Source: Planctomycetes bacterium MalM25
Lineage (GTDB): Bacteria > Planctomycetota > Planctomycetia > Pirellulales > Lacipirellulaceae
Assembly (NCBI GenBank): GCA_007745835.1
Contig: CP036424.1
Span: forward strand, 4,141,968-4,205,967
Length of the DNA: 64,000 bases
Reading direction: 5' to 3'
Each line of letters starts with the position of its first letter. Position 1 is the stretch's first letter. This document shows positions 1 through 64,000 of the stretch, piece after piece. Below the pieces are notes generated by a model. That model searched no databases, was not told the origin of the DNA, and saw only the letters and a program-made list of their open reading frames with translations. Both the position numbers and the translations under genes were made by a program.

Positions 1-2
1 CG

Positions 3-146
3 ACTAGCCGCGCCCAGGGGCTGGCGATCGTCGTCGCTTGCCCGGCGCTGCTCGAGGCCGAGTGCGGAACGCCCGAGCAGATGCGATTGGCGAACGGGTT
101 GTGCCGTTTCGCCGAGATGGCCAGGGTCATCGATCGACCAACGTAA
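3..146 (+). CDS. C-terminal fragment of an unidentified protein, cut by the window edge
   Basis: Frame 3 is open from the window edge to a TAA at 144-146 and encodes 47 residues with a protein-like composition and high-GC third positions (it contains AIVVACPALLEAE and AEMARVIDRPT). The start lies outside the window. I do not recognise the family. A second open frame overlaps the same bases but is rich in Arg and Ser and looks like a shadow. Confidence 0.4.
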   Translation, partial: TSRAQGLAIVVACPALLEAECGTPEQMRLANGLCRFAEMARVIDRPT

Positions 147-426
147 TCCCAGGAGCTCGGGATACACGCCGCCGGGCCGCAGGTTGCTGCTCCAGAGGAC
201 TATTGAGTCGCGCCGTGACCTAGCCGTTGTGTCCGATCCAGCCGCTCCGAATCCCGAGCGAAACCGGTACACTGCCGTTAGCGGGAGGTCTTTCCGAGAC
301 CTTCCAGCATGACCGCTTCGGTTCCCTGGTGAGTCCCCCTAGCAGCGAGAGCGACGCGAGCAGGACCTCCTATCCGACTTTCAAGGATTTGGTCGAGTCG
401 GAAAGACGGGAGGCTTAGATGGCCTT
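147..426. other. Intergenic stretch, no supported gene
   Basis: No frame here has protein-like composition. The right end (381-429) holds one copy of a ~49-bp direct repeat whose second copy is at 2531-2579. In this copy the repeat runs into the stop codon of the neighbouring RNase H-like gene. Confidence 0.5.
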
Positions 427-1140
427 CTACGCGCTGGCGGGTGACGGTGGATTCGACTCGATTCGTCGGCGCCCCTGCTTGGTCTGGTAGCGGGCTCCAC
501 AGTTTGGGCATCGAAGTAGCCAAGCCCAACAATACCGTTGTCCCGGTTTGCGAGTCTGGCCCGTGACCTCTCGACGGGTGACCGATACTTGGCACTTCGG
601 ACAGGGATCACCGGCTTGAAGTGGCCGAGAGGTAGGACGGTTGGTGGGCCGCTGAGACGGCCGGCTGCTGCGAGTGGGGGTAGGTCGGTACCCGCGGTCG
701 GTCAGCTTCAGCGGCGACTGGGCAGCGCCGCGAGCGAGGCGTACGCACTCAGAGAAGTTGTCGTCGTCGCGGTTGGCGAGGGCGACGACGACGTCCCTGT
801 CGGCAGCGGCGTTGTCGAGATCCCGCCAAAGATCGGCATGCTTGATGGGCTTGCCTCCCACCCGGGCCTTCCAGCTGTCGAGTCGCCACCGCTCTAGGTT
901 GCCGCTGGCGATCGCGTCGTAGACACGACGTCGATCGAGGTAGAGCCGAACGCTCGAGCCTGCCGGGCAGGACCGCAGGGCGGACGTCGCCGCCCTGATC
1001 GCCATCCGATCGGCCGTCGTGTGGCGGTAGGCGTGCTGAATCACGCGTCGGCTGGTCGGGGTGACGGCGATCGCGGCGTAGGAGCCAAGGCCATCCGGGT
1101 GGGCGGAGAGGCCGTGGGCGTAGGCGTGATAACGCGGCAT
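427..1140 (-). CDS. RNase HI-fold protein with lost active site and C-terminal zinc ribbon
   Basis: This 237-residue protein follows E. coli RNase HI along residues 1-150: the first-strand motif (AYAHG where the family has FTDGS), a helix like RMELMAA (here RMAIRAA), strand LYLDRRRV, an ADLW motif, a CVRLAR helix (family CDELAR) and an LTDRGY tail. Of the catalytic carboxylates, D10 is His, E48 is Ala and D134 is Val; only D70 remains, and His124 is gone. Residues about 178-222 add a CPKC/CPNC zinc ribbon after a Pro/Ser/Arg linker. RNA-hybrid cleavage is therefore unlikely; nucleic-acid binding is the more plausible role. The start is ATG. It is the last gene in a minus-strand series. Confidence 0.75.
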   Translation of the reverse strand: MPRYHAYAHGLSAHPDGLGSYAAIAVTPTSRRVIQHAYRHTTADRMAIRAATSALRSCPAGSSVRLYLDRRRVYDAIASGNLERWRLDSWKARVGGKPIKHADLWRDLDNAAADRDVVVALANRDDDNFSECVRLARGAAQSPLKLTDRGYRPTPTRSSRPSQRPTNRPTSRPLQAGDPCPKCQVSVTRREVTGQTRKPGQRYCWAWLLRCPNCGARYQTKQGRRRIESNPPSPASA

Positions 1141-1394
1141 CGGATTGCCCCTGGGTTGCGGGTACGCGTGGACGGGTGCCCGGATGAGCGAGACGCCCGA
1201 CTGCTACGAAGGAGCCGTGAGGCCAATCGCCATTCAGCGACGACCGCTTCCGACCGCTCGTCGAGCCGCTAGGAGTCTCAAACCGGACCGACGGAGGTGA
1301 ACAGTCGCGGGCTACGCGAATGGCGATCGTCCCGAGAAGAAGGTCGCGGGGGCCGCTCCGTCTGCCCACGCGACCTGTCTACCGTGGGTAGCGA

Positions 1395-1721
1395 CTATCG
1401 GGCGTTCGCGTCGTTACGGTCGTCCACGAGCGGCTTGCGTATCAAACCGTACTTGTAGGTGGCCACCGGGCGGTTTGACCGGAACTCGATGATGACCGAG
1501 TAGAGCACGCTCCTCGCCTCGAGAGCGAAGTGGTTAGTGTAGTAATTGAGGGGTTCCTCCTCGATTTCGTCGTTGATGCCCCTGGCGAAACGCTCTGCCT
1601 CGTCGAGAGTTCGAAAGACGCCTACCGGGATGGTACAGTTCTCGTTAGCGCAAACGAGGTAGGTCGCCTGATCGTCCTCCTCTGATACGGTCGGCGCGTT
1701 CAGCTGTTGTTCGGACAACAT
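1395..1721 (-). CDS. Small protein of unknown function
   Basis: This 108-residue protein starts at ATG 1721 (MLSEQQL). An in-frame TTG at 1775 would add 18 residues and has a GGGAG four bases upstream, so the start is uncertain. The protein is acidic in its first third, has a CANENC pair of cysteines, and is rich in beta-type aromatic residues after residue 70. No family is recognised. It lies among RNase H-like, GNAT-like and DUF932 genes, all on the minus strand. Confidence 0.6.
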   Translation of the reverse strand: MLSEQQLNAPTVSEEDDQATYLVCANENCTIPVGVFRTLDEAERFARGINDEIEEEPLNYYTNHFALEARSVLYSVIIEFRSNRPVATYKYGLIRKPLVDDRNDANAR

Positions 1722-1913
1722 GTAGATATCTCGCTTCTGCGGGGTAGTAAGGCGGGCGACACCTCGGTCACCCAACTCACTCCCATACCCTGTCGCGTCC
1801 CCTACTCTCTCTTGGTGGGATTTTTTTCGCGGGGGTTGTCCGCGTCTTGAGTACGTGACCCGGTGGCAGGCTTCGCGTCAGGTCGGCGTTCGAAGGGACG
1901 GCTCGGTAGCGAT

Positions 1914-2372
1914 TCAAGCCGCGGCCTCGGCGGCCGCCTTACGAGCGAGCCGCTGGCAGCGTCGCCCCTCTTCGCAGAACGGCTTGCCGTGCAGCCAGCG
2001 GATGGGGGTGTCCCGGGCGTCGATCGCTTCGAGGAGTCGCTCCCAGAGATCGACGTTGGCGATCGGGCCCCGCTTCGGGCGACGCCACCCGTTCTCTCGC
2101 CACGTCGTCACCCAATCCTGCTCGAAGGCGTCGACGAGGTACTTCGTCGCGGTAAGGACTTCGACGCGGCCGGCGTGGGGGGACCCCGTTAGCCCCTCGA
2201 TGAGGGCCGTCATCGTCAGGCGGATGATCGTGGAGTCGGGCTCGCCCCCGGACCACGAGCCGCTGTCGTCGCCGCGTCGCCAGACGACCGCGGCCCCACC
2301 GGGACCGGGGTTGTCGATCATCGTGGCATAGACCTGCAGCTGCAGGAGGTCGGCGTTGGGGAGCGAGAGCAT
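1914..2372 (-). CDS. RNase HI-fold protein lacking all catalytic residues
   Basis: The 152-residue protein has the whole RNase HI frame: NPGPGG after the first strand, a VEVLTATKYL strand matching VILSTDSQYV, NVDLWERL matching NVDLWQRL, and RCQRLARKAA matching RCDELARAAA. Every catalytic position is replaced: D10 is absent, E48 is Arg, D70 is Ala, H124 is Lys and D134 is Gln. The fold is kept although the chemistry must be lost, so binding to nucleic acid or to a protein is the likely job. It is distinct from the copy at 427-1140, which has a zinc ribbon. The ATG start has no strong ribosome-binding site. Confidence 0.8.
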   Translation of the reverse strand: MLSLPNADLLQLQVYATMIDNPGPGGAAVVWRRGDDSGSWSGGEPDSTIIRLTMTALIEGLTGSPHAGRVEVLTATKYLVDAFEQDWVTTWRENGWRRPKRGPIANVDLWERLLEAIDARDTPIRWLHGKPFCEEGRRCQRLARKAAAEAAA

Positions 2373-2645
2373 CGGGGGTCTCGGTGAGGGAAGGAGTCAT
2401 TTACTCCTCCCTCTACCCTCAATCGGCTCGAACCCACTAGCGATGCGATCGTGACGGTGGTGGTCCGCGATCAACCGACGGCCAAACGTCGAGCCCCTGC
2501 TGGGCCGCTGAGTGCAGCCGGAGAAGTCGGAAAGGGATTTGGTCGAATCGGAAAGGCGGGAGCCTTAGCTGGCGTTCTAAGAAATTGCCTACCATTGGAC
2601 CGCCAGCCCACGCCTTGCTACGCACGCAACGCCCGTCTAACGACG

Positions 2646-3050
2646 CTAGGCTTTGAATCGGATCCCGTCGTCGAGTGATCGCCTCTCGATCGGCTTGCCG
2701 TCGGGCCCGTAGATCCCGAGCGAGTCGATGAAAGCGGTGCCCGCCTCCGTCGCGGCATAGGTGTTGGGCTGGCAACCGATCATGTGGACGATCGCTCTAC
2801 GGAACTCGGTGGCGTAGCCCTGGCGACGGTTCCGTTCGTTGACTTCCAGCCAGTCCATGTAGTTGAACGCCGCACTGTAGGTGGCGTGGGCGATGACCTC
2901 GGGTTGATCCTGCTTGAGCTGAGCCACGAAGAGCGTGCGTGAGAAGCACTTTCCGTTGCTCGGCAGCTCGAAGCGGCTCACGATCAATTGCTCGGTCTCA
3001 ACCGACTCAACATTGTCTTCGTTCGGGTAGTCCTTGATGAGGGCAGTCAT
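2646..3050 (-). CDS. GNAT-like N-acetyltransferase-fold protein
   Basis: This 134-residue protein has a central segment VNERNRRQGYATEFRR, which matches the acetyl-CoA-binding motif A of GNAT enzymes (R/Q-x-x-G-x-G/A), preceded by a strand that would carry the substrate. The C-terminus (YAATEAGTAFIDSLG) resembles the last helix of the fold. The substrate cannot be told. ATG start with AGAGAA upstream. A repeat shared with 381-429 lies downstream of its stop. GNAT enzymes are known to co-occur with E1-like and amide-ligase genes such as those at 15-18 kb. Confidence 0.55.
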   Translation of the reverse strand: MTALIKDYPNEDNVESVETEQLIVSRFELPSNGKCFSRTLFVAQLKQDQPEVIAHATYSAAFNYMDWLEVNERNRRQGYATEFRRAIVHMIGCQPNTYAATEAGTAFIDSLGIYGPDGKPIERRSLDDGIRFKA

Positions 3051-3180
3051 CGTGAGTTCTCTTGCGTGAGGATTGAGGGGTTGCCTTCGGCCACTCGGGG
3101 TCGAGTCACCGGCGGCCCATGGTTCTCTCTACTCTCACGGGGTCGAAACTCTCTATCGCGCTCCTCAAGACGCGACTCGA

Positions 3181-4158
3181 TTAGCTCGGGAGGGCCAGGG
3201 CCTGCTCGAACGCTTGCCGCTTGAGGGCGGCCCCGCCGCCGAACCACGCCGACGCGAGACGGTTCTCCGCCTTGACGCGGGCGTCGCGGCCCCGCGTCGT
3301 GCGGTGATGATCGACGTGCTCGGTCACCGCGTTCAACGCGGCCCATGCCGAGTGACGGATGCCGGGCAAATCTTGACCACGGCCGTGCTCGAAGAGGTGG
3401 GTCAGTCGCTGGCGGATCGCCTTCGACCGACCCCGCTTCTGATCGGCTCGGTCCGGGAAGAGGCCCTCGAAGTAGGAGTCAACCTCGGCCGTGTTGAGCG
3501 ATCGGCGGGCCAGGCGGTTCGCCTGATCGCCGAACGTACGGAACCGCTCCTGGGCGATGCCGAGCAGCGTGCGGGCCTCGTCGAGACGATGGCGGAGATC
3601 GCCGCGATGACGGATCGTGACGCCCTGATGTCGGCCACGACGGGCGGCGATTTCGAGCGTGTTCGCACAGACGACACGGACGCTCGTCCATTGGATCCGT
3701 AGCGAACTGCGGCCGTCGTGGCTGTTGCTCAGCAGCAGGTAGGGGTGACTGATATCGTCGCTGTGGCCGATACGCATCTCGCCGGGGAGCCGAGCGAGCA
3801 TCCAGACCCGCTGGCCGTCGCGGAGGGCGCCGGCCGTGTGGTAGCGGACCGCGCCTTCCTCGGCAAGCGCGTCGAGGAACGCGAACGCCTCGGCGTTCTG
3901 CACCGGTCGATAGGCAGGGCCGACGACCCCGAGCGGCATGGCCGTGTCGTGGCGAACGACCGCCCGCCGGTCGGTGATAGGGAGCCCGCACTCGGTTTGG
4001 AGGGGGCACAGCTCGACCTCGAAGTCGAGCCGCGCCGCCCGCATCGCCTCGGCCGAGGTCGCGGGGGCGTCGAGCCGCGTGCCGAGCCCGTGCCACGGCA
4101 CGGGGCCGTAGTAGGCCAGTGACGTGTGGCCGTTTGCGTGGGCGAGATCGTGCGGCAT
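3181..4158 (-). CDS. DUF932 phage/plasmid-like protein
   Basis: The 325-residue product begins HTSLAYYGPVPWHGLGTRL, the standard opening of the DUF932 (TIGR03299) family found on plasmids, phages and ICEs. The later SNSHDGRSSLRIQWTS and VRVVCANTL segments are also family signatures. I place the start at ATG 4158, with GGAG nine bases upstream, because other family members begin just before this motif; an in-frame GTG at 4191 would add 11 residues. The function of the family is unknown. Its presence supports the reading that this part of the window is a mobile element. Confidence 0.85.
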   Translation of the reverse strand: MPHDLAHANGHTSLAYYGPVPWHGLGTRLDAPATSAEAMRAARLDFEVELCPLQTECGLPITDRRAVVRHDTAMPLGVVGPAYRPVQNAEAFAFLDALAEEGAVRYHTAGALRDGQRVWMLARLPGEMRIGHSDDISHPYLLLSNSHDGRSSLRIQWTSVRVVCANTLEIAARRGRHQGVTIRHRGDLRHRLDEARTLLGIAQERFRTFGDQANRLARRSLNTAEVDSYFEGLFPDRADQKRGRSKAIRQRLTHLFEHGRGQDLPGIRHSAWAALNAVTEHVDHHRTTRGRDARVKAENRLASAWFGGGAALKRQAFEQALALPS

Positions 4159-4219
4159 GGCCGGGGGCTCCGTGTGGGGATAGGGGAACACACGGAGTAC
4201 CCCGGCGTAGCCATTGGCG

Positions 4220-5473
4220 TTAGCAGCCGGCGGCGGCCCTCTCCATCACCAAACGCTGCATCGCCTCGTCCCAGGTCCTGACCGGCCCGTCGACGATCCG
4301 CACTGCGGCGTTCGGATGCTCCGCGGTGCTCTCGCCCCGGTCGGCGGAGACCGATTCGGCGACACTTTGCCGTCGGGCGAGGGTGACCAGGTCAAACAGC
4401 CGTCGCAGGATGGGGAGGCGGTATCGCCGGGTCCACTCTGGCAAAGGCATCCGCGTCGCTTCGGTGTCACCAGACCGCACGTCGAGCCGGTAGTTCGGCA
4501 CGTCCTCGTCTGTCGCGAGGACCGATCGGGCGCCGGCGTCAATGAGCACGAGCGGCGCGACCCGATCTCCGCCGACGGCGTCATGCAAGTACTCCACAAT
4601 CCCCGACTCGGACGGCGATTGACCATCGGACGACCAATTCCGCGCGTCGAGGTAGATCACGCCGATCGAACGCATCGTGGCGTTGTCCGTCAGTAAAGGG
4701 GGCTCGTGTCGGAAGTGATGCGACTGATCCGGGGCCAGGTCGTCCGGCGAATGCGGATCGAGCACGGCCTTCAGTCGGCGGGCAACCGTCGGAATGCCCG
4801 GTGCGGCCCCGGTCTCGTTGAACACGAACACGGCCGGACCTTGCCTTGGCGAGAGGGGCCAAGACATCACCGTAGCGAGGGCTGCGGCGGCCACGTCGTC
4901 GCCCGGGCTGCCGGCCAGCAGCTCGGCGAGGTCTGCCGATCCCTCGGGGTCCTCGGCCGACGGCGTTGCCGCGACCCGCCGCTGTGGGTAGAAGCAGGGG
5001 CTCTTGGGGCATCCGATGCTCCAACCCCCCGGGCCGAAGACAACCGCCTCGCGCTGCGAGTTGGTCCAGGGCGTGTCGCTCGCGTCATAGGTAGGGCCGT
5101 CCTCGTCCCGACCGAAGCGGCCCCCAAGCTCGAGGGTGATGTTCCCTGCTTGGCCGTTTAGCGTTTTATAGGCCTCCCACATCGCCCCCAAGGCGTCCCT
5201 GCCGGACCCCTGACGGGTGACCTGTCTGGTCACCTGAGACATCGCCTCATGGCTGAAGATGGGAAACAGTACGGGCCTGCCCAAGTCACCGCCGACGAGA
5301 AAATTATCGTGGTACTGGTCTTCGACCGACCGCAGTTGGCCGAGAAGCGGGTGGGGCGGGATCGACATGTAGTACGGTAGCCCTTGCCATAGGTAGCGGA
5401 TGTCGAACTCGTACGGTGGTGCCGCCGCGGGGTCAGCGGGCTTCTCAGTTGGTTGATGGGAGGGGGCGGTCAT
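4220..5473 (-). CDS. Unknown protein, possibly a degenerate NTPase
   Basis: This is a 417-residue protein with no recognised family. Residues about 205-240 (AVFVFNETGAAPG, then VARRLKAVLDP) are laid out like a strand-loop-helix NTP-binding core but lack the GxxxxGK[TS] residues. A later strand pair (IGVIYLDA and LVLIDAG) could be the rest of a Rossmann-like sheet. The region upstream is Trp/Pro-rich. It stands between the DUF932 gene and a 160-residue unknown, on the same strand. The NTPase reading is tentative. Confidence 0.55.
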   Translation of the reverse strand: MTAPSHQPTEKPADPAAAPPYEFDIRYLWQGLPYYMSIPPHPLLGQLRSVEDQYHDNFLVGGDLGRPVLFPIFSHEAMSQVTRQVTRQGSGRDALGAMWEAYKTLNGQAGNITLELGGRFGRDEDGPTYDASDTPWTNSQREAVVFGPGGWSIGCPKSPCFYPQRRVAATPSAEDPEGSADLAELLAGSPGDDVAAAALATVMSWPLSPRQGPAVFVFNETGAAPGIPTVARRLKAVLDPHSPDDLAPDQSHHFRHEPPLLTDNATMRSIGVIYLDARNWSSDGQSPSESGIVEYLHDAVGGDRVAPLVLIDAGARSVLATDEDVPNYRLDVRSGDTEATRMPLPEWTRRYRLPILRRLFDLVTLARRQSVAESVSADRGESTAEHPNAAVRIVDGPVRTWDEAMQRLVMERAAAGC

Positions 5474-5581
5474 GGTCTTGTTGTCCTATTTGAGGATCTG
5501 GTGACGCTGGGGAAGTGATTCACCCGGTCGCGGCGGCGTCGGACCCGGCGGGTGGTTCGTGGTCGGTTGGCTTTGCGGTGA

Positions 5582-6064
5582 CTAGTTCCCGCGTGTCGAG
5601 GCGGGCGGATTCGTTCGATGGCCGCGTGATGTGACTCGCGGGCGGTAGCCGACCGTCTCAGGGGACGGCCAGCAGCGGGGGCGGACCTCGGTCGAGTAGA
5701 GGAACACCGATCCGGTGACGCACGCCTTGCGGTGCTCTTGGAGGTGGTCGAGCGGCGCCCTGGGGAACGTCGGGTCGAACCACTGCCTGGGGTTCTCCAG
5801 CCAGTCCCGCGGGAAGTGCTTGCGGGCCGCGCGGAACCAGGCGCCCTTCTCGGCGTAGACCACCCGCCAGAACTTGGGCGTCGGGCGATCGCATGTGACG
5901 ACGACGCGTGGTCCGACGTAGTTGGCCCTTCCCCGTCGCAGGGCCGTCGCCTGGTGCGACTCGAACTGTTCGAGGGGATTCTCGAAGTCGAACGGGTGGT
6001 GACGCCGCGTGATCGGTAGGGTTGGGTACGGGTCGGGGATGAGGATCGGGCCGTCGAGGTTCAT
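5582..6064 (-). CDS. Unknown 160-residue protein
   Basis: The product is rich in Arg, Pro and Trp, with a central WRVVYAEKGAWFRAARKHF stretch and no membrane segments or recognised motif. The ATG start at 6064 lacks a good ribosome-binding site. It is followed upstream by a 390-bp AT-richer gap, so it may begin its own transcript. The composition fits the neighbouring genes. Confidence 0.5.
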   Translation of the reverse strand: MNLDGPILIPDPYPTLPITRRHHPFDFENPLEQFESHQATALRRGRANYVGPRVVVTCDRPTPKFWRVVYAEKGAWFRAARKHFPRDWLENPRQWFDPTFPRAPLDHLQEHRKACVTGSVFLYSTEVRPRCWPSPETVGYRPRVTSRGHRTNPPASTRGN

Positions 6065-6456
6065 CGGGGGGAGCTGGGCTTGTGGGGGAGAGAGTTAGAG
6101 AGGGCGACGGACGCCGGGGCGCCCGCCGCCGCCGCCTTCCCGGCGGAGTGCGTGGTTAGTGCTGGATTACCGTCCATGCCCCAGTCACTTTTTCAGTCAG
6201 GTCTAGATGTCATGTTCTTGTCGTTGAGGGAATCGATACGTTCGACTCTTCCTACTTGATTTGATTCATTGGTATTTCCTTGGTGTTGATGTTCTTATTC
6301 ATGATTGCGATTAGGTCTTGCGATCGACCGCTCGGCCGATCACCTCACGCCGCCGCGTCAAGCGTCCTCATCCGACGCGGCCCGAAGGTCGGGGCGTCCC
6401 TGCCCACTCGCCTATACCGTCGCGCGGCCGAATCCCACTAGGCACGACTAATACGA
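6065..6456. other. Intergenic gap with an AT-rich core
   Basis: The first 90 bp are GC-rich, but about 6185-6330 is clearly AT-richer than the surroundings (runs such as TTGATTTGATTCATTGGTATT and TTCTTATTCATGATTG). No frame there is protein-like. It is the most likely promoter or replication-type site in this part of the element. I see no clear iterons. Confidence 0.4.
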
Positions 6457-7296
6457 TCAGACGTTCGCTTCTACGGCGTCGAAAAAGGCTTCACGGCTCC
6501 GCACCAGAGTTGCTGTGAGGACGCGTTCGGGCAGGCCGGCCGCCGCCGCCACGGTGGCTTGGCAGAACGCCACGTTCCCTCGCGACCGGCGGGCGAGCAG
6601 AGCAAAAGTTGATGGATCGTCAACGGCCACACCCCATTGACGGCAGCGGTCGGCGAGCCACCGTGTGATCGCACTTGCATCGGCCCACTCGGTCTCCACC
6701 TCCTCAGCGAACCGCCGGCGAAAGTTGAGCGGCAGCGCATCGGGTTCACTGGTCGTAGCGACGAAGAACGCGTTGGGATCCTCCTCCATCTTCTTTAGCA
6801 GTTGGCCCCTCCGCGCTCCGCTGAGCCGATGCGCCTCATCGAGCCAGACGACGACCTGATCGAACTCCCAACTCGAGTGCCTCCTGACCAAGCGGAGGTC
6901 ACGGCAAGAAACGTTGCCGCAGTCGATGGGCCACCAGGCCAAGGACCGACCCCTCGGCGCCCAGAGGTCGGTGTAGAGTTCGGAGTCTCGGCAATCGAAC
7001 AACCGACAGCTGCCGCAGCCACCGCAAGCGCGTCCGATAGTCAAGTCGGGGGACTGGCAACAGAGCGTCCTGCCGAAGACCTTGGCCATGCCCGATTTGC
7101 CGGTCCCGGGCGGGCCGGTTATCAGGAGGTTGGCCGCCCCGCTCACGTCGCCTAGGCGGCGGCGGAGGGCGTCGATGGCGGCGGTGTTGCCGCAGAACTC
7201 GTCAAAGCCGTTGGGGAAATACATGGAGATCTCACGGGAGGTAGCGGGGGACATAGAAGGACCTGCGGGGCAGTGGGAAGGAGGGGGGAAGGTCAT
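6457..7296 (-). CDS. AAA+ ATPase related to DnaX/RFC clamp loaders
   Basis: The 279-residue protein opens its core with FDEFCGN (compare F.E.iGN in clamp loaders), followed by Walker A GPPGTGKSG (about 62-70), a CGGCGSC-C zinc-finger-like cluster (about 90-102), Walker B VVVWLDEAHRL, a sensor-1-like ATTSEPDALPLNF and an arginine-rich FRRRF. The intact motifs predict an active ATPase that remodels DNA-bound complexes. The ATG overlaps the stop of the upstream P-loop gene (ATGA), so the two are translationally coupled. Internal ATGs at 7252 and 7225 also precede the core. Confidence 0.75.
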   Translation of the reverse strand: MTFPPPSHCPAGPSMSPATSREISMYFPNGFDEFCGNTAAIDALRRRLGDVSGAANLLITGPPGTGKSGMAKVFGRTLCCQSPDLTIGRACGGCGSCRLFDCRDSELYTDLWAPRGRSLAWWPIDCGNVSCRDLRLVRRHSSWEFDQVVVWLDEAHRLSGARRGQLLKKMEEDPNAFFVATTSEPDALPLNFRRRFAEEVETEWADASAITRWLADRCRQWGVAVDDPSTFALLARRSRGNVAFCQATVAAAAGLPERVLTATLVRSREAFFDAVEANV

Positions 7297-8939
7297 TGAT
7301 CGGGCTCGATCCGGAAGACTCGGACCGCACGGCGGTTGGCTTCGGGGTGACTGAACTCAACCTCGACGCCACGGTCCCGGAGGACCGAGGCGAAGGACCT
7401 CAGCTTCTGGGCAAGCCACGCCGGCGACTTCGGTAAGGACTTGGTGATGTGACGCGATCCGTTCACCGCTCGGCGGCGGAGCGTGCTGAGCAATTCCGAC
7501 GCCCGGTACTCGGGGGCTTCGTCGCGACCGACGTACGCCTGGGCGTGCTGGACAACCAACTCCAGCCAAGGCTCGGATTCGATCTGGGCGTAACGGGCCA
7601 GCTCACGATTCCGTCGGTAGGCGTCCGTGAACGCGTGCTCCTCAAGCCCAAGAGCGAGCGCGACGGCGCGGCCGTGTCGGGCGAAGTCCGCGAGCCGCTC
7701 GTTGCCCTGGTTGGTCACGTTGGGCAGCTGCTCCAGAGCGTTGGCGGTCAGTTGGTAGAGAGCCCCCCGCAGCTCAGGCAGCCGCTCTTCGAACTGGGCG
7801 TCCAAGTCGGAGTTATTGGCGAATGACTCGATACGACGCAGCTCGAAGACAAGCGAACGGTCGAGGAAGTCGGGCCGCTCGGACGGCAGATCGATGGCGT
7901 TGACGATGACCCATGGTTGGAGCATGAACAGCACTGGCGTTTTGTCGGTGTACAACTTGCGGCGTTCAACTTCGGCGCCCGTCACCGCTCGGCAGAGCTC
8001 GTCCGCCAAAGCGGGGCTGAGCTTCTTGGCGTTGTCGAAGCAGCAGATCGCGCGACTGGCAAAGATCTGCACGAGCGAACGTTTGGCTAGCTCGCCGAGC
8101 GTCGGTGTCCTGGTCGGATCGACGAGCTGGAGGATCCGCCTGGAGAGCGTTGTCTTGCCGGCGCCCGGCGAGCCCACGAGGCAGGTGAGCGGCTTCGCAA
8201 TCTTGAGTACGTGCGCCGCGGAGCACGCGGCCACCAAGAGCAACAGTTCATCACCGCTGAGCCCGAACGCCCGTTCGAAGAGTCCGAGATCGGGTTCGGT
8301 GGCTACCGGTTCGTCGATGGGGAGCATCGCCGGGTGCGAGCGAAACCGCGGCAGGTCGTACGGCTCAGAGAGGTAGCGGCCGTGACCGATGCGGGCTTGC
8401 CGACCCTCGCGCAGGTCCACCAGGACGTCCGCCCCGTCCTTCGCAATGCGGTTGTGCAACGGAAGCGTCGGGGCAAAGTCGGCCAGGAACTCGAGTTGCT
8501 CCTGGACCCCACGGATGACCTTCCGGTCCAGAACGCCGCAGCGGCGCCTGATGTGCCCGGCGATGATCCGGGTCGCCTCCCCGGTCCCCAGCTCTGCGTA
8601 CCCGAAGTGACTCGACTCGGCGACGAGGACGAATTGCTCGCCCTGGTCGGTCAAGAAAGGGAAGATTGTCCGCAGCATTTCAACCTCGTCGTGCACAGTC
8701 GGGTCGAACTGGGCACGGAGGTCGGATAACAGGGTCTCGATGTGGGGATCCAGCTCGAGCGGGTCGGGAGATCGGAGCGCGGCGGCCGGTTTCGTCGGAT
8801 TATCGAGAGGCTGCTCAGCGATCGGACGATTGTTGGGCGGTGGGGTTGCTGGTGGGGTGTCTCCAGTCGACCCGGACGGCTTCTTATCGGGGTTCGTCTC
8901 ATGCAAGGTCTTGGTCCTTTGAATGGTTGAGGCGCCCAT
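7293..8939 (-). CDS. P-loop ATPase of plasmid/ICE type with C-terminal winged helix
   Basis: This 548-residue protein has a Pro/Asn/Thr-rich N-terminal tail (1-60), a mixed domain, then an ATPase core with Walker A GSPGAGKTTLSRR, a Walker B-like ICCFDNAKKL, and a helicase-like RPDFLDRS arginine segment. The last 75 residues look like a winged helix (LSTLRRRAVNGS to VFRIEPD). Related proteins accompany primase-helicase modules of mobile elements. A degenerate paralogue lies directly upstream (9126-10328). The stop overlaps the next ATPase gene. A motif shared with the paralogue lies 142 bp upstream of its start. Confidence 0.7.
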   Translation of the reverse strand: MGASTIQRTKTLHETNPDKKPSGSTGDTPPATPPPNNRPIAEQPLDNPTKPAAALRSPDPLELDPHIETLLSDLRAQFDPTVHDEVEMLRTIFPFLTDQGEQFVLVAESSHFGYAELGTGEATRIIAGHIRRRCGVLDRKVIRGVQEQLEFLADFAPTLPLHNRIAKDGADVLVDLREGRQARIGHGRYLSEPYDLPRFRSHPAMLPIDEPVATEPDLGLFERAFGLSGDELLLLVAACSAAHVLKIAKPLTCLVGSPGAGKTTLSRRILQLVDPTRTPTLGELAKRSLVQIFASRAICCFDNAKKLSPALADELCRAVTGAEVERRKLYTDKTPVLFMLQPWVIVNAIDLPSERPDFLDRSLVFELRRIESFANNSDLDAQFEERLPELRGALYQLTANALEQLPNVTNQGNERLADFARHGRAVALALGLEEHAFTDAYRRNRELARYAQIESEPWLELVVQHAQAYVGRDEAPEYRASELLSTLRRRAVNGSRHITKSLPKSPAWLAQKLRSFASVLRDRGVEVEFSHPEANRRAVRVFRIEPDQ

Positions 8940-9015
8940 CGAGGGGCGATGAAATCGGCCAACAGAAGCCGATGTAGTTACGGGGTGCGACTAATGCGGC
9001 GCCGTTCGCACACGG

Positions 9016-9044
9016 CTGAAAGCGGGCTAAGCCCGGCTTTCAGG
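9016..9044 (-). terminator. Hairpin between the two paralogous ATPase genes
   Basis: The arms CTGAAAGC/GGGC and GCCC/GGCTTTCAG pair across a TAA loop, with one bulged G. It lies 80 bp past the stop of the gene at 9126-10328 and 77 bp before the start of the next gene. No T-run follows, so it may be an attenuator or processing site instead of a classic terminator. Confidence 0.4.
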
Positions 9045-9080
9045 CGGTCTCGGCGGTGTTCGCGACCTGCCGATCCGCTG

Positions 9081-9103
9081 GCACACGCACGCACAAACAC
9101 ACA
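9081..9103 (-). promoter_or_regulatory. Conserved upstream element, copy 1
   Basis: Read on the minus strand, the core is TGTGTTTGTGCGTGCGTGTGC, split here as TGTGTTTGTGCGT and GCGTGTGC. It recurs with one change at 10500-10521. Both copies lie upstream (142 and 172 bp) of the two paralogous ATPase genes. The surrounding sequence is not conserved, which favours a binding site over plain duplication. Confidence 0.45.
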
Positions 9104-9125
9104 GCGATCCGGCCCAAGACCGACT

Positions 9126-10328
9126 TCACCAGGGCGGGCCGACCGGGGCCGTTTGGACCAGTCGATCCCGCCTGGCCAGCTGCTCGCTCAACGCCTCGTC
9201 GAAGCAGCTGGCCTCGAACCCCAGCACGTGGGCGACGGCGTGACCGTGCGCAACAAAGCTGGCCAGCTCGCGTGGGAACCAAGCGGAACCGACGACTCGG
9301 CGTCGCGGGATCGCTAGCGCGAGGGTGTCGAAGAGCGCGCCAAGCAGCTGGGGCCATCGCTGGACAAACTCGGGAGTCGCCGGGAGGTGGCAAGAGCCCG
9401 TCGCCTCAATCGGGATGCACCGCTGGAGCAACGGTCGCGGGTAGACCGGTTCGGCGATCCCGTCCAGCACGAGCCACGGGCGTTCGCTGGCGTCGCCGGC
9501 CGGCAGGGCAGCCAGCGGCGATCCGAGGAGGCGGTCGAGAAGCGGCCGCGGCCAAGCCGAGACTTTTCCGAGTTCGGCAACGCGTTGCCGTCCCAGTTCG
9601 TCGTCAAGCTCTCCGGAATCCGCCGGGTGATCGATGGTCCCCGACACCGGGTCGATCAGCGACTTCACCGCGTGGCGGATCCCTTCGCGTCCGCTTTCCC
9701 GATCGCCAACCAGCAGGAGCCAAGGCGTTTCAACGCGTGGATCGAACGCCCCGGTCAGCATCGCCGCAGCGAGGAGCTTGGGCCCTTGCTCGAGGCAGCC
9801 GAAGAGCGGCTCAAGCAGCTCCCAAAGGTCGCCACCACCCGTCGGCACGGGAAGTTGCTCGCGGCTGTCCGGTGCACAAAAACATGGAAACGACCCGGGC
9901 TGCAAGTCCCAACACCCCTTGTCGATGCGGACGTGCTCGTCTTCTCGGTTACCGACGGCGACGAGAACCGCGTCGTCAACGACCCGTGTCCGATGGGTCA
10001 GTGTAACGCGGAACCCGCGCTCAGCCGCCCGACGGAATTGATCCGCTTTGGGGATCCCCGTTGCGGGCGGTCTAACGGCGTAGTTCCGTGCGCTCCAGAA
10101 AAGGAACCGCTCCGATTCGACCGGCAGGTACTCGAGCCGATCCCCGGCGCCGCTAGCGACGTGGGGGACGTCGTGCTGGTCCCGAAATACCGAGACACGA
10201 CCATTGGCCCACGATGCACCGGAACCTTCCCAGAGCCTGGCGCCCAGCATGAGGAGTAACCGTCTGACACCACTGCCGATTCGCCAAGCGGGGCGGCGTC
10301 GGGGCGAACGACGAGGAAACGCGACCAT
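9126..10328 (-). CDS. P-loop-dead paralogue of the neighbouring ATPase
   Basis: The 400-residue product aligns with the gene at 7293-8939: IDKGCWDLQP to IGHGRYLSEP, WLLLVG to LTCLVG, LLDRLLGSP, RPWLVLDGI to QPWVIVNAI, and FVAHGHAVAHVLGF to FARHGRAVALALGL. The Walker A GSPGAGKTT has become GDRESGREG, the Walker B segment is missing, and there is no C-terminal winged helix. It cannot hydrolyse ATP by the usual mechanism; a regulatory or structural subunit role is likely. ATG start at 10328 with GGAG eight bases upstream. It may assemble with its active sister. Confidence 0.7.
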   Translation of the reverse strand: MVAFPRRSPRRRPAWRIGSGVRRLLLMLGARLWEGSGASWANGRVSVFRDQHDVPHVASGAGDRLEYLPVESERFLFWSARNYAVRPPATGIPKADQFRRAAERGFRVTLTHRTRVVDDAVLVAVGNREDEHVRIDKGCWDLQPGSFPCFCAPDSREQLPVPTGGGDLWELLEPLFGCLEQGPKLLAAAMLTGAFDPRVETPWLLLVGDRESGREGIRHAVKSLIDPVSGTIDHPADSGELDDELGRQRVAELGKVSAWPRPLLDRLLGSPLAALPAGDASERPWLVLDGIAEPVYPRPLLQRCIPIEATGSCHLPATPEFVQRWPQLLGALFDTLALAIPRRRVVGSAWFPRELASFVAHGHAVAHVLGFEASCFDEALSEQLARRDRLVQTAPVGPPW

Positions 10329-10499
10329 CTGAAAATCTCCGTGGAGAGAGAAGGGACGCCTCGCGGGGCGAAGCGGGCGAGCGAAGTCGCTCTACCTTCA
10401 AGCGGAGATTGGGAGTGGGCCGGGGCCGCACACGCGTTAGGAGGGGGTTTTCCCGGGGTTCATGCGGCTAGAGCTGACGACGCGTGCGTCAGGTTGTTT

Positions 10500-10521
10500 G
10501 CACACGAACGCACAAACACAG
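10500..10521 (-). promoter_or_regulatory. Conserved upstream element, copy 2
   Basis: Minus-strand core TGTGTTTGTGCGTTCG then TGTGC, 172 bp upstream of the ATG at 10328. It matches the copy at 9081-9103 except for one base in the core. Probably a shared regulator site of the two paralogous genes. Confidence 0.45.
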
Positions 10522-10899
10522 ACCACCGCGGCGATGAGGGTCTGAGCGGCGGATCACAACCCACGACAACAACGCCTCGCCTGGCGTCATGGCGTCAGGC
10601 TTTCCGCAAGTCCTTGGCGGTGCGGCCCTTCCGTCGTGACGCGGGGCCGTGTCGAGATCGGATAAGTGGAGGCTCGCGTCACAAGCCGGGCGTGCTGTCG
10701 GGTCGTCGAGCCGATCGCCCATCGTTATGGCCTGCGTGATTGAGCGTAAACTTAGCGGCGTTCTGGCGATCGACTCCAACCCGTAGGTGTAGCTGTGTCG
10801 AAGTTTTTTGGGAAACCGCTGCGAATGGCGAAGTAGCCAGACGACGAAATCATGTGTCTTGACGAACAGCGGCGTTGTAGGTGGGCTCATCGCTTTCGC

Positions 10900-10920
10900 G
10901 CAGGGGGCTTTGCCCCCTGC
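10900..10920. terminator. Hairpin downstream of STAND gene 1
   Basis: Perfect 9-bp arms GCAGGGGGC and GCCCCCTGC with a TTT loop, 82 bp past the stop at 11003. The same arms with a CCA loop occur at 18382-18402 after STAND gene 2, each followed by ACCCCCTGG and TTGGTGTGGTCGG. It can act in both directions. The sequence also resembles dispersed REP-type repeats. Confidence 0.5.
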
Positions 10921-11002
10921 ACCCCCTGGATTGGTGTGGTCGGGCGGGTCGTAACAGAGTTCAGAGGACCGAGAGGCAGAGGGCAAGGACGACTCGGGGG
11001 AA

Positions 11003-13486
11003 TCAGCTACGACGCACCAAACGAATCCCAACATCGTAGACGCTATTCCTCGGGGGGTAGTCAAAGGGGGCCGCGGCTCGGCAGTAATCGGGGTCGTCGT
11101 AGAACGACCCGCCCCGCAGAACCCGCGAAGAGCCCGCGTGCGCTGGCGGAGGTTCACGGGGGTCCTTGCCGTACGTGCTGGCGGTCCACTCAAACACCTG
11201 CCCGAGCAGGTGCGTCACGCCGTACGGCGAACGCTCCTTCTCATCGACGGCGCCCTCCCACGATCCATCCACCCGGATCGGGACGTACGCGTGACCTTTC
11301 GATTCATCGCACCAGGCGTTGGCTCCCAGCTCGGCCTTGTCGTTGAACCAGCCGAACCGTAGGTGCTCGTCCCGATGTTCCTCGCCACGGCAGACGCACT
11401 CCCACTCCTGCTCCGTCGGAAGCGAAGCGTGCAGCCACAACCCCAACGCCCACGCGTCGTACCACGTGCAGTAGATCGCCGGGCAACGCTCCTCGCCGCT
11501 GTACTTTGCGTAGTTGTCGAAGCGTTCCGTCCTCGACGGGTCGAACCGATCCATCAGCTCGTTCGTTACCGGGTACCTCGCCATACGGAAGGGGACCTCG
11601 ATGCGACCCTCGTGGATGGGACCGTCGTAAAAGCCATCGCCACCCATCGCGAATCGTCCCGGTTCGACTTGTTTCGTCTTGAACCAATCGACGTGGAACT
11701 CGCGAGCGATCCGCTGCGATTCGCCCCTCCCCTCTCCCAGCAGCAGCCGCGGGAACTCCGAAAGGTACTCCTCCACGATCCGACGCGCGGATCCCTTCGC
11801 CGTGTCTGGTGTGCCGGGTGAGCCGAACGACTCTCCCGAGTCGACCCGCCCCTTCACCCAGCCTTGCAGCCGGGCGTTGTACGCGTCGACCTCCGCTTCA
11901 CTCGGCATCGTCGGGAGCGTAACGCCCAGCTCTTCCTCGGTGTAAGCCGCGATCTCCAGCAACCGCGGCCACGTGCGGTAGATCAGCTCCGTCGAGCGGC
12001 CCCCCTCCTGCTTGTAGCAAGCCGCCACCGCCTCGACCCAACGCCGGTCGTCGAACACCGCCGTGTCGGCAACCGGCTGTGAGGAGCCTCGGCTCCGCAG
12101 CGTGTGGCGGGGCATGCCCCCCAAGAGCTTCCAGAACTCGTGGTAGGGCTCCCGGCTCTCGCGTTGTTGCTGAGCTTCTTCTTCAGGTGATCGGGCTTCA
12201 CGTCGACGGAAGTGCAGGTAGGTGTGCTGCGATAGCCAGTTGAGGTCTTCCGGCTCCGCGTAGCGTGTGCACCACACGGCCGCGAAGAAGTCTTGCAGCG
12301 TGCGGTCGTGCCAGCGGATGCAGGTCAGCCCGGTGTTCTCGGCGATCGCGTTCCGCATGCCGATGTTCAGCCGGCCGAGCACCTCGAGCCGGTCATCGAG
12401 TGTCTCATCCCTCCGCAGTCGGATCGGCCGTCTCGCGAGCCATTCTCCTCTCTCCGCTTCGACCTCATCGAGGAAGCGGTCCCAGCCATCCCCGGAGGCA
12501 ATCTCGACGTAGTGCCCTCGCTTGAGCATCTCGAAGGCGAGCAACGCGAACAACGCGATCGCCTGTTCGATCCGGATGCCGTGCGACTTCTGGCAGCCCT
12601 CCTCGAGCATCGGACGCAGCGACTCCCAGTAGACGTCCGACGCGGTCCGCAGCTTGCCGAGCAGGTCGTCGTCGTCGATCGACCGCAGACGCTTCAACGC
12701 ACGCGGGACGCTCAGCACGTCCGCCTCGAGATTCTTCAGCAACTGCCAACGCGGTTCGGTCAGGTAGGCCTTCTGCTCTGCTTCCGTGAACGGGCCGACC
12801 GCGGCCACCTTCCAATCGCCCGCGGGCCCCAGCTCCTTCCAGTAGTTCGTGACCGAGTACGGCCTGCCGGTCACGACGCAGTGGATCTCGGGGTGCTGTT
12901 GCAGGAAGAGCCCGAGTTTCTCGATCCTATCACGCGCCGATTCGTCGTCCTCGAGACCGACCTGATCCAACGCATCGACGAGCAACGAGAACTCTCCCCG
13001 GCGGATCTTCTGGTGAATGAGTTTCCAGGTATCCGCGACCTGGATGCCCTCCGTTTCCGGGAACGCACGGAATTCCTCGATTAGTCGGCGTAGGCCGGCA
13101 TCGGAACTCTTGTCTGAGGGATCGGGGCCGAGGTAGTCGGCAACTCGCAACGGCAGTTGGGCCGCTTCCAGGCGGATGCACAGGCGCCCCGCGTTCCGGA
13201 CAGATCGCAGGTACTCCACCTGCGCGAGCGCTGTCGTCTTGCCGATCCCGCCGACCTCGGTCAGAACAAGCCGTGAGCAATCAACGCCGCCAAGCAAGGC
13301 GACGCGATCGGTCACCGGCCGCCAGACGTCAGCCGCTCCCGGCTCTTCCGAGTCACCGACCGCCTGGTGTCCTGTCTCATCGAACGGCCGAAACCCTACG
13401 CCCGATAAGTAATCGGTCGGCTGGTCCCCCCTGGGGCACTCCAGCAAGGCGAGTCGCTGGCTAGAGATAAACGGGGCTCGGCGCAT
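11003..13486 (-). CDS. STAND/NACHT NTPase with C-terminal FGE-sulfatase sensor domain, copy 1
   Basis: The 827-residue protein starts at ATG 13486; the reading frame stays open upstream, but paralogues begin here. A short conserved head (PFISSQRLALLECP, 5-18) is followed by a NACHT core: Walker A GGIGKTT (79-85), Walker B FSLLVDALDQV (166-176), sensor VVTGRPYS (204-211) and the winged-helix-end motif WHDRTLQDFFAA. Residues about 612-827 are an FGE-sulfatase/C-type-lectin-fold domain ending RVLRGGSF...VGIRLVRRS. The FGE catalytic Cys pair is incomplete (only DYC), so it should bind and not oxidise. No effector domain is visible. About 985 bp (12490-13474) match copy 2 with no difference I could find. 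Confidence 0.85.
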   Translation of the reverse strand: MRRAPFISSQRLALLECPRGDQPTDYLSGVGFRPFDETGHQAVGDSEEPGAADVWRPVTDRVALLGGVDCSRLVLTEVGGIGKTTALAQVEYLRSVRNAGRLCIRLEAAQLPLRVADYLGPDPSDKSSDAGLRRLIEEFRAFPETEGIQVADTWKLIHQKIRRGEFSLLVDALDQVGLEDDESARDRIEKLGLFLQQHPEIHCVVTGRPYSVTNYWKELGPAGDWKVAAVGPFTEAEQKAYLTEPRWQLLKNLEADVLSVPRALKRLRSIDDDDLLGKLRTASDVYWESLRPMLEEGCQKSHGIRIEQAIALFALLAFEMLKRGHYVEIASGDGWDRFLDEVEAERGEWLARRPIRLRRDETLDDRLEVLGRLNIGMRNAIAENTGLTCIRWHDRTLQDFFAAVWCTRYAEPEDLNWLSQHTYLHFRRREARSPEEEAQQQRESREPYHEFWKLLGGMPRHTLRSRGSSQPVADTAVFDDRRWVEAVAACYKQEGGRSTELIYRTWPRLLEIAAYTEEELGVTLPTMPSEAEVDAYNARLQGWVKGRVDSGESFGSPGTPDTAKGSARRIVEEYLSEFPRLLLGEGRGESQRIAREFHVDWFKTKQVEPGRFAMGGDGFYDGPIHEGRIEVPFRMARYPVTNELMDRFDPSRTERFDNYAKYSGEERCPAIYCTWYDAWALGLWLHASLPTEQEWECVCRGEEHRDEHLRFGWFNDKAELGANAWCDESKGHAYVPIRVDGSWEGAVDEKERSPYGVTHLLGQVFEWTASTYGKDPREPPPAHAGSSRVLRGGSFYDDPDYCRAAAPFDYPPRNSVYDVGIRLVRRS

Positions 13487-13656
13487 CTTCGGGCTGGAAA
13501 AACGGCTCGAATGAAGAACGGATTCTGCTCGCGCAGTCCGGCTTGGTCGACGCTCCCAGAGTCTAATCCCAACAGGCCCGTGATGCTGAGGGTGACCGCC
13601 CGAGCCGACCGGAGGCCGAGTGGCGCCGGACGGCTCGGGCTGTCGGTCGAGTGGGT
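13487..13656. other. Promoter-side gap between STAND gene 1 and the pseudokinase gene
   Basis: 170 bp with no protein-like frame. It carries the upstream region of STAND gene 1 (minus) and the downstream region of the pseudokinase (minus). GC-rich runs of CGGACGGCTCGGGC could pair locally, but I see no clear terminator. Confidence 0.3.
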
Positions 13657-14661
13657 TCAGCTGAGGCCCAGCCAGAGCAGCGACGCGGAGACGGCCGTCG
13701 CCGCCACCCCGACCCGACTCCACCCCCCCAAGCGTCCCTCGGGCTGGCTCTCGATCACCAGCGGGGTACGCTCCAGTCGCCTGGCAGCGCGATCGAGCTC
13801 CTCGACGCCTTCCCACCGCTCTCCGGCGACCGCGAGCGTGCCCGCGGAGTAGGCCAGCTCGAGCACACGCAGAGGCGACAGCCCCAACTGCATCGCCGCG
13901 GCCGCCGCCCCGGCGAAGGCGGGACGGCCGGCATCGACGTGGTTCTCCGGCGCCATGCGGCCCGGCACGCTGACCCACTCGCGATCCAGGAAGGCGATGG
14001 CGCCGTCACCCCCCCGCGTGGCGATCACGTCACGCCAGCCCAGCGCCCGGATCGAAGCGATGTCGCACGCCACGCTGCCGCTGGCGCTCGGGCCACGCAA
14101 GTGGGCCAGGGCTTCGGCGCTCAACTGGACCGTGCCGGCCTGGCTCCCGAGGGCGAGCGCCTCGGCCCGATCCTGCACCTGCTCGCGGCTGAGGCAGAGG
14201 GTAGTGCTGACCGCGGCCATGCGTGCCGCCTGGAGAACGGCCTCCGCGAAACCGTGGCTCCCATCGGGAGTCGGCAGGATCACCACACGCTGGCAGCCGG
14301 CCATCCGGATCGCGAGGCGACGGATCAACTCCGCCTTGCGGAGCCGAGGCGTGGAAGCAACCCGGCGGCCGCCTTCACTCGGATCCGAGATCGAACACAC
14401 GGTCTGGTGCAGCACGCCGCGTTCGAAGATCGGGTCGTCGCCATGCAGATTGGCGAGCCACTGCAGCTGCTCGGCTTGGCGGTCTTGGCCAACCGCCAGA
14501 GAAACAAGCGGCTCGCACTCCGCCAGGCCCGCGAAAGCGTCCTTGGCCGGGAGGGCTTCGCCGCCGATGCGATCGGGCAGACGCCGGCCTTCGCCCGGAA
14601 TATAGCGGCCTACCACCCGCTCGTTCTCACCGATGGCCGTGATCAGGGTCTTCTTAGACAT
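13657..14661 (-). CDS. PfkB/ribokinase-like pseudokinase with C-terminal membrane helix
   Basis: The 334-residue protein follows the PfkB fold: an N-terminal strand and GGEALPAKDAFAGL (family GG.a.N.A..l..L), VGQDRQAEQLQWLANL, TVQLSAEALAHLRG (family NeeEa..L.g), and DVIATRGGDGAIAFLDREWVSVP (family vTlG..Ga). The catalytic DTTGAGDAF is replaced by VDAGRPAFAG, so the general base Asp and the anion-hole glycines are lost. Residues about 312-334 are hydrophobic (VGVAATAVSASLLWLGL), a likely tail anchor. It lies 56 bp downstream of the YbjN-like gene and has AGGAAA seven bases before ATG. A decayed copy sits at 21285-21430. Confidence 0.7.
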   Translation of the reverse strand: MSKKTLITAIGENERVVGRYIPGEGRRLPDRIGGEALPAKDAFAGLAECEPLVSLAVGQDRQAEQLQWLANLHGDDPIFERGVLHQTVCSISDPSEGGRRVASTPRLRKAELIRRLAIRMAGCQRVVILPTPDGSHGFAEAVLQAARMAAVSTTLCLSREQVQDRAEALALGSQAGTVQLSAEALAHLRGPSASGSVACDIASIRALGWRDVIATRGGDGAIAFLDREWVSVPGRMAPENHVDAGRPAFAGAAAAAMQLGLSPLRVLELAYSAGTLAVAGERWEGVEELDRAARRLERTPLVIESQPEGRLGGWSRVGVAATAVSASLLWLGLS

Positions 14662-14717
14662 GGTCGGGTTTCCTGTTCGTGGTTGGAAGTAAAGGGGACT
14701 GAGGTGGGTTGGAGGGT

Positions 14718-15194
14718 TCAGTTGTCCGACGGATCGAAGCGGGACTTGAGCTTCTCGAGCGCTGCGGTCAGTTCCGGCGCCAGGTCCGCTTGAGCGAGCG
14801 TGGTTGACGGGAAGTGCGACAGGGCGACCCGCACAAGCGACATGAGCGCCGAGAAGTGCTGACGGAACTGGCCGCGTGTCAGCTTGGATTTCGTCAAGCC
14901 GATCGCGACTTCGGCGCGAACCGTATCGCTGCCGACGTACCGTCCGAGCGTGATCTGATCGTTGAGCTCCATGAGCCGTGTCAGAGACGCCATTCGCTCC
15001 GCGCCCGACAGCTCACGAAGATCGCTCAGCGGATCGCTAGACATCAGCAACGCCTCGCCGTCGTCGAGCAGCTTGATGTAGATGTTGGGGCCGTCGTGAA
15101 ACGGCACAAGAAAATGCTGCTCGCTGGCGACGTAGTAGTAATTGATGTCGTCCTTCATGAGCAGCTTGCTGATTCCCTCAAGGGTCGCAGGCAT
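14718..15194 (-). CDS. YbjN-like domain protein
   Basis: This 158-residue protein matches the YbjN / type III chaperone-like fold: LEGISKLLMKDDINYYYV, a central strand IYIKLLDDGEALLMSS, then LMELNDQITLGRYVGSD and a closing helix pair (LTRGQFRQHFSALMSLVRVAL). Such proteins are thought to bind and regulate partner proteins. ATG at 15194 with AGAGAG six bases upstream. It is the first gene of a two-gene unit with the pseudokinase and is divergent from the E1-like operon, with which it shares a 274-bp promoter gap. Confidence 0.65.
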   Translation of the reverse strand: MPATLEGISKLLMKDDINYYYVASEQHFLVPFHDGPNIYIKLLDDGEALLMSSDPLSDLRELSGAERMASLTRLMELNDQITLGRYVGSDTVRAEVAIGLTKSKLTRGQFRQHFSALMSLVRVALSHFPSTTLAQADLAPELTAALEKLKSRFDPSDN

Positions 15195-15468
15195 GTTGAG
15201 CTCTCTTGGTGGAGGTGAGTGGACCGTGAGCGTGAAGGCGGCGGTGGCGGCGGTGGAACAGGGGCTTAACCGATCCGATCCGATACCCTGAGCGTCCTGC
15301 TTTCCTTGCGGCCGCTCGCCGTGGTGGCCTCACCCGTCTCAAGGAGCCAGCCGAGAAGGCCTTGCGCAGAAACGCCCAAAGCGAGCAAAAAAACTCCGCG
15401 CAACAGTCACCCCTTTTCGGCCTTAGGACTTCGTACGACGAAGTCTCACCAAGAGAGCGAGGCCCGAT
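15195..15468. promoter_or_regulatory. Divergent promoter region of the YbjN and E1-like operons
   Basis: These 274 bp separate two oppositely transcribed units and must hold both promoters. A GC-rich GGCGGTGGCGGCGGTGG run lies next to the YbjN-like start. I cannot assign -35/-10 boxes with confidence. The TTG start of the E1-like gene follows GAGCGAGG. Confidence 0.45.
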
Positions 15469-16767
15469 TTGGGACAAGCAAGACAAGCGACGACATCGGA
15501 CCATCGCCCACTGCGGCTGGTCGTCCGACCGGGCGCCTGGAGCGACTTCTGGCGGGCCGCGACGGACAACGAGGCCCCCTGGGGCGTCGGGCGGATGCGC
15601 TCGATCCGATCGGCATCGACACGGCAGTGGTTTGTGGACGAACTCGCGCTGCGCGACTCTCAGCCAACGGGCGGCGAGTTCTCGCCGGTCGAAAGCTGGC
15701 TGGTTGTGACGCTCATGACCGAGGGCTCCCCCACCGCTGATCAACTCGATGGGATCATGAGGCGTCTCGCCCCAAGGCCTTCACAAACGGTTGGCCTGCT
15801 GGCGGTCGGAGGCACGGACCGGAGCGAGTGGAACGCCCGCCTGTGGCGAGGCGATGAGCGGAGCCGGATCGATACGATCGAGGTCCCGGGGCCCGGCATG
15901 CTCCGGTTGAGTCAGGCAGCCTCTCAAGAAGCCGTTCCGGCCCGGGCGAGCCGCACCGTCGGAGCCCTCGGCAAACGGGTGGCGACGCGCGTGCGTGAGG
16001 CGAGCGTCACCCTGATCGGCGCCGGGGGGAACGGCTGGTTGATGGCCATGCAGCTGGCGGCCGCGGGCGTTGGCAAGCTGCGGATTATCGACCCCGATCT
16101 CCTGAAACCAGAAAACCTGGATCGCATGCCACCGGCGCCCGCATGCGTGACCGGCCTGCCGAAAGCCAAGGCGCTCGGCGCGGTGCTAGCCGACTACCGG
16201 AACGACCTGACCCTGTCTCTCCTCCCGGATGCGATCAACTCCGACCGTGGCCGTGCGGTGATGAACGAACCGACCGACCTGGTAGTCACCTGCGTCGATG
16301 ACGATACGGGACGGCTGGTGGCGGCGTTCGCCGCTCGACGAACCTTGACGCCTCACCTCGACGTGGCGACGAGCATCCGCCGTGATGACGCCGGCTCGCT
16401 TTCGATCGGTGGCGATTGCCGGCTCCTGCTGCCGGGGGAAGGGTGCGTCGCCTGCGTCGGTGGCGTCGAAGACTTCGAGGAGGCCCTCTACGAGCTGTCG
16501 GAGCCCGATGGCGCCCTCCGTCGCCGGGTCACGCTTCCTTGGGACGAGCAGCGGGCCGGCAGCCTGGCGTCGATCAACTCCATCGTTGTCGGTGCGGGGG
16601 TCCAGCTGTGGCTTGACCAGATCGGGGGCCAGCTACGGTCGTCTTATTGGCAGCGACTGGCGTGGGAGCCGGGCACAGGCCTGCGCGTCGATGGCGCCGT
16701 GGTGGGAACGGACGCCGAGTGTCCGGTTTGCCATCGGCGGATCGAGCGGCTGGGCTCCCGGCTCTAG
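15469..16767 (+). CDS. E1-like (ThiF/MoeB/HesA) adenylyltransferase
   Basis: The 432-residue protein has an unidentified N-terminal domain (1-165) and an E1-type Rossmann domain: ATP loop GAGGNG (184-189), IIDPD (206-210) and ENLDR (215-219), the family's adenylation residues. A structural zinc site is formed by CVAC (326-329) and CPVC (418-421). No clear catalytic crossover cysteine is visible, so simple C-terminal adenylation or amidation, as in MccB-type enzymes, is possible. TTG start with GCGAGG upstream. Its stop overlaps the AGGAGG of the following 70-residue gene, and an amide ligase follows. It is unlike the PRTRC ThiF protein in layout. Confidence 0.8.
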   Translation: MGQARQATTSDHRPLRLVVRPGAWSDFWRAATDNEAPWGVGRMRSIRSASTRQWFVDELALRDSQPTGGEFSPVESWLVVTLMTEGSPTADQLDGIMRRLAPRPSQTVGLLAVGGTDRSEWNARLWRGDERSRIDTIEVPGPGMLRLSQAASQEAVPARASRTVGALGKRVATRVREASVTLIGAGGNGWLMAMQLAAAGVGKLRIIDPDLLKPENLDRMPPAPACVTGLPKAKALGAVLADYRNDLTLSLLPDAINSDRGRAVMNEPTDLVVTCVDDDTGRLVAAFAARRTLTPHLDVATSIRRDDAGSLSIGGDCRLLLPGEGCVACVGGVEDFEEALYELSEPDGALRRRVTLPWDEQRAGSLASINSIVVGAGVQLWLDQIGGQLRSSYWQRLAWEPGTGLRVDGAVVGTDAECPVCHRRIERLGSRL

Positions 16768-16776
16768 GAGGTCGAC

Positions 16777-16989
16777 TTGGGAGATTGGAGTTCTCTGCCC
16801 GAATCCGCGCAACTTGAGCGATTCTCGCGCCTTGGAGCAGTACCTGAGGCGATCCGCGTGCCCGTTCGAAATCACCCGCTCCCCGATCAAGAGGATCCCA
16901 TGCGCAACACCAGCCGATTCCTCACGCGACTCTCGCAGCGCTCGCGCTGGGTCTTCATCTCGCTCTTGCTGGCGAGTTGCCTCGCCTAA
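16777..16989 (+). CDS. 70-residue peptide with C-terminal membrane/lipobox-like tail
   Basis: The TTG at 16777 is preceded by a perfect AGGAGG (16766-16771) at five bases, placed on the stop codon of the E1-like gene, so translation is coupled. The product has an acidic, Pro-rich first half and a basic stretch, then ends WVFISLLLASCLA. An internal ATG at 16900 with AAGAGG could make a 29-residue form that looks like a signal peptide with a LASC lipobox, leaving a 3-residue mature end. Its place between an adenylyltransferase and a carboxylate-amine ligase makes it a candidate substrate. The family is unknown. Confidence 0.55.
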   Translation: MGDWSSLPESAQLERFSRLGAVPEAIRVPVRNHPLPDQEDPMRNTSRFLTRLSQRSRWVFISLLLASCLA

Positions 16990-17199
16990 TTCCATCCGGG
17001 GGTGCTGACTAACGCGGTCCCGATGGGTGACCGGATCCGAGAAGCCGTGCCAGTACGGACATCGATCCCTTGTCGCGTAGGGGGCCGGCGACATGCCGTC
17101 ACGATCGCCGCCGCTCAGGGCAACCGAACGGCTTCTCATGCCCTAGGTAGGGATACGCGCACGTTCTCCTTCAACCATCCTCCCTGCTCGGAGCCGATC

Positions 17200-18372
17200 A
17201 TGACCGCTCAGCCTGAGATCACTTTCCGCGACAAATTCCCCAAGGTCGCCAAGTACGACATTGCGTGCGAAGTCGAAGGACTGCTCTGTTGCGACCGAAG
17301 CGGTCAACCCGTGAACCTCTACGACGAGGTGGTGCAGAGGCTGCCCGATCGGACCGCGAGATTCTGCCACAAGGAGTTCTTGCACCCGATGCTCGAGCTC
17401 GTGACCTCGCCGCACCCCACGGCGCCCGAACTCCGTAAGCAGCTGCGTCAGTTCGAGAGCGACACAACCTCGGTGCTCTCGCCTCTTGGAGCCAATGTGA
17501 GATGGGTGGGCGCTCTGGACAATGCCGTCCTGACCCGAGAGATGATCCGCGACTACAACCGGACCCAGGTGACCCTTGAACGAGTCGGTCCGATGGTCCC
17601 GCGGCTCGCGACTTTTGGTCTGCACTTACACGTTGGCGTCGACTTCGGGGCGTTGATCGGTGTACTGAAAGCGCTCAACAAGCTGGTCCCCTTCTTCACG
17701 GCGCTCTCGGCCAACTCGCCCAGGATGTCGTGCCTGAATTACCAGGCCGCCAGCCACCGCTTCCCCTTCTGGGCCTATGGCATGCCCACCAGCGGCTGGC
17801 CCCACCAGTGGCGTGATTGGGATCACCTCGAGTCCCACGTCGCCGATCTCGCTCGGCTTGGACTCGCCAGCTCACCGAAGGACTTGCACTGGATGGTGAG
17901 GCCTACACGTTTTGGGACGGTCGAGCTCCGATGCTGTGACATGCCGCCGTCGCTCGACATGGCGGCCGAGATCGCGGCTCTCTATCAGGCGGTCGTGATC
18001 ATGTCGGCCCGCAACCCAGGCTGGCTCGACGCCATTCTGGTGGCGGCGTTGCAGGCCGATATTTCCGCCTCGACGACCTTCGGCGCCGCGGCGGTTCTTT
18101 CGAGTGTAACGGGCGAACGCAAAGCGTTGGTAGAAGCCTTCGCCGATATCAAACGGCCGTTGGGCGGTGTGCTCGACGAGATCAAGGCGCGCGAGCTGGT
18201 TGATCGTCTCCATCGCCGGGTTGCGGCTCGAACGGAGCTGCCGACGCCGACGTGGCGCCCTCCCGTTCCCGTTGCGTCACCGGCACGGGCAACTCGAGAT
18301 TTGGTGGTCTCTTCGGCCTCGATCGCGGCGTCATGGCTCGTCGCGATGGGCGTGGCGAGTTCTGGGTGGTAG
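17200..18372 (+). CDS. GCS2-type carboxylate-amine ligase
   Basis: The 390-residue product follows the glutamate-cysteine ligase 2 / YbdK / EgtA family: YDIACEVEGLL (first-strand Glu for Mg-ATP), FLHPMLELVTSPHPT, GLHLHVGVD (metal/ATP strand), LSANSPRMS and LHWMVRPTRFGTVELRCCDMP (family WdvRP...GTvE.R..D). It should join an amino group to a carboxylate at the cost of ATP; the substrate may be the adjacent peptide or a small molecule. ATG 17200 with GGAG six bases upstream. The last residues are hydrophobic. It is convergent with STAND gene 2, with a bidirectional hairpin between them. Confidence 0.8.
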   Translation: MTAQPEITFRDKFPKVAKYDIACEVEGLLCCDRSGQPVNLYDEVVQRLPDRTARFCHKEFLHPMLELVTSPHPTAPELRKQLRQFESDTTSVLSPLGANVRWVGALDNAVLTREMIRDYNRTQVTLERVGPMVPRLATFGLHLHVGVDFGALIGVLKALNKLVPFFTALSANSPRMSCLNYQAASHRFPFWAYGMPTSGWPHQWRDWDHLESHVADLARLGLASSPKDLHWMVRPTRFGTVELRCCDMPPSLDMAAEIAALYQAVVIMSARNPGWLDAILVAALQADISASTTFGAAAVLSSVTGERKALVEAFADIKRPLGGVLDEIKARELVDRLHRRVAARTELPTPTWRPPVPVASPARATRDLVVSSASIAASWLVAMGVASSGW

Positions 18373-18381
18373 TTCCAGTAC

Positions 18382-18402
18382 GCAGGGGGCCCAGCCCCCT
18401 GC
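18382..18402. terminator. Bidirectional hairpin between the amide ligase and STAND gene 2
   Basis: 9-bp perfect arms GCAGGGGGC and GCCCCCTGC around CCA, ten bases after the ligase stop and 82 bp past the STAND gene 2 stop at 18485. The hairpin and about 40 bp next to it are repeated after STAND gene 1 (10900-10958). Confidence 0.55.
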
Positions 18403-18484
18403 ACCCCCTGGGTTGGTGTGGTCGGTCGAGTCGCATCAGAGTTCAAAAAGCAGAGTAGCAGAGATCAAGGACGGCGCGTGGCAA

Positions 18485-20944
18485 TCAACTACGGCGCACC
18501 AAACGGATACCCAAGTAGTAGCGTAATTTCATAGGGCTAGCACCAAAGCGGCCCGCGGCACGGAATCCCTCGGGGTCGGAGTGGCCGAACGACGAGCCCT
18601 GCAGAACCCGGTACGAGCCTGCGTGGGTTGGCACGTCCGTGCTCCACACACTGGCAGTCCACTCAAACACCTGCCCAAGGAGGTGGGCCACGCCATACGG
18701 CGAACGCTTTTTATCAGGAACGGATCCTTCCCAAGATCCATCCACCGGAAGGGTCCTACTGACCTCACCAATGGATTCCAGGCACCATACGTTCGCTCCC
18801 AGTTCCGACACGTCTTCGAACCAACCGAAGGCGAGGTGCTCGTGCCGATGCTTTTCTCCGCGGCAGACGCACTCCCACTCCTGCTCGGTCGGCAGCTCCG
18901 AGTGCAGCCACAACGCCAACGACCAGGCATCAAACCAATTACAGTAAATCGCCGGGCAACGCACCTCGGGACTGTAGCGCTCATAATCATGGAAGCGGCC
19001 GGCCCGCTCCGGGTCGAACAGATTCACCAGCTCGTTCGTTAGTGGGTATTTCGACATCCGATACGGCGTCTCGATACGGCTCTCGTGCGCTGGCCCATCG
19101 TGCGGCCCATCGCCTCCCATCACGAACGGACCCGGCTCGACCGTTTTCGTGTTGAACCAGTTAACGTCGAACTCGCGAGTGATCCGCTTAGGAGTAGAGC
19201 CTCCCTCGCCCTTCAACAGCCGTGGGAACTCCGCCAGGTATTTCTCGACTATCCGACGCGCTACCGCCCTCGCTGACGCTAGTGGCGTGTCTGGCGAGTC
19301 ACCAAGTTCTCCCGCATCGACGCGTGCCTTCACCCAGCTCTGCAGCGCCACGTTGAATACGCCGACCTGCACCTCGCTCGGCAACGGCGGGAGCGGTTCG
19401 ATCCCAACCTCGTCTCTGCTGTAGTCCGCGATCTCCAGCAGCCGCGGCCACGAGCGGTAGATCATCTCCGTTGACCGGCCCCCCGCTTCTTGGTAGCAGC
19501 AGGCGACCGAATTCACCCAGCGAAGGTCATCGAACACGTCGCGATCGGCGCCGCCCCGCAGCGAGAAGCGTGGCATGCCGGTCAGCAGCTTCCAGAACTC
19601 GTGGTTGGGCTCTCGGCTCTCGCTTATCCACACGTCTTCGAACATCGGCTGACCGATCTGCCTACTAATAAGGAGGTGCCGGTGCTTGGAGAGCCAGGTG
19701 CGGTCTTCCGGCTCCGCGTAGCGTGTGCACCACACGGCCGCGAAGAAGTCTTGCAGCGTGCGGTCGTGCCAGCGGATCGAACGCAGCCCGGTGTTCTCGG
19801 CGATCGCGTTCCGCATGGCGATGTTCAGCTTGCCCAGCGTGGCGAGGCGGTCGTCCAACGTCTCGTTAGAGCGGAGCTTGATCGGCCGCTGCTGGAGCCA
19901 GGCGATTCGTTCCTTCTCCAGTTCATCGAGGAAGCGGTTCCATTCAGCCCCGGAGGCAATCTCGACGTAGTGCCCTCGCTTGAGCATCTCGAAGGCGAGC
20001 AACGCGAACAACGCGATCGCCTGTTCGATCCGGATGCCGTGCGACTTCTGGCAGCCCTCCTCGAGCATCGGACGCAGCGACTCCCAGTAGACGTCCGACG
20101 CGGTCCGCAGCTTGCCGAGCAGGTCGTCGTCGTCGATCGACCGCAGACGCTTCAACGCACGCGGGACGCTCAGCACGTCCGCCTCGAGATTCTTCAGCAA
20201 CTGCCAACGCGGTTCGGTCAGGTAGGCCTTCTGCTCTGCTTCCGTGAACGGGCCGACCGCGGCCACCTTCCAATCGCCCGCGGGCCCCAGCTCCTTCCAG
20301 TAGTTCGTGACCGAGTACGGCCTGCCGGTCACGACGCAGTGGATCTCGGGGTGCTGTTGCAGGAAGAGCCCGAGTTTCTCGATCCTATCACGCGCCGATT
20401 CGTCGTCCTCGAGACCGACCTGATCCAACGCATCGACGAGCAACGAGAACTCTCCCCGGCGGATCTTCTGGTGAATGAGTTTCCAGGTATCCGCGACCTG
20501 GATGCCCTCCGTTTCCGGGAACGCACGGAATTCCTCGATTAGTCGGCGTAGGCCGGCATCGGAACTCTTGTCTGAGGGATCGGGGCCGAGGTAGTCGGCA
20601 ACTCGCAACGGCAGTTGGGCCGCTTCCAGGCGGATGCACAGGCGCCCCGCGTTCCGGACAGATCGCAGGTACTCCACCTGCGCGAGCGCTGTCGTCTTGC
20701 CGATCCCGCCGACCTCGGTCAGAACAAGCCGTGAGCAATCAACGCCGCCAAGCAAGGCGACGCGATCGGTCACCGGCCGCCAGACGTCAGCCGCTCCCGG
20801 CTCTTCCGAGTCACCGACCGCCTGGTGTCCTGTCTCATCGAACGGCCGAAACCCTACGCCCGATAAGTAATCGGTCGGCTGGTCCCCCCTGGGGCACTCC
20901 AGCAAGGCGAGTCGCTGGCTAGAGATAAACGGGGGTTGGCTCAT
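18485..20944 (-). CDS. STAND/NACHT NTPase with C-terminal FGE-sulfatase sensor domain, copy 2
   Basis: The 819-residue protein starts at ATG 20944 (SQPPFISSQRL). It has the same plan as copy 1: conserved head, GGIGKTT, FSLLVDALDQV, VVTGRPYS, WHDRTLQDFFAA, then an FGE-like domain from about residue 600. The first half is the same as copy 1 at the DNA level (19948-20932, offset 7458 bp, no indel), while the second half differs by many substitutions. The tail reads VLQGSSF...LGIRLVRRS with 25 residues between; neither FGE catalytic cysteine is present. No fused effector domain. Most likely a recognition/signal-transduction NTPase of a conflict system. Confidence 0.85.
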   Translation of the reverse strand: MSQPPFISSQRLALLECPRGDQPTDYLSGVGFRPFDETGHQAVGDSEEPGAADVWRPVTDRVALLGGVDCSRLVLTEVGGIGKTTALAQVEYLRSVRNAGRLCIRLEAAQLPLRVADYLGPDPSDKSSDAGLRRLIEEFRAFPETEGIQVADTWKLIHQKIRRGEFSLLVDALDQVGLEDDESARDRIEKLGLFLQQHPEIHCVVTGRPYSVTNYWKELGPAGDWKVAAVGPFTEAEQKAYLTEPRWQLLKNLEADVLSVPRALKRLRSIDDDDLLGKLRTASDVYWESLRPMLEEGCQKSHGIRIEQAIALFALLAFEMLKRGHYVEIASGAEWNRFLDELEKERIAWLQQRPIKLRSNETLDDRLATLGKLNIAMRNAIAENTGLRSIRWHDRTLQDFFAAVWCTRYAEPEDRTWLSKHRHLLISRQIGQPMFEDVWISESREPNHEFWKLLTGMPRFSLRGGADRDVFDDLRWVNSVACCYQEAGGRSTEMIYRSWPRLLEIADYSRDEVGIEPLPPLPSEVQVGVFNVALQSWVKARVDAGELGDSPDTPLASARAVARRIVEKYLAEFPRLLKGEGGSTPKRITREFDVNWFNTKTVEPGPFVMGGDGPHDGPAHESRIETPYRMSKYPLTNELVNLFDPERAGRFHDYERYSPEVRCPAIYCNWFDAWSLALWLHSELPTEQEWECVCRGEKHRHEHLAFGWFEDVSELGANVWCLESIGEVSRTLPVDGSWEGSVPDKKRSPYGVAHLLGQVFEWTASVWSTDVPTHAGSYRVLQGSSFGHSDPEGFRAAGRFGASPMKLRYYLGIRLVRRS

Positions 20945-21124
20945 TCTCGTCGCTCGCATCGGGCAAACTGATAGATCATGGGCCAAGACACTCTTAAGCA
21001 AGGGGATTGCGCGGTGATCGCGGCGTCTGCCACGCTCTGTGAGCTGCCCCAGGTAACGGAACAATCGTCGTGTTATAAAGCAGCCGCTTCACTTCGTGGA
21101 GGCTTAGTCGGAACGATATGAAGC

Positions 21125-21235
21125 GGTTGGCTTGTTCTGAGATCCTACGGAGGCCAAAGTCCTCCTCGAACGCTGGCGTCGGCACAACATCTCCGTTCAG
21201 CTGCACAGTTCGCTCGGCTACCGGTCCTCCATCGT
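21125..21235 (+). pseudogene. IS3-family transposase (OrfB) C-terminal relic
   Basis: The plus strand reads EAKVLLERWRRHN followed by QLHSSLGYRS, matching the conserved IS3 OrfB end (EA.VLIE.WR..YN..RPHSSLGYR). A frameshift and a stop separate it from the upstream part. No inverted repeats or orfA remain. It records a past insertion next to STAND gene 2. Confidence 0.6.
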
Positions 21236-21284
21236 CGAAGTGACCCAGCCGCTCCGCTTCGTGGACCAGAGTCGATCCGCCACT

Positions 21285-21430
21285 GCGCTCAGCTGCAGCG
21301 ACTCGCCAATCTGCGTGGCGACGACCCTATCTTTGAATCCGGCGTGCTGGACTAGACGGTGCGTTCGGTCTCGGCACCGGCTACAGGAGGCCTCCGGTTC
21401 ATTTCGACGCCTCGGCTAAGATGGTTTCTC
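21285..21430 (+). pseudogene. Relic of the PfkB-like pseudokinase gene
   Basis: The plus strand reads QLQRLANLRGDDPIFESGVL, then D, an in-frame TAG, and TVRSVSAPATGGLRFISTPR. The intact gene at 13657-14661 has QLQWLANLHGDDPIFERGVL, HQ, TVCSISDPSEGGRRVASTPR at the same spacing. The stop arises from CAG to TAG. Similarity fades on both sides. A second copy of that module therefore once existed here. Confidence 0.65.
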
Positions 21431-21896
21431 AATAAGTAGCCGCTGCCCGGACTCCAGGTCTTGCCCTCCGGACTCTTGCTCGAGGAAGACCAACCTCGGC
21501 TAGGAAATCGGGCTCTCAGAGGATGGTGATGAGTCCTCTACTCGATCTGGTCGGTGTCGCGTTCCTCCCATTCTTGGAAATCCTGCGCAACAATCACCTG
21601 GCTTCCCTCTTATAGCTGGTGAGGCTCGGAGGGCTTCTCACCAGCGACGGTTCGTGTTCGTCGCAGCGGTCCTTCTACACAGTCGAATCGTCGGGGCAGT
21701 CGCAGCGATCTATCCCGTCGCCGTTCGGCGTAACAGCCGGATGACTTATGAGGCGCAAACAACCTGCGGTCCATTCCGCCAAAACCCTTGCCAAGACGCG
21801 GTACGAATCGGTAGCGAGTCGACTCCCTGAGGGGAGCGTGCTGATTATCAACCTCGTGATCTACTTTCATGTTGGCATCCAGATCTGGAGGGGCGC

Positions 21897-22094
21897 ATGA
21901 AACGGCGCAAGGCAAAGCGGCGGGGGGGCGGCGCCCCCCGCCAGCGACGACGGAAACGCGCTCGGCAAGCAAGCTCCGCAAGAAGGCGTAAACGACGATT
22001 CGCTGAGTACTTTCGGTCGTTCGGCGACGGCAACGTCGTGAAGAACTCGGCCGGCGACGATCGAATCGTCCCCTCAACGATCGGCGTGCTGTAG
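21897..22094 (+). CDS. Possible small, very basic protein
   Basis: This 65-residue ORF starts MKRRKAKRRGGGAPRQRRRK and has GGAGG five bases before its ATG. The first 35 residues are almost all Arg, Lys, Gly and Ala, as in some RNA-binding tails; the rest is ordinary. It could equally be a shadow of a decayed minus-strand frame, so the call is weak. Confidence 0.25.
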   Translation: MKRRKAKRRGGGAPRQRRRKRARQASSARRRKRRFAEYFRSFGDGNVVKNSAGDDRIVPSTIGVL

Positions 22095-22160
22095 AGATCG
22101 AACACCTCCCGGGCGGCACGCGAGCTGGGCTAGCCACTCGTTGGAGAGCATTCCCGCGTT

Positions 22161-24659
22161 TCAGGTGCTTCGAACCTCACTGGAAATGGCGTCAATCGCG
22201 CCACGCCGCACAAGTCGAAACCCTATACTGAAGCCACCAAGTCCTGGAGCAGACGTATAAAAGCTAGACACTGTGCATAGTTGCGGAGCAAGGCCGATGA
22301 ACATCGCGATGTCGCTGCCACCGCTAACACGTCGGTAGCCATCACGATTCGAACTTTGCATCCACTCTCCTACGTTGCCGAGCATCTGCCGAAGTCCATA
22401 CTGATCCTGCAATTGCCCTTCTGAGGTCGCAACACCCCAGCCCTCATTTACTCGCCGAAGTAGACCCGAGTAACGCATTCGCGCGTAGATCTCTTCACGC
22501 TCGTAGTCGATTTCGTTGTCTTCGACCTCAAGATGGTTATCCGTGATGCCGTATTCAAGTAGTACGCAACGGTGTTTGCGTCCACGGCTCGCGCATTCCC
22601 ATTCATCTTCTTCCGGCAATGCGGAGTGCAGCCAGAGTGCTGCCGCCCAGGCGTCGTACCAGGACACCTCAACCGCCGGGTGCTGGGTCTCGTAGCCTTC
22701 TCCTGAGATTCCGTGCTTGCAACGAGCACAACTAGCCTTCGAGAACTCGGGCTGGAATAAGCTGTACTGCCCTTTAGTGACAACCGTCCTCGACAAACGA
22801 TAAGGTTGCTTGATCTCCGCTAGGTCGCCGCTATCACCAGGCGTGACGCCTGCTTTCGCGAACGGGCCAGGCTCGATCAGGTCCCCAAATCCTTCGAGAT
22901 GGAGATCTTCGGCAATCGACTGATCGAACGCTTCGCCTTGCTTTCCCTGGATGATCAGAGGGAACTGGGACAGATAGTTTTCCAAGACGACCCGAGCCAA
23001 CTGTGATTTACTGACGTCGTGGTTGAGTGGCTCTCTTGTAGCCCATTCGACTCCGCCCCGATCCACCGCAGCATAGACGTACTGTTGTAAAGCAGCATTG
23101 AACTGATCGATCTGTTGCTCCGAAGGCCGGTGCGGCAAGGATTGGCCAAGCTCTTCTTCCCTATAAGCTGCTATCTCTGTCAGCCTGGGCCAAGAAAGAT
23201 AGATCACTTCCGTCGAGCGTCCCTCGACCGTGAAGGCTCCGGCGACTGCTTGTACGTAAGACTCGGCGTCAAAGACGTCGGCGTCGGGTATGGGGCGCGT
23301 CCTGCCCCGCGTGTTCAGCGTGTAGCGTGGCATATCGCAGAGGAGTCGCCAGAACTCCGAATACTTGGCGTCCCCCGCTGCGTCTGGTCGATTGTTTGAA
23401 ATGAGCCATTCTCGGTCCGAGTCTTCGTTGTGACGCGTGCACCAGATCGCCGCGAAGAAGTCTTGCAGGGTGCGGTTATGCCATCGCAGCCGCGTCACGT
23501 TTCGGGTTTCGGTGACGGCATTGTCGATCACAATGTTAAGGCGATTAAGCTCCGTCAGCTTCATCCTAAGGCCTTCAAAACTCTCGATATTGTATCGCTC
23601 GCTCAGCCATGCGCGGCGATGACGGTATAGGGTCAGCAGAAACTCGTCGAACTCGGCGCCCGGCGCGACGTCGACGAACCGACCTTGACGGAGCATCTCG
23701 AAGGCCAGCATCGCGAACCAACGTATCGCTTCGGTTTCATCGATCGTTGTCGCCTGCTTCTTGACGCCCCTTGAGATGATTGAGCGGATTGACTCTCGGT
23801 AGACATCCGCCGCCGTATGAAGATTGGCGAGGTCGGGCTTCGGCAAAACCCGAAGCTGCTCTAAGGCACGGGGTACCGACAGCACGTCCGCTTTCAGATT
23901 CCGAAGCTTCTTCCATCGCTCCTCGGACAAATATCTTTTCTGTTCCTTATCCGTGAAGGGCGCCATCGCAGCGATCCGCCAATCTCCCGCCGCAATGAGT
24001 TCGCTCCAGTAGTGGCTGATCGCATAGGGCCGGCCGGTCACCACGCAGTAGATCCCACAATCGGGATCGGCTGAGGTCCGGTGCTGTACAAGAAAAGAAG
24101 CGAGTGCCCGTAGCTTCAGACTGTCGGGGGTTAGGTCGACTTGATCGAGCGCGTCGACAAGCAGCGAGAACTGGCCTTGTCGGATCTTGCGCTGTAGCAG
24201 GCGCCAGATCAGCTTCCCCGACATCTCCTGACCGGCGCCGACTTGCCGAAAGCGGCGAACCAGGAGCGACGGCTTGGCGGCATCCTCAGCTCTCTCACTC
24301 ACTGCGAGAATGCCTTCCGCTGCCTCTGGTAACTCGGCGGCTTCGACCAGCAGACAGACGTGCCCCGGGTTGTGCACGCTGCGGAGGTAGCCCAACTGCT
24401 CTAGTGCGGTGGTTTTCCCGATGCCTCCGGTTTCGGTAAGGATCAGCCTCTGATGATGCAAACGGCCCAGAAAGGATTCGCGGTATTCGGTGAGGCTCCT
24501 GAGGGGGTCCTCATCAGATTTCTTGACGGCGGTACCACCCAAGCTGAGAGAGCGGCCATTCAATCCATGCAACGAATCAAGCTGTTCCTCTCCGTCCACG
24601 CCTTTCAACAACGAGATTCGTTGGGTCGCGATGAAAGGAGCGCGGTTCATGCGGCTCAT
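22161..24659 (-). CDS. STAND/NACHT NTPase with C-terminal FGE-sulfatase sensor domain, copy 3
   Basis: I start this 832-residue protein at ATG 24659, eight bases from AGAGG; ATGs at 24665 and 24650 are alternatives. It has the head APFIATQRISLL, Walker A GGIGKTT, Walker B FSLLVDALDQV, VVTGRPYA and RWHNRTLQDFFAA. Its C-terminal domain is a more distant FGE-like fold (EVSWYDAWAAALWLHSALP, EDEWECASRG, GLRQMLGNVGEWMQ, GFRLVRRG) and ends with a 12-residue extension lacking in the others. It is the most divergent of the four in the sensor half and shows no converted tract. Confidence 0.85.
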   Translation of the reverse strand: MSRMNRAPFIATQRISLLKGVDGEEQLDSLHGLNGRSLSLGGTAVKKSDEDPLRSLTEYRESFLGRLHHQRLILTETGGIGKTTALEQLGYLRSVHNPGHVCLLVEAAELPEAAEGILAVSERAEDAAKPSLLVRRFRQVGAGQEMSGKLIWRLLQRKIRQGQFSLLVDALDQVDLTPDSLKLRALASFLVQHRTSADPDCGIYCVVTGRPYAISHYWSELIAAGDWRIAAMAPFTDKEQKRYLSEERWKKLRNLKADVLSVPRALEQLRVLPKPDLANLHTAADVYRESIRSIISRGVKKQATTIDETEAIRWFAMLAFEMLRQGRFVDVAPGAEFDEFLLTLYRHRRAWLSERYNIESFEGLRMKLTELNRLNIVIDNAVTETRNVTRLRWHNRTLQDFFAAIWCTRHNEDSDREWLISNNRPDAAGDAKYSEFWRLLCDMPRYTLNTRGRTRPIPDADVFDAESYVQAVAGAFTVEGRSTEVIYLSWPRLTEIAAYREEELGQSLPHRPSEQQIDQFNAALQQYVYAAVDRGGVEWATREPLNHDVSKSQLARVVLENYLSQFPLIIQGKQGEAFDQSIAEDLHLEGFGDLIEPGPFAKAGVTPGDSGDLAEIKQPYRLSRTVVTKGQYSLFQPEFSKASCARCKHGISGEGYETQHPAVEVSWYDAWAAALWLHSALPEEDEWECASRGRKHRCVLLEYGITDNHLEVEDNEIDYEREEIYARMRYSGLLRRVNEGWGVATSEGQLQDQYGLRQMLGNVGEWMQSSNRDGYRRVSGGSDIAMFIGLAPQLCTVSSFYTSAPGLGGFSIGFRLVRRGAIDAISSEVRST

Positions 24660-24782
24660 GTGCATTGCCTCTGAAAAACATGGGCTCTTGGCGCAACTCT
24701 ACCCAGTCTAACGCCTTGAGTACCTTGGATGGCGCGATACGGATCGCCGCCCAGCAATTCGACTCGAACCGAGAGGTAAACC

Positions 24783-24977
24783 ATGCCCGGGAATTCCCAG
24801 ACTTCCGACGCCCCACCTGCCGAAGCACCCAAGCAGGCCCCGTCCCAGGAGATGCCGCCTAGCTCCGCTGCTTTGGCGAAGGACATCGCTCAGATCGAGG
24901 CTCAGAAGCGCGTCGAACGCGACCGTCAGGAGCAGGAGCGCCTCGCGAAGCTGCGTGATGTGGCCCGATTCGACTGA
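24783..24977 (+). CDS. Small charged protein, first gene of a plus-strand unit
   Basis: This 64-residue protein has a Pro/Ser/Ala-rich first half and a charged helix (IEAQKRVERDRQEQERLAKL) likely to form a coiled coil. The ATG is preceded by GAGAGG at six bases. It is divergent from STAND gene 3 and is followed by a strong hairpin before the next two genes. Family unknown; a small partner or effector-docking protein is possible. Confidence 0.5.
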   Translation: MPGNSQTSDAPPAEAPKQAPSQEMPPSSAALAKDIAQIEAQKRVERDRQEQERLAKLRDVARFD

Positions 24978-24989
24978 CGCCTTGGCCTT

Positions 24990-25015
24990 GCCAGGTGGCC
25001 TTGCGGCCACCTGGC
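24990..25015 (+). terminator. Perfect 11-bp hairpin after the 64-residue gene
   Basis: Arms GCCAGGTGGCC and GGCCACCTGGC around TTGC, 13 bases after the stop at 24977 and 27 bases before the next ATG. There is no T-run. It may be an attenuator that sets different levels for the small gene and the two genes that follow. Confidence 0.5.
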
Positions 25016-25041
25016 GGGCCTCTTCCATTGTGGAGAGAACC

Positions 25042-25530
25042 ATGAACCACCTAGATGGGCATCTAATCGACGTCTCAGACAGCGAGAGCGACTCGACGGC
25101 TTGGCCCAGTGATGAGGAGCTTCCCCCCGGGCGTCAGGTCGGAGTGACTCCCTCCGGGCTCCGGTACGCAATACGTGTCCCAATGGAGAACGTCGAAGGT
25201 ATCACTTTCCCCTACGGGGCTGCTCTGGTTGAATACTACGCAGAAGACGGGCGTCGACTGATGGCGAGACTCGTTGCGGTCGCGCCACAAGCCCGGACCC
25301 AGAGCCTGGCTGGTGAGCTTGATCTGGTGACGCTAGAGATCTCCTTGCCAGTCGACCCCGAACGCTTTTATTGCACTGAACTACACCCGGAGCAAGCTGG
25401 AATTCTCTCGCGACTGAACGTAGCGATGGTTGAACGGCTTGCCAACGATCGCCTCGTAAGGCACAGCGACGAACACCGCCGCCTCGTTTCCCAACTCCGA
25501 CAAGACTGGCGAGCCCAACGGAACTCTTGA
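25042..25530 (+). CDS. Unknown 162-residue protein
   Basis: ATG 25042 is preceded by GGAGAG at four bases. The product starts with an acidic Ser/Asp-rich stretch (DVSDSESDSTAWPSDEE), then a beta-rich middle with paired strands (GALVEYYAEDGRRLMARLVAV), and an amphipathic C-terminal helix. Its stop TGA overlaps the ATG of the next gene (TGATG), so the pair is translationally coupled. No family is recognised. As the STAND proteins here carry no effector, this pair is a candidate effector or adaptor. Confidence 0.6.
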   Translation: MNHLDGHLIDVSDSESDSTAWPSDEELPPGRQVGVTPSGLRYAIRVPMENVEGITFPYGAALVEYYAEDGRRLMARLVAVAPQARTQSLAGELDLVTLEISLPVDPERFYCTELHPEQAGILSRLNVAMVERLANDRLVRHSDEHRRLVSQLRQDWRAQRNS

Positions 25531-26828
25531 TGTCCCAACACGATTGTGCCTGGCTTCTTGAAGCAGGTGAGCAAGGCTCAAAGATCAAGCAAACTCTCTT
25601 GGGAGATCGGTCTTCCTTAGCGAAAGATCTCCTGCGGGCCTCTGAGATCGGGCACGACATCGTCAGCAAGAGCCTGAAGAAACTTGCTGACGCCAATCGG
25701 CTTAATGAGCTCGGCATCACTTGGCACCAAGAGGCGTGCGGCTACCTCAATGGGATCCGCGCCGCCGCCGACGCCGCCTACGCGCGGATCCACCCAACAG
25801 AGCTTAACGATCACCTTGTAGAAGCGGTTGAGCACTTCGATCGCGTCTGGTTTCAGGAGCATGAGCGGACGGTCAAAGAAGACTCTGAGTCCACAGACCT
25901 CCCGCTACCCGCCGGCGTGAGCTGTTCCTTGCCTTCTTACTGGACGGTCAGGGATTTGATCGATCGATGGGCGACGGGAAGCGCGCAGTCTTCCGACTCC
26001 AACCATCGTGCGACGACGACGCTCTTGGCGGCAAGGAATAGAGATGCCGGATACTTGATGAGGCTCACCGTGGAGTTGTTTCCACGAGAATCAATCGGAG
26101 AGGGCCCTACCGGTCCCTTCTGTCCGGACCCGCTGAGCTTCGGGCTCACCGATATCAGGCAGCTCCTGAAGCCCATGCAAAATGCCTGGGAACGTTCGCG
26201 ACTGAGCCGGCATTTTCGCGGGCGTTGGCGTATCGAGAATATGGTGGAGGAGACGGCCCGCCCCTTCGGCATACTCTATCTTAACAGTCTGGGCGACACC
26301 TCCGCCGAAGCGGCCACGCTAGTCGCGCTCTTGGCCGCTTCAGGAGATCCCTACCAAGAAGACTCCGGCAACTACTTGCAAGCAACCGGCCACGAGTCGA
26401 GCCTGCTGGATTCCCGAGTCGCCATCAGCGCCAGCCTGACCACTGGAGATAAGGAGCATCCGACTTTGGTCAAGCTGACAAAAGTTGGGCTTGTTCCTCT
26501 AAAAGTAACGGCGCCAGGCCTGGAAGCGGCGATCGACACCGTGGCCGTTTCTGGAGGGGGCTTGGACGGTGAAGACTCAAGTAGCGATCTGAATCAGATC
26601 CTGGATAAGCAGCGAAAGGCCTCCGCAAGCAACCCGTACCGAGGCGTAACGGTTGAAAGGCTCGATACGATCGGCGAAGCGCTCGACCTGATGCTTGTGA
26701 CCAACCGCTATCTGGCAAAGTACAATGAGGCCATCCGGAAACGATGGCTTGAGCAATGGGAGGGTGATACGGGCAAGGCGGATGCTGATAAGCAGCCGTG
26801 GTCGCATACGGACACCATTTCTGAATAA
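25530..26828 (+). CDS. Unknown 432-residue protein, possibly a protease-like or effector protein
   Basis: The ATG overlaps the previous stop. Residues 1-110 are helical. The second half, from about residue 235 (RWRIENMVEETARPFGILYLNSLGDTS onward) through an ISASLTTGDKEH segment and a GLEAAIDTVAVSGGG strand, has a layout faintly like Lon-type protease domains, but I see no certain Ser-Lys dyad, so I give no family. It shares an operon with the 162-residue gene between STAND genes 3 and 4. The codon use is less extreme than in the core genes. Confidence 0.55.
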   Translation: MSQHDCAWLLEAGEQGSKIKQTLLGDRSSLAKDLLRASEIGHDIVSKSLKKLADANRLNELGITWHQEACGYLNGIRAAADAAYARIHPTELNDHLVEAVEHFDRVWFQEHERTVKEDSESTDLPLPAGVSCSLPSYWTVRDLIDRWATGSAQSSDSNHRATTTLLAARNRDAGYLMRLTVELFPRESIGEGPTGPFCPDPLSFGLTDIRQLLKPMQNAWERSRLSRHFRGRWRIENMVEETARPFGILYLNSLGDTSAEAATLVALLAASGDPYQEDSGNYLQATGHESSLLDSRVAISASLTTGDKEHPTLVKLTKVGLVPLKVTAPGLEAAIDTVAVSGGGLDGEDSSSDLNQILDKQRKASASNPYRGVTVERLDTIGEALDLMLVTNRYLAKYNEAIRKRWLEQWEGDTGKADADKQPWSHTDTISE

Positions 26829-27292
26829 CCCCGTCCCTTCAGCCATTGAGGGTATTCCGATCGGCCACGATGCCTCACGATTCTTGAATGGCCTGGCATG
26901 CTTCCGCTTCATGTACCAGTCGACGTAGCGAGATCGGGATGCTTTGACCGTAGTCGGTCAGGTCCCGGATCGAAGGGGCCTTCGAAACCGGCGGCAAAGC
27001 AGGGATCCGTGTGAGAAGCGGCCCGACGGGCGACGAACTGGGCCGGGGAAACGCTGCCAAGTGGGCTGTGAGACCAGTGTGGGTTGTAGTCTAGGCCACA
27101 GTGGTCGATGACGCGGCGAGCGATACAAGCGAGGAGCCACGCAGGCCGTCTCGGCACGCGGACCGAGAGCCTTTGTGGAGTACGCTTCTCAGGGGATCCA
27201 ACTACTACAGGGCCGTTATCTCGCCGATCCTGTCGTTCTACGTCAGCGCGAGATCGGAGTCGTTACGCGAGGGCAATGACGACTCGAAGCAA
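26829..27292. other. 464-bp gap with an IS3-type relic
   Basis: The gap lies between the convergent end of the 432-residue gene and STAND gene 4. Its centre (26912-27115, minus) encodes a decayed IS3 transposase end, described separately. The last 40 bp before STAND gene 4's stop are part of the block conserved after STAND stops. Confidence 0.5.
26912..27115 (-). pseudogene. IS3-family transposase (OrfB) C-terminal relic
   Basis: The minus strand reads RVIDHCGLDYNPHWSHSPLG then SVSPAQFVARR, corresponding to the IS3 ending WR.DYN..RPHSSLG.L.P.EFAAR. The DDE catalytic core and orfA are missing. Several key residues (W to C or G, RPH to WSH) are changed, so it is long inactive. Confidence 0.6.
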
Positions 27293-29734
27293 TCAACTAC
27301 GACGCACCAAACGAATACCTACCTTGCAGTTGCAATTCTCCGGGGGGCAAGATCGACTGACTCCGGCACGGCAATAGCCTGTACCGTAATCGAACGAACC
27401 ACCACGCAGAACTTGAGACGACCCATCACGTGCCGACAGGGTTGCGTCTGGCTTCGCGCTAGACGCCCATTCCCACACCTGGCCTAGCAGGTGCGCTGCT
27501 CCGTAGGGTGAGCGAACTTCCTCTGAAACCGCAGCATCCCATGTTCCATCAACTACGACGGTTGATCGTTCGTAGCCATGCGACTCTGTGCACCATGCGC
27601 TCGCTCCCAGTTCCGACTCGTCTTCGAACCAGCCGAAAGCGAGGTGCTCGTCTCGATGCTCTTCTCCTCGGCAGGCGCACTCCCACTGTTGCTCCGTAGG
27701 CAGCTGCGTATGCAGCCATAACGCCAAGGTCCATGCGTCGTACCACGTGCAGTAAATCGCCGGGCATCGGGGATCGGAGCTAAAGGTCTCGTAATCATCG
27801 AACCTTGCCTCTCGGCTTTGGTCAAACAACCGCGCTAGCTCGCTAGTCACCGGGTACTTCGCCATACGGAAGGGCATCTCGATAAGGCCCTCGTGGAATG
27901 GGTCGATGTCATCATTACGGGCATCGAATATCCTATCGACACATATCGCGAACGGGCCCGCTTCGACTGTCTTCGTCTTGAACCAGTCGACGTGGAACTC
28001 GTGAGCGATCCGCTGGGACTCAGCGTCTCCCTCTCCCTTCAGCAGACGCGGGAACTGCTTGAGGAACTCCTGCGCGACACCAAGGGCGGCCTCCTGGGGG
28101 TTGGTGGGGTACGGTTCGCTCGGCGACCAGGACTCGATGATCTCTTCTTTCACCGGGTCGAAGACCTCGGCTTGCAACGCCGTGGACGCCTGCTCCACAT
28201 CCGGCTCGGTGAACCGATCTGGCAGTCTGCCTGCCACACGCAGCAGCCCGGGCCACGCCAGGTGCATCATCTCGGTCGAACGCACCGCCGATTCGTCCGG
28301 CGGCGGGACGAACAAGGTGCCCGCCGAAGCGACCCACGCGTTACCCTCCCAAGCCGACGCGGGCATCCCCGATAGCAGCCTCCAGAACGGGTGACGCAGC
28401 TCTTCTGCGAAATGACTAACCCACTCACCACGTATGTGCAGGTGAGCGCTCAGCCATTCGAGGTCCTCTTGTGTGGCGTAACGAGAGCACCACAACGCCG
28501 CGAAGAAGTCTCGGAGCGTCATGTCGCGAAAGTAGAGCTGCTTCTCCCCCACATCGTCCATCACCGCGCACTCGAGACCCTCGTTGAGCTTTGCGACCTC
28601 GAGCACCGCCTCGCGGAACTCGGCGAGCGAGTCGTAGTCATAGAGCGGGCTATCACCCCGCAGGTCGGTCTGGTTTACCCTCTTGTCGTAGACCTTACGA
28701 GTGAACCGTTTGAAGTGGTCGGATCCTTCGACTCCTTCGAGCGGGTCCCCATCGGCCTGGACCAACTCGATCGCGATCAACGACAGCAGACGCTCCGCCG
28801 CATCGCGGTCCAAAGGCGTCTTCTGCTGGCTGAACATCTTCTCGAGCGACTTTTCGATTGCGGGCCAATACAGATCGGCCTCGGTTCGGACGTTGTCCAG
28901 GTCGTCGGGGTGGAGCTTTCGGACCACCTCCAGCATGCGTGGAACGCTGAGGAAGTCGGCCCCGACCTGCTCGATCTTGCCCCACCGCTCCGCTCCGACG
29001 TACCGCGCCGCCTCCTCTGGCGTGAAGCAATCAACCTGCACGAACTCGAACGGCTCGTGTTCGAACAGCGATTCCCAGCAGTCGGCGATCGATTTGGGGC
29101 GACCCGAGACGACGCACGAGACGTTCGGATAAGCGCCCAGGAAGGCTTGAAGGGCGCGGGCGATCGCCAGCGTGTCCTGCCCTTCGGTCCGCTGATCCGT
29201 CGCATCGGCGAGCAGGGTGAACTCGCCCCGGCGGATCTTGTCACGTATCAGGCGTTCTACCTTTCCGTCGTCGAGGCTACGCGTCTCCGGCAACGTCTTG
29301 AACTGCTTGACGAGCCACTTCTGCGTGCTATCGAGATAGTCGGTGTGTGAGGTTGGCAGCTCGCTGAACGAGAAGCCCATGGCCAGGTGCCCGGATCGGC
29401 AGACCGAACGAAGGTACGCCGTCTGCTGTACGGCGGTTGTCTTGCCGACACCGGCATCGACCAGCAGACAAATCCGCTTGCGATCGTTCGTTGCGTCGAC
29501 GAGTAGCCGTTCACGAGCGTGACGGATCGGCTGCCAACGGCAATCGCGTGGAAGCTGTTGTACTTCCGCGGGCTCACCCGGATTTCGACTCAGCCGCGCC
29601 TTACGGAAATGCGCCGGTTGGAGGCACTCCCGAGCGAGCTCCGGCCGCTTGCGCGGGACGATCAGACGGAGCAGCCGCTGGGTCCCAATGAACGGGCCCT
29701 TTGACCTGCCGGTAAAGGGTGGAAAGAGCGGCAT
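27293..29734 (-). CDS. STAND/NACHT NTPase with C-terminal FGE-sulfatase sensor domain, copy 4
   Basis: The 813-residue protein starts at ATG 29734 with GGAA nine bases upstream; further in-frame starts lie up to 29794. The head GPFIGTQRLLRL matches the other copies. The NTPase is more diverged: Walker A VGKTT in LVDAGVGKTTAV, Walker B-like FTLLADATDQR, VVSGRPKS, YFRDMTLRDFFAA. The FGE-like tail reads VLRGGSF, 24 residues, VGIRLVRRS, the same length as copy 1 but different in the middle. Only the second FGE cysteine (GYC) is present. The region after the stop resembles that of copies 1 and 2. Confidence 0.85.
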   Translation of the reverse strand: MPLFPPFTGRSKGPFIGTQRLLRLIVPRKRPELARECLQPAHFRKARLSRNPGEPAEVQQLPRDCRWQPIRHARERLLVDATNDRKRICLLVDAGVGKTTAVQQTAYLRSVCRSGHLAMGFSFSELPTSHTDYLDSTQKWLVKQFKTLPETRSLDDGKVERLIRDKIRRGEFTLLADATDQRTEGQDTLAIARALQAFLGAYPNVSCVVSGRPKSIADCWESLFEHEPFEFVQVDCFTPEEAARYVGAERWGKIEQVGADFLSVPRMLEVVRKLHPDDLDNVRTEADLYWPAIEKSLEKMFSQQKTPLDRDAAERLLSLIAIELVQADGDPLEGVEGSDHFKRFTRKVYDKRVNQTDLRGDSPLYDYDSLAEFREAVLEVAKLNEGLECAVMDDVGEKQLYFRDMTLRDFFAALWCSRYATQEDLEWLSAHLHIRGEWVSHFAEELRHPFWRLLSGMPASAWEGNAWVASAGTLFVPPPDESAVRSTEMMHLAWPGLLRVAGRLPDRFTEPDVEQASTALQAEVFDPVKEEIIESWSPSEPYPTNPQEAALGVAQEFLKQFPRLLKGEGDAESQRIAHEFHVDWFKTKTVEAGPFAICVDRIFDARNDDIDPFHEGLIEMPFRMAKYPVTSELARLFDQSREARFDDYETFSSDPRCPAIYCTWYDAWTLALWLHTQLPTEQQWECACRGEEHRDEHLAFGWFEDESELGASAWCTESHGYERSTVVVDGTWDAAVSEEVRSPYGAAHLLGQVWEWASSAKPDATLSARDGSSQVLRGGSFDYGTGYCRAGVSRSCPPENCNCKVGIRLVRRS

Positions 29735-30040
29735 GACGATCAATTCCAGCATGGGCCGATGGTAGACACCATCGTAACCGCATCCGCCAAGCACGGTGAG
29801 TCCGCGCTACGAGAATAGATCGGCTTCAGGGCCAATCGTGTCAGCTTCTCAGCCACGTGGAGTTCGCAATCATCTGATACGGCCTCTCTCAAAGAACGAA
29901 GTGCGATTGGCGGATCAGGCCCGTGCTCATGTGATGCGAGATCTCATCCGGGAACCTACACCGAAGCCGGACCAAGCCCCGATCGGCGTCCTAACACTCA
30001 GTAGACACCAAGAACGACTGCCGGCACCGTTCGCCACCAT
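29735..30040. other. Gap upstream of STAND gene 4
   Basis: About 300 bp with no protein-like frame. It should hold the promoter of STAND gene 4 (minus). I see no clear motif. Confidence 0.3.
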
Positions 30041-30316
30041 CTAGTCATGCGGTCCCAACAACGCCTCTCGGTCGATGATCGCTCTCCAGTAGGCGTGCCC
30101 AAACGGTCGGCGCGAACCGTCGGCCCTATCCCGCCCGTTACCAGAGAACGGCTGAAACCCGCTGGCGAACAGGCAAACGAATAGATCGTCTCCCTCTGGG
30201 CGTCCAAGCAGGGCAAGCCGTTGCCTTGAGAAGGATGAGGCGGAGATTGATTGTGTCGTATAGGAAGGAACCGATCGCGGTCGGCAGTTCGGCGTCCACG
30301 AATCCCGTCGGTCCAA
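30041..30316 (-). pseudogene. Truncated fifth STAND gene (N-terminal fragment)
   Basis: The minus frame reads SSFSRQRLALLGRPEGDD, then GFQPFSGNGRDRADG and WRAIIDREALLGPHD before a stop. Copy 1 has APFISSQRLALLECPRGDQ, GFRPFDETGHQAVG and WRPVTDRVALLGGVD at matching spacing. The fragment ends just before where Walker A should begin. It shows the array once had at least five members. Confidence 0.7.
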
Positions 30317-30552
30317 ATCGGGGACACACCAGAATCTTCGAAAAAACTGCCGATTTGGCGCAACTCGCCCGTACTCCGCGCCTTGGCAATCTACCGGCAG
30401 CCCTCGTTCGGCCCAGCCGACACCTGGAGAGGCCCTTCTTCGCTAGGAATAGTGAAGCGACCGATGGTCCCGCAGGAGAATCAACCGGAGCATCAAGTCG
30501 GCCGAGCGACGTTGTCACGCCAACCCCATTTTGTCCAATCAGGAGTACGAGG

Positions 30553-32091
30553 ATGAACACCCAGACGCCGGCCTTGGATCAGCTCGCCGACCATCTCAAG
30601 GACTTGGTCCGGGACGACTCCGAATGGCGGTCACTGATCGTACAGCTCGCCGAAGAGATCCTGGCGTTCGCCTCGGAGATCGAGCTGGAACCAGAGCCAG
30701 CCGCCCCACCATGCGAAATTCCCGCTGAGTCACCAACCACTCCCCAGGCGGAACCGGTCCCTCGGGAGAAGAGCCGGTCGGCTGCTGAGCTCATTGCGAT
30801 GCTGACGCTTGGCCGATCGACTCCGGACGCGCGGGTGCCCGATTTGCCCGATCATGCTGTCGCAGTCAGCGAGAAGAAGAAGCCCGACATCGGCCTCATC
30901 GAACAGCGTTGCAAGCTCAAGGCCCAGGCGTGCGAGCTGGCAGAGCGTCAGCGGCGGCTTTCTGAAGGGCCCAATGCATCGGGTGACACGGCGTCACAGC
31001 GGCGAGAGCTGATCGACGCGGCCGGCGATCTGCCAGACTGCTACCTCTGGATGCTCGATCCCGACAGCCACACTCGGCCCGCCAAGGGCGACTACAGCTT
31101 GCTGGGGCACTGCTTCGAAACGCTGGCCACGGCCGTTGGCTTCGCCCGGGCGGCGGTTGACGACGCCGAGGCGCTCCCAGAGACCATCGAGATGGCTTTG
31201 GACCTGCTCGCCGAGGCGCAGTCGGCGACTCGTGCTGCGGCACGACAGACGGGTCGCGATCGTGAAGACTTCGATCAGAAGGGCGCCTACCTCTGGCTGT
31301 CCGACACCACCGACGAACGACGCATCTACGTCCAGCGGCATATGCGTTTGGACGATCCGGCCCGCCCCGATGGTTGGGATGAGCTGGCCACTCGGATCGA
31401 CCAAGCGTCCGAAGCGTACGAGAAGCGACGGCGAGTTCGTAGTCATCGCAGGAAGCTGCTCGGAAAGGTCGCTCACAAGGCCCGTTTGATCGCGGACGGA
31501 GAGCACGTCGAAGAGTCTTGGCGCATTCTGGTTGAGTCGATTGAGACCCTGATTGCCGAGGGTCTGCAACCGAGCAACGTCCAACTGCGTAATTCCCTCC
31601 TCCCCATCCTGGACGAGGCTCCGGACATGGTCGCCGAAGCTCTAGGTTTTCAGCTTGTGCTGCGTGAGGTGGACGCCTTCTTGGCGAGTCGGTCGGCTAC
31701 GGAAGAGCCGGAAGCAGACGCCGATCCGAGCGAAGCGATTCGCAGGTTACGCAAGCACCTCGCTGGGAGATCGATCGTGTTGATCGGAGGGGACCGCCGC
31801 CCGGAAGCCTGCGATAAGCTCCGTGAGGCTTTCGAGCTCGCCAACATCCACTGGCTGAGTACGCGTCCCCACGAATCGATCGAACGCTTCAAGCCCTATA
31901 TCGCAAGGCCGGAGGTCGCCGTTGCCGCGCAGTTGATCCGCTTCTCAAGCCACTCTTTTGGCGACCTTGCGGAGCACTGCCAACGCTGTGACACCCCCTT
32001 CGTGCGGATAACCGGTGGGTACAACCCGAACCGGATCGCCCATCAGATCCTCGAGCAATGCAGTGAACAGCTCGAGGCACTGGTCGGCTGA
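30553..32091 (+). CDS. DUF2325-type C-terminal domain protein
   Basis: This 512-residue protein starts at ATG 30553 with GGAG seven bases upstream. Residues 1-110 are acidic and Pro-rich, and about 110-400 are largely alpha-helical. The last 105 residues (SIVLIGGDRRPEACDKLREAF, then LIRFSSHSFGDLAEHC and PFVRITGGYNPNRIAHQIL) match DUF2325, a Rossmann-like domain whose family role is not settled. It is the first gene of a plus-strand set with a small ORF, a NYN-LOTUS nuclease and a sigma-like factor at the right end of the element. Confidence 0.65.
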   Translation: MNTQTPALDQLADHLKDLVRDDSEWRSLIVQLAEEILAFASEIELEPEPAAPPCEIPAESPTTPQAEPVPREKSRSAAELIAMLTLGRSTPDARVPDLPDHAVAVSEKKKPDIGLIEQRCKLKAQACELAERQRRLSEGPNASGDTASQRRELIDAAGDLPDCYLWMLDPDSHTRPAKGDYSLLGHCFETLATAVGFARAAVDDAEALPETIEMALDLLAEAQSATRAAARQTGRDREDFDQKGAYLWLSDTTDERRIYVQRHMRLDDPARPDGWDELATRIDQASEAYEKRRRVRSHRRKLLGKVAHKARLIADGEHVEESWRILVESIETLIAEGLQPSNVQLRNSLLPILDEAPDMVAEALGFQLVLREVDAFLASRSATEEPEADADPSEAIRRLRKHLAGRSIVLIGGDRRPEACDKLREAFELANIHWLSTRPHESIERFKPYIARPEVAVAAQLIRFSSHSFGDLAEHCQRCDTPFVRITGGYNPNRIAHQILEQCSEQLEALVG

Positions 32092-32337
32092 CGGCCCAAC
32101 TCGAGTTGCGTTCAGGTCTACCGAAGTGCCCGACGGTTTCGCCGACCGTGCGCCCAAGCTCTTAGCTGGTTGCTGGGGACTCGGAAGCGTCGTAGAGGGA
32201 TACGCACCAGCGGCTTGGTCACGAAGGCGTCTCCGCGCTCGCGGCGCTACCGACCAACGACGACGGCCTCACGCACTGTTGGGCCGCGGTCTAGCTTGCC
32301 CCTTCCTCGTCATGCATGGTCTAAATGAGGTGCCGAG

Positions 32338-32466
32338 ATGTCTCCACAAAGCAAGTATCGAATCACCGAACGCAGCGACGGCGTTCTTCTCGAGGGGAAG
32401 GGTCGGTGTCCGGTACGCGTCAGGCTCGAAGAGACCGGCTTCCGCGTCCACCGTCACGCCGAGTGA
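32338..32466 (+). CDS. 42-residue small protein
   Basis: MSPQSKYRITERSDGVLLEG begins this short ORF, which has GAGG seven bases before the ATG and alternates charged and hydrophobic residues as a small beta protein would. It lies between the DUF2325 and NYN genes in the same direction. No family recognised. Confidence 0.45.
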   Translation: MSPQSKYRITERSDGVLLEGKGRCPVRVRLEETGFRVHRHAE

Positions 32467-32609
32467 CAACTCCCAATCTTCTCGGATGTGGGTGTGCGTG
32501 GCGGCAAGCCGACCCGTCGCACCCCGCTTAGTTCTGGTTGAAAGCGCAACCCGTGGAGGAGTCTCGCCTTGAGTAATTGACCACTTTCTCCATAACCACG
32601 GGACCAATC

Positions 32610-33359
32610 ATGCTTTCCGCCAGTGCCGACTCTTTGCCGAACGCGAGTTCGGCGATTCTCGTTGACTACGAGAACGTCAACGAGCGATTTCACCAAGGAG
32701 CGACAGCGCTCCTCAACTACTGTCGCAGTCGAGGCCGCGTTCTGATCAAGAAGGCCTACGCCGACTGGTCGGCGATCCCGGACAAGCACCAAAGATGCCT
32801 CGTTTCCATCGGGTACGAGCTGATTGGACTCACCGCCTACCATCGGACCGGCAAGAATGCCGCTGACATCCGGCTTGTCGTGGACGCCCTGGCTATCGCT
32901 CACACAAACGAGAGCATCGATACGTTCGTTCTCTTGACCGGAGACAGCGATTACATCCCGCTGATTGTTCAACTGCGTGCGATTGGAAAACGGGTCATCC
33001 TCGTCAATACCCGAGGCTACGTCAGCGAATCGCTGATGTCCTATTGCGATGAAGTGATTCCGCTCTCGCGTTGGAAGGAAGACGAGAAGCAAGCGCCGAC
33101 GGAGACCTTCGATCGATTCACCCCACTGCGTAACTGCTTGGACACGATGTTCGATGGTAGCACCGTTCTCGCCAGCACGTTGAAACCGGCGATGATCCGA
33201 CTCGACCCCGCATTCGATGAGTCCGAATACGGATTCAAACGTTTCGGAGACTACCTTCGCGCGGCACGTGACGCCGGCGTCATCTCGATCAGCCACAATG
33301 GGCATACCGTCATCGTCGTGGAGCCGGTCCACCCCAAGCCTTCGTCGCCGCCGGAGTGA
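32610..33359 (+). CDS. NYN-domain (LabA-like) nuclease with C-terminal LOTUS/OST-HTH domain
   Basis: The 249-residue protein has the NYN active-site aspartates in place: AILVDYENVN (about 20-29), KNAADIRLVVDAL (about 90-102) and VLLTGDSDYIPLI (about 115-127). Residues about 172-235 (LRNCLDTMF to DAGVISISHNG) fit a LOTUS winged helix, which binds RNA. It should be an RNase acting on structured or marked RNA. Start is ATG 32610. Unlike the RNase H-like proteins in this element, all acidic residues are conserved, so it is probably active. Confidence 0.85.
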   Translation: MLSASADSLPNASSAILVDYENVNERFHQGATALLNYCRSRGRVLIKKAYADWSAIPDKHQRCLVSIGYELIGLTAYHRTGKNAADIRLVVDALAIAHTNESIDTFVLLTGDSDYIPLIVQLRAIGKRVILVNTRGYVSESLMSYCDEVIPLSRWKEDEKQAPTETFDRFTPLRNCLDTMFDGSTVLASTLKPAMIRLDPAFDESEYGFKRFGDYLRAARDAGVISISHNGHTVIVVEPVHPKPSSPPE

Positions 33360-33852
33360 GTGACGTCGCGCAGCTCCGTCGAGCTCACGGGAATCGCTGC
33401 CGCGGTTTCTAGTGCGACGGTTCGCGTCTCCGCGTTTTCATGGCGTTCCGCTTAGAAGGATCTTGCTGGGATCGCACCTACTAGACTTCAACATTTCGGC
33501 CCCCTTCGAAACTTGCCGTCCCCGTGCGACTCAACCGGGCTCACGATCATGAGCGTCCTATGGCTTGCCATCGGCCTGCTTCCTCGCCAGCTGCGACGCG
33601 GTCATACGCCTGCTTGATCTCTGGAGAAACGGCTCCACTCCATCGGGGGGATGCGGTTCCCCCCATTCCATTACCGCCCTAGGGAACAAGACTCTGGCCG
33701 ACTGATGGGCGTTTCCTACCGATATTTGTCGAGTTTTGCATGTCGCCTGGAAATTTCGTAGTTTTAGCGCAACCTGTCGCGGGCTCGGTCCTTGTGCTCC
33801 TGAGTGGCGCCCGACTGGGAGGCGCCACGTGCAAACAGGGGATCGATTGGAA
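33360..33852. other. 493-bp leader region of the sigma-like gene
   Basis: No protein-like frame of useful length; a 22-codon ATG frame at 33549 lacks a good site. Near the right end is a strong hairpin (33804-33828). Some stretches (33720-33770) are AT-richer and could hold the promoter of the sigma-like gene. Confidence 0.4.
33804..33828 (+). promoter_or_regulatory. Hairpin 25 bp upstream of the sigma-like gene
   Basis: Perfect arms GTGGCGCC and GGCGCCAC with a 9-base loop. It ends 24 bases before the ATG at 33853, so it is likely in the 5' leader, where it could control translation or serve as a regulator's operator. Confidence 0.45.
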
Positions 33853-35793
33853 ATGAACAAGAACGAGCCTGCTGAACTGGATGAGTCTCTGCTCCGCGAG
33901 CTGATCGCGGCCCGACTTCGTCAGCATCAACGCACCAAGCTCTGCCCTTTGGTGATTGATCGATCGCCCTTGGACATCGCCTTTGAGGAGGTGGACGGAG
34001 CCTCGGCGACGCTCCGCGGCGGCGCAGCCGATGGTGACCTGGCCGTCCATGTCTGCCGCGGGACCGAGCGGGAGCCGACGTTTCTGCTCCGCCTCGATGA
34101 TCCGGGAAAGGACTACGTCGGAGAGCCGCTCTGTTTGCTTCTTTGCAAACCGGACCGTCTTGGATCCTTCGACGCCATTCGCTTCGTCTGGGTCCCAGAA
34201 GGGGCTCGCCACGAAGACCCTTCGTCGCGTACCGATCAGCTCGTCACTGGCGGACTGACCTTCAGCGATTCCGAAACGGGGGGTGTCTTTCAAGGTCCAG
34301 CCAACCGGGATTTCTCCTGTCGTCTCGACGTCGACGAATCTGGAGTTGATTTGGTCATCACCAAGCTCCTGGAGGGGGCCGACAGCTACTGGGCAGTTGT
34401 CGAATACGGACCCGAGGCCGATCCGGATCGTTGCGCTGTCCGACTGGAGAACAAACACACACGGCTCAGTTGTTTATTCGATACGATCCCGGACGAGCCG
34501 GTGAAGATCGTGGTGCGACCGATGACATGGGGCGAGGTCGATCTGGTTCCGAGCGACCAGCTAGACGAGTTGCTGGAGAACGAGGATCGCGTTACCGCTG
34601 TCATGACGGCCACCGACACGGGATTGTCGGTGAAGCTCGATTGCGATGAGCAGATTGCAGCTGCCAGCGATCCAAATAGTAACTGGGCAATCCAGTTCTC
34701 GACCGTTGAAGCCAAGGAGATGCAAGACCACGATAAAGCGGAAGCTTTTCGGCGACTCATCAAGAAAGCGGCAACCGGCGCCGCTGACGCTGTGGACGCC
34801 GCTTTCCGGCTAATCGATCAATACCGCCCGATGATGCACGGAGCCGCGGTTAGGTTGACAAGCGGCACCGCGGTGTCTGCTGACGACGTCGTCGCGGAGT
34901 ACTCGTTGCTGCTTATCAGGAAGAACAAGTTCGAGGAGTTCCAGCCGCAGCAGTACACGCTGAAGCAATTCTTGAGGACCGGCATCAAGAGGACGGCAGG
35001 AGACCTCATCAAGAAATCGAACAGACGGCAGTCTCGTGAGACGACATCACAGTCGGAGAATCTCGGTGACCAATTGATGCTTGACATCGCCAAAGATTGG
35101 CTGGGTTCGCCGGACGAGCATGTCCAGTCTGCTGAGATGTGGGAAGCGATCGACGAAGTGAAGGAATCACTCAATGGGCGCGACCGTCGCATTGTAGACG
35201 CAGCGTTTAAAGGGCTGAACCAGACGCAGCTCGCCGAGGACCTGGGGATCAGCAAAGGCCAGGCGAGCAGAGAGGTAGGAAGGGTTGGCAAGCAACTGAC
35301 CAAACTGCTCGAAGGCCTTGGGTACGCTCCGGAAGCCTTCTGCCCTGCTTTGCCACAAGACGACGACCTCGGTTCTCTGACAGATGGTCACAAGTTCACG
35401 GCTGAGCAGGAGAAGCTGGTCCGGCAGCTGGCTCACGATGGCGAATCGCTTGAGAGGATCGCGGTTCTGCTCGACGGTCTTGGCGCAGACACGCATGACA
35501 ATGGGACGCCTGCAAAGCACATCAGAGAGTGGTTCGCCAGAGCACTATCAGGGCTCTACCTGCTGGACGGGTATCTGCGTCAGATGTCTGCGGACGGGTG
35601 GGACGTCAAGCGTATCGTCTCGTACTTTAACGCCTGGGGAGATCGCAAAGGTGCGACCAGCGGCAGGTACGTAAAGGAGTGGCTCGCGGTCGAGCTCACC
35701 TTGGCAGAGATCCCAATCCCCGCCGAGATGCAACCGCCCAATCTCAAGAAAAAGGTCAACGACCGTCGACATCAGCTGCAAGGCAACCGCTGA
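33853..35793 (+). CDS. Sigma-70-like factor with large N- and C-terminal extensions
   Basis: The 646-residue product has an unusual N-terminal region (1-300) with two beta-rich repeats around VITKLLEGADSYWAVVEYGP and paired acidic strands. A sigma region 2-like helix set follows (about 315-390: AFRLIDQYRPMMHGAAVRL to RTAGDLIKKSNRRQ), and a region 4 helix-turn-helix (about 430-487: LNGRDRRIVDAAFKGLNQTQLAEDLGISKGQ, given here as separate pieces: LNGRDRRIVDAAFKG and QTQLAEDLGISKG). Residues 490-646 add another helical domain. ECF factors are normally about 200 residues, so this is a fusion. It is the last full gene of the element. Confidence 0.75.
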   Translation: MNKNEPAELDESLLRELIAARLRQHQRTKLCPLVIDRSPLDIAFEEVDGASATLRGGAADGDLAVHVCRGTEREPTFLLRLDDPGKDYVGEPLCLLLCKPDRLGSFDAIRFVWVPEGARHEDPSSRTDQLVTGGLTFSDSETGGVFQGPANRDFSCRLDVDESGVDLVITKLLEGADSYWAVVEYGPEADPDRCAVRLENKHTRLSCLFDTIPDEPVKIVVRPMTWGEVDLVPSDQLDELLENEDRVTAVMTATDTGLSVKLDCDEQIAAASDPNSNWAIQFSTVEAKEMQDHDKAEAFRRLIKKAATGAADAVDAAFRLIDQYRPMMHGAAVRLTSGTAVSADDVVAEYSLLLIRKNKFEEFQPQQYTLKQFLRTGIKRTAGDLIKKSNRRQSRETTSQSENLGDQLMLDIAKDWLGSPDEHVQSAEMWEAIDEVKESLNGRDRRIVDAAFKGLNQTQLAEDLGISKGQASREVGRVGKQLTKLLEGLGYAPEAFCPALPQDDDLGSLTDGHKFTAEQEKLVRQLAHDGESLERIAVLLDGLGADTHDNGTPAKHIREWFARALSGLYLLDGYLRQMSADGWDVKRIVSYFNAWGDRKGATSGRYVKEWLAVELTLAEIPIPAEMQPPNLKKKVNDRRHQLQGNR

Positions 35794-36042
35794 GCTCCAG
35801 GGTTGCACCTCTGATAGGTAGCACGCCGATCGGAGACGCCTATCCGGTCTATAGATCGGCTGCGAGTCATCGTGGGTGGATGGCTCGTCACCGATAGGAT
35901 TGATTCTCTCGGCACGCAGCGCAGCGTACGCCGAGCACGAGTCATCGAAAGGCAGTTCTTACGCTACGGAGATAATCGACGGAACTGGGTGGCGCATGGT
36001 CAGCCGACGCTGGTCGTAGCAGTTACCCTAGCTAATTGAGAC

Positions 36043-36066
36043 ATGGCGTCATGGCGTCATGGCGTC
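36043..36066 (+). repeat. Three tandem copies of ATGGCGTC
   Basis: Eight-base unit repeated three times without change, followed by AC. Lies 215 bp left of the tRNA fragment. A related TGGCGTCATGGCGTCA sits near 10585. Confidence 0.7.
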
Positions 36067-36280
36067 ACACGGAACCATGCATTCGTTAGCCAATGACCCG
36101 GCCCGCCGGTCAGTCAATCAAAGAGCTTGGCATGCAACGACATGACTCGGGTACAGTCTGCTCGCATGTACCCAATTGCCGTGCTTAGCCAGCTGCAAAG
36201 CACGCTCGGCGATCACGTCGATGCGTGGCATTCCCGGTAAATGCGCGATACGGCATGGGCGAATGCTGGCCAGTTTGAGT

Positions 36281-36322
36281 CTTCGAAACCAGGGGTTGCA
36301 GGTTCGAATCCTGCCGGGCGCG
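36281..36322 (+). other. Displaced 3' half of tRNA-Arg(UCG), probable attachment site
   Basis: From the anticodon loop CTTCGAA onward: T-stem GCAGG with TTCGAAT loop and CCTGC, then acceptor strand CGGGCGC and discriminator G. The acceptor strand would pair with GCGCCCG, the normal 5' start of bacterial tRNA-Arg. No 5' half (D-arm, acceptor start) precedes it. Recombination in an anticodon loop is a known tyrosine-integrase target. The orientation says the rebuilt tRNA and most of the element lie to the left. Confidence 0.7.
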
Positions 36323-36534
36323 CTTTCTTCAGGGCGACGCCTATCCGCAAGAGAGGTCGCAACGGGCTCCCCCTGACGGGAAGCTCATGGAAGCGACCTG
36401 GCGTCGTTTCGGCCACACCGTAGTGCGGGAAGGACCCGAGGGGTGAGGGGCGATCTCTGAGCCAGGCGTTCCGACCAGACGCGCACCCTCCTGCGACGTC
36501 CCTATCCCTCTGAGCACGGTCGCTTGGACCGGCC

Positions 36535-38964
36535 CTATTTCGATTGGAAGATCCGGCTCTTAACGCTCGCGTGGAGTAGAGAGCGAAAGCCGTAGTCATC
36601 CGTGGCGAGGCGCTCGACGATCTGATCGATCTCCCTCCGGTCGGCGAACTCGATCGTGGCGCCGGTGGCGTAGGTCAGGACCTGGTGCAGCAGGTTCCGG
36701 GCGACCCGTTCGGGCCGCTTCAGCACCAGGGCCTTGAACCCCTCCAGATCGTTGAAACGCTCTCCGGTGGCGAGTCGGTAGCCCGGCCTCACGGCGGGGC
36801 CCTTGGCCCACCAGCGACCCTTCTTCCCAAGCACCCGGTAGTTCTCTCGCCAGCCGCCGATCACGTCGTAGCTCTCCAGCGCGAAGCCGGGCGGGTCGAT
36901 CTTCTTGTGGCAACCCATGCACGCCTTGCTCGAGCGGTGCTTCTCGAGCTCGTCGCGGATGGTCGTCGCGCCCCGGATATCGGGCTCGACGGCGGGCACG
37001 TCGTCGGGCGGGGGCGAGATCGGCTCGCCCAAGATCCGCTCCTGAAGCCACACGCCGCGGACAACCGGCGAGGTTGTGGTGCCGTTCGCCGTCACCTTCA
37101 ACACACTGCCCTGACAAAGGATCCCGCCCCGGTGGTCGCTCGGTTTGAGCCGGACCTTCCTGAAGCCGCGCCCCGAGACTTTCGCGCGGTCGATCCCGTA
37201 GTGCCTGGCCAGCCGTTCGTTCAGCATCGCGAAATCGGAATCGATCAGGTGCGTCACGCTGTGGTTCTCGCGGATCAGCTCCGTGAGGAAGGCGTGGGTC
37301 TCGTCGAGCATCGAGTGCTTCAAGACCTGGTCGAACTCGGGATAGAGGTTGGTGTCCGGGTTCGTGAAGTCGATCTCTTTCAGGTTGAGCCAAGTGGCAG
37401 CAAAGTTCTCCACGAACGCCGCGGACCTCGGGTCGTCCAGCATCCGGTCGACCTGCTCGCTCAGCACCTCGGGGTCCGACAGCTTGCCGCGGTGCGCGAG
37501 CGACAGCAGCGTCACGTCGGGCGTGCTGCTCCACAGGAAGTAGCTCAGCCGCGACGCGAGGCTGTAGCCGTCCAGCTCGCCGGGGAACTCGGTGAAATAC
37601 AAGAACCGCGGCGAGGTGAGCAGCGCCCGGTAACCCGACTTCAACGCGCTGAGCAGTGGGGCCCCGGCGTCGAGCCGCCCCTGAGCGAAGTCGAGGTGCG
37701 CAGCGATCTCGGACTCATCGACCACGCGGCGGTAAGCGATGCGCGAGAAGCGGAGCATCAATCGGCGGAGGTCCTCACGGGGCTTGGAAGAGACGAGACG
37801 GCCCTTCCTCAAACGCAGGTCGCTGAAGAGGCGTCTCTGAATCTGCTGCTGATCCATCCCCTTGTTGATGCGCTCGAGCTTGATCGCCTCCATAGCGACC
37901 GCGGGGAAATCGCTCTCGAAGACGCTCTTGTCCGTCTCGAGCCGCTTCACGGTGACGGATTTCAGCGTGCGGTCACCCGGTTGCACTTCGAGCTTGTGAC
38001 CCGCTTGCATCCAGGTCTCCATGACGAAATCACGCGCCCGGTTGGTCGCTTCGAAATAGCCGGCCCAGTAGAGGGTCGGCGCCTTGCCCCAGACCTCCCC
38101 GGTGCGGACCTGCGTCCACACGCCCCTCCCGGGAGGAGCCTTGTGCGCTCGGGCGCGGATGGTGATGCGGTACCACCCGTCCCGATCGACGGTGGTCGGT
38201 TCTAACCGCCCCTGGTAGCTGCCGTTGGTCAGAAAGGAGAGTGCGCGGCCTTGGTAGGAATGCGGCCCCCGGCCGTTAATCCGTTTCGCCTTGTTCTGCA
38301 CGACCTGCTCGGGCTTCAGGTCGAGGGTGTACTCGGGGAACGGGGTCTCGGCGCGGCGGAACGCCTCGTCGAGCGCGAGGTCGATCCCCTCCAAATACTT
38401 CTCTAGCAGGTGACGCGAGATCTGCTGAGAGTCGGCGATGTTGTCGAACCCGTCCTGGCTCGCGTCCTCGGGAAGGAGGTCCCGGATCGGGAGGTCCACG
38501 CCCAGCAGATCCTGCAGCGTGTTCTCGAACTCAACCCGGTTGAGCCGTCGGGCGCGAACCCTGCCGAACTCCTCCTGCCGCTTGGCGGATTCCTCGTGCA
38601 GGAACCGCTCGAACCCGGACACGAATCCGGAACGCTCGGCGGGCTCCAGCGAGGACTCCTCCTGGGGGGGCATCTCGCCGCTCTCGACGCGGTCGAACGC
38701 CATCGCCCAGAGCTTCATCGACGTGGCGTCGTCCGGGTCGAACACCAAAGTGGTCAGGTCCAAGCCGCCGCTCTTCTCGGATTCGTCATGGCAGTAGCAA
38801 CAGTTCGCCTCGAAGAAGTCGGCGAAGCGCGGGTCGGACACGGGGCTTGCGCCCGGGTCGGCGGAGGCGGCCGCCACGGCGCCGCCAAGCAGCAGGCACC
38901 CGATCGCGACGCGTCGGAACGCAACGCGCAGCTTGGCGCCGGGGGCTCGTGGTGTTTGGGACAT
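36535..38964 (-). CDS. Secreted PSD cytochrome protein (DUF1587/1595/1592/1588/1585)
   Basis: The 809-residue protein starts at ATG 38964 (MSQTPRAPG), with GAGGA six bases upstream and a signal-like hydrophobic segment (IGCLLLGGAVAAASA). A CCYCHD haem-c motif lies near residue 50. Then DUF1587 (RRLNRVEFENTLQDLLG), DUF1595, DUF1592 (SRLSYFLWSSTPD), DUF1588 with CMGCHKKIDPPG as second haem site, and DUF1585 (HQVLTYATGATIEFADR). Such multi-domain proteins are expanded in Planctomycetes; the enzymology is unsettled. It follows the DUF1552 gene as its usual partner. The frame stays open far upstream only as a shadow of that gene. Confidence 0.9.
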   Translation of the reverse strand: MSQTPRAPGAKLRVAFRRVAIGCLLLGGAVAAASADPGASPVSDPRFADFFEANCCYCHDESEKSGGLDLTTLVFDPDDATSMKLWAMAFDRVESGEMPPQEESSLEPAERSGFVSGFERFLHEESAKRQEEFGRVRARRLNRVEFENTLQDLLGVDLPIRDLLPEDASQDGFDNIADSQQISRHLLEKYLEGIDLALDEAFRRAETPFPEYTLDLKPEQVVQNKAKRINGRGPHSYQGRALSFLTNGSYQGRLEPTTVDRDGWYRITIRARAHKAPPGRGVWTQVRTGEVWGKAPTLYWAGYFEATNRARDFVMETWMQAGHKLEVQPGDRTLKSVTVKRLETDKSVFESDFPAVAMEAIKLERINKGMDQQQIQRRLFSDLRLRKGRLVSSKPREDLRRLMLRFSRIAYRRVVDESEIAAHLDFAQGRLDAGAPLLSALKSGYRALLTSPRFLYFTEFPGELDGYSLASRLSYFLWSSTPDVTLLSLAHRGKLSDPEVLSEQVDRMLDDPRSAAFVENFAATWLNLKEIDFTNPDTNLYPEFDQVLKHSMLDETHAFLTELIRENHSVTHLIDSDFAMLNERLARHYGIDRAKVSGRGFRKVRLKPSDHRGGILCQGSVLKVTANGTTTSPVVRGVWLQERILGEPISPPPDDVPAVEPDIRGATTIRDELEKHRSSKACMGCHKKIDPPGFALESYDVIGGWRENYRVLGKKGRWWAKGPAVRPGYRLATGERFNDLEGFKALVLKRPERVARNLLHQVLTYATGATIEFADRREIDQIVERLATDDYGFRSLLHASVKSRIFQSK

Positions 38965-39002
38965 GCCTCGTCCTCGGTTCATGATCGGTCGCGGGCGCGG
39001 CG

Positions 39003-40292
39003 CTAGACCATCTCGAGCCCGGTCATCGTGCTTGTGCCCGAGGCGAATCGATCGATTTCGAGCCCCTGCCGCTGCAGCGCGCTGACGTAAAGGTTCGCGA
39101 GCGGGTAGTTGTTGTTCTGGTCGAACGCCAGGTGCTGCCCGTGCCGGAACCCGCCGCCCGCGAAGAGCACGGGCATGTTCTTGTTGTTGTGAGCGCTGGC
39201 GTTGCCGAGGTTCGACGTGAGCAAGGCGCTGGTCTGATCGAGAAGGCTTCCGCCCCCTTCCTCGACCTGTTTCAGGTCCCGCAGGAACCCGCCCCAGGTC
39301 CTCATGAGGGCCGACTCGACGAGCGTGAGCTGGGCGATCTTCTCCTTGTCCTGACCGTGGTGGCTGAGGCTGTGGTAGCCCTCGGAGACCCCTTCGATCG
39401 GGATCCTGCCACCGTCGCCGTCGATGTGCAGGGTGACGAAACGTGTCGAGTCCGTTTGCAACGCGAGAGAAACGATCCGCAGCATCAGCTCCTTGCGCAG
39501 GATCACTTCGCTGCGGTTGGGCAGATCGGTTGGCGGTCGCATCGCCACCTTCGGCTTCGGCTTCTTCTCCCAAGACTCGGCCTCCTCCAGACGCTTCTCC
39601 AGGCTCCGCACGGCGTCGTAGTACTGCTCCATCTTCTGACGGTCGCCGGCCCCGAGCTGCTTCCGCAGCGCCGACGAGTCGGAGGCCACCACGTCCATGA
39701 TGCTGCGCCGTTCTTTCAGCCGGCGCACCTGCTTCCGGCGATCCACTCGTGACTCGGACACGAACAGCTTGCTGAACAGCTTTTCCGGCGAGGTCTCCGC
39801 CGGGATCATGCTCCCGGTCTCGGTGTACGAGGGGCTGTTGTTGCCGCTCAGGTTCAGGACCAAGGACGGGAATCGCGTGTGGTGGCCCAGCTGCTTCGCC
39901 ATCAGCTGATCGACCGAGATCGTGTTCTTGTACACCGCGTTCCGCGAGTGCGGCGCCGCGGTCAGGATGCTGCCCGACGCCTTGTGCCCCCCAGAGACCC
40001 CCGGGTGCGACGCCCCGGTGACGATTGTCAAATCGTCCAGCAGGTCCGGGATCTGTGCGAGGTACAGCGAGGGGGTGTATCCCTTGCCGGCCTGCTTCGG
40101 GTTCAGGTTCGGCCCGTGCAACCCCAAGGCGAGGCTGACGCTCACGAAGCGTCTCGGCGGGGCCGCCGCGGCCGGGGCGGCGAACGCCGGGGTCATCGCG
40201 TCGAGCCACGGCAGGGCGAGCGACACGCCGGCGCCCCGCAGCAGGGTGCGACGGCTCAACGACTTGTTGCTGCAGAAGAACACGCGTTTCAT
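39003..40292 (-). CDS. DUF1552 protein with Tat-type signal
   Basis: The 429-residue protein begins with a twin-arginine signal (SRRTLLRGAGVSLALP, about 13-28). Its body has the family hallmarks PPRRFVSVSLALGLHGPNLN, SGGHKASGSILTAAP, SIDQ-like segment and NSPSYTETG, up to a C-terminal FAGGGFRHGQHLAFD. DUF1552 proteins are paired with PSD cytochromes in Planctomycetes and Verrucomicrobia; they resemble the DUF1501/sulfatase-like fold but their reaction is unknown. It sits 38 bp upstream of the PSD gene in the same operon. Confidence 0.9.
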   Translation of the reverse strand: MKRVFFCSNKSLSRRTLLRGAGVSLALPWLDAMTPAFAAPAAAAPPRRFVSVSLALGLHGPNLNPKQAGKGYTPSLYLAQIPDLLDDLTIVTGASHPGVSGGHKASGSILTAAPHSRNAVYKNTISVDQLMAKQLGHHTRFPSLVLNLSGNNSPSYTETGSMIPAETSPEKLFSKLFVSESRVDRRKQVRRLKERRSIMDVVASDSSALRKQLGAGDRQKMEQYYDAVRSLEKRLEEAESWEKKPKPKVAMRPPTDLPNRSEVILRKELMLRIVSLALQTDSTRFVTLHIDGDGGRIPIEGVSEGYHSLSHHGQDKEKIAQLTLVESALMRTWGGFLRDLKQVEEGGGSLLDQTSALLTSNLGNASAHNNKNMPVLFAGGGFRHGQHLAFDQNNNYPLANLYVSALQRQGLEIDRFASGTSTMTGLEMV

Positions 40293-40304
40293 GGAAAGGT
40301 CTCC

Positions 40305-41036
40305 CTAGCGGGCGACATCGTAGGTCACGATGTTATCGAACACGAATCGCTTGCCGTTGACCGTGAATCCTAGCTCATTCTTGGTCGGGTGGGCGAGTCC
40401 GGGGGACGTCAGGCTGGCGACCGGCTTGCCGTCCAGGGCCACGCTCATCGTGTCGTCCTCGATGCGGACACGCAGCGTGTAGCGTTTGCCCTGCTTGAGC
40501 CTCACCTTCGCCTTCGACGCGGTCTCCTCAAGGATCGCTTGCAGCTCGGCCTGTTTCTCTTGAGAGAGATCTTTGTCCTTGCGCATCTCCCTCACCTTGA
40601 GGTTCATCGACCCGGTCTTGTCGTCGCTCAAGCTCACCATGCGGGGGCTCACGGAAACCCGGCAGATGTGCCCCGCGTGAACGCTCTTCTCTTTCTTGTC
40701 ATCGAACACGACGTTGAAACGCGTCCCGCCAGCGAACTCAAAATCGAACGTCAGGTCGAGGTCGGCGTAGTCCGCCTTCCACCGGATCGTCGCTCCGTGG
40801 TCGCTGCGGACCTGTTCACCGACGAGCGACCCCTCGACGACCTTCCACCCCCCCTGGTGCCCGCGACCAGTGCGGTACTGCTCACCGATCTCCTCACGCC
40901 CCTCGAACCGATCCTCGAAAACGGGCGTCGCCGTGGCGGCGAACGCCCCCCCCGAACTGAGCGTGAGGAGGCAACCGAAAGCCAATCGCTGGGCCAGGCA
41001 TGCCAGCGCAGCGCGATGAGTAACAAGCGATTTCAT
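40305..41036 (-). CDS. Secreted DUF1080/LamG-like protein
   Basis: The 243-residue protein has a signal peptide (LAFGCLLTLSSGGAFA), then a jelly-roll-like fold: FEDRFEGRE, GGWKVVEGSLVGEQVRSDHG, YADLDLTFDFEFAGG, VRIEDDTMSVALDGKPVAS, ending VNGKRFVFDNIVTYD. The order fits the DUF1080 (3-keto-disaccharide hydrolase-like) or concanavalin-like group common in planctomycetes. It probably binds or cleaves carbohydrate outside the cytoplasm. It leads the operon with DUF1552 and PSD genes. Confidence 0.8.
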   Translation of the reverse strand: MKSLVTHRAALACLAQRLAFGCLLTLSSGGAFAATATPVFEDRFEGREEIGEQYRTGRGHQGGWKVVEGSLVGEQVRSDHGATIRWKADYADLDLTFDFEFAGGTRFNVVFDDKKEKSVHAGHICRVSVSPRMVSLSDDKTGSMNLKVREMRKDKDLSQEKQAELQAILEETASKAKVRLKQGKRYTLRVRIEDDTMSVALDGKPVASLTSPGLAHPTKNELGFTVNGKRFVFDNIVTYDVAR

Positions 41037-41471
41037 GACGGCACAAACACTCGAGGGTGAGGCAGAAGAAAACGGCTACCGGACGCCTTAAGATGCCGAC
41101 CCGGGAGTTGAGGGCGGACACCCACTCATGTTGCCGACCGGAGCGATCAGCCCCCAAACAGGGGTCTCTTATCCGGTCGCCCCGGTCGGCGAAGCCCGGT
41201 CGAAATGAAAACCCCGAGGGTCTTCGATGGCCCTCCGGGCTCGCCCAATAGCTACCGCAGGTTCAACGTCTCAGCACGCGTCGTCTTCTCACACATTCTG
41301 AGATCTTTGGCGGAATCCACAACCATTCTGCGGATGCCCACCCCATTTTCACCGCTCGGACGCCTACGCCGTGCCGCCGAAGCGTGGCGATTCGTCGCGG
41401 TGGGCGCCGCTCACGAGTTCGAGGACGCCTGCTAGGATACGGGCTTCGATCTCCCTCCCCGCTGGTGCGTC
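41037..41471. other. Divergent gap with a hairpin-like run
   Basis: 435 bp without a supported gene between divergent units. An imperfect hairpin (about 41208-41238, CCCCGAGGGTC against GGCCCTCCGGGC) and AT-richer 41280-41355 suggest terminator and promoter parts, but no boxes are certain. Confidence 0.35.
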
Positions 41472-42146
41472 TTGCCCAAGCGACTGCTCGCCGCCGCCCT
41501 CTGCCTCTACACCCTGGTCGTGACCAGCGGGGCGCCCCTGCCGCTGGCTGGGGTCACGGCGTTGAGCGTCCCGGCGAGCGATTCGATCGATTCTTCCGAG
41601 CGGTTCCCCTGCGAGGCTTGCCCCTGCGGCTGCGGCACGGCGGAACACTGCTGGACCCGCTGCTGCTGCCACACGCTGCCGCAACGCCTGGCCTGGGCCC
41701 GGCGTGAAGGGGTGCGGCCTCCCGATGAGGTGATCCAGACCGCGCGCGACGCCGGCTTGGACGTGAACGCCTGGGTCGATGAACCCCGCTTGGCGAAGCC
41801 CTTGAGGACGACCGTCGTGGAGAAACCGACGCCGTCACTCGATGAGCTCCCCCCCTGCTGCCGCCGGCGTCTTGAAGTGGCCGAGCAAGCCAAGGCCAAA
41901 GAACTGACCGCACAGGAAAGCAAGACCAAGCCCGCGCCGGGCGTGGCCCTGTTGCAGGCGCTCGCTTGCCAGGGCGTCGCCGAGGCGTGGCTGGCGCTCG
42001 GCGAGGCGCCGACGCCCCCGCCGGCCGAGCTGATCGACGACCGCCCCACGGCGCCCGCCTGCGAGCGTGTCGTGGTGAGCCACTCTCTCGCGTCCGAGGC
42101 CCCCACGCCACCGCCACCCGAGCGGCGCGCCGCCTCGTTGAGCTGA
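41472..42146 (+). CDS. Secreted cysteine-rich protein of unknown function
   Basis: The 224-residue product begins with a signal-like segment (LLAAALCLYTLVVTSGAPLPL), followed by a dense Cys cluster (CEACPCGCGTAEHCW then CCCH), which could bind metal or make disulfides, and a later PPCCRRR. The start is TTG at 41472, weakly supported. Proteins of this kind lie before prepilin-type proteins in several planctomycete genomes. It precedes such a gene by 66 bp. Confidence 0.6.
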   Translation: MPKRLLAAALCLYTLVVTSGAPLPLAGVTALSVPASDSIDSSERFPCEACPCGCGTAEHCWTRCCCHTLPQRLAWARREGVRPPDEVIQTARDAGLDVNAWVDEPRLAKPLRTTVVEKPTPSLDELPPCCRRRLEVAEQAKAKELTAQESKTKPAPGVALLQALACQGVAEAWLALGEAPTPPPAELIDDRPTAPACERVVVSHSLASEAPTPPPPERRAASLS

Positions 42147-42212
42147 ACCGAGCGCCGACGGCTCTCGGCTCGGCCCCTTCTTTCTCGACGGTTCCCAACC
42201 GAAAGCACGGCC

Positions 42213-42944
42213 ATGTTGCGCAAGCAACCGGGTCGGCGCGGCTTCACCTTGGTGGAGTTGTTGGTCGTCGTGGCGGTGATCGGGATGCTCGTTGCGCTGC
42301 TGCTCCCGGCGTTGCAGGCGGCCCGATCGGCGGCGCGGCGCACCGAGTGCGCCAACCACCTCAAACAGCTCGGGCTCGCGATCCATCTGTTCGCCGACGC
42401 CAGCGACGGCGCGTTCCCGCGCACCCACGTGGCGCATGCCGATTCGTGGGTCGAGACGACCGCGCCCTTCCTCGAGGACGTGGCCGAGGTGCGCACCTGC
42501 CCGGACGACCCGCACGCCGATCGCTGGATCGAGCTGCGTTCGACGAGCTTCTTGCTCAACGAGTACGTCGCTCTACCGACGAACCCGGAGTTCGGCTCGG
42601 TCGAGCGGATCGATCAGCTGCTCGCCAAGAGCAAGACGATCGTCTTGTTCGAGGGGTCCGACCTCCGGCAAACGGAACCGCCCGAGCATCTGCCCGAGGG
42701 GCGCGAATGGCTGCCGCTCGACCACGCCCACCCGGGGACGATCTGGTTCACCGATCGCAACCTCCGGAAGGGCCGGTCGTGGCGGGAGCTCACCGCCGAG
42801 GTGCAGCCCGACCGCCACCAGGCGACCGGGTCGCACGGCCTCTACGCCGACGGCCACGTCGTGTTCATCCCCGCCGAAGCGATGAGGCGGCGGATCGATG
42901 GGCGCGACAACTTCGGACGGCCCAACCACGGAGCGTTTCCATGA
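42213..42944 (+). CDS. Prepilin-type protein (DUF1559-like) with N-terminal methylation motif
   Basis: The first 40 residues carry the type IV prepilin signal [20 protein letters not shown]; the rest is a pseudopilin body with [11 protein letters not shown] and [12 protein letters not shown], typical of the large planctomycete pseudopilin family. Cleavage is expected after the first Gly. Its stop overlaps the next ATG (ATGA), coupling it to the dockerin-bearing gene. The function could be surface or secretion-related. Confidence 0.85.
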
Positions 42945-43828
42945 GATCGTTAAGCCTTCTCATCGCCTTGCTGCTCGCCGCGCCCGCCTGTGGGCACGGC
43001 GTGCCGGCTTTGGTGACCACCGACGGCGGCGCGCTGGCGTTGCTCGGGGCTTCGCCCGTCGGCGAGCTGACGGACGACGGCTTCGAGATTTACGCCGAGG
43101 AGCCCGGGTTCGGGGTCAACCTCGCCGCAAGCGGGCCCCCGCCCGGCACGCGGATCGGCCTCGAAACGGTCGGCGGCCTGATGCGGTGGGACGGCGCCGA
43201 GCTGGTCGAGACCGATTCGATCCTCGCGATCGAGTCGCCCCTCTTCGATTCGCTCGGCAACTCCATCGCTTCGGACGTCGAGCTGTACGAGGTTGCCCAC
43301 GACACCGCCTCGTTGACGGGCATGACTTGGGCGACTTACCCCGGTGGGTCCTTTTGGGACGCGCACGGCTACTACACACTCGCTGCGAGTGAGGGCGCCC
43401 CCGCGACGGGGCTGTACGGTGCGCCCGTTCGGCTGGTCGATCTCTCGGCGACTCTGGCGCCGAGCGAACCGTTCGTCTTGCCGATGCGGTTCGATCCGTC
43501 GGGCGCGTGGAGCGGGAGCGACGTGCAGCAGGGCCTCGACGCCCTCAACGCGGCGCTCACCGAGCCCCTGCCGGGCGACTTCAACGACGACGGCGCCGTC
43601 AACGGCTCCGACTACCAGGTGTGGCGTGCGACTTACGGACCGGCCGACGCCGGCGCCAGGGCCGACGCCAACGGGGACGGCCGCGTCGACGCGGCCGACT
43701 ACACCGTCTGGCGCGACGCGGCCGGCGCTGCCTCCGCCCGCGCCCTCCCCGAACCGGCGGCGGGCCCCCTCGCCGCCGGCTGCTTTTTCTTCTTGATGAC
43801 AATCACCTTCCGAATAAACGGAGAATGA
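42941..43828 (+). CDS. Secreted protein with dockerin-type calcium repeats
   Basis: The 295-residue protein has a signal peptide ([15 protein letters not shown]), a beta-rich body (25-205) and two dockerin type I-like calcium loops ([14 protein letters not shown] and [14 protein letters not shown], about 213-255). It ends with a hydrophobic tail ([14 protein letters not shown]) and few basic residues. The dockerin suggests attachment to a cohesin-like partner outside the cell. It overlaps the prepilin gene and precedes the CHRD/PEP-CTERM gene by 4 bp. Confidence 0.8.
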
Positions 43829-43832
43829 TCCG

Positions 43833-44492
43833 ATGCGTTTCCACACGATGATCACCGCCTTGACGATCACCTTGCTCGCCGGCGCCACGCAAGCCGACGA
43901 GGTCACCCGGTTCACCGCCACGATCAACAACCTCGGCGCGATCGCCCCCGGCGGATCGACCTCGACCGAGACCGGCATGTCGGGCGTCGGGATCTTCACG
44001 CTGAGCGAACCGTCTGCCGGCTCGCCCACCCTCGCTTACGAGCTCCTCTTTGAGGGCGTCGACTTCGTCGGCGACGACGGCGACCCGGGCAACGATGTCA
44101 CCGCGATCCACTTCCACGACACGACCGGCGTCGACCACTCGGCCGCCACGCCCCATGTGCTGAATATCTTCGGCTTCCCCGCCCTGGACGACGACGACAT
44201 GGCGTTCGAACCCGCCGCCGCCCGAGTGACCGGCGTGTGGGACGATGCGGACCTGAGCGAGGGGATGCTCGCGGGCAACCCGATGGGCAACAGCGACACA
44301 CTCACCTCGATGCTCCCGGCGCTCAAGGCGGGCGAGCTCTTCGTGATGCTGCACACGTCCAGCCCCGACGCCCTGCCGGGCGGATCGGGCATCACGATCG
44401 GCGGGCAAATCGTCGCCGTTCCCGAGCCGGGCGCGGCCCTGCTGGGACTGCTGGCCCTGGCGGCGGGGCTGTTGCCGCGGCGTGGTCGTTGA
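43833..44492 (+). CDS. CHRD-domain secreted protein with PEP-CTERM anchor
   Basis: The 219-residue product has a signal peptide (ITALTITLLAGATQA), a CHRD-like body (FTATINNLGAI, VTAIHFHDTTGVDH, GELFVMLHTSSPDALPGG) and a C-terminal sorting signal VPEPGAALLGLLALAAG then RRGR. PEP-CTERM proteins are exported and cut by exosortase. It is the last gene of the prepilin/dockerin group. Confidence 0.85.
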   Translation: MRFHTMITALTITLLAGATQADEVTRFTATINNLGAIAPGGSTSTETGMSGVGIFTLSEPSAGSPTLAYELLFEGVDFVGDDGDPGNDVTAIHFHDTTGVDHSAATPHVLNIFGFPALDDDDMAFEPAAARVTGVWDDADLSEGMLAGNPMGNSDTLTSMLPALKAGELFVMLHTSSPDALPGGSGITIGGQIVAVPEPGAALLGLLALAAGLLPRRGR

Positions 44493-44524
44493 CGATCGCC
44501 CCGTCGGTCTGCGATCCTAGCAGT

Positions 44525-45184
44525 ATGCCGATGGCCAAACCCAAAACGCACGCCCCGAGCCCTTCCGCCCGCCTCGCCGCGGCGGAGGGGCTCGTTGCTT
44601 TGGGCGCCGACATGCACCATCGGGGCTGGTCGCTCGCGACCAGCAGCAATTACAGCGTGCGGCTCGCGTCCGATCCGCTCCGCCTGCTGGTGACCGCCAG
44701 CGGCAAGCACAAGGACCGGCTGACGACCGACGACTTCGTGCTGATCGACGAGGAGGGCGCCGCCGTCGAGCCGGACGCGCCGAAGTCCTCCGCCGAAACC
44801 CTGCTGCACACCGCCATCGCCCGCCACACAACGGCCGGGGCGATCGTCCACACGCACTCGGTCTGGGGCACGCTGCTCTCGGACCGCTACGCGACCGAGG
44901 GCCAGGTCACGATCGCCGGCTACGAGATGCTCAAGGCCCTGCCGACCGTCACCACCCACGACACGGCGGTCGACTTGGCGATCTTCCCGAACACCCAGGA
45001 CATCGCCGCCCTCAGCGACGAGCTGTGCCGACGGTTCGCCGCCGGCGACGACGCCGTCCGCCACGGCTTCTTGATCCACAAACACGGGCTCTATACTTGG
45101 GCCGATGACCTCGGCGACGCCCGCGCGTGCGTCGAGGCGCTCGAGTTCTTGATGGAATGCGAGGGGCGGCGGCTTAGCAACTAG
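44525..45184 (+). CDS. mtnB: Methylthioribulose-1-phosphate dehydratase
   Basis: The 219-residue protein is a class II aldolase-fold enzyme of the methionine salvage pathway: NYSVRLA near the N-terminus, LVTASGKHKDRLTTDDF, a metal site HTHSVWGTLLS and KHGLYTWADDL. It dehydrates 5-methylthioribulose-1-phosphate. mtnD and mtnC lie just downstream, which supports the assignment. The ATG at 44525 is used; it follows the PEP-CTERM gene closely but a small lower-GC gene separates it from mtnD. Confidence 0.85.
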   Translation: MPMAKPKTHAPSPSARLAAAEGLVALGADMHHRGWSLATSSNYSVRLASDPLRLLVTASGKHKDRLTTDDFVLIDEEGAAVEPDAPKSSAETLLHTAIARHTTAGAIVHTHSVWGTLLSDRYATEGQVTIAGYEMLKALPTVTTHDTAVDLAIFPNTQDIAALSDELCRRFAAGDDAVRHGFLIHKHGLYTWADDLGDARACVEALEFLMECEGRRLSN

Positions 45185-45201
45185 AGAGTACGGGGGAAAC
45201 G

Positions 45202-45480
45202 ATGGTCCGTGGTCCTCTGCGAACGCTCAGCGGACTATGCGGGGTCGCTTGTCTGCTCTATCTATTCTCGATTTTTGGAGCCTATGTACTTCATACCTCT
45301 GGCTCTCCAGCAAGCGATACCGTTTCTCATCCCGTTCTCTTGGTAATCAAAGGCCTTGTGTTTGAGGCGGCAAGCGTATGGCTCTACCATAAGAGCCAAC
45401 CCTCCAAGTGCGACACACTACCCTGCCCACACTGTCAAACGGCGAGCCGACAACGCGACAGCGTATCCTCCCGCCTCTAA
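45202..45480 (+). CDS. Small membrane protein in a lower-GC insert
   Basis: This 92-residue protein has two hydrophobic segments (about 10-32 and 44-60), then a CDTLPCPHC zinc-knuckle-like motif. ATG is preceded by GGGGGAA. Its base composition (TCTATTCTCGATTTTTGGAG) is more AT-rich than mtnB or mtnD around it, so it may have been inserted into the mtn group. No family assigned. Confidence 0.55.
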   Translation: MVRGPLRTLSGLCGVACLLYLFSIFGAYVLHTSGSPASDTVSHPVLLVIKGLVFEAASVWLYHKSQPSKCDTLPCPHCQTASRQRDSVSSRL

Positions 45481-45503
45481 CCTCCAACCTAGAACTCCCT
45501 GCC

Positions 45504-46100
45504 ATGGCCACCGTCAAAATCCCCGCGACGAACCGTCAGCTCGACGACCCGGCCGAGATCGCCGCGTTCCTCAAGCCGTACGGCATCTGGCACGAGCGGT
45601 GGGAGGTCGAGGGGCGGATCGGGCCGGACGCCTCCGCCGAGGAGATCCTCGCCGCGTACGAGCCGGAGATCGATCGCCTGAAACGCGAGGGGCATTTCGT
45701 CACGGCGGACGTGATCAACGTCTCGCCCGACACGCCCGGCCTCGACGAGATGATGGCCAAGTTCGACAAGGAGCACACCCACTCCGAGGATGAGGTCCGC
45801 TTCACCGTCCGCGGCCACGGCGTCTTCTGGATCAATCCGGCGGGGGACGATCCGGTCTTCGCCATCGAGGTCGGCGTGGGCGACCTGATCAACGTGCCCG
45901 AGGGGACCAAGCACTGGTTCCACCTCTGCAGCGACCGCACGATCCGCTGCATCCGCCTGTTCCAGGAGGTGAGCGGCTGGACCCCCGAGTACCTCGAGGG
46001 CGGTCTCCACACCGAGCACCCGCCCGTCTGCTGGGGCCCCAACTTCGTCACCGCCGAAGCGGGCTCCGCCGCCCTGGGCGACGGGCCGGTTCGTCTTTGA
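45504..46100 (+). CDS. mtnD: Acireductone dioxygenase
   Basis: The 198-residue cupin protein has the metal motif HTHSEDEVRF (HxH...E) and the second His in GTKHWFHLC. The N-terminal PAEIAAFLKPYGIWHERW and the conserved IRCIRLF fit the family. It oxidises the acireductone in methionine salvage (Fe or Ni form). It follows the small membrane gene and precedes mtnC. Confidence 0.9.
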   Translation: MATVKIPATNRQLDDPAEIAAFLKPYGIWHERWEVEGRIGPDASAEEILAAYEPEIDRLKREGHFVTADVINVSPDTPGLDEMMAKFDKEHTHSEDEVRFTVRGHGVFWINPAGDDPVFAIEVGVGDLINVPEGTKHWFHLCSDRTIRCIRLFQEVSGWTPEYLEGGLHTEHPPVCWGPNFVTAEAGSAALGDGPVRL

Positions 46101-46110
46101 TTCATTTTTG

Positions 46111-46196
46111 CTGTAGGAGGCATCTCCGACGCCGATTACTCGTTGGCAGCCGTTGCGGATAAGCTACCGCTATCGGCGTCAGAGACGCCTCCTACA
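46111..46196. repeat. Palindromic repeat copy A between mtnD and mtnC
   Basis: 26-base arms (CTGTAGGAGGC...GACGCCGAT and its inverse ending CCTCCTACAG) with two mismatches and a 35-base loop. It belongs to the same family as 50406-50490 and 55764-55848 (core GGAGGCGTCTC and GACGCCGAT). Confidence 0.75.
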
Positions 46197-46203
46197 GATT
46201 ACG

Positions 46204-46403
46204 TTGAACCACAAAGAAACGAAGGAACGACGATCGCCTTCGTCCGGCGCAGCGGGCCGGCTTTGAGTCGTCTAGAGCGTCGTGCTGCTCAGGGATGCGT
46301 CAGCGCTATCGACCGCACCACTCAGAACTCATCCGATTTTTTCAGCCGTCTAGTCGAATCCCGCCGAGTTGGCCGTCGTTACTTCGTTCCGTTGTGGTTC
46401 AAA
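46204..46403. repeat. Inverted repeat ending just before mtnC
   Basis: TTGAACCACAAAGAAACGAA (46204-46223) is inverted at 46381-46403 (ACTTCGTTCCGTTGTGGTT). It is of the same type as the ACCACAAAGACAC repeat flanking 53399-53824. The right arm ends about 5 bases before the mtnC ATG. The whole 46101-46407 gap is repeat-derived. Confidence 0.55.
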
Positions 46404-46407
46404 CGAT

Positions 46408-47121
46408 ATGCGAGTTGAGTTTCGAGGCCGGGGCGTGCTGCTCGACATCGAGGGGACCACCTCCGCGGTCGCCTACGTCTACGACGTGATGTTCCCCTTC
46501 GCGCGGAAGGCGCTCAGCGATTATTTGTCCGAGCACTGGAACGATCCGGTGCTCGACGGAGTCAAGCGGCAGTTCGCCGAGGACGCCGGGATCGACGCCT
46601 ACGACGGCTGGCCCGAGCTGCGGGCCGAAGCGGTCCGCCTCATGGACGGCGACGTCAAGGCGACCGGGCTCAAGCAGCTGCAAGGACTCATCTGGGAGGA
46701 CGGCTTCCGATCGGGCGAGCTGCGGGCGCACGTCTTCGACGACGTCGCCCCCGCCCTCGCCGCCTGGCGCGACGCGGGCGTCGACGTGCGGATCTACTCG
46801 TCCGGCAGTATCCACGCCCAGAAACTCTTCTTCGGCCACTCCGAGGCGGGCGACCTGCTGCCCCGCTTCACGGGCCACTACGACACGACGACCGGCCCCA
46901 AGCGCGAGGCGGCCAGCTACGCGGCGATCGCCGAAGACTGGGGCCTCGCCCCGGCGGAGGTCCTCTTCCTCAGCGACGTGACCGAGGAACTCAACGCGGC
47001 CCGCGCGGCCGGCTTGCAGACCGCCCTGGTCAACCGCCCCGGCAACGCCGAGCCCACGCCCGCCGACCCGCCGCACCCGGCGATCGATTCGTTCGCCGAG
47101 CTGGCGATCGGCGTCCCTTGA
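46408..47121 (+). CDS. mtnC: Enolase-phosphatase of methionine salvage
   Basis: The 237-residue HAD-family protein has motif I GVLLDIEGTTSA, motif II VRIYSSGS and motif III/IV FLSDVTEELNAA with GPKREAASY. It enolises and dephosphorylates diketo-5-methylthiopentyl-1-phosphate before the mtnD step. ATG at 46408 follows directly an inverted repeat, so its ribosome-binding site may be weak. Convergent with the TPR gene. Confidence 0.9.
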   Translation: MRVEFRGRGVLLDIEGTTSAVAYVYDVMFPFARKALSDYLSEHWNDPVLDGVKRQFAEDAGIDAYDGWPELRAEAVRLMDGDVKATGLKQLQGLIWEDGFRSGELRAHVFDDVAPALAAWRDAGVDVRIYSSGSIHAQKLFFGHSEAGDLLPRFTGHYDTTTGPKREAASYAAIAEDWGLAPAEVLFLSDVTEELNAARAAGLQTALVNRPGNAEPTPADPPHPAIDSFAELAIGVP

Positions 47122-47172
47122 GCCGACGGCGCTAGCCGCGGGCGCCGCCGGTGGAGTGCGTCTCTCGGTGGG

Positions 47173-47235
47173 GGCGCCCGACACTAGCGTGTTCGGCTCA
47201 GGCTCAGGCGCCCGACGCTAGCGCGTTCGGTTCAG
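47173..47235. repeat. Two direct repeats at a convergent gene junction
   Basis: GGCGCCCGACACTAGCG followed by TGTTCGGCTCAG (47173-47201) recurs at 47207-47235 with 3 changes in 29. The second copy covers the stop codon of the TPR gene, so that protein's last codon lies in repeat DNA. CGACGCTAGCG-type repeats are common in these genomes and may act as terminator. Confidence 0.6.
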
Positions 47236-48701
47236 TTGGCCACGTCAAGCCGAACCGCGACCGCCTCAAACTTGGGACGCATCCGCTCACCACCGAGCGT
47301 GGGAGCGAGCAGCCGCGTCAGCTTCATCAGCTTGCGGGCGTCGTCCGTTTGTCCCGTGGCCGTCAGCGACTCCAGGCGGCCGAGCCTCGCGGTAAACCAC
47401 GCGTCGGTCCCGCGGGCGCTGCGTGACTCGATCGTCCGCCACCGCCGGGCGGCTTCCTCACGGTCGGCAGCCGAATCGCTCGCCTGCAAGAGCCGGGCGT
47501 ACTCGGTCTGCACCTCGCGATCGTTTGGCTTCTCATTGGCGAGGCGTTCGTAGAGCCGGCGGGCTTCGGCGTCGCGTCCCGCGTCGACCATGGCGGCCGC
47601 TTGTTGCGGGTTGGCTTGGGGCGTGGCGCCCGCCAGCGCGTCGAGGCTCTCGGCGAGCCGGTCCGCTTCGCGCCTCACGGAGAAGGCCCCGTTCGGATCA
47701 ACGACCCGCCGGTACACCGCGGTGAGCAACCGCCGGCGTTCGGCGGGCGGGCCTTGGTGCGTGTTCGCGAACGCCTCGGTCGCTTCCTTGGTCCCGCCAG
47801 CCGCTAGCCAAGCGACCGTCAGCAACGCGCCGGCCCGGTGTCGCCACTCGACCGGGGGCCGGGGCGGCTTGGTGAGGGCTTCGTGCAAGACCTTCCGGCC
47901 GTAGTCCGCTCCTTCGACCCCCTGCCCCATCGCCGCGCGAGCGAGCGTGTAAGCCGCTTCGCGTTGGGTCGCGGACCAAGCGTCGGGCCACGGCGTGGGG
48001 GCGTAGACGAACAGGGCCTGTAAATCCTCGCGCGCCGCGGCGAACGCCTCGGCGGAGTTGTCCTGCTTTAACAAACCGGCGTGGGCGGCCACGAGCAGTC
48101 GCTCCGCGCGATCGCGATGAGGATCGCTCTCGGCGATACCACGCACCCGTTGCAGAAGCTCACCCCATCGCCGGCGTTTCGCGAGCAGCTCGACTTGCTG
48201 CCAACGGACCGCCTCGGCCGAAGGGGCTCCGGGCCACGACGCGACGTGCTGCGCGAGCAGGTGCTCGTACTCGTCGAGTCGTTCCTCGTCGGCCCCCTCG
48301 AGCGTGGCCGCCAGGGTCTGGCACGCGAGGTGATGGGCGGCGGGGGCGCGGCGGTCTTTCGGGGCGGTGAGGGCGGCGTGCTGGTAGCGGCGCGCCGCGT
48401 CGACCAACGAGCCGGCCGATCGCTGCGCTTCCGCGGCGGTGAGCGACAGCTCGAACGCCCGGCCGGTCGCGCCCGCTTTGTTGGCCGCGCCGGCGGCCCG
48501 GTCAAGCGCCGCGATCGCTTCGTCGGGGCGGCCCGCGCGGAGGTGCCCCGCCGCCTCGGCGGCGTGGCGTTCCGCATCGCTTGGCGGGGCGATCGTGGCG
48601 GGAGCGTAGCGATCGGCGGCGCGATTGAGATCGGCGTCGAGGACGCCCTGCCCCCGCGCAACGACGCCACCGAGCAACAGAAGCAAGAGGACGGAGCGCA
48701 T
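47232..48701 (-). CDS. Secreted TPR-like helical-repeat protein
   Basis: The 489-residue protein has a signal peptide (SVLLLLLLGGVVARG) and repeated helix pairs (AAGHLRAGRPDEAIAALDRA, ARRLYERLANEKPNDREVQT) of TPR type across most of its length. ATG 48701 overlaps the stop of exbD by one base (TGATG), so it is the last gene of the exbB-exbD-exbD operon. It is probably a periplasmic partner of that energy-transducing complex. Confidence 0.8.
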   Translation of the reverse strand: MRSVLLLLLLGGVVARGQGVLDADLNRAADRYAPATIAPPSDAERHAAEAAGHLRAGRPDEAIAALDRAAGAANKAGATGRAFELSLTAAEAQRSAGSLVDAARRYQHAALTAPKDRRAPAAHHLACQTLAATLEGADEERLDEYEHLLAQHVASWPGAPSAEAVRWQQVELLAKRRRWGELLQRVRGIAESDPHRDRAERLLVAAHAGLLKQDNSAEAFAAAREDLQALFVYAPTPWPDAWSATQREAAYTLARAAMGQGVEGADYGRKVLHEALTKPPRPPVEWRHRAGALLTVAWLAAGGTKEATEAFANTHQGPPAERRRLLTAVYRRVVDPNGAFSVRREADRLAESLDALAGATPQANPQQAAAMVDAGRDAEARRLYERLANEKPNDREVQTEYARLLQASDSAADREEAARRWRTIESRSARGTDAWFTARLGRLESLTATGQTDDARKLMKLTRLLAPTLGGERMRPKFEAVAVRLDVAN

Positions 48702-49168
48702 CACTCGGTCCCGCCCGCATCGGCCGAAGCGGCGAGCAGCACGCGGCCGAAACCGGCGGAGCGGGCCGCGTCGTAGGCGCCGACCACGTCGCGCATCGGC
48801 ACGTCGGGGCCCGCATCGATCGTGACCGGCAACGCCCGATCGATCGCCGCCAGCTGCTGGAGCAAGCCGGTCAGTTCCGTGAGGTCAGTCGTGGTGCGGC
48901 CCTCGTTCAGGGTCCACGCGGTGACGCCCCCGGTCGTGGCGCCGACGATCGTCACGTCGTCCAACTCGGGCGGCTCGGTCGTTGCTTGACCAGCTCCCGC
49001 TTCGGTTGACTCAACGATCAGGCTCGCGGCGAGGTTCTCCTCGGGGCGGTCGAAGCTCGCCGTGCAGAGGAAGAAGACCAACAGCAAGAAGACGACGTCG
49101 ATCATCGGCGTCATCGCCGACGCGAGTGGCGTGGCGGCGGAGAGCGCGCGGGGCTTGGGAGTCTTCAC
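48701..49168 (-). CDS. ExbD/TolR-type biopolymer transport protein, second copy
   Basis: The 155-residue protein starts at GTG 49168 overlapping the stop of the first exbD (GTGA). It has the family signature TPMIDVVFLLLVFFLCTASF (one TM helix with the conserved Asp) and a periplasmic domain ending in YDAARSAGFGRVLLA. It works with ExbB to use the proton-motive force. Confidence 0.9.
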   Translation of the reverse strand: MKTPKPRALSAATPLASAMTPMIDVVFLLLVFFLCTASFDRPEENLAASLIVESTEAGAGQATTEPPELDDVTIVGATTGGVTAWTLNEGRTTTDLTELTGLLQQLAAIDRALPVTIDAGPDVPMRDVVGAYDAARSAGFGRVLLAASADAGGTE

Positions 49169-49602
49169 CGGGCGCCCTCCCGACGGAAAACGGCGAGCGC
49201 CAGGTCGTCGACGCCGGCCTCGCTGCACGCGACCAGCGCGGGCTCGACGGCCGAGTAGGGCGCCGCCTCGTCGCTGCGGAGCCGGACCCGCAGGGCGTCG
49301 CCCTGGCGGTCGCGCTCCGCGACGAGCCGAGCGGTCAGTTCGGCCGGATCGACCGGCGTCGATCCGAGCGACAGCGCGCCGTCCGACTCGACGTTGATCG
49401 TCAGCCGGGGCGACGGGTCGTTGTCGGCCTGGCCGGTGGCGGCGGTCGGCAACGCCAGGTCGAGCCGCGTCTCGCGCCGGGCGAGGTGGCTGCTCACGAG
49501 GAAGAAGATGATCAGCAGGAAGACGACGTCGATCATCGGCGTCATGTTCGCTTCGGCGACGGCGCCCCGTCGCGTGCCGCGGCTCGCACTCGGCCCGCGC
49601 AT
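49165..49602 (-). CDS. ExbD/TolR-type biopolymer transport protein, first copy
   Basis: The 145-residue product has the ANMTPMIDVVFLLIIFFLVS helix with the conserved Asp and a periplasmic domain (LTINVESDGALSLG to VDDLALAVF). ATG 49602 overlaps the exbB stop by one base. Two ExbD subunits of different sequence suggest a hetero-oligomer. Confidence 0.9.
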   Translation of the reverse strand: MRGPSASRGTRRGAVAEANMTPMIDVVFLLIIFFLVSSHLARRETRLDLALPTAATGQADNDPSPRLTINVESDGALSLGSTPVDPAELTARLVAERDRQGDALRVRLRSDEAAPYSAVEPALVACSEAGVDDLALAVFRREGAR

Positions 49603-50333
49603 CAGGCGGTCCTCCCGGTGCGGGGGGGCGTCGCCAGCCGGGCCGGCCCGGCGGACGAGAGCGCCCGCTTGATCGGGCGCGTCGTCCGCTCCGCTTGCAC
49701 AATGACCGAGGCCACGATCGCCTCGAGCCGGTGCCGTAGGACATGGAACGCCGCAAGCGAAGGGATCGCCACGATCAGCCCGCCGACGGTCGTCACCAAA
49801 GCCTGGTAGATGCCCGACGCCAGCTCGCCCGCGGTCGCGGCGCCCTGGGTGGCGGCCACTTCGCGGAAGGCGACGATCATCCCCACCACCGTGCCCAACA
49901 GCCCGACCATCGGCGCGAGGTTGCCGATCAGAGCCAGGTAATCGAGCCGCCGCATCAGCCGGGCCGACTCCGCTTCGACCCGGTCTTCCATCGCCTTCTC
50001 GATGGCGGGCCACGCCGGCTCGGGCGAGGCGGCCAGCTGGTTCGCCTCGTCGATCGCGGCGTTGAGCACGGCGCCGAGGACGGAGCCATCGCGGCAAGCG
50101 CGCTGTGCCCCGTCCAGGTCGCCGGTCTCCAGCAGCTTGCCGACCCGATCGGCCAAGCCGTTCGGCGCGAGCCGCGCCGGCCGCAGCGAAGCGAACTGTT
50201 CGACCGTCAGCGCCAGCGACGCCAGCGACAGAATCAACAGCAAGACCAACAGCGCAACGCCGAGCGGGCCGCCCGAGGTGACGAGCTGCAAGAGCCAAGC
50301 GGTGTCGGCGAGGAGGAATGGGGTGGTGAGCAT
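49602..50333 (-). CDS. MotA/TolQ/ExbB proton channel family protein
   Basis: The 243-residue protein has three membrane segments: GVALLVLLLILSLASLAL near the N-terminus, and the conserved pair LALIGNLAPMVGLLGTVVGM and GIYQALVTTVGGLIVAIPSL. It forms the proton channel with the two ExbD proteins downstream. The leading gene of the operon; the vWA gene is 200 bp upstream with a palindromic repeat in between. Confidence 0.92.
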   Translation of the reverse strand: MLTTPFLLADTAWLLQLVTSGGPLGVALLVLLLILSLASLALTVEQFASLRPARLAPNGLADRVGKLLETGDLDGAQRACRDGSVLGAVLNAAIDEANQLAASPEPAWPAIEKAMEDRVEAESARLMRRLDYLALIGNLAPMVGLLGTVVGMIVAFREVAATQGAATAGELASGIYQALVTTVGGLIVAIPSLAAFHVLRHRLEAIVASVIVQAERTTRPIKRALSSAGPARLATPPRTGRTA

Positions 50334-50405
50334 CGAGATTAAGTCTCTTGGATATCACGGGCCGCGTGAAGGCGAGTCCGGGCCGTCGCGTTGTTCGAGT
50401 CGACG

Positions 50406-50490
50406 GTGGGAGGCGTCTCCCGACGCCGATGCGGTGCTGATAGCCGCCGCGGCTAAGACCCCGTTATCGGCGTCGGGAGACGCCTCCCAC
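50406..50490. repeat. Palindromic repeat copy B
   Basis: Perfect 25-base arms (GTGGGAGGCGTCTCCCGACG then CCGAT, and their inverse) with a 35-base loop, in the 200-bp gap between exbB and the vWA gene. It could act as a terminator or processing site between them. Confidence 0.8.
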
Positions 50491-50532
50491 ATTTGGGGCG
50501 TTTCCTAATGGGCTGTTGTTTGTTTCGAGTCG

Positions 50533-51489
50533 CTACCTCGGCAGCCGGGTCGTATCCACGTAGCACCGCGATCCGCCCGTCTGCTTGGCGAGTTCGACCA
50601 GGAAATTATGGCGTCCGTGGTCGGGGCCCTTACCGAACTCGACCGCGTGGATCGTCACGGCGCCGATCGCGTCGGCGAGCACCTCGGCCATCTCGCCGCG
50701 GGTCATGGGGGAGTCGTCATCGGTCAGAAAGAAGATCACGTCGGGCCGCTGCCGGAGCGCGGTGTCGAGGGCGAGCTTCCGCTCGGTCCCCCCCTGGGCG
50801 GTCATCGAACCGATGAACTTGGCGGCCCGGCGTTTATTCTCGTCGGTGCCGTAGGCGAGCCGGCCCTTGCCGCCCGACAGGTCGAGCGGCTTCACGCGCG
50901 TGTTGAAGAACAGGATGTGAAAACGGTGCGTCTCCTCGATCGCCCGGAGGCTCTGCAGGAGCTCGGCCTTCGCCGATCGGATCGGGCCGCCCGACATGCT
51001 GGTGGAGCGGTCCAGCGCGAAGACGAATCGTGAGCCAACGCCCGTCACGCCGTAGAAGGAGACCTCGGTCTGGTTGAGCGGGAGCTTGGGACGGCTTCCG
51101 CCCCCTGCCGGGGGCGGCTGGGGGGAGCCTCCGCTGGTTGCGGGGGGACCGGCGCCGTCCGGTTTTTTCTCGATGAGATCGGTCAGGAGGTCGCTGAAGG
51201 GGCTCGGAGCGAGGGCGACTTCGGCCGGCGCGGCTTCGACGGGGGGCGTCGGCTCGGTCGCGTCGCTGTCCGCCGTCGAATCGGATTCGAGGGGCGCCGG
51301 GGGCTGGCTCGAGTCGCGGAGCACGACGCCCACCTCGCGCTCGATCGCGTCGCCCCCCGCTTCGACGCCCCCTTGGGCGCCGAAGTAGACGACGCCCGCT
51401 GTCAGCAGCGTGTGCGCCGCCAGTGAGGCGGCCCAGGCGGCGGAGCGGGTGCGGCGGTCGTCGCTGTTGTCGATAACGGACTCCATCAC
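50533..51489 (-). CDS. Membrane-anchored von Willebrand factor A protein
   Basis: The 318-residue protein has one N-terminal membrane helix (WAASLAAHTLLTAGVVYFGA), a Pro/Ser/Thr linker (about 55-130), and a vWA domain from about 145 with MIDAS DRSTSMSG, a strand FHILFFNTRV and VIFFLTDDDSP. Metal-dependent protein binding at the cell surface or periplasm is expected. It precedes the exbB operon and is likely part of the same system. Confidence 0.85.
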   Translation of the reverse strand: MMESVIDNSDDRRTRSAAWAASLAAHTLLTAGVVYFGAQGGVEAGGDAIEREVGVVLRDSSQPPAPLESDSTADSDATEPTPPVEAAPAEVALAPSPFSDLLTDLIEKKPDGAGPPATSGGSPQPPPAGGGSRPKLPLNQTEVSFYGVTGVGSRFVFALDRSTSMSGGPIRSAKAELLQSLRAIEETHRFHILFFNTRVKPLDLSGGKGRLAYGTDENKRRAAKFIGSMTAQGGTERKLALDTALRQRPDVIFFLTDDDSPMTRGEMAEVLADAIGAVTIHAVEFGKGPDHGRHNFLVELAKQTGGSRCYVDTTRLPR

Positions 51490-51609
51490 CGGCCCAGGCT
51501 AGCAACTGGCGGGGGGCGTCCCCAGGGCGATCGCCGCTTAGCGGCCGCCCTGCTAGCGTTTATAACAGGCGAACCCCGCCCGTTGCTTTGCCGCCCTGGA
51601 GCCCCCGTC

Positions 51610-52212
51610 GTGCCGTCGGACCCCGCTGAGCTCGAGATCGTCCACTACCCGCACCCCACGCTGCGCCACGCCTCCAAGCCGCTGGTGAAGGTCGACAAGC
51701 AGCTGCGCGACTGGGTCGCCCAGATGTTCGATCTCATGTACGACGAGGAGGGCATCGGCCTCGCCGCCAACCAGGTCGACCTCCCCTACCGCCTGTTCGT
51801 GATGAACCTGACGGCCGACCCCGATCAGCCGGAAGAGGAGCACGTCTTCATCAACCCGGTGATCTCGAAGGGGAAGGGTCAGACCGAGATGTCCGAGGGC
51901 TGCCTCAGCCTGCCCGACGTCCGCGGCCCGATGATCCGCAACACCTCGATCCGCGTGCAGGCGTACAACCTGGCCGGGGAAGAGTTTGACCAGGTCGTCG
52001 ACGGCATGTTCGCCCGCTGCGTGCAGCACGAGACCGACCACCTCGACGGCATCCTCTTCACCGACAAGATGTCGCCCACCGAGAAGGCCGAAGTCGACGG
52101 GCAGCTCTACGAGCTCGAGCTCGATTTCCAAAGCCGCCAAGAGACCGGCGACATCCCCTCGGACGAGGCGATCGCCGCCCGGCTCGCGGAGCTCGAAGCG
52201 GCCCGTTGTTAG
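51610..52212 (+). CDS. def: Peptide deformylase
   Basis: The 200-residue enzyme has all three family motifs: GIGLAANQV, EGCLSLPDV and QHETDHLDG (metal Cys, two His, Glu). It removes the formyl group from new proteins. GTG 51610 with GGAG eight bases upstream is preferred over TTG 51583. fmt follows, separated by a long inverted repeat. The C-terminal tail (SRQETGDIPSDEAIAARLAE) is longer than in E. coli. Confidence 0.92.
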   Translation: MPSDPAELEIVHYPHPTLRHASKPLVKVDKQLRDWVAQMFDLMYDEEGIGLAANQVDLPYRLFVMNLTADPDQPEEEHVFINPVISKGKGQTEMSEGCLSLPDVRGPMIRNTSIRVQAYNLAGEEFDQVVDGMFARCVQHETDHLDGILFTDKMSPTEKAEVDGQLYELELDFQSRQETGDIPSDEAIAARLAELEAARC

Positions 52213-52214
52213 CG

Positions 52215-52374
52215 GAGTAGGCAGAGGGCAGTAGGCGGTAGGCAGTGACGCGGTGGCGCGTTGTTTGCTCCCCAGCCGCTACCATCCTTAGCATCTTCGG
52301 CGATCGAATAAGACCTAGCCCCACGCAAACGCGAAGCGTTTCACTGCCTACCGCCTACTGCCCTCTGCCTACTC
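52215..52374. repeat. 34-bp perfect inverted repeat between def and fmt
   Basis: The arm GAGTAGGCAGAGGGCAGTAG plus GCGGTAGGCAGTGA (52215-52248) is inverted without mismatch at 52341-52374. The right arm ends 5 bases before the fmt ATG, where the ribosome-binding site should be, so a hairpin could hide fmt translation. Confidence 0.75.
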
Positions 52375-52379
52375 ACCCC

Positions 52380-53330
52380 ATGCGCATCCTCGCCCTCGGA
52401 ACCGGACCGTTCGCCGTCCCCTCGCTTCGGGCGCTCGTTGAGTCGGGCTCGCACGAGGTGCTAGCCGTCGTCACACGCCCGCCGCGGGGGCGTCGTCGCG
52501 AGCCGCCGGCGCCGATGGCCGTGGCGGCCGAGGAGCTCGGATTGCCGCTCTGGCAGCCGGAGAGCGTGAACCCGGCCGAGTCGGTCGAACGCCTGGCGGC
52601 GTACGGGGCCGACCTGCTGTTCGTCTGCGACTACGGCGAGATCCTCAAGCCGGCGGCGCTCGGCGCGACGCGGCTCGGCGGGATCAACCTGCACGGCTCG
52701 CTGCTGCCCCGCTATCGCGGCGCGGCGCCGGTGCAGTGGGCCGTGCTGAACGGCGACCCAGAGACCGGGAACACGATCATCCAGATGACGCCCGGCCTCG
52801 ACGCGGGCCCGATCCTCGGCACGCAGACGACGCCGATTGACCCGGACGAGACCTCGGGCGAACTCGAAGAGCGGCTCTCCGAACTTGGCGCTAAGCTTAC
52901 GCTCGGCGTGGTGGAGGATCTCGAAACCGACATGCTCGACCCGGAACCTCAAGACAAGACACTCGCCACGAAGGCGCCCCGCCTACAGAAGGAGGACGGC
53001 CTGATCGACTGGTCCCGCCCCGCCGCGGAGATCAAGAACCAAGTCCGCGGCCTCCAGCCCTGGCCGCGAGCGTATGCGTTTGTGCCGCAGGCGAAAGGTG
53101 AGCCGTTGCGCCTCGTGATCGATCGCGTTGCTCGCTACTCAGCAGAAGAAGTCGTCCAAGAGTCGGGCGCGCCCGGCGAAGTGCTCCAAGCCGACAAGCG
53201 CCTTGTCCTCGCCACGGGCGACGGCGTCCTGGAGGTGCTCGACGTCCAGCCCGCCGGCAAGAAACGGATGGCGGCGGCGGATTGGCTGCGCGGGGCGAAG
53301 CTGGAGGCGGGCGTTGTGTTGGGTTCTTAA
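52380..53330 (+). CDS. fmt: Methionyl-tRNA formyltransferase
   Basis: The 316-residue product starts RILALGTGPFAVPSLRAL and has the folate-site NLHGSLLPRYRGAAPVQW and the catalytic Asp region TPGLDAGPILG. C-terminal domain from about residue 205 (QPWPRAYAFV) binds tRNA. It acts upstream of def. No normal Shine-Dalgarno is present because the inverted repeat abuts the start. Confidence 0.92.
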   Translation: MRILALGTGPFAVPSLRALVESGSHEVLAVVTRPPRGRRREPPAPMAVAAEELGLPLWQPESVNPAESVERLAAYGADLLFVCDYGEILKPAALGATRLGGINLHGSLLPRYRGAAPVQWAVLNGDPETGNTIIQMTPGLDAGPILGTQTTPIDPDETSGELEERLSELGAKLTLGVVEDLETDMLDPEPQDKTLATKAPRLQKEDGLIDWSRPAAEIKNQVRGLQPWPRAYAFVPQAKGEPLRLVIDRVARYSAEEVVQESGAPGEVLQADKRLVLATGDGVLEVLDVQPAGKKRMAAADWLRGAKLEAGVVLGS

Positions 53331-53337
53331 CGATTTA

Positions 53338-53866
53338 AACCACAAAGACACAAAGAGCACGAAGGCCGACCTCCAACACAAGTTCTACCGGCTTAGCTAT
53401 GCGCAAAATACTCCCAGGAAGGCTTTGGACCGGTAATGCTCACGAGGCACGTGACATTGAACTCGTCTACCAGGCAGGGATTCGTGCTGTCGTCGATCTG
53501 GCGATAGAAGAGCCACCCGCTGTCTTACCAAGAGAACTGGCTTATCTCCGTTGCCCTATCGACGACAGCCAGTCGGCTACGCGAGAGATGCTCCGAATTG
53601 CAATCGTCACGGCTTCTACTCTGGTTAGCGATAAGATCCCTACACTTGTAGCGTGCAGCGCTGGATTGAGTCGCTCACCCTCCGTCGCAGCAGCCGCGGT
53701 TTCACTCTCCATGGGCCAACCTTTTCCCGAAGTGCTGAGAGATCTTGGCGAACAAGGCCCGACAGATATCTCGCCAGGCTTACTGGCGGTCATCGCTTCG
53801 GTTCGTGAAGAGATTGCCGGCTAACCCCATAAAGCCGGTCGTCGTGCTCTTCGTGCCGTCGTGGTT
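53338..53866. repeat. Inverted repeat flanking a small phosphatase gene
   Basis: Left arm AACCACAAAGACACAAAGAG (53338-53357, continuing CACGAAGG) and right arm 53842-53866 (CGTGCTCTTCGTGCCGTCGT then GGTT) are inverted with mismatches. They bracket the gene at 53399-53824 and are of the type seen at 46204-46403. Confidence 0.5.
53399..53824 (+). CDS. Dual-specificity phosphatase-like protein
   Basis: The 141-residue protein has the CX5R loop VACSAGLSRSPSVAAAAV (about 86-103) with catalytic Cys and Arg, a general-acid region PIDDSQSA before it, and an N-terminal NAHEARDIELVYQAGIRAVVDL. It should dephosphorylate Tyr/Ser/Thr proteins or a phosphoinositol-like substrate. Codon use is more AT-rich than in fmt, and inverted repeats flank it, suggesting late insertion. 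Confidence 0.75.
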   Translation: MRKILPGRLWTGNAHEARDIELVYQAGIRAVVDLAIEEPPAVLPRELAYLRCPIDDSQSATREMLRIAIVTASTLVSDKIPTLVACSAGLSRSPSVAAAAVSLSMGQPFPEVLRDLGEQGPTDISPGLLAVIASVREEIAG

Positions 53867-53995
53867 CTCCCTCAGAACCCGCTAGCACGGCCTCCGGCGC
53901 TCTCGCACACCAGCCCGGAATCTGGGTAAACTGCGTGGCTGACCCGTCCGCGGAGGGCGGGCCGTCCGGTCGCTCCAGGGAAGGAGGCCCCGCCG

Positions 53996-54184
53996 ATGTC
54001 GCTTTGGGAAGGATTGCTGCTCGCCGCCGCCGTGCTGGTCGCGGTGCGGTCGCTCGTGGGCATGATGCGCCACCGCGCCGAGCGACTGGTCGGCGAGGTG
54101 CAGAAGCAGGTCGATCAGCACCGTGAGCGAGAGCAGGCTCAGAACATGCGTGAACGCCGCAAGCAGATGCAAGACGCCGCGTGA
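53996..54184 (+). CDS. Small membrane protein with coiled-coil tail
   Basis: The 62-residue product has one N-terminal membrane helix (LWEGLLLAAAVLVAVRSLVG) and a charged helix (EVQKQVDQHREREQAQNMRE). ATG 53996 has GGAGG eight bases upstream. Function unknown. It lies between the phosphatase and miaB. Confidence 0.6.
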   Translation: MSLWEGLLLAAAVLVAVRSLVGMMRHRAERLVGEVQKQVDQHREREQAQNMRERRKQMQDAA

Positions 54185-54212
54185 TCGGCACGCCACCCCG
54201 ATCATGCTCAAC

Positions 54213-54285
54213 TGTCGGCGGAAGCCGACTGATCGCGTCACGAGCGATACCGATTCCGGGGTGATCGGTCGGCTTCCGCCGACGG
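54213..54285. repeat. Inverted repeat before miaB
   Basis: TGTCGGCGGAAGCCGACTGA (54213-54232) and its inverse near 54263-54285 pair with few mismatches around a ~30-base loop. It differs from the GGAGGCGTCTC family. Likely terminator-like between the 62-residue gene and miaB. Confidence 0.55.
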
Positions 54286-54314
54286 CTTAGCCCATGCGTT
54301 GGAAAACAAGCTGT

Positions 54315-55736
54315 ATGAAAAAACTCTATATCGAAACGGTCGGCTGCCAGATGAACCTGCTCGACAGCGAGCTGGTCGTGGCGAGCCTGCGCAAGGAGGG
54401 CTACGAGCTGACCGACTCGACCGCCGAGGCGGACACGGTCCTGTTCAACACGTGCAGCGTGCGCCAGCACGCGGAGGACAAGATCTACTCGGCGCTCGGC
54501 CGGCTGAAGGACGCCAAGCAGAAGATGCCGGACAAGGTGATCGGCGTGATGGGTTGCATGGCGCAGAAGGACCAGAAGCTGATTTTCAGCCGCGCGCCGT
54601 ACGTCGACCTGGTCGTCGGCCCCGGCCAGCTGCATCAGGTCCCGCAGCTCGTCCGCGAGGCGCGTGACAAGCCGGGCGGGCAGCGGTTGGAGGTCTCGCT
54701 TGGCCGCAAGGAGGGCAAGGTCACCGAGATCAAGCGGAGCCACGAGTCGTTCGACCCGCTCCGCGACCCGACGATGCGGCCGACGCCGTTCCAGGCGTAC
54801 GTGCGGATTCAGATCGGCTGCGACAAGTTCTGCACGTACTGCATCGTCCCCAGCGTGCGCGGCCCCGAGCAGAGCCGCCCCCCAGGTGAGATCCTCGCGG
54901 AGGCGCGTCAGCTCGTCAGCGAGGGGTGTAAGGAGATCACGCTGCTCGGGCAGACGGTCAACAGCTGGCGGCACACCGAGGAGGACGTCCTCTGGCGGTT
55001 CAGCGACCTGCTGCGCGGCCTGCACGACGTCGAGGGGCTCGAGCGGATCAAGTTCGTCACGTCCTACCCGAAGGACATGACCGACGACGTGCTCGAAGCG
55101 ATCCGCGACCTGCCCAAACTCTGCAAGTACCTGCACGTGCCGGCCCAGCACGGGAGCGACGAGCAGCTCCTCCGCATGAAGCGGGGCTACACGATCGCCG
55201 AGTACCGCGAGATGCACGACCGCGCGAAGCGCTGGATGCCCGACGTGGCGATCACCAGCGACTTTATTGTCGGCTTCAGCGGCGAGACCGAGGAGCAGTT
55301 CCAGGAGACCATGGCCCTCGTCCGCGAGTGCCGCTTCAAGAACAGCTTCATCTTCAAGTACAGCGAACGCCCCGGAACGAAGTCGGCCGACAACCTGCCG
55401 GACGACATCCCCGACGAGGTCAAACGCCGCCGGAACAACGAGCTGCTCGCCCTGCAGAACGAGATAAGCGAGGAGGACAACCAGCGGTTCCTCGGCACGC
55501 GGGTCGAGGTCCTGGTCGAGGGCCCCAGCAAGAAGGCGAACGAGCAGGGGGACAAGCTCCAGCTCACCGGCCGCACCCTGTGCGACCGGATCGTCGTCTT
55601 CGAGGGGAACCGCCGGCAGATCGGCCAGACGCTGCCGATCGCCATCTACGACGCCAACGCGCACACGCTGTTCGGCGCCGTGGTGACCGAGCACGTCGGG
55701 CCGGAAGTGTTCGACCTGGCGGGTTCGGCCGGCTGA
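54315..55736 (+). CDS. miaB: tRNA methylthiotransferase
   Basis: The 473-residue radical-SAM enzyme has the N-terminal MTTase domain (LYIETVGCQMNLLDSELV, with the second Fe-S cluster Cys 3x: GCQ, NTCSV, GCM), the SAM cluster CDKFCTYC, and a C-terminal TRAM domain. It adds the 2-methylthio group to N6-isopentenyl-A37 of tRNA. Start is ATG 54315. A long minus-strand shadow frame overlaps it. Confidence 0.92.
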   Translation: MKKLYIETVGCQMNLLDSELVVASLRKEGYELTDSTAEADTVLFNTCSVRQHAEDKIYSALGRLKDAKQKMPDKVIGVMGCMAQKDQKLIFSRAPYVDLVVGPGQLHQVPQLVREARDKPGGQRLEVSLGRKEGKVTEIKRSHESFDPLRDPTMRPTPFQAYVRIQIGCDKFCTYCIVPSVRGPEQSRPPGEILAEARQLVSEGCKEITLLGQTVNSWRHTEEDVLWRFSDLLRGLHDVEGLERIKFVTSYPKDMTDDVLEAIRDLPKLCKYLHVPAQHGSDEQLLRMKRGYTIAEYREMHDRAKRWMPDVAITSDFIVGFSGETEEQFQETMALVRECRFKNSFIFKYSERPGTKSADNLPDDIPDEVKRRRNNELLALQNEISEEDNQRFLGTRVEVLVEGPSKKANEQGDKLQLTGRTLCDRIVVFEGNRRQIGQTLPIAIYDANAHTLFGAVVTEHVGPEVFDLAGSAG

Positions 55737-55763
55737 ACCTCGTTGCCCATAAAGGGTTTGGTT

Positions 55764-55848
55764 GTAGGAGGCTTCTCCAGAAGCCGATAACGCGTCCCCA
55801 GCCGCTCGGGTTGGCCTACCGTAATCGGCGTCAGGAGACGCCTCCCAC
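55764..55848. repeat. Palindromic repeat copy C after miaB
   Basis: Right arm ATCGGCGTCAGGAGACGCC plus TCCCAC (55824-55848) matches the family; the left arm (55764-55788) has diverged to GTAGGAGGCTTCTCCAGAAG. It separates miaB from the following gene pair. Confidence 0.65.
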
Positions 55849-55876
55849 CGGTCCGAGACTTGGTAAGATGCTCCCG

Positions 55877-56107
55877 ATGGACATCGAGGCCGAATACAAC
55901 CGCCGCATCGACGCGATGACGCCCACCGAACGGCTCCAGCGAGCCGCGGGCATGCTTGACTGGGCAAGACGCATCGTTGCGTCGCAAGTGATCCAGGAAC
56001 TTGGTGACCTCGATCCGGAACGGCTCAAGTTGGAGGTCGCACGCCGAATGTATAGCGAATCCGAGCAGGTCCGCGGGTGGATCGAGGCCCGGCTTGATCG
56101 TGTTTAA
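55877..56107 (+). CDS. Small partner protein of a nucleotidyltransferase
   Basis: The 76-residue product is mostly helical (MDIEAEYNRRIDAMTPTERL at the start). An in-frame ATG at 55868 would add 3 residues. The gene overlaps the next one by 8 bases. The pair (short helical protein plus GG-type nucleotidyltransferase) recurs in other bacteria and resembles a toxin-antitoxin arrangement; this is inferred from layout. Confidence 0.6.
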   Translation: MDIEAEYNRRIDAMTPTERLQRAAGMLDWARRIVASQVIQELGDLDPERLKLEVARRMYSESEQVRGWIEARLDRV

Positions 56108-56672
56108 GTTTGAAGACTTCTTGTCGACAGTCGATAAGGCGGCAACGCTGTTTCGCTCGCACGGTATCGCGTTTCATCTCGTGGGCGGCGCTGCGGGAAT
56201 CGCTCACGGAGAACCACGTCTAACCCAAGACCTTGACCTGGTCATCGACGGTAAAGCTCTAGCGAAGCATCTGCCGGCGTTTCTCAGAACACTCGCGGAT
56301 TCGGACTTCCAGTTTACCGAAGCAACCGTGCGTCAGGCGATCACGGACAGGAGCCCGTTCCAACTACTCGACTTGGTCGAGGTGCTAAAGCTTGACGTCT
56401 ATCCGCATGAGTGCGTGCCGGGCGAACTGGGCCGAACCGTTCAGATGCCTATTCTAGGTTCATCACCGCTACCGATCGCGTCGCGGCAGGATACCCTGGT
56501 TGCAAAACTCATCTGGATAAGCAAAGGCAGTCACAAGAGCCGGCGTGACGTGCGGGTTCTCTATCGGAACACCGACAAGGCACAGCGGGCGTTCATCGCC
56601 GAGATGGCCCAGCAGTTCGGTCTCACCGACCTGCTCGCCGAGGTGCTTGCCGAGCCGGACGAGATCCGCTGA
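56100..56672 (+). CDS. Nucleotidyltransferase-fold protein (AbiEii/MNT-like)
   Basis: The 190-residue protein has the nucleotidyltransferase signature VGGAAGIAHGEPRLTQDLD (GG...R.T.D.D) near residue 28, with a further Asp (KLDVYP) as third metal ligand, and an all-helical C-terminus. GTG at 56100 inside the preceding gene is preferred. It may nucleotidylate a partner or tRNA. Possibly a toxin component; unproven here. Confidence 0.7.
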   Translation: MFKFEDFLSTVDKAATLFRSHGIAFHLVGGAAGIAHGEPRLTQDLDLVIDGKALAKHLPAFLRTLADSDFQFTEATVRQAITDRSPFQLLDLVEVLKLDVYPHECVPGELGRTVQMPILGSSPLPIASRQDTLVAKLIWISKGSHKSRRDVRVLYRNTDKAQRAFIAEMAQQFGLTDLLAEVLAEPDEIR

Positions 56673-56837
56673 GATCGACTTCACTCGGGATCGAGAGCGA
56701 AGCCTGCGATGCTCGCCCCGCCCCGGGCGACGGTGTAAGATGGTGATCCCGGGCGATGGCCAGGCGGCCGCTCTGGGGAAGTCACTCACGAACCGCGACG
56801 CTTTTCACGGGGCCGGCCAGCGGCCCGCCGCTTGGCT

Positions 56838-59800
56838 ATGACGACCACCCGCACCCCCGACAGGCCGACCGCCGACGTGTGGGAAGCGGTCTCCCAGGCC
56901 GGCGTGCCGCCCGACCTGGTCGCGACCTTGCAGGCCCAGTACGAAGCGGCGGCGCCCCGGCTGGCCGACTCGCCGATGGCTTTGCGGAATCTGGAGCGAT
57001 TTATCGTCTCCGCCCGCAACCCGTTATCGACGGCCGCCCTCTTCGAGCGCGACGCGGACGCCCTGCCCCACCTGCTGCAACTCCTCTCCACCAGCCAGTA
57101 CCTGGCCGACCAGTTGGTGCGCGACCAGGAGTGCTACGACCTGGTGCGGATGACCGAGGGCCGGCCGGTCGCTCGGGAGACCTTGGTCGATGAGCTCGTG
57201 ACCGAGATCGAGGGGCTCGACGACTGGGGCCGCGTCTCCGCCGCTCTGCGACGGGCCAAACGCCGCGAGACGACGCGCATCGCCTACGGCGACATCGTCC
57301 GCGGCCAGAACGTGGCGACCGTGGCGCGACAGATCTCGCTCGTGGCGGACTCGATTCTCGAGGCCGCGCTCGTCTTCCTTCAGAAGCAACTCGACCAGCG
57401 TTTCGGCGTGCCTCTAAGACGGGACGGCGAGCGGGCGGGGTTCTGTATCTTGGGACTCGGCAAGCTGGGGGGAGTCGAGCTGAACTACTCCAGCGACATC
57501 GACCTGATCTTCCTCTACGAAGCGGAGGGTCAGACCGACCACGCCCGGGTGACGACCAACCGCGAGTACTTCGAGCGGTTGTCGCGTGACCTGGTGAAAC
57601 TCGTTGGCGAGGCGTCGGAGCACGGGCCGTGCTACCGCGTCGATATGCGGCTGCGGCCCGAGGGGTCGCGTGGGGCGATCTGCCAGCCGCTCGATTGGAT
57701 GAACGCCTACTACGACACGCGGGGACGCACCTGGGAGCGCCAGGCCTTCATCAAGGCCCGCTCGGTCGCCGGCGAATTGCGGCTCGGCGATCGGCTGCTC
57801 GAAACACTCGAGCCCTGGGTCTACCGCAAGTACCTGACGCTCGCCGACATCGCCGGCATCAAGTCGCTCAAACGCCGGATCGAGGACCGCACCACGAGCC
57901 GCGGCGAAGACGCCCGCAACGTGAAGACGGGCCACGGCGGCATCCGCGACATCGAATTCGTGATCCAGTTCCTGCAGCTGCTCAACGGGGGCGCCCTGCC
58001 CGAGGTGCGGACCGGGACGACACTCGACGCGATCGAGCGCCTCGAGCAGGCGGGCTGCCTCACCCCGCAGGAGCGTTCGCACCTGGGGGACAACTACGCG
58101 TTCCTCCGCAAGCTGGAGCACCGCCTGCAGATCGTTTTCGACATGCAGACGCACACGCTGCCGGACGACCCCGAGGAGCTGCGCAAGGTCGCCGTGAGGA
58201 TGGGCTACGAGGAGACCGACACGGCCTCCGCGACCGAGGCGTTCCAGAGCGAGTACCGCCTGCGGACCGAGGTGAACCGCCGGATCCTCGACCACCTGCT
58301 GCACGACGTGTTCGACGAAACCTCGGTCGAGGAGCCCGAGGCGGACTTGGTCAACGACCCGGACCCGTCGCCCGAGCAGATCGAGCGCGTGCTGGGGCGT
58401 TACCCGTTCAAGAACGCGGAGGCCGCGTACGAGAACCTGATGTCGCTGGCGACCGAGCGGCTCCGCTTCCTCTCAACGCGTCGCTGCCGGCACTTCCTGG
58501 CCTCGATTGCGCCGAGGCTGCTCACCGCCGTCGCCGCCACGCCCGATCCCGACGCGACCCTCGTGAACCTCAGCCGCATCAGCGATTCGCTGGGGGGCAA
58601 GGCGGCCCTCTGGGAGCTGCTGAGCGGCAACGAGGTGGCGCTGGAGCTGTACGTCCGGCTGGGCGCCGCTTGCCCCTACCTGGCGGAGATCCTCACCAGC
58701 AACCCGGGCATGATCGACGAGCTGATGGACAGCCTGCTGATCGGCTGGCTCCCTTCGCCCGAACGGCTGACCAACGAGCTGGCGGAGCTGACCCGCGGCG
58801 CCGAAGACCTCGACCCGATCCTCCACAGCTTCAAGAACGCCCACCACCTGCGGGTCGGCGTGCGGGACATCCTGGGCCGCGACGACATCCGCGCCACGCA
58901 CCGCGCCCTGGCCGACATCGCCGAGACCTGCCTCGGGGCGATCAGCAGCCAGGAGTACGCCGGCCTGCTGGAGAAGTTTGGCGCGCCGACGATCGGCCCC
59001 ATCGAACCGCCGACCGAAGAGTCGACGCGTGGCGCCCGCGAAGAGTACCGCTCGCTCCGCGGACGCGAGGGGCAGCACGCCGGCCTCGTGATCCTGGCGA
59101 TGGGCAAGCTGGGGGGCCGCGAGCCGAACTACCACTCCGACCTCGACCTCGTGTTCCTCTACGAGGCCGAGGGGCCCACGTCCCACTCACGCCGCAGCCG
59201 CCGATCGGTCGCCACGACCAACGGGCACTTCTTCAGCGAGCTGGGCCAGCGCGTCATCACGGCCGCCAACCGGCTGACGCCCTTCGGACGGCTCTACGAG
59301 GTCGACGCCCGCCTGCGTCCAACCGGCTCGGGCGGATCGCTGGCCGTGTCGGTGCGGACGTTCCAGGAGTACTTCGACAGCGGCCGGGGCCAGCTCTGGG
59401 AGCGTTTGGCCCTGTGCAAGGCCCGCGCGGTGCACGGCACGCCCGAGGCCCGCGAACGCGTGATGAAGACGGTCGCCGCCGCCGCGTACGGACCCGAGTG
59501 GAAGCCGGAGCACGCCACCGAGATCCGAAGCATGCGGACCCGGCTCGAAGAGAGCGCCAGCCCGAACAACCTCAAGCGGGGGCCGGGCGGGACGGTCGAC
59601 ACCGAGTTCCTCGTGCAGATGCTCCAGCTCCAGCACGGCGGCGAGACCCCTTCGGTCCGCGCCCCGGGCACGCTCGAAGCGCTGACCGCGCTCGGGACCG
59701 CCGGGTTGCTCTCCCAAGAGGACGCGGAGTTCTTCCGGCACAGCTACCGCCTGCAGCGGAGCGTCGAAGCACGCATCCGCTTGATGGCCTCGGCGGGGAG

Positions 59801-59954
59801 GCACGAGTTCCCGACCGACGAGGTCGCGCAGCGCAAGCTCGCCTACCTGCTCAACTACGCCGACGCCCCCACGCTCGGCCACGAGATCGCCTCTTGTCGC
59901 CTCGAAACGCGTGAGCGGTTCGATCGACTGTTCAACGCCAGCGCCCGGGGCTAA
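56838..59954 (+). CDS. glnE: Bifunctional glutamine synthetase adenylyltransferase/adenylyl-removing enzyme
   Basis: The 1038-residue enzyme has two nucleotidyltransferase domains in tandem: ILGLGKLGGVELNYSSDID (N-terminal half, adenylyl-removing) and ILAMGKLGGREPNYHSDLD (about residue 755, adenylylating), each followed by PII/GlnA-interaction helical regions. ATG 56838 follows an in-frame TTG at 56832. It controls glutamine synthetase by adenylylation. Its stop overlaps the end of the convergent XRE gene by 4 bases. Confidence 0.95.
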   Translation: MTTTRTPDRPTADVWEAVSQAGVPPDLVATLQAQYEAAAPRLADSPMALRNLERFIVSARNPLSTAALFERDADALPHLLQLLSTSQYLADQLVRDQECYDLVRMTEGRPVARETLVDELVTEIEGLDDWGRVSAALRRAKRRETTRIAYGDIVRGQNVATVARQISLVADSILEAALVFLQKQLDQRFGVPLRRDGERAGFCILGLGKLGGVELNYSSDIDLIFLYEAEGQTDHARVTTNREYFERLSRDLVKLVGEASEHGPCYRVDMRLRPEGSRGAICQPLDWMNAYYDTRGRTWERQAFIKARSVAGELRLGDRLLETLEPWVYRKYLTLADIAGIKSLKRRIEDRTTSRGEDARNVKTGHGGIRDIEFVIQFLQLLNGGALPEVRTGTTLDAIERLEQAGCLTPQERSHLGDNYAFLRKLEHRLQIVFDMQTHTLPDDPEELRKVAVRMGYEETDTASATEAFQSEYRLRTEVNRRILDHLLHDVFDETSVEEPEADLVNDPDPSPEQIERVLGRYPFKNAEAAYENLMSLATERLRFLSTRRCRHFLASIAPRLLTAVAATPDPDATLVNLSRISDSLGGKAALWELLSGNEVALELYVRLGAACPYLAEILTSNPGMIDELMDSLLIGWLPSPERLTNELAELTRGAEDLDPILHSFKNAHHLRVGVRDILGRDDIRATHRALADIAETCLGAISSQEYAGLLEKFGAPTIGPIEPPTEESTRGAREEYRSLRGREGQHAGLVILAMGKLGGREPNYHSDLDLVFLYEAEGPTSHSRRSRRSVATTNGHFFSELGQRVITAANRLTPFGRLYEVDARLRPTGSGGSLAVSVRTFQEYFDSGRGQLWERLALCKARAVHGTPEARERVMKTVAAAAYGPEWKPEHATEIRSMRTRLEESASPNNLKRGPGGTVDTEFLVQMLQLQHGGETPSVRAPGTLEALTALGTAGLLSQEDAEFFRHSYRLQRSVEARIRLMASAGRHEFPTDEVAQRKLAYLLNYADAPTLGHEIASCRLETRERFDRLFNASARG

Positions 59955-60475
59955 TCGGCGTCGCGGTTCGTCGCGCGCTCGTACATGGCGTCGATCACGG
60001 TCCGCAAAGCGGACGCTTGATCGCTCTCGAGCAGCACGCGAACCTGATCGACGGTCCGACGATTGGCGTTCATCGACGAAGCGGCCTGGCGGACGCCCTC
60101 GTGTGTCATCGCGCCCCCTTCTCCGAAGCGGCTGGCCAGCTCGCCGAAATCCCCCGGGGTCCAATCCTCAAAGAGCTCCGGCGACGCCTCGACGACCTCC
60201 TGGATCGCCGGGTTGGTCGCGGTGTCGAACTGTGCCCGGGCGGCCGACTCGTCTCCCTGGAACAACTCGTCCGGCTCGACGCCGAGGCCCTCGGCCAATC
60301 GGCGGAGCGTGCGGGCGTGGGGGCGTTTCTTGGCGTGGAGGATGCCACGGAGCGTGCGGGCGTCGAGGCCCGTGACGGCGATCACGTCGTCGTAGGTCAG
60401 CCCGTCGCGCGCCATGAGCCGGCGCAAGTTGTGCGCGACGATCGAGGCACGTCCGAGAGCGGCTGAGGCAGGCAA
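59951..60475 (-). CDS. XRE-type transcriptional regulator
   Basis: The 174-residue protein starts with a Cro/C1 helix-turn-helix (AHNLRRLMARDGLTYDDVIA, TGLDARTLRGIL, about 13-50), then LRRLAEGLGVEPDELFQGD and a longer C-terminal helical region of unknown role. It overlaps glnE at the 3' end. The operator is not visible. Confidence 0.8.
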   Translation of the reverse strand: MPASAALGRASIVAHNLRRLMARDGLTYDDVIAVTGLDARTLRGILHAKKRPHARTLRRLAEGLGVEPDELFQGDESAARAQFDTATNPAIQEVVEASPELFEDWTPGDFGELASRFGEGGAMTHEGVRQAASSMNANRRTVDQVRVLLESDQASALRTVIDAMYERATNRDAD

Positions 60476-60546
60476 CTTCGGTCAGGGGATGGGCTCGGGG
60501 AAGAGGGCGACTGTACGAGCATACACTCTCGCCGTCGTTTTTTTCG

Positions 60547-61608
60547 TCACACGGGATAGAATAACGAACGAAGAGCGTGGATTAAGCCCATCGCTTCGGG
60601 GTCGGTCTCGCCCGGCCGGGCTGCGAGGGGTTCCAGTAACCAACGCCCCTCGGGCCAACGGACGTTTAGAACACCCGCGCAATCTTCCAGCAATTGGTAA
60701 ACACGCGCTCGCGTGACCTGCATTCTCTCGGCCTGCGCCTTCACCGAGGGCGTCTCGCCTTCAAGTCCCAACCGCTGGCTGACCAAGGACGCCACGCTGA
60801 CACCTCGGTCGATCTCGATCTGTTCCACCAAGGGCTGAGCGACCTGATCGGCCACCCCCGCCCAGCTCAATCGGTGCGGCCGAGGGGCGTGCTGCTGAAC
60901 CCAGCGCGAAACGCGTGGGACGAAACGGGCTGTCAGGTCGAGCTGCAAGTCCTCGTGCAACGCGGCGGTCGAGACCGCTTCGTACACGGCGCCAAACACT
61001 TCCAAGATCGCGCCGACTCGTTTCTCACCGTGCGTCTTGAGGCTGCGGATCTCGCTCAGCGAGAGCGCGGTGTACTCACCGAGGGGCTTGTTCCAGATCA
61101 CGGTGGGCAACGGCTGCAAGCTGGGAGCGACGCGGCCGAGCGGGTGCTGGTCGAAACCGGCGCGGACGATCGCCTCGCACCACTCGGACCAAACCGCTTC
61201 GGAGACGTCAGCCGTCGCGACCCCCACGCCCCGTCGGGCGGCGGGGTCCGTGGTCAGGGTCTCCGTCGTCATGCCGAACGGCGTGTGGGGCGACTCGGCC
61301 TTGATCACACGCCGCAGCAGATCGAAGAACCCGAGGATCTTCTTCTGACCGACCCCCTGGGTGCTCATGAGCTGCCCGAGCGGCTCCTCGATCAGCTCGC
61401 GGATTGGGCGATCGAGGAAGGCGATCGGCAGGCGGCGATCCGTAGGCCGCACCCAGTAAGAAAGGGGCTGATCGAGACGCCCGTCGTCCGGCCCCGAGAT
61501 CAACGCCCGCCGCAGACGCTCGTAGGTTCCTTCCAGCCGGTAGTGCTCCCCGGGCGCCGCGTTGCGGCGTGCGGTGGGCGACTTGGAGGGCGTGGCTTTC
61601 CTGGCCAT
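60547..61608 (-). CDS. Helix-turn-helix protein of uncertain type, sigma-region-4-like
   Basis: The 353-residue protein (ATG 61608) has a helix-hairpin-like MSTQGVGQKKILGFFDLLRR (about 90-110) and a C-terminal VKAQAERMQVTRARVYQLLED, resembling sigma region 4 or an HTH used for DNA binding. The middle is helical. Similar long HTH proteins occur in Planctomycetes without known function. It is divergent from the flavin monooxygenase with a 240-bp gap. Confidence 0.6.
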   Translation of the reverse strand: MARKATPSKSPTARRNAAPGEHYRLEGTYERLRRALISGPDDGRLDQPLSYWVRPTDRRLPIAFLDRPIRELIEEPLGQLMSTQGVGQKKILGFFDLLRRVIKAESPHTPFGMTTETLTTDPAARRGVGVATADVSEAVWSEWCEAIVRAGFDQHPLGRVAPSLQPLPTVIWNKPLGEYTALSLSEIRSLKTHGEKRVGAILEVFGAVYEAVSTAALHEDLQLDLTARFVPRVSRWVQQHAPRPHRLSWAGVADQVAQPLVEQIEIDRGVSVASLVSQRLGLEGETPSVKAQAERMQVTRARVYQLLEDCAGVLNVRWPEGRWLLEPLAARPGETDPEAMGLIHALRSLFYPV

Positions 61609-61848
61609 GGCGTGCGGTGCGGTCCGCTTGGGTCCCGCCTGCAGAAGGAGCGACGGCGCATCCCGCAACCGTCGATCCCCCAGCATTCGGCGTGTGCGCA
61701 AGAATGTCAACTTCGCACGCAGTTTTGCGTACGACACATCGCTCCGCGGGTGTAATCTGCGAGGGTTAGCCAAGCGGCGGTGACTCGCTCACCACCCGAA
61801 TGGGCGAATGCCTCACGCATCTAGCAGAGAACTCCTACTGCGAACGCC

Positions 61849-63249
61849 ATGACCGTCGCTCGTACGAATCCTTCGCCGCCCCAATCGAAAGTCGAATCGG
61901 TCGACGACCGATCGGACCGAGTTGCGGTTATCGGCGCCGGCACCTCGGGTCTGACCGCGGTGAAAAATCTGCTTGAGCACGGCGTGCGGGTCGACTGCTT
62001 CGAGCGGGAGTCCGACCTGGGGGGCAACTGGAACGCCGCCTTGCCATGCAGCCGGGTCATCGACTCGACGCACCTCATCTCCTCGAAGCAACTCACCGAG
62101 TACCTCGACCACCCGATGCCCAAGGCGTGGCCCGAGTACCCGAGCCACCGCCTGGTCCTTGAGTACCTGCAGAGCTACGCCGATCGGTTCGCGTTGCGGG
62201 AGCACCTCGAGTTCAACTCCGGCGTGCGGCGGGTGGAGCCGATCGACGCAAATGGCGACGAGCGCGGCTGGCTCGTCGAGCTCGAGTCGGGCGAGCGGCG
62301 GCGCTACGGGCGGCTGCTGATCGCCAACGGACATAACTGGGATCACTCCTTCCCGGCTTGGAGCGGGCGCGTCGGCGAGTCGGCGTTCGGGGGAGTCGAG
62401 CTCCACTCGGGCGAGTACAAGTCACCCCAAGAGCTGCTCGGCAAGCGCGTTCTGGTCGTGGGCGGGGGCAACAGCGGGTGCGACATCGCGGTCGAGAGCT
62501 CGCAGCACGCCAAAGCCACCCGACTGAGCCTCCGGCGTGGGTACCACTTCCTGCCCAAGTTCTTCCACGGCACGCCGATCGATGTGTGCGGCGAGCGGAT
62601 GCTGTGGTGCCGCGTGCCGCTCGCTTTGAGGCGCTTTTTGGCGCACGGCATGATCTTCTTGATGCTCGGGACGCGCGAGGGGACCGGGCTGCCACGCCCC
62701 GACCACCGGCTCTTCGAGGCGCACCCCGTGGTCACTTCGACGCTGGTCTACCACCTCCGGCACGGCGACCTTGCGGTACGGCCCGATGTCGAGAGCCTGA
62801 CCGAGACGGGCGTCCGCTTCGTCGATGGCCGCGAGGAGGCGTACGACGTCATCGTTTACGCCACCGGCTACCGACTCACCTTCCCGTTCATCGACAACGA
62901 GCACCTGAACTGGCGCGACGGACGCCCCCGGCTGCACCTGAACGTCTTCCACCCGCAGCGGGACGACCTGTTCGTGATTGGGATGATGCAGCCCGACAGC
63001 GGGTCGTGGGGCCTCGCCGACCGCCAGGCGCGGCTGGTCGCGCAGTACCTGATCGCGAGCGAGCAAGGGACCGCCGCCGCTCGTAAGTTCGACGCGGCCC
63101 GCGCCGCCGACAGCCGCCCCAAGGGGAGCATCCGCTACCTCAAAACCGACCGGCACCTGATCGAAGTCGAGCACTCGAGCTACCGCAGCCGGGTCGATCG
63201 GGCGTGGAAACGATTGCGGCGAGGCGTGCGTCAGAGCGTGAACGCCTGA
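61849..63249 (+). CDS. Flavin-containing monooxygenase
   Basis: The 466-residue protein has the FAD motif VIGAGTSGLTAVKNLLEHG (about 26-44) with the following E-R pair, a second Rossmann motif VVGGGNSGCDIAVES for NADPH (about 200-214) and ATGYRLTFPF (family ATGY). It probably oxygenates an S- or N-containing small molecule. It ends overlapping the MBL gene, convergent. Confidence 0.88.
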   Translation: MTVARTNPSPPQSKVESVDDRSDRVAVIGAGTSGLTAVKNLLEHGVRVDCFERESDLGGNWNAALPCSRVIDSTHLISSKQLTEYLDHPMPKAWPEYPSHRLVLEYLQSYADRFALREHLEFNSGVRRVEPIDANGDERGWLVELESGERRRYGRLLIANGHNWDHSFPAWSGRVGESAFGGVELHSGEYKSPQELLGKRVLVVGGGNSGCDIAVESSQHAKATRLSLRRGYHFLPKFFHGTPIDVCGERMLWCRVPLALRRFLAHGMIFLMLGTREGTGLPRPDHRLFEAHPVVTSTLVYHLRHGDLAVRPDVESLTETGVRFVDGREEAYDVIVYATGYRLTFPFIDNEHLNWRDGRPRLHLNVFHPQRDDLFVIGMMQPDSGSWGLADRQARLVAQYLIASEQGTAAARKFDAARAADSRPKGSIRYLKTDRHLIEVEHSSYRSRVDRAWKRLRRGVRQSVNA

Positions 63250-63986
63250 CCGTCGCGGCCGTACTCGGCGTCGGGCCGGATCCGCTGGGCGTCGGCGAGG
63301 GCCGCTCGCTCTTCCGCTTCGGTCGCACGCGGGTTGAGGTGCATCATCACCAACTTGCCGGCCCGAGCCTTCACCGCCGTTTCGAGGGCTTGGCTCGTGG
63401 TGCAGTGGCCGGTTTCGGCGGCGAATGCGGCTTGCGCATCGTCGAAATAAGCCTCATGGAGCAAGAGATCGACCCCCTCGAGACGCCGGATCGTCTCCGC
63501 GGTGGGGGCGGTCGTGTCGGTCACATACGCGAACGACTCCTCGCCCGCACCGACTCGCACCCCGAGCGAACCGCCCGGGTGATCCTGCGGGAACGTCTTC
63601 AACGCGGCGCCCCTCGACAGTTCGAGTTCTTCAACCAAAGGCTCGAAGCGGCTGACGGGAAAGATCGGGAAGACCGCCTCGGCCAGCAGGTGCCGCTCGA
63701 TCGCCCCGAGCTTCTCGGGCGCGGCGTGGACGACGGTCTCGACGGGGCCGTTCGCGTCGCGCAGCCCGATCAAGAAGGTCAGCCCGACGATGTGGTCCAG
63801 GTGCGCGTGCGTCAGCACGACGTCGAGCCGCCCCCCGGGCAGGGCAACCCCCGCCAAGCGGTCGTGGACGCGGAACGCCCCCGTGCCGGCGTCGAGCATC
63901 AGGCCGTGCTCCGCCACCAGCACGCACGCCGTGTGCCGGCGTTCGGAGGGGTGGTAGCCGCCCGATCCGAGCAGTTCGATGCGCAT
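63231..63986 (-). CDS. Metallo-beta-lactamase-fold hydrolase, RNase Z/ElaC-like
   Basis: The 251-residue protein begins IELLGSGGYHPSERRHTACV and has the zinc motif THAHLDHI (HxHxDH, about 58-65), DTTAPTAETIRRLEGVDLLLHEA with the acidic ligand, and MMHLNPRA (final His). Cyclic-nucleotide phosphodiesterase or RNase Z type is possible; the length favours a small-molecule hydrolase. It overlaps the flavin monooxygenase by 19 bases at the 3' end. Confidence 0.8.
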   Translation of the reverse strand: MRIELLGSGGYHPSERRHTACVLVAEHGLMLDAGTGAFRVHDRLAGVALPGGRLDVVLTHAHLDHIVGLTFLIGLRDANGPVETVVHAAPEKLGAIERHLLAEAVFPIFPVSRFEPLVEELELSRGAALKTFPQDHPGGSLGVRVGAGEESFAYVTDTTAPTAETIRRLEGVDLLLHEAYFDDAQAAFAAETGHCTTSQALETAVKARAGKLVMMHLNPRATEAEERAALADAQRIRPDAEYGRDGQAFTL

Positions 63987-64000
63987 CGCGGTTCGTGGGG

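Follow-up and report, generated by a model that had tools for sequence, protein, structure and literature searches.

What connects an E1-like adenylating enzyme, a GCS2-type carboxylate-amine ligase, a YbjN-like protein and a kinase-like protein that has lost its catalytic aspartate, all encoded side by side in Planctomycetes bacterium MalM25? In a first-pass annotation of the window (the whole 64,000-nucleotide stretch analysed here), these genes and a 70-residue peptide gene were taken as one locus at positions 13657–18372, with the E1, peptide and ligase genes forming a tight plus-strand operon. Every open reading frame so claimed is present at its place (Table 1), and the answer that we favour, with about an even chance of being right, is that the locus belongs to an NLR-like conflict island in which the YbjN/pseudokinase pair serves exchangeable ATP-dependent carboxylate-amine ligation modules. 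In a search of the open literature, with subscription papers and preprints outside its scope, none of the titles and abstract openings listed dealt with this combination, and no paper contained both YbjN and NACHT.

Table 1 Features of the E1/YbjN locus and its surroundings, in window positions.
Feature	Position	Strand	Remarks
NACHT-like/FGE receptor-like protein 1	11003..13486	-	FGE-sulfatase 6.4e-27; NACHT 0.099 only; P-loop GGIGKTT
PfkB/ribokinase-like pseudokinase	13657..14661	-	334 aa; mildly hydrophobic C-terminal tail
YbjN / class I secretion-chaperone-like fold protein	14718..15194	-	158 aa; predicted fold
Intergenic stretch between divergent gene groups	15195..15468	.	274 bp
E1/ThiF-like adenylating enzyme, NACHT-associated clade	15469..16767	+	432 aa; TTG start
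70-aa ORF	16777..16989	+	doubtful as gene: chance length, no family match
Inner ATG frame, 29-aa peptide, hydrophobic end	16900..16989	+	possible small gene
GCS2/YbdK-type carboxylate-amine ligase	17200..18372	+	390 aa; hydrophobic C-terminus
NACHT-like/FGE receptor-like protein 2	18485..20944	-	FGE 2.3e-22; NACHT 0.039 only; P-loop
Decayed pseudokinase gene fragment	21278..21421	+	48 residues, 67% identity, one stop
NACHT-like/FGE receptor-like protein 3	22161..24665	-	FGE 7e-20; P-loop; homolog of copies 1, 2 and 4
433-aa protein	25527..26828	+	relatives near E1-clade gene in two other genomes
NACHT-like/FGE receptor-like protein 4	27293..29794	-	homology to other copies and P-loop

The MalM25 locus is surrounded by four NACHT-like/FGE (bacterial NLR-like) paralogs, recognised by Pfam scan and homology (the scan covered copies 1–3, and copy 4 was called by homology and P-loop). 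Their matches to Pfam NACHT reach only 0.04–0.1 in copies 1 and 2, below the cut-off and with the P-loop present, and are absent in copy 3; in genome G387, both receptor proteins scanned exceed that cut-off. Copies 1 and 2 share 83% DNA identity, and copy 1 lies on the same strand as the YbjN and pseudokinase genes. This setting, like the Pup-type module of Adhaeretor mobilis described below, was omitted from the first-pass annotation. The 433-aa protein has no Pfam match and relatives at L012:12007-13269 (7.1e-8) and L114:49-801 (9.1e-22), while positions 24955–25530 and a sigma-like gene at 33736–35793 matched none of the G078 genes compared. The receptors resemble those of the diversity-generating retroelement (DGR)-linked antigen-sensor and ternary conflict systems (PMC10907252, PMC7159879) in combining a probable STAND/NACHT-type NTPase with a C-terminal FGE (C-type lectin) domain and in their duplication. 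The likeness extends to a reverse transcriptase gene in G387 and G078 and an Avd gene in G387; a single DGR reverse transcriptase query, run with no positive control, found no match in the MalM25 genome.

The E1-like identity held up, with a Pfam ThiF match of 3.4e-19, over the cut-off. The profile match begins at residue 96, and residues 1–95 are unassigned. The protein carries the motifs GAGGNG, DPD..NLDR, PK and CVDD, which we take to be the Rossmann GxGGxG, the acidic-N-R motif and the adenylation-site Lys and Asp, and keeps the zinc CxxC pairs CVAC and CPVC. It belongs to a clade of seven members, six of which were placed in a tree and are monophyletic with support of 100/99; the seventh, from G511, is fragmentary, lies where a 6-kb contig ends, and was left out. 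NACHT-type genes lie near five of the seven (window, G078, G387, G680 and G626), and the G723 member, on a 4.9-kb contig, is accompanied by a homolog of the 433-aa protein. Nine control E1-like neighbourhoods (L013–L018 and L101–L103) held no match to the window receptor proteins, and a Pfam scan of eight long proteins from five of these loci detected one NACHT, in L103. The other five clade members in the tree have altered motifs, and adenylating activity may vary across the clade. Kinship with the MccB/PaaA group, which the first-pass annotation mentioned, is weak (PaaA 1.1e-4), and the enzyme stands in a clade of its own. No relatives were found among viruses or plasmids, a scan of named genomes with two short patterns gave no confirmed match, and a single-sequence structure model was set aside at a pLDDT of 35.

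The E1 domain is homologous to that of bacterial ubiquitin-like (Ubl) operons (JAB-E1, Prok-E2, Multi_ubiq). JAB-E1/E2-operon enzymes are among the best matches outside the clade, including those of G515 (L101, with Multi_ubiq and Prok-E2) and G570 (L102, with Prok-E2), and the window protein matches BubCD at 8.8e-6. Unlike those operons, the window has NACHT-like neighbours, no recognised adjoining E2 or modifier and no visible JAB metal motif. Pfam found no E2 or modifier family among 14 window proteins, a scan that very divergent modifiers could escape, nor among the neighbours scanned in G078, G387, G680 and G626, where short ORFs mostly fell outside the scan; the JAB motif (HSHP..S..D) is absent from the N-terminal part of the window and G078 enzymes. 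PMC7159879 describes a full Ubl set (E1, E2-Ubl, RING E3, JAB) in FtsH-ternary systems and mentions Ubl-plus-Pup coupling in planctomycetes; the terms YbjN, ThiF, amidoligase and E1-like do not occur in it, nor does ubiquitin in PMC10907252.

The ligase, too, was correctly named: it matches Pfam GCS2 at 6e-21 (75.5 bits against a cut-off of 21), NCBIfam YbdK at 3.4e-39 (134.9, under the 176.4 cut-off) and the YbdK structure 1r8g at 1.2e-22, aligned from residue 112 with the N-terminal part outside the alignment. It shares sequence family and conserved segments with YbdK and differs in its hydrophobic C-terminal end (best 19-aa mean 1.86) and receptor-island setting. Its start is most likely the ATG at 17200 rather than 17002, because the coding GC of 17002–17199 is weaker than that of the core and the YbdK match lies wholly downstream. 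The gene is then 432 bp from the E1 gene and 210 bp from the 70-aa ORF, and the three therefore do not form a tight operon. Plasmid relatives reach less than 60% identity (23–34% among the matches listed, many annotated YbdK); an alignment with other planctomycete GCS2 sequences was poor, included ORFs of other proteins and was set aside.

Between the two enzymes, the AGGAGG reported over the E1 stop codon is indeed there, and the 70-aa ORF fares less well. A plus-strand ORF of at least 70 codons arose in 45% of 2,000 dinucleotide shuffles of this 434-base stretch, and the peptide, a weak probe at this length, matched nothing at other E1-clade loci. Since its length is at chance and matches are absent, we reject it as a conserved substrate. 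In G078 and G680 the next same-strand gene after E1 is a long one, an outcome that the first-pass annotation had itself named as refuting. Unrelated short ORFs (110 and 80 aa) do stand upstream of E1 there and may be precursor candidates; no homologous GCS2 locus was found at which absence of the short ORF could be checked. We retain as a candidate the 29-aa inner frame, whose third codon positions are coding-like (GC in 26 of 29); a frame as good appeared in 2 of 2,000 simple shuffles, the frame having been picked post hoc. A Pup tag in the window was rejected, with no Pup_ligase match in the MalM25 genome and no suitably ending short ORF near E1 or GCS2 (between 9000 and 36500, the three short ORFs ending in GE, GQ or GG all lie away from both).

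The minus-strand pair gives the locus its second recurrent element. The YbjN assignment falls under the Pfam cut-off (0.024) and agrees with the predicted model, which matches YbjN structures and indicates a YbjN/secretion-chaperone fold; YbjN/AmyR and class I type III secretion chaperones share this predicted fold at about 4–18% identity in structure alignments, and the partner gene here encodes a pseudokinase. That protein has no Pfam match and reaches NCBIfam 1-phosphofructokinase (1-PFK) at 1.4e-5, far under the cut-off, yet a two-row profile built with its Adhaeretor homolog matches ribokinase 1gqt at 7.8e-9. At what we take, from the ribokinase site, to be the catalytic Asp of the GAGD motif, the window protein has Pro and its homolog Ser. 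The tail, described as an anchor in the first-pass annotation, is only mildly hydrophobic in the window protein (best 19-aa mean 1.35) and clearly hydrophobic in its Adhaeretor homolog (2.41). No sigma-70 promoter match was found in the 274 bp ahead of the pair.

Homologs of YbjN and of the pseudokinase each occur in one of 146 other genomes, that of Adhaeretor mobilis (G020), where they are adjacent; the two thus form a recurring adjacent pair in two genomes. A YbjN profile run over 226 genomes of the order matched only the window and G020, a scan of named genomes only Adhaeretor, and no relatives were found on plasmids. The pseudokinase profile gave two partial matches besides the window in 392 genomes of the phylum, over the C-terminal kinase region, which we took as ordinary kinases. 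GCS2 and Pup ligase are both members of the glutamine-synthetase-like superfamily. The Adhaeretor genes form a co-directional row of a Pup-like peptide (64 aa, ending in SGE), a Pup ligase (Pfam 6.6e-44), a P-loop/WD40 protein, YbjN and a membrane-tailed pseudokinase, with gaps of 34, 49, 87 and 27 bp in that order. The row resembles Pup systems in its ligase and SGE-ending peptide, from which MalM25 differs in having E1 and GCS2. No E1 was seen in it, and the receptors of Adhaeretor share nothing clear with those of the window except a P-loop. In G078, on the E1-bearing contig, a Pup ligase ORF stops 2 bp ahead of a NACHT-like/FGE ORF. The grouping first proposed therefore persists in part: the pair recurs in a row that also encodes a short peptide and an amide ligase. 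GCS2 and the 70-aa ORF were seen next to E1 in the window only; the window GCS2 query found nothing at other E1-clade loci, and YbjN and pseudokinase were absent from E1 loci elsewhere in the regions read.

It is possible, if short of probable, that E1, GCS2 and YbjN/pseudokinase are unlinked small systems that drifted together among NACHT-like genes. The full set was seen once, in the window; the GCS2 genes of five other genomes (10 searched) lie on contigs other than that of E1 or, in G020, far from the YbjN row, and three of these neighbourhoods have no NACHT-like match. The duplicated receptors and the pseudokinase fragment further point to a restless region. Such drift sits poorly with an E1 clade that repeatedly adjoins NACHT-type genes, and with a YbjN-pseudokinase pair that is found again in Adhaeretor, together with an amide ligase.

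The E1 might instead be what is left of an operon for ubiquitin-like conjugation after loss of its E2 and modifier, serving today as a scaffold that binds nucleotide or as a decoy. The lack of such families among the Pfam-scanned neighbours in all five genomes, the changed motifs of five clade members and the inactive look of the adjoining pseudokinase agree with this, as does the proposal in PMC7159879 that conflict systems of this sort include inactive enzyme modules; the window copy still has its adenylation motifs in recognisable form, along with the two CxxC pairs, and we regard a relic as unlikely. A ribosomal-peptide pathway, in which the 70-aa or 29-aa peptide would be adenylated at its C-terminus by E1 and given an amine by GCS2, strikes us as very improbable: the Shine-Dalgarno sequence on the E1 stop, the GC pattern of the 29-aa frame and the Adhaeretor peptide gene directly preceding an amide ligase speak for it, against the chance length of the 70-aa ORF, the failure to find a homolog, the separate E1 clade and the weak PaaA match.

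Under the conflict-island explanation, the locus would form one accessory part of an NLR-like island in a planctomycete, with a putative role in defence. The NACHT-like/FGE proteins would be the probable sensors, and YbjN and the pseudokinase, on the strand of a receptor, a chaperone-adaptor pair. The divergent E1-like and GCS2 proteins, presumably co-regulated with them, would supply an ATP-dependent carboxylate-activation and amide-ligation module, most likely modifying some island component and so setting how the receptors are activated; the same pair stands in Adhaeretor beside a Pup-like tag and Pup ligase. Counting against this explanation, the full set was seen once, the window receptors match Pfam NACHT weakly or not at all and share little with those of Adhaeretor, a NACHT gene lies at one control E1 locus too, and no promoter was recognised.

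If this is right, bacterial NLR-like receptors would be tied to protein-ligation enzymes beyond the classical E1-E2-modifier operons, the YbjN fold and the pseudokinase would gain a common setting, and compact gene sets, the five-gene Adhaeretor row among them, would be at hand in which to test receptor switching. A farther-reaching and speculative proposal, probably too strong as it stands, is that planctomycete NLR-like receptors are under covalent-tagging control, with the YbjN/pseudokinase adaptor in common and the tagging chemistry exchangeable between lineages: a Pup-like tag and Pup ligase in one and, in another, a NACHT-dedicated E1 clade with a YbdK-type ligase that perhaps employs the 29-aa peptide. 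If true, such tagging would be a bacterial counterpart, by non-ubiquitin chemistry, of the ubiquitin control of animal NLRs.

The E1-like enzyme of the window belongs to a small clade that often lies near NACHT-type genes. Searches covered 147 relatives, 392 phylum genomes and 193 class genomes (overlapping sets, each including the organism's own genome). In a tree of 17 chosen rows out of many matches, which left out the short row L078, the E1 proteins of the window and of genomes G078, G387, G680, G723 and G626 grouped together to the exclusion of 11 other E1-like rows (support 100/99). Of eight additional loci considered for the tree, three yielded no reading frame, and a contig-end fragment in G511, outside the tree, is a likely seventh member. 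NACHT-type genes occur near five of the seven, with NACHT-HEAT proteins flanking E1 on both sides in G626; the contigs that carry the two members without such neighbours are 4.9 and 6.0 kb long. Instead of a NACHT-type gene, G723 carries a homolog (9.1e-22) of the window protein at 25527-26828, which also has a homolog near E1 in G078.

The window receptor proteins had no match in nine other E1-like neighbourhoods; among eight long proteins from five of these (L014, L016, L017, L102 and L103) that were scanned by Pfam, there was one NACHT (L103). Pfam identified Multi_ubiq and Prok-E2 genes beside E1 in L101 (G515) and a Prok-E2 gene in L102 (G570), and recognised neither type among the 14 window proteins scanned. 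Motifs also vary within the clade: in the window enzyme the two motifs read GAGGNG and NLDR, whereas in the other five members Arg replaces the third Gly of the former (GVGRNG, GCGRNG, GASRLG, GVGRLG, GCGRTG) and Ala, Gly or Glu replaces the Arg of the latter (NLDA, NIEA, NVVG, NLDG, NLGE), which looks like an Arg exchanged between two positions close to the nucleotide site. Profile comparison of the window E1 with JAB-E1 proteins starts at residue 96, and residues 1-95 carry no assignment.

Receptor copies 1 and 2 share 83% DNA identity, marking a duplicated gene. FGE-sulfatase matched clearly in all three copies scanned by Pfam and NACHT weakly in two of the three, a P-loop was found in all four, and both receptor proteins scanned from G387 passed the NACHT cut-off. 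YbjN, the pseudokinase and receptor copy 1 lie on the same strand, spaced 56 and 170 bp apart, and the interval between YbjN and E1 measures 274 bp.

Features of the window and of related loci
Feature	Genome, locus	Position	Remarks
NACHT-like/FGE paralog, copy 1	window	11003-13486	flanks segment
Pseudokinase	window	13657-14661 (-)	
YbjN	window	14718-15194 (-)	
E1-like	window	15469-16767 (+)	
70-aa ORF	window	16777-16989 (+)	
GCS2	window	17200-18372 (+)	
NACHT-like/FGE paralog, copy 2	window	18485-20944	flanks segment
Decayed pseudokinase fragment	window	21278-21421	beside copy 2
Two further NACHT-like/FGE paralogs	window	start 22161, 27293	
NYN nuclease	window	32577-33359	far side of island; OST-HTH/LOTUS-like region (below its cut-off)
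Sigma-factor-like	window	33736-35793	
Sigma-factor-like	G078, L012	10071-11222	
Sigma-factor-like	G387, L099	10706-11371	Sigma70_r4 7.5e-13
Diversity-generating retroelement genes	G387, L099	7290-8710	bAvd 4.8e-17; reverse transcriptase 9.8e-23
Reverse transcriptase	G078, L054	10393-11424	2.9e-21
110-aa ORF	G078, L012	8313-8645	directly upstream of E1, overlapping its start by 4 bases; HEAT-like 0.0076
80-aa ORF	G680, L113	7082-7324	29 bp upstream of E1
Two genes	G680, L113	4012-5740	directly downstream of E1, before FGE receptor; no Pfam match
Pup-like short ORFs ending SGQ or SGE	L055; L056; L058; L025	11079-11288; 9932-10135; 5823-6047; 16342-16536	
Pup-like peptide	Adhaeretor		64 aa; C-terminal NPSGE
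Pup ligase	Adhaeretor		Pfam 6.6e-44; Pup ligase structure 2.4e-17
P-loop/WD40 protein	Adhaeretor		1403 aa; P-loop by eye; WD40 repeats in C-terminal 1072 residues
Pseudokinase	Adhaeretor		membrane tail

Other genes accompany the receptor islands. The sigma-factor-like genes near them match strongly in G387 only, and those of the window and G078 share no BLAST similarity; a G078 gene weakly similar to the NYN nuclease lies near that genome's receptors. The retroelement genes of G387 and G078 are near NACHT/FGE genes, on the same contig as the E1 clade gene. We take the 80-aa ORF of G680 to be reminiscent of MbcA/ParS-type antitoxin C-termini.

Between E1 and GCS2 the first-pass annotation had placed a 70-residue peptide gene. 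When the 434 bases there were shuffled 2000 times with dinucleotide content kept, 45% of the shuffled sequences contained a plus-strand ORF of at least 70 codons, and family searches with the 70-aa ORF returned nothing except a chance-level Pfam match (0.16). An inner 29-codon ATG frame has G or C at the third position in 26 codons, and just 2 of 2000 simple shuffles contained an ATG frame of at least 25 codons that was equally GC3-rich; as the frame was picked after inspection, this is a hint only. GCS2 most likely starts at ATG 17200, 432 bp from the end of E1. GCS2 was found beside E1 in the window only: six of ten chosen genomes carry GCS2 genes, none outside the window on the contig of an E1-clade gene, and three GCS2 neighbourhoods were read from other genomes.

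YbjN and the pseudokinase each have homologs in one of 146 other relatives, Adhaeretor mobilis (Lacipirellulaceae, Planctomycetes), where they are adjacent; Adhaeretor was also the sole YbjN match in a collection of named genomes scanned with two short patterns, a lower bound. Neither protein had a match at the other E1 clade loci in the stretches read. The Adhaeretor order is Pup-like peptide, Pup ligase, P-loop/WD40 protein, YbjN and pseudokinase, with gaps of 34, 49, 87 and 27 bp; immediately upstream come a further P-loop/WD40 protein and another YbjN. A ligase-type enzyme, a short peptide, YbjN, a pseudokinase and a receptor-like protein thus stand in a single operon-like row.

Pup_ligase is present in 18 of 196 relatives. 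Among 13 Pup-ligase loci examined for GE or GQ ends, eight have a ligase-adjacent short ORF ending SGQ, SGE, GGE or QGE, and the other ORFs with such ends look spurious; further planctomycete Pup-like short ORFs, of the same order, end in GGE. Beyond Adhaeretor and G078, a search of five Pup-ligase loci (L055-L059) gave no match to YbjN, the pseudokinase or the window receptors. In G078 (L054 11968-17923), two Pup ligase ORFs, with a 76-aa ORF ending RSAQ between them, are followed 2 bp on by a NACHT-like/FGE ORF, whose true start may lie further in; this pair is ~25 kb from E1 on the same contig.

E1, GCS2 and Pup-ligase families use ATP to activate a carboxylate, which an amine then attacks, and the E1 and GCS2 or Pup-ligase enzymes discussed here would act by this one logic. 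The fold of YbjN suggests a small chaperone, and the tail of the pseudokinase suggests a membrane location. That E1, GCS2, YbjN and the pseudokinase of the window form a joint module is predicted from the genes, and we hold the matter evenly balanced because their link in the window is adjacency in one genome. The receptor setting is akin to systems in PMC7159879 and PMC10907252, and because of this kinship the locus likely has a conflict function.
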